Positions 1 through 36,015 of a DNA stretch of 36,015 bases are shown here, piece by piece. Position numbers and translations under genes: made by a program. The stretch comes from Chitinophagaceae bacterium. GTDB lineage: Bacteria; Bacteroidota; Bacteroidia; Chitinophagales; Chitinophagaceae. Within the stretch, counting starts at the first letter, position 1. Each line of letters starts with the position of its first letter. Location: assembly GCA_027486835.1 (NCBI GenBank), contig JAIXOJ010000210.1, positions 1-36,015 of the forward strand, written 5' to 3'. The notes below the pieces were generated by a model. It was not told where the DNA came from. It searched no databases and saw only the letters and a list, made by a program, of their open reading frames with translations.

Positions 1-88
1 AACGGGGATTATTAACGGGGATTATTAACGGGGATTATTAACGGGGATTATTAACGGGGATTATTAACGGGGATTATTAACGGGGATT
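1..88. repeat. 13-bp tandem repeat, about 6.7 copies
   Basis: The unit AACGGGGATTATT is repeated without error six times, followed by a partial seventh copy. The array begins at the window edge, so its true length is unknown. The unit is not a multiple of three, so it is unlikely to be coding. There are no spacers, so it is not a CRISPR. Confidence 0.97.
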
Positions 89-118
89 GGGCGGGCACAA
101 GGCACCGCCCCTACCGGG
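85..118. repeat. Short GC-rich inverted repeat (REP-like)
   Basis: A GC-rich block, GGGCGGGCACAAGGC followed by ACCGCCCCTAC, can fold into a small hairpin through GGGCGG and CCGCCC. It stands out from the AT-rich surroundings. Similar GTAGGGGCG...CGCCC blocks occur as dispersed intergenic repeats in many bacterial genomes (from memory). A fragment reading GTAGGGGCGTATC follows the helicase stop near 26073. Mobility is inferred, not shown. Confidence 0.45.
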
Positions 119-165
119 GATGAATACAGGAAGGAATAGAATTCTATAGTGACACATAGGCATAA

Positions 166-200
166 ACAAAAAAGGCTGCCGTTTAACGGGCAGCCTTTGG
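166..200 (-). terminator. Rho-independent terminator of the giant surface-protein gene
   Basis: AAAGGCTGCC (171-180) pairs perfectly with GGCAGCCTTT (189-198). Read on the minus strand, the stem is followed by a T-rich tract. It lies about 20 bp past the stop of the minus-strand gene that ends at 221. Confidence 0.85.
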
Positions 201-220
201 GAGATTGGTTTTGGTTTTAA

Positions 221-3200
221 TTATTTAAACCTTGGGTGGTAGGCCATGGTATAGTACACATCTGGGTTCGCATTGCTTATGCGGGAAAATCCTGACTGGA
301 ACGTATTTAAATTGCCCAAGGCTGAATTGTAAGTAGTGTTGCCTACGAGCGCTAGACCTGATTTAGTGAGGGTAAATACAGGGGCGGTACCAGCAGCGGA
401 TAAAGGTGTGAAGACATTGGTGGTACTACTGTTCCAAGCATTTTCCATTGCGTTTGCTGGCGAGAAGTTGGACGCACCGTTGCTGCTGTTGAACTGGTAC
501 TGGATGGACGTGCTGGTGGTGGTGATGGATGAGAGCACGCTCCATTGAAGTTTCACCAATCTGGAGGTATCGAACGCTGTGATGCTTACAGTTGGGCTAA
601 CGCCTACTGTCATGTCAGATGCGGCATTGTTGGAGATGGTGAGCGGTGTATAGCTGGTGGATGTACCGATTGGGAAGAGCGTGGCGGTGGTGGCTACTGC
701 TTTTCTTATCAGTTTGCCGGTGCCTGTGGTGGCGATATAGCTATTGGCCGATGCACCCGTTACGGTGATGCCACTGTTTAAGGTGAGGTTGTTGCTGCCG
801 AGGCTGAGCTTACCATTGGTGAGGGTGAGCGCACCTGTGATGGTGGCTGGGTTATTAAGCGTTGCACCACCTGCACCATTCATGGTGAGGTTGAGGAAGG
901 TTTCGCCACCAGTTCTGCTGATGGTTTGCGCAGCACTACCATTGAAAATGACAGTGGTATTGGTGGTGGTGAAAGTACCTGCATTGCTCCAATTGCCTGT
1001 GAGTCCAAGATTGGTATTGGCCATACTGGCTGCCAATGTTCCTGCTGTGCCAAGGGTGATGTTGCCATTTACTTGGGTGGTGGAAGCAGTGGTGTAGGCA
1101 AGGTTTAGGCTAGCTGCTGTGGTATTTACGGTTGCTCCATTTACGGTAGCAGAACCGCCTACTTGTAAGCCGCCGAAAGTGTTGCTGGTATTGTTTAACC
1201 TAACTATTCCTGTACCTGTATTGAGGATGGTGAATGTACCTGCAAGGTTGTTGAAACCAACGATGTTTGGAGTTCCTGTTTGGCTGGTGCAATTCCACAA
1301 TACATGACCAAAAGATTGGGCGATGTTGGTGGGTGTGCCATTGGTTAAACCTGTTAGGTATAGGTTGGCATTGGCATTCCAAGTGGCGGATGGAACGGCG
1401 GGTGAATTGTTGGCCAATTCTAATACCGCATTGCTGTTCATGCCCAATGTACCTGTACTAAACAAGGAGAAATTACTTGCGGACATTCTGATGTATCCAT
1501 AGTTGTTGACCGTACCTGTGTCGTTACAAGCACCACTGGTGATGAGCAAGCCGCCATTGGATGTGGTGGCTACGCTGCCTAGTACGGACGAACCAACATT
1601 CACCACGCCTGTGCTGTTGATGGTGGCAGTAGAAGCAGATTGCACCAAACCACCATTGGCAATATTGAGCGTACCTACTACTTTTAATCCAGTAGATTGA
1701 AGGGTTACGGTAGATGGAACAGCGAGGGTGCAACCATTACTTACCGTTAATGAGGCATTACATTTATACGTATTACCCGCCATTAAACTGATACTTGAAC
1801 CTGCATTGCCATTGCCGATTAAAACGGTGGCTGGAACACCTGCACCTGAGGTAACATTGGGTTTCCATTCTGCACCAATGGGTTGGGTTGCTCCTGTGTT
1901 GTAATATACATTACCTGTGCTGGCATACACTGGATTATTTCCAGTTACAGTATAAGGGGCATTGAAAGCGAAATTACCAGATAGATAAGGGGCAGTAGTG
2001 AAGGTGATGGTGCCAGAAGTACCTGCATTGAGGGTAAGTGAATTGATGGTATCCATTTTAGAACCGTTAAGGGTCAAACTACCGTTTACATACATGGCTG
2101 TGCTGGTGTGTTTGAAATAGCCATTGTTGGTAATGGTACCACTCATGGTAACCGAAGATGAACTAATGATGATGCTATCACCAGCATTGTTGGTGAGGTT
2201 TACGTTGGTATAGGTTTGACCACCGAGGGTAGCTCTACCATTGTTGACGAAGGTTAAGTTGGTGTAGGTATTACTATTGGCTGTGCTATAAGTACCATTA
2301 TTTATTAGCGTAGCCCCACTGTTGTAAGTGGTTCCTACGTTGGAAGTGGTATAACTAGCCCCTGCATTGATGGTAAGGTTTTGAATACCATTGATAGAAC
2401 TGGTCATGGTCACCACATTGTTAATGGTGGCTGTGATGGATGAACCCGTTGGCGTTGCAGCTCCCAACCAAGTAGCGGCAGTGTTCCAAGAACCATTGTA
2501 GCGGGTAACATAGCCAGGCAAATAATTGGCAGCAAAAACCGTGTTGTTGATTTGGACCGTTCCGTTTAAAGGCGTTGCATTTACCAACACTTTTATTTGG
2601 TTGGGGAGATTGCTGCTATCTATGATGGTTACTGGCTTTCCTCCTACGGTGATGGGATAATTGCCCTTGATGTAGGTACCGTTAATGGTGAGCGTATCCA
2701 TTGCGTAGAAACTATTGGCCGTAATGCCTGGAATGCAAGACACTACATTGCTAATGGTAGGGTCTGGGTAATAAGCAGCTAATAGATACGTTGGTTGGTT
2801 AGCCGCTACGGAAATATTGCTCGCCGTTATGCTGGTGCTAGATAAGATGCCTCCGATAGAATTATACACTCCATTTGCGGTAGCAGATTGACCAACCATG
2901 TTATTCGTTCCTAAACTAGAGGGTGCTATCGCCAAAGCAAGTGTATTGGCAACGGATGATTGAACCATCCAGTATTCTGCATTGCTAATGCTAAACAAGG
3001 AGGCATTAAAACTGCCATTGGCATTTGCTTTTACGGCTGTAATGGTGATTACGCCATTTGCTGTTAAACCTGTAAGGGTATCAGGCAAATAAAAAGCGGA
3101 TGAGGTATAATCGCCAACTGGGAAACTATAGGTGTTGCCTACGGTAGTATTTCTGCTGAATGGTCCATCGATAAATGCGGTAGCACTTCCACCGATTAAT

Positions 3201-6200
3201 GCAGTAGGGTTACTGTTGTTTAGGGTGAAATTGTAGTTGGCCGCATTGTGGATACGTCCACTGTTTAAGGTAAGCACGCCTGTTACAGTTGTATTGCCGC
3301 CTAACACTAAGGCATTGACTATTCCTGATTTGGTTACTTGCAAATTGGCAAATGTGGTGGCACCACTAATGGTTTGGGTGGTACTGCCATTGAAATGGAG
3401 GGTAGAGCCATTGGTAACCAATGTACCCGTTGTTACGGTATAATTACCTGCCACTGCTATTACGCCTGTGTCGGATAATACCCGATTACCACCACTGATG
3501 TCTAAGTGCGCATAATTACCCGTCACTACTTTTTGCGAAGCAGTTGCATTGTAGCGCACGGTAACTGTCCAAGTTTTTCCAGCAGTAAGCGGGAAATCTG
3601 TGGTACTCATTACCTGCAATTGACCATTACCATTAATAGTACCCTCAGATTGAATATCGCTGAGTACGGCTAATGTATCTGCAATGGTTATGGTAGCACC
3701 TGCTTTTACGTTGACACGATTAACGGTTTGTTTGATACCGCTTACAGTTGGCATTCTTACGGCACTGCCTGGAATTAATGCCACATCTGTAGCAGTAGGT
3801 ACGCGACTTGGCGACCAGTTACCTGCTAGATCCCAACGGGTGTCGATATTACCAGTCCAAAGAATGGCTGAATCGGTCGTGAAATTAATGGTCGCTGATT
3901 GATAGCTCCAATAAGGGGAGTCAATGATTTTACTACTGAGCGCATGTGCACCTAGCGCAGTACCAGACCAAGTGGCGGTATAAACAACTGTATCATAAGA
4001 CACATTTGTCTTGGTAATGGTAAGCCCAGGGATAGGAGTGCCATTGTCTAAGAATTGCACTGACGAAATACAATTATCAATGTTAGGGTTGGTAACGGTA
4101 AGCGTGAGTATGGTCGTGTCTGGGAAAATGTGGTTGGTTTTGCTGAAAGCCACCAATGTTTGTTTTGGAGCAATACCCGCAACACCTGTAGTACTAATAT
4201 CGGTACGGAAAGAATCCGCAAACAAGCCCAAACGGTTGATATGCCAATTGGTAGCACCCGCAGCGGTGAGCAAACCGGGCTGGCGAAGGCTATCCATGTT
4301 GAATGGCGATATGGGGTTGGTCAATTGGTTCGTGCGTTTGAAATTATCTTCAAACACCGTTCCCCATCTTTTGAATGGATCACTATTGCGGGCATAAGTG
4401 CTATTTGTACTGCCATCAGTATTGAAGAGGCTATTTTCTGTTACATAAGTGAAGGTTTGCCCTTTAAACAATCCATTAAACGTATAAAAAGCATTGTTTT
4501 TAGCGCTGGTCCAGTAACGGGATGTATAGGCAGTATCAGCTTTTGTTCCGCTACAAACATCTTGCAAATCGGGATAAGCATTTCTAAATGCAGCACTACG
4601 ATTATACAGCGCTTTTAAACTATCAAATTTCTTTTTGTAAGAAGCAGTGGTATCCACTTCAATGGTACAAACGTAGGGCCTAGCAGTATTGACAACAACG
4701 TTGTTGGAAAATCTATTAGAAAATCCATCATGGTTGTACATTCCATAACTCACATTAGCGATGATGTTGTTAGAACAGGTATCACCAGAAGTGAAATCAT
4801 CCAAATACAATCCATTGCCTGTGGGCAAATCATGGATGTAGTTGTGGAGAAACTGATTACCCCTGTCTTTCCAAGTACCCGCACCGTAAAAGGCACCCAA
4901 ATCGAAATAGACTTTTACTACATCATACACTTCGTTGTTTTCAAAAACATTGTTGTTGCCACCGCCATATAATATACCAGCATGTGGGCTATCGTGTACC
5001 TTATTGTTGGCCACACGATTACCAACAGTTTTAGAAACATCGATACCTGCATGATAGGTAGGCGCTTGTTGCGCATAACTATACACATGGTTGTTGATAA
5101 TGGTATTGTTCGCAGCGATTTGGCTGGACTGGTTGTTGTTGAAATTGGCATCAGTCAATACAATACCTGCCGAACCAACATCATGAATATCGTTACTAGA
5201 GATGTTGCAATTGGAAGAAGTATTCACCCACAATGCATCCCCATAAGTATTGGTGATTTCCACACCCGCTACGCCTACGTTTTGGCAACTGTTCAACTGA
5301 ACACCATTGCCTGCACCACCCAATATTTTCACATCTTGAAAGCGGGTATAGCTAACCTTAGAAGCTTTAATGGCTGCATCTGTAAGCACATCACTGTATT
5401 GCAAAGTACCCGTATCTGGCACCCACATGTACAGCATTTTGGTGTTGAAATTGATGCTCCACTCCCCTTCAAAGTCAATTTCCTCAAACAGGTTGGAAAC
5501 AAAATAAGGCTCTGCACTATCCCCTACTGGGCGATGGAATTTTTCTCCTATACCTCCAGAAACCCCATTATTATGGGTAGCAATTTTATTAATGGTATCG
5601 AAAGATTTTGTTTTGACGTATTGCAAGACCCAAGGTACACGCCAGTTACCAGCCAACCATACACCCTCGTCATTAAGTGCTTTTACCCAACGGCTAGCTC
5701 TTGCATCAGTGTAACGAAATACACCACCCGTATCAGGACGGTTGTTACCATTTACAATTACCCCATTCATGCGCATGACGGTATCGTTCGGATAGCGAGA
5801 TAATTTTAGAACAGTACCACTGCTATAAAACTGTGGGGTAATGAGATTGTTATCTGCAAATACATTCGCCCATGGAGCTATGCTAGCTGCATTGAAATTA
5901 TAGGTAGTTAAGTTCAATTGCTTCACTTTACCCTTGGCGGTATTGTCCACAATTCGATCCTTGATGCTATCTGGTATGTTTTGGAAATCTGCTTTATTGA
6001 TGGTTTTTAGAGGTTGGAAGATGGCATTGCCTTTGTTGATAGCCTTATAAACCACATTGGTTGTTGCCGTTCTTGTGTCAGAGGAGTCTAAGGTTAATTG
6101 GTTATAAGTACCGTCTTCTAGCAACACGGTGCATGGGTTACTAGGATAAGCTTTTACAATAGCTTTTGCTCTATCCAATGATGCAGGCAACAAGAAACAA

Positions 6201-9200
6201 GTACCTCCACCCGTTGCGCTACCGTTTGGTGCGGCATAGATGGTAACCATTTGACCAGCAGGATAAGATGCCAAAGCAGTGCCCGGGATTGGATTGCCTG
6301 TAACCGTGCCGCTGCCAGTAGTTACCAAAGTACCATTGATGGTAATGCCGCTTAGATTGGCATTGCCTCCTACTGATACATTATACAACACAGTTTGACC
6401 ATTGATAGTGTTAGACGTGCTACCATTTAAGCCCAAAGTACCTATGCCATAAGTAAATGTGCCATTGTTGCTGAACACTGGGGTAGTGCCTGTGAGGGTT
6501 AAATTACCACCTGCGGACATATTGATGGTGCCATTGTTGGTTACCGATGTTGCACTTACGGTATTGGTGTTGCCAAAGGTTAAACTACCTGTACTTAGTA
6601 TAGTGAGCGCACCTACGGTAGCACTATAATTGGTATTGGTAATGGTTACTGCATTAGCAATAAATACGTTCGCATTGGCTGGTGGAACAGCACCACCTAC
6701 CCAAATAGAAGGATTGCTCCATTCCCCTGCACTTGTGGTGATATATCCCAAAGCAGAAAAAGCAGACGAAGCAGTTACAGAGTCTGTAACTACTACATTA
6801 CCTGTTGCAGTAGCTGCGGTTGGTAACACTACTGTTAGTTGCAAAGGCGTTTGGGTAACCACAGTAGCAGTTGCGCCATTCACGGTTACGGTAGTGTTGG
6901 CAGAATAACCAGTACCACTGATGGTAAGGGTTTGTCCATAATAACCTGTGCCGTTTGCTTGACCTGCAATAACAGGATTGCTAGGAACAATGGAAGTAAT
7001 GGCCAATGGCAATGGTGTACCTACTGCCAAAGTTTGACTAGCAACAGAACCTGCCACCGCGGTTACTGTACCTGAAGATGCAAGCCCACCGATACTAGCA
7101 TAGCTGCCCGTGGTTTTTGATGCAACCAAACTTCTTTTGATGGCTGATGCACTGGTCAATGAAAAGCTTGCACTTGTAAGATTGCCTGAACTAGCGAAGT
7201 TCCAATATTCATTGCTTACCCCCGTAAGTGAGGCATCAACGGTTGTGGAATTACCAGAACCAAAAGCCGTTACAGTTGCTGAAACAGTACCAGCACCTGT
7301 TACTGGATTTACCAAGGTAAAAGGCAATAAAGTAGCCGTACCTGAACTAGCACTACCTACAGGATAAGCATAATTGATATTAGCAGTATTGTTTGAAGCC
7401 AACACCCTAGTTAATGCACCATTGATGTAAGCAGAATTGCTTCCTCCACTAATGGCATTGGTAGCCGTGTTGGTAACAGTTAGGCTATTGGTGGATGTAG
7501 TAACTATTCCACTCACTAAAGAAAGTGTTTTGCTTACGTTCAAATTGCCTGCTAAGGAAATGCTATTGGCATTGTTGATGGTTAGGTTGCTAACCGTATT
7601 GCTATTGGTGAATGTATTGGCGGCGATTGATTGCGCAGCAGTACCATTATAAATTACCGTTGCGTTGTTATCATTTGCATCGATGTTGCCAGTAGTGCCA
7701 TTGGTTACTAATGTTCCTTGAAGGGTGAGTGTATTTGCGCCCACTGTAAGTACACCACTATTGGTAAAAGTTAATTGACCGGTAAGGGTAGTTGCACCTT
7801 GAAGTTGTAAGCCTATATTGTTGGCAATGGTAAAGGAAGGATAAGTTCCTGCGGGCAGACTTTGTAGTGCAGTCCCGTTAAAAACAATCGTACCATTCCA
7901 AAGCGAAGGCGAAGGAAGTGGTGTGGATGCAGTACTTGCAGTTCGGATTGTACCTGCATTGGCAAGTGTTCCAACAGAGCTGAATGTATTTGTTCCTAAA
8001 TCAAAAACTGTAGTAGCCGCTACTGTGGTGAGTGTTCCAGATACACTGATATTGCCAAGCGCATTGAGTACTGTTGTTGCACCTGTTGCGCCGAGGTTGA
8101 GCGTGCTGTATAAACCTCCTGCTACATATTGTGTTCCCGTGGTTGCATTGTAACTAACTGTATTTGCCCAACCATTGCTGGTTAATGGAAGCGATGGGTT
8201 GGAAAGGCTTTGGGTTTGTACTTGACCATTTCCAGCATTGCCGATGGTGTTGGATGTATTACCTGCTACTGCAAAACTGGCACAGTTGAGTACATCTGTA
8301 GAATTTGTTACAATTAATGAATCCACACTGATAGCAGAAGCAAGAGTATATGTACCGCCATTGATGGTGAGCGTACCCACTTTTCCGGTTGTTCCTTTTA
8401 CTTCATTGCCTTGGGCGCAGGTGGCTGCTATGGATACATTCACCCTATCGGTAGCTGATGAACCATAAGTAGGTACCGCACCAAGTGTTCCGCCTGTGCG
8501 AATCAAGGTGCTTCCATTTTGCAAAGTCAAAAAGCTGCCGTTATTTAATGTACCTGCTACTAAAGAAAGTGTAGCACCTGATGTAATGGTCATGCTTGCA
8601 CTTAGGGTAACACCGCCTGTGTTGTTAATAACCACAGTTTTGAGTTTACCTGTTGCTGCCGAAGGTATTTCGTTGCCGTTGGAAGTGTAGGCGGTTGATG
8701 TGCCTTTATAACTAAGGTTGATATTGCTTGCCCAATTGCTTGGTGCTGTGGTGAAACTGCCTGCTGCTACGTTGAGGGCTACATCATTGGTGCCGTCTCC
8801 AACAGTAAGGTTGGTACCATTGATGGTTCCACCACCTGTGAAAGTTAATGAACCAGTGAGCGTTGTCCCTGCTCCTACTATGTAAGAAGAAGTATTTGCA
8901 GAAAGGATTTCTATGTTGGCTATTTTAAGCGTACCACCTGTAGTTACCGCGGTTAGTGGAACGTTCGTGCCTGAACGACTGGCCTGTATTTTACCACCAG
9001 ATGATTGATAAACCGTATTGTTTGCTCCTGATGTGTTTGAAACAATAGTTCCACCCGTAATAAAGATGGTATTTCCCCCATCATCAAACGTACCATTGTT
9101 GATGGTGAGTGTTCCTGAAAGCATGGATAATTTATTGGCATTGCAAGTACCAATTTTAATCAGTGCCCCTGCCCTATTGACCATGAAATTATTGATCGAA

Positions 9201-10471
9201 CTTGCATTGGCAGTAGTAGTGTTGAAGTTGACGGTTTGTGTTGCCGTATTTCCTGACCCTAAAAAGCTAACATAGCCACCTGTGGTGGTGGAACTTGGAC
9301 CATTGCCCGCTGAAAGGGTTCCACCTCCGTTGGAAATAGAACCTGTGGTACCAGATGTAGTTCCAGAAGCATTGAACTGAACCGTTTTCCCATTGAGTGC
9401 AAGATTTCCTGAAGTATTTAGATTGAGCAATCCATTTATTTGCAAAACCCCTCCGCCAGATATAAGAATATTTTTCCCATTGGCTATTTCTACATTGGCT
9501 ATTTGCGAAACTCCAGAAGCATTCAAACTGATTGCATTGGCAAGTGTTGCGCCTGTAACGCTAATGGTTTGCCCAGCACCTGTTAGGTTGAGCGTAATTG
9601 CGGGCGTGGAAGTATATCCACAACCTCCTGATGTAATTGCAATACCCGTAATTGGAAAAGGACTCGTGGTACTAACCGTTACGCCAATAGTTGCGGCAAT
9701 ACCAGCAAAGCGATAGGTTATGTTTCCAATTGTTTGGCTACCTCCCACAAAATTGGGGGCAGTTGTTCCAGAATTGCCTGACTGAGCAGTAACTGTATAA
9801 AGGTATCCTCCATTTGCTACTTGTTGACCAACTGCATAGGTTGCATTAGAAGTCCAAACAGTACCCACAGTAATGGTAGAACCAGTGTAAGCAGTAGTAG
9901 CTGTACCAGTGATGGAACTAGTGAAAAAGCCCAAAGAAGATGCTGTAGAGGAACCAGCTAATCTGATATTTCCTGAACCACTATGGCAAGTGGCAGAGGA
10001 ACTATTATTTGCAATGAAAGAACCACCCACCACAAACGTATTACCTCCATCGGCGATGGTGCATCCTGCGGTGAGGACCAGATCGTTCGCTATGTTCAAT
10101 GTTGCCGAAGCAGCACCAAATGTTGCTGCGAAGGAGGAGGTTCTAGTAATAATGAGACTCGCAATGGTTTCGTTATTGGTGAGATTGTTAATGGTAACAG
10201 CAGCACTTGAAGTAGCACTTCCTAAGTTAGTACCATCAATAATCAATACATCGGCAGCATTCGGCGTTGTTCTGTTCCCCGAATTGGTGGTTGCGCCCTT
10301 GGTAGTACTCCAACTAGTTGAAGCGTTATAATTACCACTAGTGCCTCCTACCCACCAATAGGTGCTTTGGCCGTGGGCAGCAGTAATAAAACACAATAGA
10401 ACCAATCCAAAAAGCAATTTTTTTACCATCCAATTACTGGCATCATTTAGCTTCAGTGCATTCCAATTCAT
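221..10471 (-). CDS. Giant secreted repeat protein with an embedded GH141-like parallel beta-helix domain
   Basis: This is a 3416-residue protein with a signal peptide (hydrophobic LLFGLVLLCFITAAHG, cleavage near residue 35). An internal ATG at 10429 would give a more ordinary leader. Residues about 36-1100 are Thr/Asn/Gly-rich beta-strand repeats of the type found in large Bacteroidota adhesins. An IPT/TIG-like domain lies at about 1160-1250, followed by a W-x(5)-W-x-G-x(2)-P module. Residues about 1400-2000 form a right-handed beta-helix with landmarks recalled from GH141 and related proteins: EGEWSINFNTKMLYMW, HAGILYGGGNNNVFENNE, FDLGAFY (D1857) and GLYLDD (D1891/D1892). A bacterial Ig-like domain (about 2100-2200), two more W modules (about 2200 and 2660), a second IPT-like segment and more repeats follow. 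A YI-x-G...R...Y-x-FPVG module recurs at about 1015, 2430 and 3245. The C-terminus shows no recognisable T9SS sorting domain. A role in glycan binding or cleavage at the cell surface is inferred. Confidence 0.9.
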   Translation of the reverse strand: MNWNALKLNDASNWMVKKLLFGLVLLCFITAAHGQSTYWWVGGTSGNYNASTSWSTTKGATTNSGNRTTPNAADVLIIDGTNLGSATSSAAVTINNLTNNETIASLIITRTSSFAATFGAASATLNIANDLVLTAGCTIADGGNTFVVGGSFIANNSSSATCHSGSGNIRLAGSSTASSLGFFTSSITGTATTAYTGSTITVGTVWTSNATYAVGQQVANGGYLYTVTAQSGNSGTTAPNFVGGSQTIGNITYRFAGIAATIGVTVSTTSPFPITGIAITSGGCGYTSTPAITLNLTGAGQTISVTGATLANAISLNASGVSQIANVEIANGKNILISGGGVLQINGLLNLNTSGNLALNGKTVQFNASGTTSGTTGSISNGGGTLSAGNGPSSTTTGGYVSFLGSGNTATQTVNFNTTTANASSINNFMVNRAGALIKIGTCNANKLSMLSGTLTINNGTFDDGGNTIFITGGTIVSNTSGANNTVYQSSGGKIQASRSGTNVPLTAVTTGGTLKIANIEILSANTSSYIVGAGTTLTGSLTFTGGGTINGTNLTVGDGTNDVALNVAAGSFTTAPSNWASNINLSYKGTSTAYTSNGNEIPSAATGKLKTVVINNTGGVTLSASMTITSGATLSLVAGTLNNGSFLTLQNGSTLIRTGGTLGAVPTYGSSATDRVNVSIAATCAQGNEVKGTTGKVGTLTINGGTYTLASAISVDSLIVTNSTDVLNCASFAVAGNTSNTIGNAGNGQVQTQSLSNPSLPLTSNGWANTVSYNATTGTQYVAGGLYSTLNLGATGATTVLNALGNISVSGTLTTVAATTVFDLGTNTFSSVGTLANAGTIRTASTASTPLPSPSLWNGTIVFNGTALQSLPAGTYPSFTIANNIGLQLQGATTLTGQLTFTNSGVLTVGANTLTLQGTLVTNGTTGNIDANDNNATVIYNGTAAQSIAANTFTNSNTVSNLTINNANSISLAGNLNVSKTLSLVSGIVTTSTNSLTVTNTATNAISGGSNSAYINGALTRVLASNNTANINYAYPVGSASSGTATLLPFTLVNPVTGAGTVSATVTAFGSGNSTTVDASLTGVSNEYWNFASSGNLTSASFSLTSASAIKRSLVASKTTGSYASIGGLASSGTVTAVAGSVASQTLAVGTPLPLAITSIVPSNPVIAGQANGTGYYGQTLTISGTGYSANTTVTVNGATATVVTQTPLQLTVVLPTAATATGNVVVTDSVTASSAFSALGYITTSAGEWSNPSIWVGGAVPPANANVFIANAVTITNTNYSATVGALTILSTGSLTFGNTNTVSATSVTNNGTINMSAGGNLTLTGTTPVFSNNGTFTYGIGTLGLNGSTSNTINGQTVLYNVSVGGNANLSGITINGTLVTTGSGTVTGNPIPGTALASYPAGQMVTIYAAPNGSATGGGTCFLLPASLDRAKAIVKAYPSNPCTVLLEDGTYNQLTLDSSDTRTATTNVVYKAINKGNAIFQPLKTINKADFQNIPDSIKDRIVDNTAKGKVKQLNLTTYNFNAASIAPWANVFADNNLITPQFYSSGTVLKLSRYPNDTVMRMNGVIVNGNNRPDTGGVFRYTDARASRWVKALNDEGVWLAGNWRVPWVLQYVKTKSFDTINKIATHNNGVSGGIGEKFHRPVGDSAEPYFVSNLFEEIDFEGEWSINFNTKMLYMWVPDTGTLQYSDVLTDAAIKASKVSYTRFQDVKILGGAGNGVQLNSCQNVGVAGVEITNTYGDALWVNTSSNCNISSNDIHDVGSAGIVLTDANFNNNQSSQIAANNTIINNHVYSYAQQAPTYHAGIDVSKTVGNRVANNKVHDSPHAGILYGGGNNNVFENNEVYDVVKVYFDLGAFYGAGTWKDRGNQFLHNYIHDLPTGNGLYLDDFTSGDTCSNNIIANVSYGMYNHDGFSNRFSNNVVVNTARPYVCTIEVDTTASYKKKFDSLKALYNRSAAFRNAYPDLQDVCSGTKADTAYTSRYWTSAKNNAFYTFNGLFKGQTFTYVTENSLFNTDGSTNSTYARNSDPFKRWGTVFEDNFKRTNQLTNPISPFNMDSLRQPGLLTAAGATNWHINRLGLFADSFRTDISTTGVAGIAPKQTLVAFSKTNHIFPDTTILTLTVTNPNIDNCISSVQFLDNGTPIPGLTITKTNVSYDTVVYTATWSGTALGAHALSSKIIDSPYWSYQSATINFTTDSAILWTGNIDTRWDLAGNWSPSRVPTATDVALIPGSAVRMPTVSGIKQTVNRVNVKAGATITIADTLAVLSDIQSEGTINGNGQLQVMSTTDFPLTAGKTWTVTVRYNATASQKVVTGNYAHLDISGGNRVLSDTGVIAVAGNYTVTTGTLVTNGSTLHFNGSTTQTISGATTFANLQVTKSGIVNALVLGGNTTVTGVLTLNSGRIHNAANYNFTLNNSNPTALIGGSATAFIDGPFSRNTTVGNTYSFPVGDYTSSAFYLPDTLTGLTANGVITITAVKANANGSFNASLFSISNAEYWMVQSSVANTLALAIAPSSLGTNNMVGQSATANGVYNSIGGILSSTSITASNISVAANQPTYLLAAYYPDPTISNVVSCIPGITANSFYAMDTLTINGTYIKGNYPITVGGKPVTIIDSSNLPNQIKVLVNATPLNGTVQINNTVFAANYLPGYVTRYNGSWNTAATWLGAATPTGSSITATINNVVTMTSSINGIQNLTINAGASYTTSNVGTTYNSGATLINNGTYSTANSNTYTNLTFVNNGRATLGGQTYTNVNLTNNAGDSIIISSSSVTMSGTITNNGYFKHTSTAMYVNGSLTLNGSKMDTINSLTLNAGTSGTITFTTAPYLSGNFAFNAPYTVTGNNPVYASTGNVYYNTGATQPIGAEWKPNVTSGAGVPATVLIGNGNAGSSISLMAGNTYKCNASLTVSNGCTLAVPSTVTLQSTGLKVVGTLNIANGGLVQSASTATINSTGVVNVGSSVLGSVATTSNGGLLITSGACNDTGTVNNYGYIRMSASNFSLFSTGTLGMNSNAVLELANNSPAVPSATWNANANLYLTGLTNGTPTNIAQSFGHVLWNCTSQTGTPNIVGFNNLAGTFTILNTGTGIVRLNNTSNTFGGLQVGGSATVNGATVNTTAASLNLAYTTASTTQVNGNITLGTAGTLAASMANTNLGLTGNWSNAGTFTTTNTTVIFNGSAAQTISRTGGETFLNLTMNGAGGATLNNPATITGALTLTNGKLSLGSNNLTLNSGITVTGASANSYIATTGTGKLIRKAVATTATLFPIGTSTSYTPLTISNNAASDMTVGVSPTVSITAFDTSRLVKLQWSVLSSITTTSTSIQYQFNSSNGASNFSPANAMENAWNSSTTNVFTPLSAAGTAPVFTLTKSGLALVGNTTYNSALGNLNTFQSGFSRISNANPDVYYTMAYHPRFK

Positions 10472-10896
10472 ACGGCAAAATCTTTTTTGTAGCTGTAAGA
10501 CGCACTATTTAAGGGCAAAGTCAACAGCGGGTTTAGGTTTATAAAGCAATCGGCAACGAAATTCAATTTCTTTCTTTGGATGGATAATGCCTTTTGTTGC
10601 AAGTATTGGTTTACGCGCTTATAGTTTCTTTAACAATGCCTTAGACACTGTTCCGCTTGTGTCAATAGATGTGTAATATGGTTGTAAATGTTGTTGCCTA
10701 CCCATGCTTTGTAAAAACTGGTGGTGCTATAAATTCCAAGGTAAAAAAATTCCGCACTAAGAAATAAGCCATACTGGGATAATGTTCCTCTTGAAGAAAT
10801 TGTGCTCAATAAAAAGCTCGTTGGTGGATTTTTTTAAGACAGCGTTAGAGATTGTGAGTCATTGTTTCTTAGTTAAATGACTTGTGTTGAAATACC

Positions 10897-10932
10897 ACCC
10901 CGGCGTTCCGCCACCCCTCGAGAGGGGAATTG
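10897..10932. repeat. GC-rich palindromic dispersed repeat (REP-like)
   Basis: A GC-rich patch ends in the hairpin CCCCTC (10914-10919), GA, GAGGGG (10922-10927). A related CCCCTC...GAGAGGGG hairpin sits inside the element at 23315-23407, so this is probably one dispersed family. Such CCCCTC/GAGGGG repeats are common between genes in Bacteroidota (from memory). Confidence 0.5.
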
Positions 10933-10990
10933 ACCACCGAGTATTTAGAAACCGATATTTCTTGCAAAGCAATTATTTAAAATATACCAG

Positions 10991-11028
10991 CTCAGTGGTT
11001 CTCAGTGCCTTCTCTGTGCAACTCAGTG
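10991..11028. repeat. Phased 10-bp repeat CTCAGTG, four copies
   Basis: CTCAGTG occurs at 10991, 11001 and 11022, with the variant CTCTGTG at 11012, giving a spacing of 10-11 bp, about one helical turn. Similar CACAGAG/CACTGAG-type phased repeats appear as intergenic elements in other genomes (from memory). The function is unknown. Confidence 0.55.
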
Positions 11029-11170
11029 CAATTCTGCCCCAACTTTCCATTCATGTTATTATGACTCATCCTTTCTGAATTGGCATTAACCCATATCTTG
11101 ATGAAATTAGCCTTTTCCAACCAAGAAAAGATTTAATGATGCTATGATTTAGCTTGTATTTACTATACGG

Positions 11171-11396
11171 CAAATTATTTCCAACCAGCGGCGAATTATT
11201 TCCAGCCTACGGCTAACACATTCCGACCTACGCCAATCACTTTCCGACCTGCGGCTAATGTTTTCCGACCTGCGGCTAATATTTTCTGACGTACGGCTAG
11301 CATTTTCCGGCCTACGGCTAACAGCTTCCGACATAAGGCTAGCATTTTCCGACGTGCGGCTATCATTTTCCGACGTGCGGCAGCTATTTTCCGAAG
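11171..11396. repeat. 21-bp minisatellite, about 10.8 units, open as heptads on the minus strand
   Basis: Units such as CTAATGTTTTCCGACCTGCGG follow one another with no spacer from 11171; several positions vary between units. Because 21 bp is seven codons, the minus strand stays open from an ATG at 11400 to a stop at 11149, giving 83 residues of the type SENxSRR. The ORF ends just beyond the repeat on both sides and has no recognisable domain or leader. Openness may therefore be a by-product of the period. I treat it as a minisatellite; coding is possible but unproven. Confidence 0.85.
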
Positions 11397-11400
11397 TCAT

Positions 11401-11810
11401 ATAGAAGCATAATGTGAATAAATCCTGTCAAAACAACATCAGAACAGTATCAAAATTTGACAAATTGGCATAAAAATCATTTTAAAATGACTGAATACTA
11501 AACAATTTATTAATCCAACAGGTATATTATTACAATAATCGCTCGTATAATCCTTTGATATTAATGTTTAACTCACAATCTTTCTTATCCCCTAAACAAG
11601 CTTGAGCCAAAACTTTACATCAATACCCTATTTCCGCCTTCGGCAAATGAATCATGCAACATAAACAAAGCATTAAAACCTGATTGTCCATCAATAGATA
11701 ACCAAGCACAGCATTATTTATCCTAAAAATCCAACAATCAAAACAATCATAGTTCAGACAAATGACCAAGAACTTAGCGCTTAGTGCCTAATATTGTTAC
11801 CAACTAACAG
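11401..11810. other. AT-rich intergenic region upstream of ggt
   Basis: I see no gene, strong hairpin or repeat in these 410 bases. TAATATTG at about 11790 is one mismatch from the Bacteroidota -7 consensus TAnnTTTG, but no convincing -33 element accompanies it. Confidence 0.5.
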
Positions 11811-13535
11811 ATGTATATGCTCAGAATTAAATATGCAGTTGCTTTACTCTTAATCAGCCATTGCACAATTGCTCAATTAAACCAAAAACTGGTTTGCGCT
11901 GGATGCAAAGTGGATCCCTATCATTATTCAGTACAAAAAAAGGGGGTTTACACCCATGCTGCGGTTGCTTCTGCACATCCTTTGGCAAGCATGGTGGGTG
12001 CTGCCATAATGGAGGCAGGCGGCAATGCCTTTGATGGTGCTATTGCAACCCAATTGGCATTGGCGGTAGTATATCCCAATGCTGGCAACATCGGTGGTGG
12101 GGGATTTATGGTGGCTAGAACCAAAACTGGAAAAACCATTGCCTTAGATTTTAGAGAAACGGCTCCATTAAAAGCATCGCAAAACATGTACTTAGATAGT
12201 GCAGGTAATGCACAAACTACTTTATCGCAAAATGGTCATTTGGCAGCAGGCGTACCTGGAACAGTGGCGGGAATCTGCCAAATATTACGCTTTGCCCGTT
12301 TTCCATTGAAGCAATTAATACAACCAGCTATTGACTTAGCAGCAAATGGATACGTCATCACAGAAAGGGAATCGAGGGCATTGAATGGGGTTCGAGCTAT
12401 GTTAGTGGCTAACAGCACTAGACCAAGTGCCTATGTAAAATCGACACTTTGGAAAGGAGGTGATACGCTGGTAAACACCGCATTAGCCAATACCCTCACT
12501 CGTATAAGAGATAAGGGTCAAAAGGGGTTTTATGAGGGAGAAACAGCAGCCTTAATAGTTGCTGAAATGCAGCGCGGAAAGGGCTTGATAAGTTTGGAAG
12601 ATTTAAAGCAGTACCAAGCGAAATTTAGAAACCCCATTTCGTTTGATTTTCAGGGTTATACTATTATTGGTATGCCTCCACCGAGTAGCGGAGGCATTTT
12701 GATTCAACAAATGATGCAAATGATTGCCGAAAAAAATCTGGGTAGACATCCATTTCTAAGTACCCCGTCCGTGCAACTGATGGTGGAGGTAGAACGCAGG
12801 GCTTTTGCAGACCGAGCCGCACACATGGGAGATCCTGACTTTTGGAAAGTACCTCAACAAACACTCACCAGCAAGGCTTATTTAGCAGAGCGAATGAAAG
12901 ATTATGACAGCACCCGTGCCACCCCCAGCTCATCAATTCAAGCGGGAATAGTGAAAGAAAGTAACGAGACTACGCACCTAAGTGTGCTGGATGCGGCAGG
13001 TAACATGGTGAGCATTACTACTACATTAAATGGTAGTTACGGGAGTCAAACCGTAGTGGGAGATGCTGGTTTTCTGCTTAATAACGAGATGGATGATTTT
13101 AGCGTCAAACCGAATGTACCCAATATGTATGGCGCTGTAGGTGGTGCTGCTAATGCCATTGCGCCTAAAAAAAGAATGCTTAGCTCCATGTCGCCCACCT
13201 TGGTACTTAAAAATAAACAACCCTATATTGTGGTGGGTACACCTGGTGGCACAACCATCCCTACCTCCGTTTTTCAATCATTGGTTAACCTATTGGTTTA
13301 TCAAATGAGCCCAGAAGATGCGGTGAATCAACCAAAATTTCACCACCAATGGTTGCCTGACCAAGTCGATTATGAACAAAATTTTCCAAAAACAACCATG
13401 GATGGCTTGATTAAAATGGGCTATCATTTAAACAACAAATACCAAATTGGCCGGGTGGAATTGATTCAACAAAAGGCGGGGAAGCTACACGCAGTAGCAG
13501 ATGGTAGAGGGGATGATGGTACGGCGGGTTTTTAA
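11811..13535 (+). CDS. ggt: Gamma-glutamyltransferase (glutathione hydrolase)
   Basis: This is an Ntn-hydrolase that cleaves or transfers the gamma-glutamyl group of glutathione and related peptides, made as a precursor that self-cleaves into large and small subunits. At 574 residues it matches the family length (E. coli about 580). A signal peptide (YAVALLLISHCTIAQ) predicts export to the periplasm. The processing site and nucleophile lie in ESNETTHLSV, where the first Thr of TTH is Thr387. The small subunit carries the expected LLNNEMDDFS, KRMLSSMSPT, GTPGG and PKFHHQWLPD motifs in order. A second ATG at 11817 is an alternative start. The gene appears to be transcribed alone and faces a convergent T9SS cargo gene across a hairpin terminator. 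The identification is secure; the physiological substrate in this organism is inferred. Confidence 0.97.
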   Translation: MYMLRIKYAVALLLISHCTIAQLNQKLVCAGCKVDPYHYSVQKKGVYTHAAVASAHPLASMVGAAIMEAGGNAFDGAIATQLALAVVYPNAGNIGGGGFMVARTKTGKTIALDFRETAPLKASQNMYLDSAGNAQTTLSQNGHLAAGVPGTVAGICQILRFARFPLKQLIQPAIDLAANGYVITERESRALNGVRAMLVANSTRPSAYVKSTLWKGGDTLVNTALANTLTRIRDKGQKGFYEGETAALIVAEMQRGKGLISLEDLKQYQAKFRNPISFDFQGYTIIGMPPPSSGGILIQQMMQMIAEKNLGRHPFLSTPSVQLMVEVERRAFADRAAHMGDPDFWKVPQQTLTSKAYLAERMKDYDSTRATPSSSIQAGIVKESNETTHLSVLDAAGNMVSITTTLNGSYGSQTVVGDAGFLLNNEMDDFSVKPNVPNMYGAVGGAANAIAPKKRMLSSMSPTLVLKNKQPYIVVGTPGGTTIPTSVFQSLVNLLVYQMSPEDAVNQPKFHHQWLPDQVDYEQNFPKTTMDGLIKMGYHLNNKYQIGRVELIQQKAGKLHAVADGRGDDGTAGF

Positions 13536-13560
13536 AAATATGGATAGCTACTTCTGCATA

Positions 13561-13605
13561 AAAAAAGAAAGAGGCACAACCCAAAACGAGATGTGCCTCT
13601 TTGAA
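13561..13605 (-). terminator. Hairpin terminator between convergent genes
   Basis: AAAGAGGCAC (13568-13577) pairs perfectly with GTGCCTCTTT (13593-13602). On the minus strand it is followed by a long T-rich tract, so it mainly serves the minus-strand gene ending at 13629. The plus-strand T tract is short, so service to ggt is possible but weaker. Confidence 0.8.
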
Positions 13606-13628
13606 CTAAAGAATCTATTTAAACAAGC

Positions 13629-15062
13629 CTATTCAACAAAAAATTTCTCCACCTTTTTATCAGTAGCCGTTTCCACTTTAATTAGGTAAGTTCCATTAGG
13701 TAAATTACTTACTGCATAAGGCAATACAGAAAGACCTTCTACCACTTTCACCAATTTGCTTTGCATCATTTTGCCATCAATTGAGGCTATTGTTACCTGA
13801 ATACTTCCCGATACAGATTGCTTCAAACGGATATTAATAACCCCTTCATGAATTACAGTTGGATAGATGCTGATGTTTTCCTTTATAGTGGGTGGGATAA
13901 TGCTTAGCGTTTTACCATAAGTATAAGAACCATCTTTGTCCACCATTTTTAAACGGTAGGTATTGTTATCTCCATACACTTCGTCTAAGTAAGTATAACT
14001 ACTACCATTTGCTAGGTTTTTTGCGGCAATCGAAGCTATTTTAGTCCACACACCCGATTTTAATTTCAATACGTCGAAATGGTCTGCATTTAATTCTGTT
14101 GCTGTTTTCCAAGATAAGGTTATTCCTCTGAGAGACAACTTTCCAGTAAAGCTGGTAATGGCAATCGGTAATTGCACTGGTGCTACATAATTTTTACCAT
14201 TATTATCGTCGAAATTAAGCACACTTAGCGACTTATTCGATTCGGTTTCTGTAGTTAGGGCTGCCAATGTTCTGGTACTGGTAAATACATAATATTTTAC
14301 CCCAAAAGGAACGGTAGCCGTAAAACTCGTACCCGATCCTGTTGCTTGTACCACCGTGGAGGGAGTTCCAGAACCAAAATCAAGTGAAGCACTTTTGATA
14401 TAGCGAACAAACACCTGCTCACCTATTGACAAGGGTCTATCGGTCATTATCTGCACCGCGATGGCAGTATCAATTGTACCCATCATAGAATCGGCTCCCA
14501 CATAAGTATCGTTCATGCGCATCACGGTAACTGGCGGGGCTGCAGTAAATGATACAAAGAATTTGGCATTGGTGGAAGTGTAGCCAGCATCGTTAAAAGT
14601 AAAGGTGTAATACCCTTGGTTCATCATGTAAAGTCCCATATCGGTTGACCCATTATAGGTAACATTATTTACTGCATTATTGGCAGCTTGTCCTTTGCCA
14701 TTAAACGCCCATTTATTAGTATAAGGAGATGACAAAGGGCCGGAAATAAACAAGAATCCATTGCCACCGCCACCTAACATATTGGTCGGCGTTACATCAC
14801 CACCTGTGTTTTGCACATTAATAGTAGTAACCCATTGTCCCCTTCCGTCAGTAGGATTGGTAGAGTCAATCGAAACTCGACGATAGGTAGTGGTGCGGTA
14901 ATCAGTGCCATAAGGAGTGGTGGTATAACCCTGGAAAGCACCAACGATTTGAACTCGTTCGCCACTATAAATATTTTGAGCAAAGCCTTTGAAGGGAAAA
15001 AAGCCACTTATAAGCACCCAGCCAATAAGGGGAATGAGGGGAGATTTCAATTTCATATGCAT
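13629..15062 (-). CDS. Secreted protein with T9SS type A C-terminal sorting domain
   Basis: The frame is open upstream to 15125, but the leader suggests a start at ATG 15062 (or 15056), giving a normal signal peptide (KLKSPLIPLIGWVLISGFFPFKGFAQ) and about 477 residues. The N-terminal two thirds are Gly/Thr/Asn-rich beta structure that I do not recognise. Next comes the FN3-like module often placed before sorting domains (LPIAITSFTGKL..., LSWKTATELNADHFDV, NTYRLKMVDKDGSYTYGKT). The last 80 residues form a type A sorting domain: ISIYPTVIHEGVINI, a central VTIASIDGKM and the final LPNGTYLIKVET...KKVEKFFVE. The protein should cross the outer membrane by type IX secretion and be anchored or released. 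It is monocistronic and convergent with ggt. The sorting call is firm; the function of the body is unknown. Confidence 0.9.
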   Translation of the reverse strand: MHMKLKSPLIPLIGWVLISGFFPFKGFAQNIYSGERVQIVGAFQGYTTTPYGTDYRTTTYRRVSIDSTNPTDGRGQWVTTINVQNTGGDVTPTNMLGGGGNGFLFISGPLSSPYTNKWAFNGKGQAANNAVNNVTYNGSTDMGLYMMNQGYYTFTFNDAGYTSTNAKFFVSFTAAPPVTVMRMNDTYVGADSMMGTIDTAIAVQIMTDRPLSIGEQVFVRYIKSASLDFGSGTPSTVVQATGSGTSFTATVPFGVKYYVFTSTRTLAALTTETESNKSLSVLNFDDNNGKNYVAPVQLPIAITSFTGKLSLRGITLSWKTATELNADHFDVLKLKSGVWTKIASIAAKNLANGSSYTYLDEVYGDNNTYRLKMVDKDGSYTYGKTLSIIPPTIKENISIYPTVIHEGVINIRLKQSVSGSIQVTIASIDGKMMQSKLVKVVEGLSVLPYAVSNLPNGTYLIKVETATDKKVEKFFVE

Positions 15063-15283
15063 CGTTATTTTGGAGGTGTGAATATAGGGAGAAATGCTGA
15101 CCAATTTCCCCCTTTGAACCTCCATTTCAAGCTTTATTAAAATAACAAGCCGATATGACTTCTATAATGCAATATTTAACCCAAATTACTACAAACAAAA
15201 GCATGAATAATCACAAAAAATGCTGCCCAAATCAATGAATTGAACAGCCCTTTTTTGAAAAAATATGTTTACACCCTTTTGAG

Positions 15284-16555
15284 TTACCCAATCAATATCC
15301 CAGCAATCGTAGCAGAAAGATAAGAAGCCAAAGTGCCGCATAATAATGCACGCATTCCTAGTTTAGCTAAATCACCTCTTCGTTCTGGTGCAATCTCTCC
15401 GATGCCGCCAATCTGCATTCCTACACTACTAAAATTAGCAAATCCGCAAATAGCAAAACTGGCAATTAAGGTGGCTTTCTCGCTTAGTTTCATCATTAAT
15501 TCGTGGGTAATTGGGTCTTTAGCGGTGAGGTTAGAAAATGCAACAAACTCGTTAATAGTAATTTTTTGACCTAATAGTGCTGCAACATTGTTTACATCTG
15601 CCGCTGGTACTCCCATAGCCCAAGCCATTGGATAAAATAATTTTCCGAAAATATAGTCAAGGGAAAGCTTTACATCTAAATGCAGCCAAAAACCAATTTT
15701 ACCTAATAAGAAATTAACCATGGAAATCAAGGCAATAAAAGCTATCAACATGGCTACCACATTCATGGCAATCTTAAATCCATCACCAGCTCCATGCGTA
15801 ATGGCATCTATTACGTTTCGGTAGGGGGTTTTTACTTCTAGTTTTACGTTGCCCATCGTTTCACTAGCCTCCGTTTCGGGCCACACAATTTTAGAAATTA
15901 CCAAGGCTCCTGGAGCTGCCATTAAACTTGCCGTTAGCAGATACTCAGCTTTAGCACCAAAGTTTACATAAACAATTAAGATGCCCCCTGCAATACAGGC
16001 TAAGCTGCCTGTCATACTTGCCAATAATTCACTCATTGTCATTCCCTTAAGGTAGGGTCGAATCATTACTTGAGCCTCCACTTGACCCACAAAAGCACTT
16101 GCAACATTGCTTAATGCCTCTGCGCCACTGACCCGCATGATAAAGTTCATCGATTTTGCAATGATGGAAACAATGCGTTGCATGATTCCAAAATGATAAA
16201 ATATAGCTACCAAAGCACATACCAATATAATGGTAGCAGTTACACTAAATGCAAAAATGAACGTTTCGGGTGAGCGGTAGGTGGTAGGTAAACCGTTGTT
16301 TCCTTGCACCATAATACCGCCGTAAACGAATCCCGCACCTTCTTTGGCAAAGGCCTCAATATGACCAATAACTCGCCCAACCCACTTAAAAAAATTGGTA
16401 ATTGTGGGCACTTTCAACACCAATACTGCAATTACAATTTGCAAAGCAATACCGCTAAACACCAATCGATAGTTGATTTTTCCCCGATTGTTTGAACAAG
16501 CAAATGCTATTGCTAAAATGAGCGCAACCCCAATTAATCCTTGAAAACGTTCCAT
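15284..16555 (-). CDS. Concentrative nucleoside transporter (CNT/NupC family)
   Basis: This multi-helix inner-membrane symporter imports nucleosides with Na+ or H+. The frame extends to a TTG at 16582, but ATG 16555 gives the usual N-terminus (MERFQGLIGVALILAIAFACS) with a purine-rich AGAGAG just upstream, for 423 residues. Family signatures are present in order: the GQVEA segment (nucleoside-contacting Gln and Glu in the characterised Vibrio CNT), INEFVAFSN, and the diagnostic CGFANFSSVGMQIGGIGEIAPERR ending. The usual APL after the Gln-x-Glu motif reads AQV here, which may alter substrate choice. The 3' end lacks an obvious terminator, and neighbouring genes are not part of a nucleoside operon. 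Family assignment is firm; the coupling ion and exact substrates are not determined. Confidence 0.95.
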   Translation of the reverse strand: MERFQGLIGVALILAIAFACSNNRGKINYRLVFSGIALQIVIAVLVLKVPTITNFFKWVGRVIGHIEAFAKEGAGFVYGGIMVQGNNGLPTTYRSPETFIFAFSVTATIILVCALVAIFYHFGIMQRIVSIIAKSMNFIMRVSGAEALSNVASAFVGQVEAQVMIRPYLKGMTMSELLASMTGSLACIAGGILIVYVNFGAKAEYLLTASLMAAPGALVISKIVWPETEASETMGNVKLEVKTPYRNVIDAITHGAGDGFKIAMNVVAMLIAFIALISMVNFLLGKIGFWLHLDVKLSLDYIFGKLFYPMAWAMGVPAADVNNVAALLGQKITINEFVAFSNLTAKDPITHELMMKLSEKATLIASFAICGFANFSSVGMQIGGIGEIAPERRGDLAKLGMRALLCGTLASYLSATIAGILIG

Positions 16556-16869
16556 AATTCTCTCTGTTGGTTCAATAAACAAGCCCGAAAGATAGCAGTA
16601 TGAAAGGCACTAGCAATAAAATCTAAAGATTGTAACAGAAAATCGGTGATCTCAAGTGAAAGTACTAGCGAATTTGAGACAAAAAGAAATGGTGAATTTT
16701 ATGAACACACTCATACATATATAATTCAAAAAGACAATTACTATTGTGTATTCAATAAAAAATAGTAGCTGTACAACGGATACGGGTATTTTTGGCATCC
16801 TACTTACAACAAAATTGATTTTTCACACTAATCATTTGTTTACATTTTATCACTAAACATTAAAATTGC
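16556..16869. other. AT-rich intergenic region between divergent genes
   Basis: About 310 bases between the divergent transporter and barrel genes should hold both promoters. I see no exact TAnnTTTG box, strong hairpin or repeat. Confidence 0.4.
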
Positions 16870-17982
16870 ATGAAAAAAAGCATCGTATCATTTCTGGTTT
16901 TGAGTACCTCATTAATTAGTTTGCATCGAGCAAACGCACAAAATGATCTTACAAAATTGTTTTTATCCGGAGCAGATGATCTTGAAAAAGTAGCAACTGG
17001 ATACATAAAACCAGTAGGACTAGGATTTGCTGCAGGCATGGGGGGGAGTTGGTACAACACCGCTGCCAACCACAGCACTTTAGGATTTGATGTTACGCTT
17101 GGTTCGGGTATACTGATTGTCCCAAACAAAGACAGATCATTCAGTTTGTCGGGTTTAAAATACCTCACTCCTAAAAATGGAGCAACTTCTGCACCCTCTT
17201 TTTCGGGTTCTGGTGATGGGGTAGATCTTCAATTAAAATCTCCAAATGACACTGTAAATGGAATACCAACTGGGGGTAAAGTATTAGCAAATTTCGCAAC
17301 TCCGCAAGGAGTTAGCAAAATTTTGCCCTCTATTTGCTTACAAGGAACAATAGGCTTACCAAAAGGATTTGATTTAAGTGTGCGTTACTTACCCCAAACC
17401 ACAATTGGTGGAGTTTCTGGTGGACTGTGGGGTATTGGAGTTAAACACGACATCAAACAATGGTTTCCAGTTATCAAAAAATTACCAATCAGCTTATCGG
17501 TAATGGTGGGCTATACAAGATTTAATCTAAGTAATACCTTTGATAAAGAGGACAGGGTCGATCCAAATGCCTTGATTAACTCAGGTGCTGCAAGTTTATA
17601 TATAAGTCCAGCGGACAATTACGATAATCAAGGTTTTGAATTAAAATCTGATTCGTACATGGCTAACGTAATTGTGTCTAAGAATTTTGTATTCTTCACT
17701 CCTTATTTGGGTCTAGGATTCACACAGAACAATTTTCGATTTAACTTCAAAGGGAACTTCCCCACATTGGGAGACCCAAAATATGACCCAACAGCAATAA
17801 ACAGTATCCGCTATGATGTTGTTCCTTTAGTTGACCCAATTAAACTTGACTACAAGAGTTTTATGCCCAACGCAACTGTTGGTTTTAGATTGAAGTTCTT
17901 AGGTATTGTGACCTTTAACGCTCAATATACTTTCCAAGAATATTCTGCAGCTTCCGTTGGTCTTGGATTTGGTTTTCGTTAA
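16870..17982 (+). CDS. DUF6588-like outer-membrane barrel protein
   Basis: This 370-residue protein has a clear signal peptide (MKKSIVSFLVLSTSLISLHRANA, cleavage near residue 23). The mature start, NDLTKLFLSGADDLEKVATGYIKP, then GLGFAAGMGGSWYNTA and LGFDVTLG, resembles the Bacteroidota family I recall as DUF6588. The rest alternates polar and hydrophobic residues with many Gly and aromatic residues. It ends in a strand-like FNAQYTFQEYSAASVGLGFGFR with C-terminal Phe-Arg, as expected for an outer-membrane beta-barrel. No enzymatic motif is visible. The gene is monocistronic, ends at a strong bidirectional terminator and converges with the S1/P1 nuclease gene. The barrel fold is a good inference; the role is unknown. 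Confidence 0.85.
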   Translation: MKKSIVSFLVLSTSLISLHRANAQNDLTKLFLSGADDLEKVATGYIKPVGLGFAAGMGGSWYNTAANHSTLGFDVTLGSGILIVPNKDRSFSLSGLKYLTPKNGATSAPSFSGSGDGVDLQLKSPNDTVNGIPTGGKVLANFATPQGVSKILPSICLQGTIGLPKGFDLSVRYLPQTTIGGVSGGLWGIGVKHDIKQWFPVIKKLPISLSVMVGYTRFNLSNTFDKEDRVDPNALINSGAASLYISPADNYDNQGFELKSDSYMANVIVSKNFVFFTPYLGLGFTQNNFRFNFKGNFPTLGDPKYDPTAINSIRYDVVPLVDPIKLDYKSFMPNATVGFRLKFLGIVTFNAQYTFQEYSAASVGLGFGFR

Positions 17983-18014
17983 TTTGATTTTGCATTAATT
18001 AGATTAACAACAAT

Positions 18015-18061
18015 AAAAAAGGGATTGACAACTATAACCCATAGTTGTCAATCCCTTTTTT
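18015..18061. terminator. Strong bidirectional terminator
   Basis: A 21-bp perfect stem (18015-18035 with 18041-18061) with core GGGATTGACAACTAT and loop AACCC has A and T tracts on its two sides, so it works for both converging genes (ends at 17982 and 18079). Confidence 0.93.
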
Positions 18062-18078
18062 GTACCGCTTTCTTGTTG

Positions 18079-18867
18079 TTATTTCTTATAAGGTGCAGTG
18101 GTGAAAATGTCTTGTAAAATGATTGCTAAACGTAAACCGCCAATAAATAATTGCTTTTTTACCACCACAATATTGGTATCAACGTAAGCCTTATCCACTT
18201 TACCATTTTTAAAATTATACACATTGTCTAGCAAGGAACGAGATTCATACATCCATTTCATGATGCTAATTTTCTGAAACTTCTTTATTTCATCGCTAGA
18301 AAAAGAATCCTGCATTTTAATACAATCATCCAAAGTTACTTTTTGGGCTTCAATCATTTCAGTATCCCAGAAGCTGTGCAGATTTCCGCCATAATTAGGC
18401 CCAGAAATAATAATATCATTCCCTCCTCTATCGTTAGGATACCCAGTGTGTAAAGGTTGATGCAAATCACCTACAAGGTGGAAAATATAAAACAAGTGCT
18501 CCTTTATTTTTTTATCGCTCAAATCCTCACGGTGCTTTAAGGCATATATCGCACTATTTAGTACCGTAATCATGTTTCGCTCTGTTGTTTTTACATCGTA
18601 AAGGCTATCTTTCTCAATATCAATATAATGCCAAGGGCGCATGTAGTTATAAAAACTATTAGATCTATTTTCATCCATCCATGTTGCGGCATCTTCAATA
18701 GTTGTTTTCTTTAAATAGTGCATCAATGCCTCCCGAGTAGCGACATCTAAATAGTGATAGGCAATTTCAGCCACCAATTGATGCCCTTTTGCTCCCCAAG
18801 CAAAAGAAATGTGGGGTGTAGCTAATAAACTAATAGCTAAACAAAGCGCAAGTATTACCTTTTTCAT
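18079..18867 (-). CDS. S1/P1-type zinc nuclease, secreted
   Basis: This enzyme degrades single-stranded DNA and RNA, and often has 3'-nucleotidase activity, using three zinc ions. The 262-residue precursor has a signal peptide whose cleavage after Ala23 exposes Trp24, the N-terminal zinc ligand of this family. All nine expected ligands can be placed: W24, H29, D65, H80, H130, D134, H140, H164 and D168, within WGAKGHQ, WMDE, PWHYID, HLVGDLHQPLHTG, DRGGND and NLHSFWDT. The offsets match nuclease P1 closely. The likely location is the periplasm or outside the cell, where it may scavenge phosphate and nucleosides; the nearby nucleoside transporter could use its products (inference, since the genes are not co-transcribed). 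Complete and apparently active. Confidence 0.95.
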   Translation of the reverse strand: MKKVILALCLAISLLATPHISFAWGAKGHQLVAEIAYHYLDVATREALMHYLKKTTIEDAATWMDENRSNSFYNYMRPWHYIDIEKDSLYDVKTTERNMITVLNSAIYALKHREDLSDKKIKEHLFYIFHLVGDLHQPLHTGYPNDRGGNDIIISGPNYGGNLHSFWDTEMIEAQKVTLDDCIKMQDSFSSDEIKKFQKISIMKWMYESRSLLDNVYNFKNGKVDKAYVDTNIVVVKKQLFIGGLRLAIILQDIFTTAPYKK

Positions 18868-19267
18868 GTAAACTGATTAAATTAATAGATGGTTAATCTG
18901 CAATTATTTGCGCAGCAATGATAGCTATTCATTGCTTCACTACCAAAGAATAAGCTAGTGGTTACTCACTAGTGTTTCCATATTATTTTATGGTTAAGAA
19001 TTCTGCATTATCTGGCTGTTAAACAACTTAGTCGCGTATTCTTCTGCGTCCAAGTACCTGATGTAAGTCAATCTCTAGTTGACATTAGTCAACTTTTCGC
19101 TTGCTTGCTTCTATCACATTTGCAATTCCCCTTTTGAAATAGTTTATACTACTTCGAACCGCCACTCCTTGTGTATAGATTGGATATCTAAAATAGGTAG
19201 TAACAATAGGGCCAAGGTTAATTTTTACTTTTTTAATACTCATTTTCTACTAAAAAATTACTTCATC
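18868..19267. other. Intergenic region between divergent genes
   Basis: The 400 bases between the S1/P1 nuclease and the 606-residue protein contain a small inverted repeat, CTAGTG...CACTAG near 18955-18972, and no other clear signal. The downstream frame is open here from a TTG at 19079, but the translated leader is low in protein-like features. Confidence 0.4.
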
Positions 19268-21088
19268 ATGATAGGATCTTCTTTACATTCTTTTCACATC
19301 CCTGTAATGGGCTTGGGGTTTACGATTGATACCCCGCTAAAAGTAGCTCGTTTCGGCATATCTTCTGTGATGTCTATTGTAGAAGATGGCATTATAGAAC
19401 AAATGAGGGCTTTTTATTCCTTAGAGGCCAATTTACCATATGAAGAAATTAGCCTAACAGAACCAGACTATCGCGCAAAGAGAATTACCGCATACTTAGA
19501 TTTAGTTGACCTATTGATTAAAAGGCAAATAGATACTTTAAGCAAAGAATCGTTTGAACAGGATTCTGCCATCGTCACTTATTTCGAACTATTACCAGAT
19601 AACTCCGAGGTAAAATCAATGTATCTAACAATGCTTGAAACGGAAGATTCCACTGCAAAAAAGGCGTTTCAGGATTTTCTACGCACCAAAATTGTTGCTG
19701 GTGCCGCTGATGTAAACATTATGTCGAAGGTGGACAAAAACAATTATGATAAACAAGGAAACCTATTGCCCGCTGAATTTTCCGATGCACTTGCAGCACT
19801 CAGGGGATTTGCTAACAGTACTTTAAATTCATCAGTCGTTTTTTCTGCTGGTTATAATCCTCGTTTATACCAATACGTAGAGCAATTTCCTGCTTTTTTT
19901 CCTGACGAAAAAGGTCATCTCGCTAAAACCGTCATCCTAAAAGTAAGCGACTACCGCTCTGCCCTTACTCAAGGAAAGATTTTTGCCAAAAGAGGTATCT
20001 GGGTTTCGGAATTTAGAATTGAGAGTGGACTAAACTGTGGCGGTCATGCATTTGCAACGGATGGTTTGCTGCTGGGGCCAATCTTGGAGGAGTTTAAACA
20101 AAACCGTGATAGTCTTTCTACCGAGTTGTGGCAATTATGCAATCAAGCACTTGCCGCTAAGGACTTACCTACTTTTAAACAAAAACCTTTACTAAGAATA
20201 ACCGTACAAGGTGGTATTGGCACAGCCAAAGAACATAATTTCTTACTGGAATATTATCAGACTCAAAGTGCAGGCTGGGGTAGCCCATTTTTGTTAGTGC
20301 CGGAAGCCACTTCGGTGGACGATGAAACACTCGAAGGTTTGGCTAATGCAAAACCAGAAGATTACTATTTGAGCAATATTTCTCCTTTGGGAGTGCCTTT
20401 TAATACATTTAGAAATGCTTCTTCAGAACTACAAAGGCAGCATCGAATACAACATGGTCGCCCAGGAAGCCCTTGTACCAAAAAATTCTTGGTTTCAAAT
20501 ACTGAGTTTTCCGAAGTGCCTATTTGCACAGCTTCAAGAAAATATCAACATTTAAAATTGAAACAACTACAAGAAGCTGGCTTGCCAACTGATATAATGG
20601 AAGCTTCATTAAATAGTATTACCGATAAAGACTGTCTTTGCGAAGGACTAAGTATTTCTCCTTTGCTTAAAAATAATATCACACCAAAATACAGCAATGG
20701 TTCTAGTGCTGTATTGGTTTGTCCAGGGCCCAATTTGGCTTATTTCTCGGGAATCTTTTCTTTACAGCAAATGGTAAACCATATTTATGGCCGTACCAAT
20801 ATTTTAAATACAGTAAAACGCTCTCACATGTTTATAAATGAATTGGGCATGTACGTTACCTACCTAAAGAATGAAATAGAAAAGAACCTAAACAATCTTA
20901 CCACTGCCAAGCAAAGGCAACTCAAAACCTTCCAACAAAACCTCTTGAAAGGCATTGCTTATTATCATTCACTATCAGATCACCTAACTAATGAAACATC
21001 CGCCTTTGTTGCAGAACTGAAATTAGAACTCGACGAATTTCAAAATACCGTAACCAACTTAATTGCAGAAGTTAAAACAGTAGCATAG
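19268..21088 (+). CDS. Uncharacterised 606-residue protein with conserved-looking cysteine motifs
   Basis: The frame is open from a TTG at 19079, but the protein-like sequence starts at ATG 19268 (MIGSSLHSFHIPVMGLGFTIDTPLKVARFG). There is no signal peptide or membrane segment, so it is probably cytoplasmic. The N-terminal segment PVMGLGFTIDTPLKVARFGISSV and the later VQGGIGTAKE and GWGSPFLLVPE recall phosphate- or FMN-binding loops of TIM-barrel oxidoreductases such as the nitronate monooxygenase group. This is only a resemblance. Cysteines stand in motif-like settings: SGLNCGGHAFATDG, GRPGSPCTKKFL, VPICTASRKYQ, DKDCLCEGLS and VLVCPGPNLAYFSG, which could ligate a metal or Fe-S cluster. The last 90 residues look helical or coiled-coil. 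The gene is transcribed alone and ends at a strong terminator. I do not know its function. Confidence 0.88.
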   Translation: MIGSSLHSFHIPVMGLGFTIDTPLKVARFGISSVMSIVEDGIIEQMRAFYSLEANLPYEEISLTEPDYRAKRITAYLDLVDLLIKRQIDTLSKESFEQDSAIVTYFELLPDNSEVKSMYLTMLETEDSTAKKAFQDFLRTKIVAGAADVNIMSKVDKNNYDKQGNLLPAEFSDALAALRGFANSTLNSSVVFSAGYNPRLYQYVEQFPAFFPDEKGHLAKTVILKVSDYRSALTQGKIFAKRGIWVSEFRIESGLNCGGHAFATDGLLLGPILEEFKQNRDSLSTELWQLCNQALAAKDLPTFKQKPLLRITVQGGIGTAKEHNFLLEYYQTQSAGWGSPFLLVPEATSVDDETLEGLANAKPEDYYLSNISPLGVPFNTFRNASSELQRQHRIQHGRPGSPCTKKFLVSNTEFSEVPICTASRKYQHLKLKQLQEAGLPTDIMEASLNSITDKDCLCEGLSISPLLKNNITPKYSNGSSAVLVCPGPNLAYFSGIFSLQQMVNHIYGRTNILNTVKRSHMFINELGMYVTYLKNEIEKNLNNLTTAKQRQLKTFQQNLLKGIAYYHSLSDHLTNETSAFVAELKLELDEFQNTVTNLIAEVKTVA

Positions 21089-21110
21089 GAAAGCTAGTTT
21101 AACTTGTTGA

Positions 21111-21158
21111 GTTACAAAAAAACCGTCAGCCAATACTATCTGACGGTTTTTTTGTAAC
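21111..21158 (+). terminator. Strong rho-independent terminator (near-symmetric)
   Basis: A perfect 19-bp stem runs from GTTAC (21111) through AAAAAAACCGTCAG and pairs with CTGACGGTTTTTTTGTAAC (21140-21158) around a 10-base loop. It lies 22 bp past the stop at 21088 and could act in both directions. Confidence 0.93.
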
Positions 21159-21255
21159 CAATACTTCGTACTAGAATTGAGTATTTTGCATTTCTTACCT
21201 TGAATACAGATTCATTTAAACTTCTTACCCCACTGCTCTTTAAATACTATTGAAT

Positions 21256-21306
21256 TAAAAAGCGGTCATTTTCAGTAAAACAACTTACCGAAAATGGCCG
21301 CTTTGA
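21256..21306 (-). terminator. Rho-independent terminator of the lipoprotein gene
   Basis: AAAAGCGGTCATTTTC (21258-21273) pairs with GAAAATGGCCGCTTT (21290-21304) with one G-T pair. On the minus strand it ends in a T tract. It lies about 65 bp beyond the stop at 21371. Confidence 0.8.
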
Positions 21307-21370
21307 GTTTGATAAAGGTTACTGAAAATTAAAAAAGAAAAAACACCTATAAAACAAAGAAAGGAACAAT

Positions 21371-22117
21371 TTATCTAGAAGCCGTTGTATTTGGGGCATA
21401 CACGTACAACTCTTCGGCTAATTTATCTGCAAAACTTTTGGTCATTTTAGCTAGATTCTTTTCATATTGGTCTAAGTACTCTAAAGTCATTTCCTTGGTA
21501 CTGGTGGAGGAAAACTCTTCTAGAGGAGCGTCCGTGTTTGCAATGGCAATAACACCTGTTTTTTTGAGCGTCAAACCTTCGTACATTTTATAACGAACCA
21601 CCATTTTCTTTTTCAATGGGTTAATGATCAATTCCTTTGAACCTGCAATCCCAAGAGCCGACCATCCATTATCGTAAATGGTGAATGTGCTAGGAATATT
21701 TTCAATGGTCAATTCCACACGCTTACCTTCTAGTTTTGATTTCAACACGGAAGAGGAAGCATAGTAATTAAATGTCTTGCTAAACTTAGCTAATGGTATA
21801 TTGCTATTAAGTTTGCAAGTATGAGCATGTTGCCATTTCCAGTAAAACAAGAGCGGTAATACTTTCTTGCTTTTTTGTTCTGTATTGGAAGTCTTTTTGT
21901 TTTCTACATTGTTGGCAATCTGGATGTCAATCTTTTCATTGTTAGATACTAATTCTTTGGTACTTACGTTGCTGTATTTGTCACCCACCCATTGGTCAAT
22001 TTTTTTTGCTGACATGCAGCTAGAGAAAATCAAGATAAGCGCTACTAATACTAAAACTGGAACGTTAAAAAAACCTGCTGTTGAAAGATGATTAGGGTTA
22101 GAAATACGAATGTTCAT
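21371..22117 (-). CDS. Putative lipoprotein of unknown function
   Basis: The frame is open to ATG 22198, but ATG 22117 (MNIRISNPNHLS...) puts a hydrophobic segment VPVLVLVALILIFSSC near the N-terminus with a lipobox-like FSSC, giving about 248 residues. After the Cys comes SAKKIDQWVGDKYSN, then a mixed alpha/beta body with FYWKWQHAHTCKL and IPSTFTIYDNGWSALG. The C-terminal 45 residues are helical and charged. I recognise no enzymatic motif. A TAAGTTTG sequence (minus strand, 22237-22230) matches the Bacteroidota -7 consensus, but no -33 element fits, and it would also allow the longer N-terminus. Envelope attachment is inferred from the lipobox only. Confidence 0.8.
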   Translation of the reverse strand: MNIRISNPNHLSTAGFFNVPVLVLVALILIFSSCMSAKKIDQWVGDKYSNVSTKELVSNNEKIDIQIANNVENKKTSNTEQKSKKVLPLLFYWKWQHAHTCKLNSNIPLAKFSKTFNYYASSSVLKSKLEGKRVELTIENIPSTFTIYDNGWSALGIAGSKELIINPLKKKMVVRYKMYEGLTLKKTGVIAIANTDAPLEEFSSTSTKEMTLEYLDQYEKNLAKMTKSFADKLAEELYVYAPNTTASR

Positions 22118-22198
22118 GACTAAAAAATTTAAAATAGTTAGATAAAAATTACTCAACAAAAAGGCTGGTTCAAAAGACAGTTTGTTACTCATCGCCAT

Positions 22199-22740
22199 CG
22201 TCTCTTAGTTACCCTTTCGTTTCTGAGAACAAACTTAGCAGCCTTTCTACTTTACTTTAACTACTGAATATCAAAATACCCTTCTTTCAACATTGTACTA
22301 CCCAAAACCAATCGTTATACTCCTACAAATAAGAAATTAGTCGCTCATCATCAGCATTTTTTAATGAAAAACGGAGATTTGGAAAGAGGGCAAAATGGAA
22401 ATTTCTAAAAACGAGTGTGAAGTTGGTTGGTATATCCTAGTTCTGAGCGTCATTTCACCAGGTATAAGAACCAGATTCCCGATCGAATGAAATGCCCCGA
22501 ATTAAAATCAATAAGACTTACACTCTGTTTTTATATACCTGAAAGAGAAATTAGTCTTAATGATTAAAACAATTTCTAGAGTTTTGATTTTATTATTTTG
22601 TAAAGAATACTACAACCCTATAACAATAACAATTGGGCTTATCGTTTACCTGTTATTGCATCTAGCGCCCCCCTTCTTCGATAATATTTTTTCGATTCAT
22701 TTAGGTGTTTTATCATTGCATCAATAAGAATACAAAAATT
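22199..22740. other. Intergenic region between the lipoprotein gene and purE
   Basis: About 540 bases hold no gene that I can support. The frame leading into purE is open from a GTG at 22705, but the normal PurE N-terminus starts at 22741. I see no riboswitch-like conserved core or strong hairpin. Confidence 0.45.
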
Positions 22741-23262
22741 ATGTCTAAAACACCTCTTGTAAGCATTGTGATGGGTAGCGATAGCGACCTTAGTGTGATG
22801 GAACCTGCTGCCGATATTTTGCAGCAATTTAATATACCAGTAGAATTAACCATTGTGTCTGCTCACAGAACACCGCATCGGTTGATTGATTTTGCCACCA
22901 CTGCACAAGCAAGAGGTATTAAAGTAATTATTGCAGGAGCTGGTGGGGCTGCTCATTTGCCCGGTATGATTGCCAGTATTACCACCCTACCTGTAATTGG
23001 CGTACCCATTAAGTCCAGCAATTCCATTGATGGCTGGGATAGCGTGTTGAGCATCCTACAAATGCCCAATGGTGTTCCCGTTGCCACTGTTGCCTTAAAC
23101 GCAGCCAGAAATGCAGGCATCTTAGCCGCGCAAATCATCGGCACCTACAGCAAAGAAACCAATGCTGCCATACACGTTTACAAAACCTTGCTAAAGGAAG
23201 ATGTAATTGAAAAGGTAGAGACCCTTAAAACAAAATTCCCCAACGGTTACGATAAACGATAG
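22741..23262 (+). CDS. purE: N5-carboxyaminoimidazole ribonucleotide mutase (class I PurE)
   Basis: PurE moves the carboxylate of N5-CAIR to carbon 4, giving CAIR, in cytoplasmic purine synthesis; it acts after PurK. The 173-residue length fits class I. Motifs: MGSDSD (residues 11-16) binds phosphate, SAHRTP contains the catalytic His42, AGAGGAAHLPGM and GVPIKSS follow, and GWDSVLSILQMPNGVPVATVALN closes the active-site region. ATG 22741 is the natural start, although the frame extends to a GTG at 22705. purK is not adjacent, unlike in many genomes, so the partner gene must lie elsewhere. The identification is secure. Confidence 0.97.
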   Translation: MSKTPLVSIVMGSDSDLSVMEPAADILQQFNIPVELTIVSAHRTPHRLIDFATTAQARGIKVIIAGAGGAAHLPGMIASITTLPVIGVPIKSSNSIDGWDSVLSILQMPNGVPVATVALNAARNAGILAAQIIGTYSKETNAAIHVYKTLLKEDVIEKVETLKTKFPNGYDKR

Positions 23263-23314
23263 TCATCTAAATTACTATTTACGAATAATCGATTACAAAA
23301 GGCTGCTAATCCAA

Positions 23315-23407
23315 TGGGTGCATAAAAGTTTTTCGTTTTGCCCCTCGCCTTTGGAGAGGGGTTGGAGTGAGGTTAACTAATTACTGCGAAATACCTTTAT
23401 GCACCCA
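23315..23407. repeat. MITE-like element: 19-bp inverted ends around a CCCCTC/GAGGGG hairpin
   Basis: TGGGTGCATAAAAGTTTTT (23315-23333) pairs with AAATACCTTTATGCACCCA (23389-23407) at all but two positions. Inside lies GCCCCTCGCCTTTGGAGAGGGG, a hairpin of the same type as at 10914-10927. The total is 93 bp with no ORF. Nested inverted repeats and a shared core suggest a small non-autonomous element or a REP-type sequence. Target duplications are not evident. The purE gene ends 50 bp before it. Confidence 0.65.
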
Positions 23408-23533
23408 ATTCAATCTTTTAGTACACTATTGGCCTCAACCCACAGAGTTTAATTCAAGTCTATTAGACTTGAGCGGTTCTTAATCATTTGGCAGTTCTTT
23501 TTAGTGAAAAACATCTGTTAGATTACTAAAAAC

Positions 23534-23590
23534 CTGACACCTATTACCTAACAACTTACCACTAACCTCTAACAACTAATTGCTAACATC
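23534..23590. repeat. Low-complexity CTAAC/ACAACT-rich tract before the helicase
   Basis: A C/A/T tract with recurring CTAACAACT, CACTAACC and CTAACA leads into the helicase frame. It is G-poor and imperfectly periodic (about 8-10 bp). It contains no Shine-Dalgarno sequence. Such tracts recur upstream of genes in some Chitinophagaceae (from memory). Confidence 0.4.
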
Positions 23591-26075
23591 AACCCCAGGT
23601 TTTTTACACGTTCAACAATGGCTGTCCCAAAAAAACTTAGCGCCTTTTGCGTTTCAAGAAACGGCTTGGCAGCATATTGTTGATGGACAAAGTGGGCTGG
23701 TGAATGCACCCACGGGTTGTGGTAAAACTTATGCAGTTTTTCTTGGGGTGGTCATTCGGTTTATTAATCAACACCCACACACTTTCCAAAAACAAAGGGC
23801 TAACGGGCTTCAACTGCTTTGGATTACCCCTTTGCGAGCTTTGGCAAAAGATATTGGCCGTGCTATGGAAGAAGCCATTCAGGCATTGGGATTGCAATGG
23901 CGGGTCGGTATCAGAAATGGTGATACCAGTACGAGCGACCGCCAAAAGCAAAAGCGCAACATGCCCGAAGTGCTGATCATCACCCCCGAAAGCCTTCATT
24001 TATATCTTGCGCAAAAAGATCATGCAGATTGTTTCCGCTCCTTACAAACCTTAGCTGTTGATGAGTGGCACGAATTGATTGGCAGCAAAAGAGGTGTGCA
24101 AGTGGAATTAGCCATCAGCCGGATTATCCACGCTGCTTCATCTGGCGCTAAGCAGCATAAGGTAAATGTATGGGGCATTTCGGCCACCATTGGCAACCTA
24201 AACGAGGCAATGGAAGTGTTGATGTCCCCGTTAGTAGCCCTTTCCCCTAATTCAACGGGCATCATTGTAAAAGCACAGCTGGCAAAAAAAATTGTGGTGC
24301 ATTCCATCATTCCCCCAGAAATTGAAAAATATCCTTGGGCTGGTCATTTGGGTATAAAACTGGCCGATACCGTTGTACCCATCATTGAAAAAAGCAAAAC
24401 GACGCTAGTGTTTATAAACACTCGAGGCATGAGTGAGCTATGGTACCAAACATTATTGACCGTTGCGCCGCAACTAGCAGGGGCTATTGCCTTACACCAT
24501 GGCAGCATGGAACAGGAACTACGGTTGTGGGTGGAAGATGCCCTACACACAGGTACTCTAAAAGCGGTGGTGTGTACGGCTAGCCTCGACTTAGGGGTTG
24601 ACTTTAGACCTGTTGATACCGTTATCCAAGTGGGTTCGCCAAAAGGAGTCGCTCGTTTTTTACAGCGGGCAGGCCGTAGCGGCCACCAACCTGGTGAAAC
24701 CAGTACCATTTACTTTTTACCTACCCATTCCCTAGAACTCGTGGAAGCCGCCGCACTAAAAACCGCCATCGAAACCAATGAAATGGAATCGAAACAGCCC
24801 TTGATTTTGTGCTTTGATGTGCTCATTCAGTATTTGTGTACCCTAGCTGTGGGCGATGGTTTTATGCCTGACATAATATTTAATGAGGTAAAAAGTACTT
24901 TTTGCTTTTCAGAAATAACCCGCGAAGAATTCAACGAAGTCTTGCTCCACATCACCCATGGTGGATTGGCCTTGAAAGAATACGATGAATACAAGAAAGT
25001 GGAAATCATGCCCGATGGACTCCATAAAATAAACAGCCGCCGCATAGCCATGCGTCATCGGATGCACATTGGCACCATCGTGAGCGATGCAATGATGAAA
25101 GTGAAGCTGATGAGTGGTGGATATATCGGGGTGATTGAAGAATACTTCATTAGCCGCCTTGAAGTAGGGGATGTATTTACCCTAGCGGGGCGCAATGTGG
25201 AGCTGGTTTTGGTTAAGGACATGACGGCCTTTGTAAAAAAATCTACCGCCAAAAAATCGATAGTACCTAGTTGGATGGGTGGAAGAATGAGTCTCACGGC
25301 CAATTTGGGTCAGGTGCTGCGACACACTTTTAGTAACGCATTGGAAAACGAAACCAATTCTCCAGAATTAACCGCTTTACGCCCCCTTTTCGAACTACAA
25401 AACCAGCTTTCGCACATTCCGGGGGAAAATGAACTGCTGATTGAACAAATAGAAACCAAAGATGGCCATCACCTGATGGTGTATCCTTTTGAAGGAAGGC
25501 AAGTACATGAAGCTATGAGTGCCCTGCTTGCTTACCGCATCAGCCAAATTACCCCCATTAGTTTTTCTATTGCCATGAACGACTATGGGTTTGAATTATT
25601 GAGCGACCAACCCATTCCTGTGGATGATACCAACGTGCAAGAGCTTTTCTCCCTCCAAAACCTTTTGCTGGATATTCAAAAAAGCGTGAACAGTGTAGAA
25701 ATGGCCTCCCGAAAGTTTCGTGATATTGCCGTAATTGGTGGATTGATTTTTCAAGGGATGCCCGGCGAACAAAAGAAAGCCCGCCATCTCCAATCCTCTG
25801 CTTCCTTGCTGTTTAAAGTGTTCAACGAATATGAACCCAACAATCTATTGCTGCGCCAAGCGTACCATGAAGTAATGAACCAACAGATGGAGGAGGAAAG
25901 GCTTCGCGCTGCTTTGCAACGTATCCTCACCAGTAAAATCGTGCTATGCTTCCCCACCAGGCTTACCCCCCTCAGCTTCCCCATTATTGCCGATGGACTC
26001 AACCGCAACAACCTCTCTTCCGAAACCCTAGAAAATAGGATTAAGAAAATGCAGCAGGAATTGGCGAGTTTGTAG
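23580..26075 (+). CDS. Lhr-like DEXH-box helicase, DNA-ligase-associated type
   Basis: This is a superfamily 2 helicase of 831 residues with all core motifs: APTGCGKT (Walker A, K49), TPLRALAKD, ITPESLHL, VDEWHE (DEXH, D161), SATIGN, TLVFINTRG, CTASLDLGVDF and QRAGRSGHQ (Q362). A long C-terminal Lhr-type region follows. Length and sequence style fit the 'ligase-associated DNA damage response' helicases that in many Bacteroidota sit beside an ATP-dependent DNA ligase, an exonuclease and the PdeM phosphoesterase. None of those partners is next to it here. The start is unusual: the codon before 23580 is a stop (TAA), and no ATG occurs before the Walker A motif, so TTG 23580 or another non-ATG codon must be used. 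A role in DNA repair is inferred from the family. Confidence 0.93.
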   Translation: MLTSTPGFLHVQQWLSQKNLAPFAFQETAWQHIVDGQSGLVNAPTGCGKTYAVFLGVVIRFINQHPHTFQKQRANGLQLLWITPLRALAKDIGRAMEEAIQALGLQWRVGIRNGDTSTSDRQKQKRNMPEVLIITPESLHLYLAQKDHADCFRSLQTLAVDEWHELIGSKRGVQVELAISRIIHAASSGAKQHKVNVWGISATIGNLNEAMEVLMSPLVALSPNSTGIIVKAQLAKKIVVHSIIPPEIEKYPWAGHLGIKLADTVVPIIEKSKTTLVFINTRGMSELWYQTLLTVAPQLAGAIALHHGSMEQELRLWVEDALHTGTLKAVVCTASLDLGVDFRPVDTVIQVGSPKGVARFLQRAGRSGHQPGETSTIYFLPTHSLELVEAAALKTAIETNEMESKQPLILCFDVLIQYLCTLAVGDGFMPDIIFNEVKSTFCFSEITREEFNEVLLHITHGGLALKEYDEYKKVEIMPDGLHKINSRRIAMRHRMHIGTIVSDAMMKVKLMSGGYIGVIEEYFISRLEVGDVFTLAGRNVELVLVKDMTAFVKKSTAKKSIVPSWMGGRMSLTANLGQVLRHTFSNALENETNSPELTALRPLFELQNQLSHIPGENELLIEQIETKDGHHLMVYPFEGRQVHEAMSALLAYRISQITPISFSIAMNDYGFELLSDQPIPVDDTNVQELFSLQNLLLDIQKSVNSVEMASRKFRDIAVIGGLIFQGMPGEQKKARHLQSSASLLFKVFNEYEPNNLLLRQAYHEVMNQQMEEERLRAALQRILTSKIVLCFPTRLTPLSFPIIADGLNRNNLSSETLENRIKKMQQELASL

Positions 26076-26601
26076 GGGCGTATCAAGAAAGTCTGCTGTA
26101 AATAAAAGAACAAAAATTGCGTTTAAATTTTAAATTATTTAGGCAATTTGGCCTGAGGTATATGTTGCCTAACTTAATCCATTTTGTCGAATCTGTATGC
26201 AAGGAAATTGATTTTGAAATCCCATTTATCTGTTTTAGCGACATTCACTGCGGAACATCATACCAATCGTAAAGTCATTCAATGCTCATTTTAACGAAAG
26301 CATTATTAGCTGTGAAATAATTAAGGCGTAATCTAGAAGATTAAGCTACAGGTGCATACAACACGTCATAATGCTGATGCATTATGGCATTTAAATCCCT
26401 ATTCATATTTATACGTACACCTATACATTAACAGAGTGCCGAAGCAAACACTTTCAATTTCCAGCCACTTATTTTTAACGGCAATAGTTTAGTTTTAAAA
26501 AACTAAACTGGCTGGGTTTTCATTTTTTAAAATCTCCTACATATATTCGTGTGATTGCAAAAATATTTTATTACAGAAATTATTTTTTTTAAGCCATTAA
26601 A
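26076..26601. other. Intergenic region with hairpins upstream of the histidine kinase
   Basis: No gene is visible in these 526 bases. CATAATGC-TGAT-GCATTATG (26367-26386) is a perfect 8-bp hairpin. AGTTTAGTTTT (26486-26496) pairs with AAAACTAAACT (26499-26509). CCAGCCA (26461-26467) can alternatively pair with TGGCTGG (26509-26515), sharing one base with that stem. The overlapping pairings could be a transcription or RNA switch, but this is speculative. Confidence 0.45.
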
Positions 26602-29600
26602 ATGACTCCCCCACCCTTGCCATTTAATGATTCCGAAAGGCTAAAAGCGTTAGGAAAGTATAATTTATTAGATACCTTACCAGAAGAAGACTTTGACAAC
26701 ATTACTTATCTAGCTTCTGTAATATGCCAAACCCCTATTAGTTTAATATCGTTGATAGATAAAGACAGGCAGTTTTTTAAATCGCATTTAGGCATAAATA
26801 TCAATCAAACACACAAAGACCTTTCTTTTTGTGCTCACGCTATCAACCAATCCCAAACCATATTTGAAATAGAAGATGCCCGTTTAGATGATCGATTTCA
26901 CGATAATGATTTTGTAATAGGCGAGCCAAATATTGCATTCTATGCAGGCATCCCACTAGTAGATGCTGATGGATTTGCATTGGGAACGCTTTGTGTGATA
27001 GACCAAAAGCCTCGCAAGCTGACTGTAGAACAAAAGGAAGCGTTGACTAAGCTTTCTAAGCAGGTAATGTTTATAATAGAAGCTAGGCAAAAGAAAATAA
27101 TAGAAGAAGAATTGAAATTGGTAGATTTTACATTCAACAATTCTACCTTGCCTATACTCCTAATAAAAGAAGATTCGAGTATCTATAATTTAAACCATGC
27201 AGCAGCTAAATATTTTGGTTACACCCAAGAGGAATTAAAGGGTAAAAAGATAATCGACATAGATGATAACTATGATACAGCTAAATGGGCATTACATTGG
27301 TTAGAAATTAAATCCAAAGGGAGTATAACCATTGAAGCCACACCTACGAAAAAGGATGGAACCATTACAAATCTAGTTATCCATATAAGTTATTTAAAGC
27401 ATGGCGATTTAGAATTAATTTGTTCTTACACAACAGACATCACCGAAAAGAAAAAGCAGGAAGCGCAAATGATGTTGGTGGATTTTGCATTTAGAAACTC
27501 TACCACGCCTATAAACATAATATCCAAGGATGCTTCAGTATTCGATTTTAATGAAGCTGCCAATAAATTATTAGGATATACCAAAGAAGAATACGCCTCA
27601 ATTTCTATTCCCGATATTGACCCCGACTACCAATATGACATTTGGCCGATTCATTGGGAAGAACTAAAGAAAGCAAAATCATTAAGTTTTGAATCTAATC
27701 TGATTAAGAAAAACGGTGAAATTATACATGTTAACATAGAGGCCAACTTCATCCAATATGGCAATAAAGAGCTTAACTGCGTATTCTTTACTGATATTTC
27801 CGAAAAGAAGAAAATTGAAGAAAACTTAAAACTTTATGCATTTACAATAGAAAATGCTGCCTGGGGTTTAGTTTATTTTAGGGCAGATGGTTCTATTTAT
27901 AATTGCAACCTAACTTTTGCAAAAATGTTTGGGTATGCCAGTTTAGAAGAAGTGAAAACCAAAACAGTATTTGAATTAGGCAATGCATACACAACTGATT
28001 CCTGGAAAGAATATTGGGATGATTTGAGGGAAAAGAAGCGAATGCAGTACTATGGTAAAAGAAAGAAAAAAGATGGAACCATAATAGACGTAGAAATTAT
28101 TTCCAACATAATTAAATATGGCGATTTAGAACTTAATTGTGGCTATGCATATGATGTAACAGAAAAGTTAGCACTAGAAAAAAAATTAAAAATCATAGAT
28201 TTCTCTTTTAGAAACGCAACTATAGCCATGCACTATTGGAGGAAAGATGGGTCTAGTTTTGACTTTAATGATGCTGCATGTAAACTACTTGGCTATACGC
28301 CAGATGAATACAAAAACCTGAATATAATTAAGGTTTCAAATAGGCATACTATGGAAACTTGGACAAAAAGGTTTGAGGAACTGAAAAATGGCCCCAACAA
28401 ACCATACATAACCGCACTCGTTAAAAAGGATCAATCGTGGGTTTATGTAGAAATTAGGTCGGAGATAATAGTATATGAAGATATTGAACTATGCTTTAGT
28501 TCCATTATTGATGTAACAGAGCAATTGAAGGCAGAAGAGAAATTAAAACGCAGCAATCAGCGTTATGAATATGCCACATTAGCCACATCAGATGTAATTT
28601 GGGAAGCAGATCTTGCAAAAAAGGAAATATTTATCAGTAAAAATTTCACCACGTTCTTTCATCACGAAGTTGCAGATGGATGGATGCCAATTGAAAATAA
28701 TATTTGGAGACAAAATATCCACCGAGATGATATGGATTTTATCATGGAGAATCAATATACCTTACTCGCTTCAGATACCAGTAATAATAAGTGGGAAGGA
28801 GAGTACAGATTGAGAAAGGCCGATGGAAGCTTTGCTTTTGTAAGAGATAAAACCTTTGCCATTAAAGATGAAAATGGAAAAATAGTAAGAATGATTGGGG
28901 CTATGCAAGATATCACCAAACAAAAAGAAGCCGCAGAAGAGAAAGAAACGCTATTGAAAGAATTGGTGGAAAACAACCTTGAGTTGAAGCAGTTTAGCTA
29001 TATAACCTCTCATAACTTGAGGGCACCATTAACCAATCTTGTTTCTATTTGTAATATGATTAAACCAGCAAAAGGTACAGATGCACTTACCCTTAAGCTA
29101 ATAGACGGTTTTAAAACTTCTACCTATCGTTTAAATGAAACCTTGAATGATTTAATTGAAGTGATGATTATAAAAGAGAATAGAAATATTAGGAGGGATC
29201 AACTAACATTTGAAGAGATATATAAAAAAACAAAAGAATCACTTTCAATATCATTAATAGAGAATGAAGCAATTATAAACGCAGACTTCTCCGAAGCGCC
29301 CGCCGTAATTTTTGCCAATGAATATTTAGAAAGTATATTCTTAAACCTATTTACCAATTCTGTAAAATATCGTCATCCAAATAGAGCCCCCATCATTACC
29401 ATAAAAACAAGCAAAGAACCCAATGGCGATACAAAGCTTACCTTTTCTGATAATGGAATTGGTATAAATATGGAGTTCGCAAAAGACAAAATATTTGGCT
29501 TGTACAAAAGGTTTCACAACAATGCCAATAGTAAAGGAATTGGATTATACCTTATACATTCTCAAATAACTACACTTGGCGGTACTATAGCGGTAGAAAG

Positions 29601-29643
29601 CGAGGTAAACATTGGAACAACTTTTACAATTACGTTTAAATAA
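26602..29643 (+). CDS. GAF-PAS5 sensor histidine kinase
   Basis: This 1013-residue sensor kinase has no signal peptide or membrane helix, so it is probably cytoplasmic. Order of domains: GAF (about 10-165, with LLDTLPEEDFDNI and FYAGIPLVDADGFALGTLCV), four similar PAS domains (about 172-283, 290-404, 410-523 and 530-640), a fifth more divergent PAS with a PAC tail (about 653-776), then a dimerisation domain with phospho-accepting His804 in SHNLRAP. The ATPase domain has an N box (NLFTNSVKYR, about 915), DNGIGI (about 951) and KGIGLYL (about 978). The four PAS units share phrases such as F-x-N-(S/A)-T and N-x-A-A-x-(K/Y)-x-(F/L)-GYT, so they arose by tandem duplication. No receiver domain is fused. 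The gene stands alone; its response regulator is not adjacent, though one is encoded at 34969-35601. The input signal is unknown. Confidence 0.95.
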   Translation: MTPPPLPFNDSERLKALGKYNLLDTLPEEDFDNITYLASVICQTPISLISLIDKDRQFFKSHLGININQTHKDLSFCAHAINQSQTIFEIEDARLDDRFHDNDFVIGEPNIAFYAGIPLVDADGFALGTLCVIDQKPRKLTVEQKEALTKLSKQVMFIIEARQKKIIEEELKLVDFTFNNSTLPILLIKEDSSIYNLNHAAAKYFGYTQEELKGKKIIDIDDNYDTAKWALHWLEIKSKGSITIEATPTKKDGTITNLVIHISYLKHGDLELICSYTTDITEKKKQEAQMMLVDFAFRNSTTPINIISKDASVFDFNEAANKLLGYTKEEYASISIPDIDPDYQYDIWPIHWEELKKAKSLSFESNLIKKNGEIIHVNIEANFIQYGNKELNCVFFTDISEKKKIEENLKLYAFTIENAAWGLVYFRADGSIYNCNLTFAKMFGYASLEEVKTKTVFELGNAYTTDSWKEYWDDLREKKRMQYYGKRKKKDGTIIDVEIISNIIKYGDLELNCGYAYDVTEKLALEKKLKIIDFSFRNATIAMHYWRKDGSSFDFNDAACKLLGYTPDEYKNLNIIKVSNRHTMETWTKRFEELKNGPNKPYITALVKKDQSWVYVEIRSEIIVYEDIELCFSSIIDVTEQLKAEEKLKRSNQRYEYATLATSDVIWEADLAKKEIFISKNFTTFFHHEVADGWMPIENNIWRQNIHRDDMDFIMENQYTLLASDTSNNKWEGEYRLRKADGSFAFVRDKTFAIKDENGKIVRMIGAMQDITKQKEAAEEKETLLKELVENNLELKQFSYITSHNLRAPLTNLVSICNMIKPAKGTDALTLKLIDGFKTSTYRLNETLNDLIEVMIIKENRNIRRDQLTFEEIYKKTKESLSISLIENEAIINADFSEAPAVIFANEYLESIFLNLFTNSVKYRHPNRAPIITIKTSKEPNGDTKLTFSDNGIGINMEFAKDKIFGLYKRFHNNANSKGIGLYLIHSQITTLGGTIAVESEVNIGTTFTITFK

Positions 29644-29677
29644 ACAACAATGGTTGATGCCGTTTTATCTGTTGACC

Positions 29678-29915
29678 CTGCTAGCGCAAGCTTGTAGCGC
29701 ATGCTATTCACTAAGGTTTGCCAACGCACGTGAAAGCTTACAATTTTCAAACCAGAACTATTGCTACCCTATTTACCAACCAAATAATCCCCGGGATCAC
29801 AATATTACCAATAGTAAGAAGTTTATTCAATTCGCTTTAGGTCTTTTATTGACCAATCCTCACAACCTTGCGAAGAACTAATCGAATAGTACGAGCTACA
29901 AGCAAGTGCTAGCTG
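29678..29915. repeat. Inverted-arm element, copy 1
   Basis: The left arm GCTAGCGCAAGCTTGTAGC...CTATTC matches the reverse complement of the right arm, which reads GCTAGCACTTGCTTGTAGC...CTATTC. The interior shares CCAGAACTATTGCT, CAAATAATC, TTATTCAATTCGC and CACAACCTTGCGAAGAACT with copies 2 and 3. This copy is about 238 bp, the shortest, with deletions in the middle. It begins 35 bp after the kinase stop and ends 49 bp before the four-helix membrane protein gene. It contains no convincing ORF. Confidence 0.85.
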
Positions 29916-29963
29916 AGCTAGTGAGCGCCGACCAGTGAATTTAATTGAATGGATGTTTCCCTC

Positions 29964-30371
29964 TTACCCATTGGATTTTAATCTGTATAAAGCATGTCCT
30001 AATAATGTGGAGGGAATAAAAATGAGCAGTCCAACAATAATAAACCAAGTAGGGTGTGGTAACGATAAGAAATTAGCTACAGCAGACAGTGTCAAAATAC
30101 CTCCAGCAATTATCGGCGATCTCTTGTTCGCGTTTTTACTAATTAACTTTATCAAAAACCCACATAAGCCTGAACCTATTATCCAACCTACCAAAACGAG
30201 TACCCAAAGTGTTATTGGTTGGTGTTCATAAAATGCTTTAACTGCTTCATGGTCTTTATAGTCCAAAGTTTGGGGTGCTTCGTGTAAGGAACTATTAATT
30301 GATTCAGCGATTAAAAAAACGATAACTGCTGACATTAAACCAACAACCACAGAAATAATGTTTCGTTTCAT
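29964..30371 (-). CDS. Small four-helix membrane protein, unknown function
   Basis: This 135-residue protein has four likely membrane helices at about 5-25, 54-75, 86-104 and 108-128 (for example ISVVVGLMSAVIVFLIAE and TWFIIVGLLIFIPSTLLG). A soluble loop between helices 1 and 2 (about 28-52) carries HEAPQTLDYKDHEAVKAFYEHQP. The start ATG 30371 is preceded by AT-rich sequence without a Shine-Dalgarno motif. I do not recognise a family with confidence; small proteins of this kind occur in many Bacteroidota. It lies alone between element copies 1 and 2. A link to the operon at 30902-33606 is not shown. Confidence 0.75.
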   Translation of the reverse strand: MKRNIISVVVGLMSAVIVFLIAESINSSLHEAPQTLDYKDHEAVKAFYEHQPITLWVLVLVGWIIGSGLCGFLIKLISKNANKRSPIIAGGILTLSAVANFLSLPHPTWFIIVGLLIFIPSTLLGHALYRLKSNG

Positions 30372-30498
30372 ATTTAAATATCATTTGAGGACAAAAATAT
30401 TTAAATGAAGCTTGCCAAAATTCTACAGAGCTAAAAAATATAGCACTACTCAAATGTTTTCAAATAAGGCTAATGAAGATTGTTTGAATAACCCAAAC

Positions 30499-30765
30499 CC
30501 CAGCTAGAGCAAGCTTGTAGCACTTGCAATTCATTAAGCTCATCTAACGCAGGTGTGAGTTTACAATTAGTTACAAAACGATTCAACCCAGAACTATTGC
30601 TGCCCCCAGTACCAATCGAATAATCCACTGCACCACTAAATAAGGTTGTTGCAAAAAATCAGCTTCAACAGGATTATTCAATTTGCCTCAGGTCGTTTAC
30701 TTACCAAACACACAACCTTGCGAAGAACTTAGTGAGTATCACGAGCAACAAGCTAGTGCTAGCTG
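30499..30765. repeat. Inverted-arm element, copy 2
   Basis: The left arm CAGCTAGAGCAAGCTTGT (30501-30518) faces a right arm whose reverse complement is CAGCTAGCACTAGCTTGT (30765-30748). The match continues inwards for about 50 bases with roughly 70 percent identity by eye. The interior shares TTTACAATTAG, CAGAACTATTGCT, GCACCACTA, AATCAGCTTCAACAGGATT and ACAACCTTGCGAAGAACT with copy 3. It lies about 140 bp past the stop of the nuclease gene, in the same orientation as copies 1 and 3. The rest of 30372-30901 holds nothing else recognisable. Confidence 0.88.
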
Positions 30766-30901
30766 AGCGGCTTGTTAACACCTTCTATAATGCGTGTACT
30801 GAAGACCAACTTGATTATTTATACAATTCCGAAACAACCGCTTTCGCTATTGTTTCTAGTGACACACACAAGCACGCACGAGTTGAATTAAGTTGGGTAA
30901 T

Positions 30902-31630
30902 TTATTCTCTCAGACTTATTACTCTTATGAATTGACCCAGCTCAATTTTTTGCTTATTCTTTGTGTAATTTCCACTTATACTGTATAAAATTTGTGTACC
31001 GGTAAACTTAAAAAACTTGCCACTTTGTTTAAATAAGTCACCATTTAATGTCTCATATTCGAATACAATATCTGCATAGCCATATTCTACTGATAACTGT
31101 TTGAAAGCATCTAAACTACCCAATTGTGACAGTTTAAATATGGCATAATTATCCGCATATGATACTTTTTCTAGCTCATTAAGAATAATTTCCTTAAACT
31201 CTTCTAAATTCCGAAGCCATCTATCTTGCGTACCATTAAAAAATAACAAACTGTTTCCATCAAACAAAAAACCCACTGAACACCTAAATTCTTGCAAATA
31301 ACCGATAAGTTGTTTCTTATCTGAATTAACATTTGTGTGTGTTTTTGTTTCAACTATTAACAACGGGATATAAGGTTTAAAATCTATTGGTAGAACTGGA
31401 AAAATGACAATATCAGCATTATTAAATTCCACTTTAATATCTATCAAGTTTGGGTAAATTTTTGATAAATACACTAAGTAATATAACATGCATTGCCTAA
31501 TAAACTCTTCTGGTTCACTGTTCAATAATATTTTATTCTCCCTAATTATACAATAAAGAAATTTTGAGTAGTTTTTATCTTCCAAAATTTCAATATTATT
31601 TTGAAATTCTTGACAAAACGATAGATCCAT
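30902..31630 (-). CDS. HsdR-N-like PD-(D/E)xK nuclease, partner of the upstream GTPase
   Basis: This 242-residue protein resembles the N-terminal nuclease domain of type I restriction HsdR subunits and stand-alone relatives. The expected layout is present: Glu42 in PEEFIRQCMLYYLV, Asp73 in NNADIVIFP, Glu94-x-Lys96 in LLIVETKTH, then Gln107 and Tyr111 in KQLIGYLQEF, and GFLFDGNSLLFF, which matches the usual 'NG' strand. About 95 further beta-rich residues form a C-terminal extension that I do not recognise. There is no helicase domain and no methylase or specificity gene nearby, so it is not a normal type I system. A GTG at 31636 overlaps the GTPase stop (GTGA); ATG 31630 lies 3 bases after that stop. 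Either start implies translational coupling. Cleavage of DNA is inferred from the motif set. Confidence 0.88.
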   Translation of the reverse strand: MDLSFCQEFQNNIEILEDKNYSKFLYCIIRENKILLNSEPEEFIRQCMLYYLVYLSKIYPNLIDIKVEFNNADIVIFPVLPIDFKPYIPLLIVETKTHTNVNSDKKQLIGYLQEFRCSVGFLFDGNSLLFFNGTQDRWLRNLEEFKEIILNELEKVSYADNYAIFKLSQLGSLDAFKQLSVEYGYADIVFEYETLNGDLFKQSGKFFKFTGTQILYSISGNYTKNKQKIELGQFIRVISLRE

Positions 31631-31632
31631 AA

Positions 31633-33606
31633 TCACTGTCCAAAGAATTCCAATGTTTTACCAATAACTATAGATTTCCAAAATTCTTCTGTTTTGTTTT
31701 TTAAAATTAAATTTATATCATCAAGTTGATTGGAAAAAATAGTACAAATGTCATCGGTATATCCACTGCCTTTACCACGGCGATTAATTACATGATACCA
31801 AAAATTTGAGGTTAAATCTTGTGGATGAAATTTTTTATTAAAAATTTCATCATAAACCAACTGTCCAATTTGTTTCAAAAAAATGTCATAAAAAATTTCA
31901 AGTTGATTTAATATTTCCTTAATAAAACTCTCTAACTCGTGATGTTGTATTTCTATAGCTGACTTTTGAATGACTTCGGTTATTTTGCTCTTAAAATCTT
32001 CAGTATTCTTACGAACTAAATCTATTGCAAGGTGAAAAGAATCATTATAAATATCATAATCCTTTTCATCATAAATTCCAAACCTTCTGTTAATTGCGTG
32101 TTTGGTAAAATGATGATATTGATTTCTATAATAATAAACAAATTTATCTACAAACTCTTCAGAATTAACAAAATTTAAATTAACAAACCCTTTTATGTCA
32201 CTATGAATCTTCTTTAATAATTCTTCCTCGTCGGCTGTTATCTGTTGAGAACCGCCTTCAATAGAAAAAAAATCATTTTTTATTTGTTCGATTTCTGCTT
32301 TTGTTTGCTCAACTCGATTTTTTATGACGACATTTATTAGATTAATAACTTCATTTCTATCATTTTCTACATCTTCTAACTCATAGCCTTCATTTAAGTT
32401 TAGCTTTCCATTATAATAAAATCTCAAAGCGTCATAAAATACAATATTTTCAGTAGAAAATTCAAGGCTTTGCTGTATAAATGTGTCAAGAATAGTATTT
32501 CTACGTAATTTAATACCTTCTTCCCAATCCCCTATTGCCGTTCCGTCGCTAGATATTGTACTCTCTGGTTCTTGTCCTCTTGGCATAACAAATGTCACAA
32601 AACGTTGGTGAAACCTTTTGGATTTAAAAGACAAATGCCTTTGCATTTGCTCTAAAATATCACTATCTGGGGCATTAGGAAACTTTGTAGTATAAAGACA
32701 AATGGTATCTTCCTGATTTACATATTTATCTAAATCTTTCCTGAATTTATTAGCATCAATCCCTTTTGTATCAATTATTTCGCTAAAACTATTGAAATAA
32801 GAATGATTTAGAATTCTGTCACTAACATATAAATATATTCTTTTAGGGATTGATAAAGTTTCAATTTTTGCTACATTCAAATCTTCAAAAGTCTTTTTAA
32901 TCCATTCCGTTTCATCACCAATTTCAAAATTAATATTTGTTTCAGTTCGGTTATTAAAATTGGCTCGTTTGAGCAATTCTTCTTTAAAATTTTCAAGGCT
33001 TGAAAACTGTTTGGCAAGTTCTTCTGCTTCATCAATTGTTATATTCTTTTTCTTATTATCAATTATTTCTTCTCTATCTTTCTTTTTTAAATTTATTATG
33101 TTTCTTAATGCACGGTCTATCTCAGGAGAAATAATATTCACACCCTTTGCGGTTGTGGTTTCCGCATATTTTATAGGATTTACTTTCATTTCGATAAAGT
33201 CAGCAAAAGAACTAATTAAATCTTTTAACTCAGCTTCTGTGTATGCCTCAATACTAAAATATGTATTTTCGGAAGGTTTAATAATAACTTCACATATAGT
33301 TGTGTAGCCTGAACCAGTTGCAAGTAATTCTTGAAATTTCTTTACTTTTTTACCTCTCTCACTGACCTCAAACTCACCAATTATATTAAACAAATGACAA
33401 ATAGCCGTAGTTTTTCCTGCACCTACTTGTCCAATAAATACAAGTTTGTATTTATCTATACTCAACACTTTTTCAAGATATTCAAGTCTTTCAAGTTTAC
33501 CCTCCAATGTCTTTTTACATAAAAAGTCATAAAGGGATTTGGGTTTACTAAGCTTTAAAATTGCTTCCTGTAACCTACCTTTTAGTTCATCAATGATTAT
33601 ATCCAT
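31633..33606 (-). CDS. Large dynamin-like P-loop GTPase/NTPase, candidate defence protein
   Basis: This 657-residue protein is soluble, with no signal peptide or membrane segment. After a helical N-terminus, GQVGAGKT (59-66) is a clear P-loop preceded by a hydrophobic strand. ATGSGYTTICEV (96-107) sits where switch I would carry its Thr, and IIDTKG (D279-G282) fits the DxxG switch II motif. FVTFVMPRGQEPE follows at a position expected for the base-recognition strand, but a standard NKxD is not visible. Nucleotide preference is therefore uncertain. The C-terminal half is long, helical and charged, as in dynamin-like stalks, and ends with a short conserved-looking RRGKGSGYTDDI. It is the first gene of a two-gene operon with the nuclease. 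The AT-rich operon is bracketed by element copies 2 and 3, which suggests transfer. A defence role is inference from architecture and context. Confidence 0.87.
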   Translation of the reverse strand: MDIIIDELKGRLQEAILKLSKPKSLYDFLCKKTLEGKLERLEYLEKVLSIDKYKLVFIGQVGAGKTTAICHLFNIIGEFEVSERGKKVKKFQELLATGSGYTTICEVIIKPSENTYFSIEAYTEAELKDLISSFADFIEMKVNPIKYAETTTAKGVNIISPEIDRALRNIINLKKKDREEIIDNKKKNITIDEAEELAKQFSSLENFKEELLKRANFNNRTETNINFEIGDETEWIKKTFEDLNVAKIETLSIPKRIYLYVSDRILNHSYFNSFSEIIDTKGIDANKFRKDLDKYVNQEDTICLYTTKFPNAPDSDILEQMQRHLSFKSKRFHQRFVTFVMPRGQEPESTISSDGTAIGDWEEGIKLRRNTILDTFIQQSLEFSTENIVFYDALRFYYNGKLNLNEGYELEDVENDRNEVINLINVVIKNRVEQTKAEIEQIKNDFFSIEGGSQQITADEEELLKKIHSDIKGFVNLNFVNSEEFVDKFVYYYRNQYHHFTKHAINRRFGIYDEKDYDIYNDSFHLAIDLVRKNTEDFKSKITEVIQKSAIEIQHHELESFIKEILNQLEIFYDIFLKQIGQLVYDEIFNKKFHPQDLTSNFWYHVINRRGKGSGYTDDICTIFSNQLDDINLILKNKTEEFWKSIVIGKTLEFFGQ

Positions 33607-33706
33607 TTTAGTTCAATTTTTTTATTAATTTTAATTCATATTTTGTTAGAGAAAAAAGTTTTTACTTTTAGCTCAAAACAAGCTTCTTAATTAGACTTAT
33701 TTAGTT
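33607..33706 (-). promoter_or_regulatory. Likely promoter region of the GTPase-nuclease operon
   Basis: These 100 very AT-rich bases lie between the operon start and element copy 3 and must hold the operon promoter unless it lies within the element. I find no exact TAnnTTTG box and no Shine-Dalgarno sequence before ATG 33606, so this assignment rests on position alone. Confidence 0.3.
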
Positions 33707-33987
33707 CCCAGTTAGAGCGAGATTGTAACTCGGTGCTACTCGCTAAGTTCAACCAATGTAGGAGTAAATTTACAATTAGCTACAAAACCATTCAAACCAG
33801 AACTATTGCTCCCCCCTTTACCAACCAAATAATCTACGGCACCACTATATATCTAGTGATTAGGTTCTTGAATAAAAATCAGCTTCAACAGGATTATTCA
33901 ATTCGCCTTGGGTCGTTTACCCTCCGACCAAACAACCTTACGAACAACTAAGCGAGTAGCACAAGCCACAATCTCAACATAGCTGGG
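33707..33987. repeat. Inverted-arm element, copy 3
   Basis: The ends are CCCAG...CTGGG. The left arm contains GAGATTGTAACTCGGTGCTACTCGC, given here as GAGATTGT then GTGCTACTCGC; the right arm's reverse complement contains the same two words, GAGATTGT and GTGCTACTCGC. These words differ from copy 2 (AGCTTGT in both arms), so the arms have changed together. Interior blocks match copy 2 closely. The copy ends 26 bp before the FN3-like gene stop at 34013. The small open frame at 33733-33951 crosses it and is probably not a gene. Confidence 0.9.
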
Positions 33988-34012
33988 AATAAACGATTGC
34001 TTTAAGCTTTAC

Positions 34013-34684
34013 CTACGCACAAATAATACTTACCTCGTTGCTTAACACACTCACCCCTACGGTATTAATGATATAGAAATACACATAATAAGTGGTTTTG
34101 GGGATAAGCCCTTCGAAGTGTTTTTTTCTCCTCCTGTTTAAGTCAACCCATACATTACAAGAAAAGGAGTCTTTAGGTATTGATAACTGACCAAGGGAAT
34201 TAATTACTACTCCTTTAGACAAAGGAGCATCGGTTAATATACAGCCATAAATGGCCTTGTCCACAGCCGCACATTCGGCTTTTATAACACCCTCAGTACC
34301 TCTTGTAACCACTACGTCAGATGGCTGACTGGGCTTATTGGTTGGTTTACTTTTTTTATTGTCGGTAGGTATGAAACCCGATGATATAACAATGTTTTCA
34401 TCGCCATTTGCAATATTATCCACAAAATCGGCTAAACCGTTTAACATTTTAACGGCTGACTCTAGCGTGTTCTGGTAGGCGGGTTTCTGGGCAATTCCTC
34501 CACGCCTGTATGCAACTGTGTTTGTTAATAAATCTGCTTCCATTTTAGCTACCGTAGCATCATCGGAGGGTGGTTTGGGAAAGGTTGTGGGATTGCCAAT
34601 TATTCCTTTTCTCACAGCCTCTAAGCGGGTAGATATTTTTTCCCCAATATCTTTTCTATAACTTCTGCTGCATCGTACTATCAT
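34013..34684 (-). CDS. FN3-like domain protein of a Bacteroidota family
   Basis: This 223-residue protein lacks a signal peptide or membrane helix. Residues 1-105 form a helical domain with the pattern I recall from a Bacteroidota family: an early GNPTTFPKPPSDDATVAKME, a middle ALNT-like helix pair, and ADFVDNIANGDENIVISSGF before the linker. A Pro/Ser/Lys-rich linker (about 108-122) leads to a beta-sandwich of fibronectin type III character (about 123-223), ending in GLIPKTTYYVYFYIINTVGVSVLSNEV, the typical last strands. No catalytic motif is visible. Related proteins are often annotated as FN3-containing and of unknown role. Two near-identical palindromes lie upstream and may control it. 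The domain call is moderate; the function is unknown. Confidence 0.85.
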   Translation of the reverse strand: MIVRCSRSYRKDIGEKISTRLEAVRKGIIGNPTTFPKPPSDDATVAKMEADLLTNTVAYRRGGIAQKPAYQNTLESAVKMLNGLADFVDNIANGDENIVISSGFIPTDNKKSKPTNKPSQPSDVVVTRGTEGVIKAECAAVDKAIYGCILTDAPLSKGVVINSLGQLSIPKDSFSCNVWVDLNRRRKKHFEGLIPKTTYYVYFYIINTVGVSVLSNEVSIICA

Positions 34685-34743
34685 AATTTTATTTTTAAGC
34701 GTTATGTGGCAGCAACTCTAGCCATTTTTTTCAACATAAAGCT

Positions 34744-34759
34744 ATAGCCAATTGGCTAT
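34744..34759. promoter_or_regulatory. 16-bp palindrome, candidate operator (site 1)
   Basis: ATAGCCAATTGGCTAT is a perfect palindrome 60 bp upstream of the FN3-like gene start. The half site TAGCCA is also present at 34717 (CTAGCCATTTT). Together with the second palindrome it suggests a dimeric regulator site. The protein that would bind it is unknown. Confidence 0.45.
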
Positions 34760-34832
34760 TTCTTTTTTGAGAAAAAGGTTGTAGTTAAATGCTTACTCAT
34801 CAACAAAAAAGCAAGTAATATTTAATACTAAA

Positions 34833-34846
34833 TAGCCAAATGGCTA
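34833..34846. promoter_or_regulatory. 14-bp palindrome, candidate operator (site 2)
   Basis: TAGCCAAATGGCTA has the same TAGCCA/TGGCTA half sites as site 1 with a two-base centre, 88 bp away centre to centre. It lies in the same intergenic region, upstream of the FN3-like gene and downstream of the response regulator gene. Confidence 0.45.
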
Positions 34847-34968
34847 ATTTTTATTTATACCATACATAGTACTATTGCCTGTATCAATAAAACTTTGCCA
34901 ATTTTGCAATGCCTTTGTTGAGGGTAATTGTCATTAATTCGGCGCTGGTATTTACCTTAAAATGTCGC

Positions 34969-35601
34969 TTAGTTTTTTATGTAATGTTTTTTTATGGATG
35001 ATTCACTTTTGTACATCAATTTCGCTATCAATCGTTTATCAAAGCCAGCTGCATCTAATTGTAAATAAAAAATATCATCTTTGAATAAATGTGCAAAACT
35101 GGTTTGGATAATCTGATTAGTGGTTTTAAGTTGCTGGTGCTTATCGGTTTTGTATTCGAGCATTAGGTCTATCACTAGTTCACTTTTGCCAACTATTTGA
35201 TCAACAAAGCTTTTCAATATATTAGGATCATTATAAATAGAATAAGGAATAGAATCTTTGTAAATTAAATATTTTGCCAAAAAACCGCTACCCCCTTCCG
35301 CTAAAAATTCGCTAATCAATTGAATGGAAGAATGAGTGGACAGGCCTACAAATTTTATTTCTGGCCAAAGTCGCTTACCAATGATGGTTGCCATTAAACC
35401 ATCGCATTTGGGCATTTCCATGTCCATAAAAACAATACTTGGTAAATATTTTTGTTCGCTCAGTTTAATGATTAAATCCTGACCATCTTTAGCTGCAAAG
35501 GCAAATTTTACACCACTCATTCCTTTTATTGTATGCTTTATTAGTAGTGCATCTTCCTGATTGTCTTCTGCCAAAGCGATGCTGGGTTGGGGTTTATACA
35601 T
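34969..35601 (-). CDS. Response regulator with degenerate or truncated LuxR-like output domain
   Basis: This 210-residue protein starts with a receiver domain: acidic pocket EDN (about 12-14), phospho-acceptor Asp in VFMDMEMP, the switch Thr in GLSTHSS and the conserved Lys in FLAKY. After a linker, the C-terminus DKRLIAKLMYKSESSIKKHYIKN resembles the recognition helix of LuxR/GerE regulators but stops just where the last helix should continue. The stop follows a run of six A (coding strand); one additional A would read on as KKLSDILR before a stop, a better LuxR-type end. The change may be a true truncation, a slippage site or a sequence error. No kinase gene is adjacent; the GAF-PAS kinase at 26602 is the only sensor kinase in the window. 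DNA binding is inferred. Confidence 0.88.
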   Translation of the reverse strand: MYKPQPSIALAEDNQEDALLIKHTIKGMSGVKFAFAAKDGQDLIIKLSEQKYLPSIVFMDMEMPKCDGLMATIIGKRLWPEIKFVGLSTHSSIQLISEFLAEGGSGFLAKYLIYKDSIPYSIYNDPNILKSFVDQIVGKSELVIDLMLEYKTDKHQQLKTTNQIIQTSFAHLFKDDIFYLQLDAAGFDKRLIAKLMYKSESSIKKHYIKN

Positions 35602-35848
35602 TGTTTAGAATTTTATGTTTTTTACAAAATGAAAAGTGTTGGTATAGGCTAAATGTTAAAGTAATTCGTGGAAATAAACACTAGATTCTTTTGATTTGGA
35701 AAATGTTGCCAAATGTTCGAAAAATAATGCACACATATTTAAAATGACTGCGAAGAAACTTAAAAACCAAAGAATCTTTATTCATTTACTTCCTTTTTTT
35801 CATTACAGACTTATGGCTTTTTCTCTGTTTAACCTAGCTTGGCTAGGT
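35602..35848. other. Intergenic region before the terminal tandem repeat
   Basis: I see no gene or strong signal except that the frame of the following repeat is open from ATG 35813 (MAFSLFNLAWLG). Confidence 0.4.
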
Positions 35849-36015
35849 GCAAACTTTGCAGGTGAAGGCGCAAACCTTGCAGGTGGAGGCGTAAACCTTG
35901 CAGGTGGAGGCACAAACCTTGCAAGTGGAGGCGCAAACCTTGCAGGTGGAGGCGCAAACCTTGCAGGTGGAGGCGCAAACCTTGCAGGTGGAGGCGCAAA
36001 CCTTGCAGGTGGAGG
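35849..36015. repeat. 21-bp tandem repeat, 8 units, continuing past the window
   Basis: Units of GCAAACCTTGCAGGTGGAGG plus C repeat without spacers; the first four differ at one or two bases, and the later ones are identical up to the edge. On the plus strand the frame from ATG 35813 reads through every unit as ANLAGGG heptads with no stop, and the minus strand is also open. This could be the start of a repeat-coding gene or a minisatellite. The expansion of identical units at the far end points to recent growth. Confidence 0.95.

What the first reader, a model, noticed from the sequence alone, without database searches (positions are those of the whole stretch)
30902..33606. Two-gene GTPase plus PD-(D/E)xK nuclease operon: candidate undescribed defence system
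Seen: a 657-residue protein with a P-loop GQVGAGKT, a TT motif in the switch I position and IIDTKG, coupled by overlapping or 3-base-spaced stop/start codons to a 242-residue protein with the E...D...ExK...QxxxY pattern of HsdR-N nucleases. Known: GTPase-nuclease pairing is the logic of McrBC, and dynamin-like GTPases occur in several bacterial defence systems. Inference: a nucleotide-driven sensor or oligomer controls a nuclease to restrict invading DNA or kill the infected cell. No methylase, specificity subunit or helicase is present, so it is not a standard type I or type IV locus.
Basis: partly seen in the sequence, partly recalled or inferred. Interest (0 to 1): 0.82.

Follow-up and report, generated by a model that had tools for sequence, protein, structure and literature searches.

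The report
Dynamin-like NTPase paired with DNA nuclease
Two neighbouring bacterial genes encode a soluble, dynamin-shaped nucleotide-driven protein and a small nuclease-like protein that travel together between distant bacteria, most likely as an undescribed two-part defence against viruses or other invading DNA; this has not been tested at the bench.

Summary
Both genes lie on the minus strand: a 657-residue P-loop protein (31633-33606) and, overlapping it by four bases, a 242/244-residue nuclease (30902-31636). AlphaFold plus Foldseek give the first a dynamin-like fold (SynDLP, BDLP, IniA, mitofusin), but without a hydrophobic membrane segment or the usual guanine-specifying G4 motif. The second has an E-D-ExK-QxxxY motif, kept in 16 of 16 nucleases compared, and a C-terminal beta-barrel; its fold matches are weak.

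I found 14 intact pairs, in the window's phylum, Cyanobacteriota and Pseudomonadota. In 388 genomes of a cyanobacterial class, all 8 full-length nucleases sit directly behind the NTPase gene (one a remnant). Three loci (one among those 8) have a broken NTPase but an intact nuclease, against a toxin held by an antitoxin NTPase. Defence genes were seen near 4 of 10 loci scanned, without a background control. Relatives of the NTPase head a type I restriction locus or precede DUF262/GmrSD genes. No PADLOC 2023 model matched the two proteins; nine paper searches listed nothing on this pair.

Best reading: an NTPase-gated nuclease defence module, a new variant of a known kind. Defence is inferred; the trigger is unknown.

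The parts
31633..33606 (-). dynamin-like P-loop NTPase, 657 aa, first gene of the pair
   Evidence: AlphaFold mean pLDDT 80.1; Foldseek best hits SynDLP 8.2e-8, BDLP, IniA, mitofusin; LeoA at 0.034
33406..33432 (-). P-loop (G1) G59-T67, GQVGAGKTT
   Evidence: GxxGxGK(S/T) in 25 of 25 compared
33298..33303 (-). T102-T103, switch I position
   Evidence: T103 invariant in the 11 rows of A5
32761..32772 (-). G3 motif D279-T-K-G282
   Evidence: DT(K/R/Q)G in 25 of 25
32569..32583 (-). P342-R-G-Q-E346, the place where G4 (N/TKxD) would be expected; no canonical G4
   Evidence: no N/TKxD here in 25 of 25; between G3 and residue 430 only one TKED, far downstream, in L080
30902..31636 (-). PD-(D/E)xK-type nuclease, 244 aa from GTG (242 aa from the ATG at 31630), second gene of the pair
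   Evidence: AlphaFold mean pLDDT 86.5; sub-threshold HSDR_N_2
31633..31636 (-). GTGA overlap of the nuclease GTG start and the NTPase stop codon (translational coupling likely)
   Evidence: sequence
31505..31510 (-). nuclease E43-E44
   Evidence: 16 of 16
31412..31414 (-). nuclease D75
   Evidence: 16 of 16
31343..31351 (-). nuclease E96-T-K98 (ExK)
   Evidence: 16 of 16
31298..31312 (-). nuclease Q109-xxx-Y113
   Evidence: 16 of 16
30908..31072 (-). C-terminal all-beta part of the nuclease (residues 189-243), perhaps an SH3/Sm/WYL-like barrel
   Evidence: DSSP of the model; weak Foldseek hits to Hfq, Tudor, chromo-barrel and WYL proteins, E about 0.06-0.4
30499..30768 (.). repeat copy c2, 3' of the nuclease gene
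33707..33974 (.). repeat copy c3, 5' of the NTPase gene

Best explanation
An undescribed two-gene defence module. A soluble dynamin-like NTPase assembles, or changes shape with its nucleotide cycle, when it meets an as yet unknown sign of invasion, and thereby switches on a partner PD-(D/E)xK-type nuclease carrying a C-terminal beta-barrel, which cuts invading (or, as abortive infection, cellular) DNA. Shown by computation: a dynamin-like fold model, intact motifs, close pairing, spread across phyla, sporadic presence with decay, and nuclease genes that stay intact where the NTPase is broken. Inferred: that the two proteins form a complex, that the NTPase activates and does not inhibit, that DNA is the substrate, and that the role is defence.
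For: Pairing: in 388 genomes of a cyanobacterial class, 8 have a full-length nuclease match (E<1e-90) and in all 8 it lies directly 3' of the NTPase gene on the same strand (in G816 a remnant); the 7 full-length close NTPases (E<1e-290) all have it (the tool scored only the best 3 to 7 candidates per genome). The only plasmid match of the window nuclease among 72,556 records lies behind an NTPase gene. 14 intact pairs in all. Fold: 30 Foldseek hits at E<=0.001, best 8.2e-8, the listed ones bacterial and eukaryotic dynamins; no 19-residue window above KD 1.42 in 25 NTPases. Nuclease motif 16 of 16. Rare and scattered: 2 of 394 other genomes in the phylum sample have the NTPase and one of them the nuclease, 0 of 364 in the class sample; one copy on a plasmid. 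Decay: L022 (internal deletion), L082 (most of the N-terminal part gone) and L024 (frameshift) lack an intact NTPase but keep the nuclease with all motif residues. Defence company: MvaI/BcnI endonuclease and methylase beside the pair in L028, HindVP endonuclease and m5C methylase upstream in L020, a DEAD/UvrD-type helicase (DpdF- and GajB-like in PADLOC) and an annotated PemK/MazF gene in L005, a SoFic-type Fic in L018. Sister NTPases stand with other restriction genes: HsdR, HsdM and HsdS in Shewanella L023, DUF262/GmrSD_N in L006 and L013.
Against: No experiment. In 6 of the 10 loci scanned no clear defence neighbour was seen, among them Nostoc sites with transporter genes; the window's neighbours are housekeeping or unassigned. 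No background rate for defence neighbours was computed, and of the PADLOC and Pfam tallies only the first 25 families of 215 and 122 were shown. No PADLOC match of the two window proteins. Foldseek support for the nuclease is weak (best E 0.033, unrelated proteins interleaved). Pfam Dynamin_N matches the NTPase only at E 0.65. Complex formation was not modelled. The frameshift in L024 could be an assembly error, and the nuclease may be silent in the broken loci. No phage or plasmid target is known.
Confidence: 0.58

Rival explanations
1. A toxin-antitoxin-like module: the nuclease is toxic to the host and the NTPase holds it inactive; loss or inhibition of the NTPase during infection or plasmid loss releases it.
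For: Two-gene operon with overlapping or adjacent genes in the window, L003 and L005; the L005 copy is on a plasmid near an annotated PemK/MazF gene.
Against: Three loci keep an intact nuclease ORF with all motif residues while the NTPase is deleted or broken (L022, L024, L082); none of the 14 loci with an intact close-family NTPase has a broken nuclease. The nuclease may, however, be unexpressed in the three.
Confidence: 0.13
2. A plasmid- or host-maintenance, DNA-repair or recombination factor in which a dynamin-like machine handles DNA ends and the nuclease processes them.
For: PD-(D/E)xK nucleases also serve repair and mobile elements (recalled); 9 of the 20 plasmid records with an NTPase relative are predicted conjugative.
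Against: Scattered distribution and decay in 4 of the 13 loci are unlike a repair factor; restriction genes recur as neighbours.
Confidence: 0.13
3. A membrane-acting dynamin (as DynA or LeoABC) with a nuclease that acts separately.
For: Closest folds are membrane dynamins; DynA of Bacillus subtilis gives phage resistance (PMC8844932, abstract seen in the listing).
Against: No strongly hydrophobic segment (this does not exclude an amphipathic paddle). The stretch 496-522 between the trunk helices, which I take for the tip without measuring it on the model, is polar and conserved (T/S501, A504 and G510 in 25 of 25). The nuclease stood behind the NTPase gene in 8 of 8 cyanobacterial cases.
Confidence: 0.08

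Closest known systems
McrBC (type IV restriction, NTPase plus nuclease)
   Same: two-gene NTPase-nuclease logic
   Different: McrB is a GTP-specific AAA+ protein (PMC7680126, abstract seen); here the NTPase model is dynamin-like, and no McrB or McrC family was among the Pfam matches of the two proteins at E<=1
Bacterial dynamin-like proteins SynDLP, BDLP, IniA; LeoABC/Eleos
   Same: dynamin-like fold by Foldseek; faint PADLOC matches of relatives L003, L005 and L006 to Leo models, E 7e-4 to 0.07
   Different: no hydrophobic segment, no canonical G4, no second dynamin gene, nuclease partner; LeoA has a putative hydrophobic paddle and goes with LeoB and LeoC (PMC4159319, passages read)
HsdR N-terminal nuclease domain of type I restriction enzymes
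   Same: E-D-ExK-QxxxY pattern; sub-threshold HSDR_N_2 and HSDR_N matches
   Different: stand-alone protein of about 240 aa with a C-terminal all-beta part; no HsdR motor, HsdM or HsdS was identified at the window pair
GmrSD/DUF262 systems
   Same: GmrSD_N genes follow the XRE-fused sister NTPase in L006 and L013
   Different: no DUF262 protein at the window pair

Membership tests
dynamin superfamily (not filed as a member; called dynamin-like by fold) | P-loop NTPase core with DxxG plus long helical bundle | tested here: met
   best Foldseek E 8.2e-8, 30 hits at E<=0.001, but TM-scores 0.18-0.40 on the query and rmsd 11-52
dynamin superfamily (not filed as a member; called dynamin-like by fold) | G4 N/TKxD guanine-specificity motif | tested here: not met
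   0 of 25 at the expected place
dynamin superfamily (not filed as a member; called dynamin-like by fold) | hydrophobic membrane-binding paddle or transmembrane segment (not in every dynamin; recalled) | tested here: inconclusive
   max KD19 0.91-1.42 over 25 proteins speaks against a transmembrane segment, but does not exclude an amphipathic paddle
PD-(D/E)xK nuclease superfamily | E..D..ExK..QxxxY active site | tested here: met
   16 of 16 nucleases compared
PD-(D/E)xK nuclease superfamily | alpha-beta-beta-beta-alpha core fold | tested here: inconclusive
   model has the order H42-57, E65-69, E76-80, E93-97, H103-116, but Foldseek hits are weak (best E 0.033, DUF820 nuclease)
McrBC | McrB AAA+ GTPase and McrC-type nuclease | tested here: not met
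Type I restriction-modification | HsdR motor, HsdM, HsdS | tested here: not met
   none beside the window pair; present with the solo NTPase in L023
LeoABC/Eleos | two dynamin-like proteins in tandem | tested here: not met
   one dynamin-like protein plus nuclease; no PADLOC match of the window proteins
anti-phage defence system | protects cells from phage or plasmid | not testable with these tools
   needs plaque, transformation and conjugation assays

The most novel reading that the evidence does not exclude
A dynamin fold that has left the membrane: a soluble dynamin-like NTPase with an altered nucleotide pocket assembles on an invader's DNA or on an infection product and switches on a dedicated nuclease. 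It would be one branch of a larger defence family in which the same NTPase is combined with different restriction effectors (stand-alone HsdR_N-like nuclease, complete type I restriction, DUF262/GmrSD) or with an XRE DNA-reading head.
Probability: 0.33. Interest if true: 0.88.

Novelty: new variant of a known kind. Interest (0 to 1): 0.7.

Why it matters
Known NTPase-nuclease defences use AAA+, ABC/OLD or helicase motors (recalled). A dynamin-like switch controlling a DNA nuclease would link the dynamin fold, known in immunity through Mx proteins and GBPs (recalled), to nucleic-acid cutting in bacteria, and would give a small two-gene system that is easy to test.

Tried and rejected
Rejected: an annotation of the large protein as AAA_22 ATPase (E 2.4e-4, below its Pfam cut-off), because the model matches dynamins. 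Rejected: standard type I, McrBC and LeoABC/Eleos membership (see Membership tests). Not supported: phage origin; neither protein matched in 50,697 phage records, and one scan of viral contigs (1 of 8 allowed) gave one distant XRE-fused relative.

Led nowhere: the first genome-contig scan with the single window protein (no relative); Rfam on 29400-34800 (0 matches); an integron reading of the flanking repeats (no match over the TIGR02249 cut-off in the genome, a family that rings below cut-off in all 14 control genomes; no Phage_int_M); profile searches of solved structures, where the NTPase profile met SRP-receptor P-loops (E 2e-4 and up) and one PD-(D/E)XK-like chain at E 0.23, and the nuclease profile only E 0.06-0.9.

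Papers: passages were searched in PMC10853773 and PMC12839542 (no occurrence of GTPase, HsdR or dynamin in the main text), PMC12458937, PMC13092281 (no dynamin, GTPase or HsdR in the main text), PMC4159319 and PMC11811056. All other papers were seen only as listings and starts of abstracts. The statement that this pair is not described rests on those nine searches and on PADLOC 2023; no DefenseFinder models, supplements or subscription journals were searched.
Full report
Observation. The two ORFs are real and lie on the minus strand: NTPase 31633-33606 (657 aa) and nuclease 30902-31636 (244 aa from GTG, 242 from ATG). The GTG overlaps the NTPase stop by four bases; the ATG follows it after two. 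The window is a whole contig of a 6.4 Mb genome in 219 contigs, with one match of each gene.

Families. Pfam gives only sub-threshold matches: HSDR_N_2 E=6.3e-4 for the nuclease; AAA_22 E=2.4e-4 and Dynamin_N E=0.65 for the NTPase. PADLOC gives none for either; some relatives match Leo models faintly, E 7e-4 to 0.07. NCBIfam gives nothing near a cut-off.

Relatives. Searching 395 genomes of the phylum (the window's own included) found 2 others with the NTPase: G013 (39%) with the nuclease directly behind it, and G112 (32%) without. Plasmids gave 20 records; the best, Pseudanabaena galeata pPg_01, has the same pair, annotated as 'hypothetical' and 'type I restriction enzyme HsdR N-terminal domain-containing'. 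A scan of genome contigs with the alignment gave 13 loci: 8 with an unbroken NTPase frame and the nuclease (L014-L021), 2 with a broken NTPase and an intact nuclease (L022, L024), 2 NTPase remnants without nuclease (L025, L026), and one solo Shewanella NTPase (L023). Whole-genome nuclease searches of those 13 genomes gave strong hits (E<1e-80) in 10, all at the pair, and only weak hits or none in the genomes of L023, L025 and L026.

Linkage. In 388 genomes of the class of G433 (a Nostoc) the NTPase profile matched 12: seven full-length (E<1e-290), one remnant (G816), two with an N-terminal XRE-like part (G701, G619; read by eye) and two fragments (G653, G720). The nuclease profile matched 17: eight full-length (E<1e-90), then a clear gap to nine N-terminal-domain matches at E>1e-17. 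All 8 full-length nucleases lie directly 3' of the NTPase gene, that of G816 behind the remnant. Only the best 3 (NTPase) to 7 (nuclease) candidates per genome were scored. In 364 other genomes of the window's class no NTPase was found at E<=1e-10. Intact pairs total 14: the window, L003, L005, L014-L021, L079, L080 and L081. They come from the window's phylum, Cyanobacteriota and Pseudomonadota (Contendobacter, L019). The gap between the genes is an overlap in the window, none in L003, L005, L018 and L021, and about 100 bases in L019 and in the Nostoc/Calothrix-type copies.

Tree. Of the 14 intact paired NTPases, 13 went into the tree (L021, nearly the same as L018, was left out; the broken ones too). 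These 13, the 10 XRE-fused and the 2 solo ones are each one side of a branch with support 100/100, 99/97 and 100/99. The tool warns that long branches meet, so finer placement, that of the window protein included, is unsure.

Structure. NTPase model: mean pLDDT 80.1, pTM 0.73, from 11 sequences. Foldseek: 30 hits at E<=0.001, led by SynDLP, a paired bacterial dynamin (5oxf), BDLP and IniA, then mitofusins, Fzo1 and dynamins; LeoA at E 0.034. TM-scores on the query are low (0.18-0.40) and rmsd high (11-52), as expected if the arms are posed differently. I therefore claim a dynamin-like fold, not a subfamily; because the G4 test failed I do not file it as a full member of the dynamin superfamily. 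No 19-residue window exceeds KD 1.42 in any of 25 NTPases. G1 and G3 are kept in 25 of 25; N/TKxD is absent at its expected place in 25 of 25, and between G3 and residue 430 only L080 has one, far downstream. Positions T/S501, A504 and G510, in a poorly modelled stretch, are kept in 25 of 25. Nuclease model: mean pLDDT 86.5; weak hits, best E 0.033, to DUF820 nucleases, TT1808 and Cas4 for the core and to Sm, Tudor and WYL barrels for the C-terminal part, interleaved with unrelated proteins. E43/E44, D75, ExK and QxxxY are kept in 16 of 16.

Context. PADLOC and Pfam were run as tallies on 74 neighbours from 10 loci (9 intact pairs and L022), of which 19 were then scanned singly with Pfam. The tallies show only the first 25 of 215 and 122 families. 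Clear defence neighbours were seen in 4 of 10: L028, the wider stretch round L003 (MvaI/BcnI endonuclease and N6/N4 methylase, same strand, next to the nuclease), L020 (HindVP endonuclease and m5C methylase upstream), L005 (helicase with DpdF/PsyrT- and GajB-like parts; Rpn and PemK/MazF by annotation) and L018 (SoFic-type Fic). L019 has WYL and AAA neighbours (equivocal). The other five, and the window, showed housekeeping or unassigned genes. The neighbours of L021, L024 and L079-L082 were not scanned, nor was the PADLOC status of each neighbour read singly. No background rate was computed. Sister NTPases give independent support: in Shewanella L023 the solo NTPase is followed on the same strand by HsdR, an unassigned gene and, after a 1.5 kb gap, HsdM and HsdS; in L006 and L013 the XRE-fused NTPase is followed by a GmrSD_N protein. 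Against this, L008, L010 and L012 have no restriction gene annotated directly beside the NTPase.

Decay. In the numbering of L014, L022 lacks roughly residues 178-472 of the NTPase, L082 keeps only about 516-671, and L024 is frameshifted near residue 97; all three nucleases keep the motif. Nostoc favosum (L026) keeps 68 NTPase codons in gene surroundings that resemble those of L016 and L024 by order and length. So the nuclease gene alone is tolerated, if expressed, which argues for activation by the NTPase and not for restraint of a toxin.

Mechanism and verdict. I take the pair to be an NTPase-gated nuclease: sensing and assembly by the dynamin-like protein, cutting by the nuclease. Fold model, pairing and motif conservation are shown; complex, activation, substrate and defence role are inferred. 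It works like McrBC in outline but is not a member of that family. New variant of a known kind; interest 0.7.

Noticed in passing
window 29676-29918, 30499-30768, 33707-33974: A 240-270 base repeat in three copies (71 and 78% identity to the middle one), apart from one 35-base match found only at this locus in the genome and in none of 38 relatives searched. The ends form imperfect inverted repeats, and two copies fold better than shuffles (z -2.8 and -4.6; the third was not folded). Read on the minus strand, each gene unit (223-aa gene, NTPase-nuclease pair, weakly DUF4064-like gene) is followed by one copy, as in a cassette array.
   Followed up: partly
L014, L015, L016, L017, L020, L022, L024, L079-L082, gap between NTPase and nuclease genes: A hairpin of 8-9 predicted pairs is kept in the roughly 100-base gap in 11 sequences of the Nostoc/Calothrix-type branch; 2 of 9 pairs show a change on both sides. 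Perhaps an attenuator that sets nuclease dose.
   Followed up: partly
L023 9869-20723: A solo member of the NTPase family stands at the head of a Shewanella type I restriction locus (HsdR, unassigned gene, gap, HsdM, HsdS).
   Followed up: partly
L006, L007, L008, L009, L010, L012, L013, L027, L061, L062: A branch of the NTPase with an N-terminal XRE-type helix-turn-helix (by Pfam, NCBIfam, record annotation or, for L061 and L062, by eye), on alphaproteobacterial plasmids, a Citrobacter IncU plasmid, one viral contig and two cyanobacterial genomes; function unknown.
   Followed up: partly
L070, L071-L078: Relatives of the nuclease core in seven cyanobacterial proteins of 1084-1220 aa (frame lengths) and two short ones (205 and 254 aa); partners not read.
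   Followed up: no
window 221-10471: A 3416-aa ORF on the minus strand without any Pfam match at 1e-5.
   Followed up: no
window 35810-35998: 21-base tandem units (AACCTTGCAGGTGGAGGCGCA and variants) near the contig end.
   Followed up: no
L019 7805-11908: In Contendobacter the NTPase frame is open in a 1367-codon ORF that begins far upstream; fusion or chance open frame not settled.
   Followed up: no
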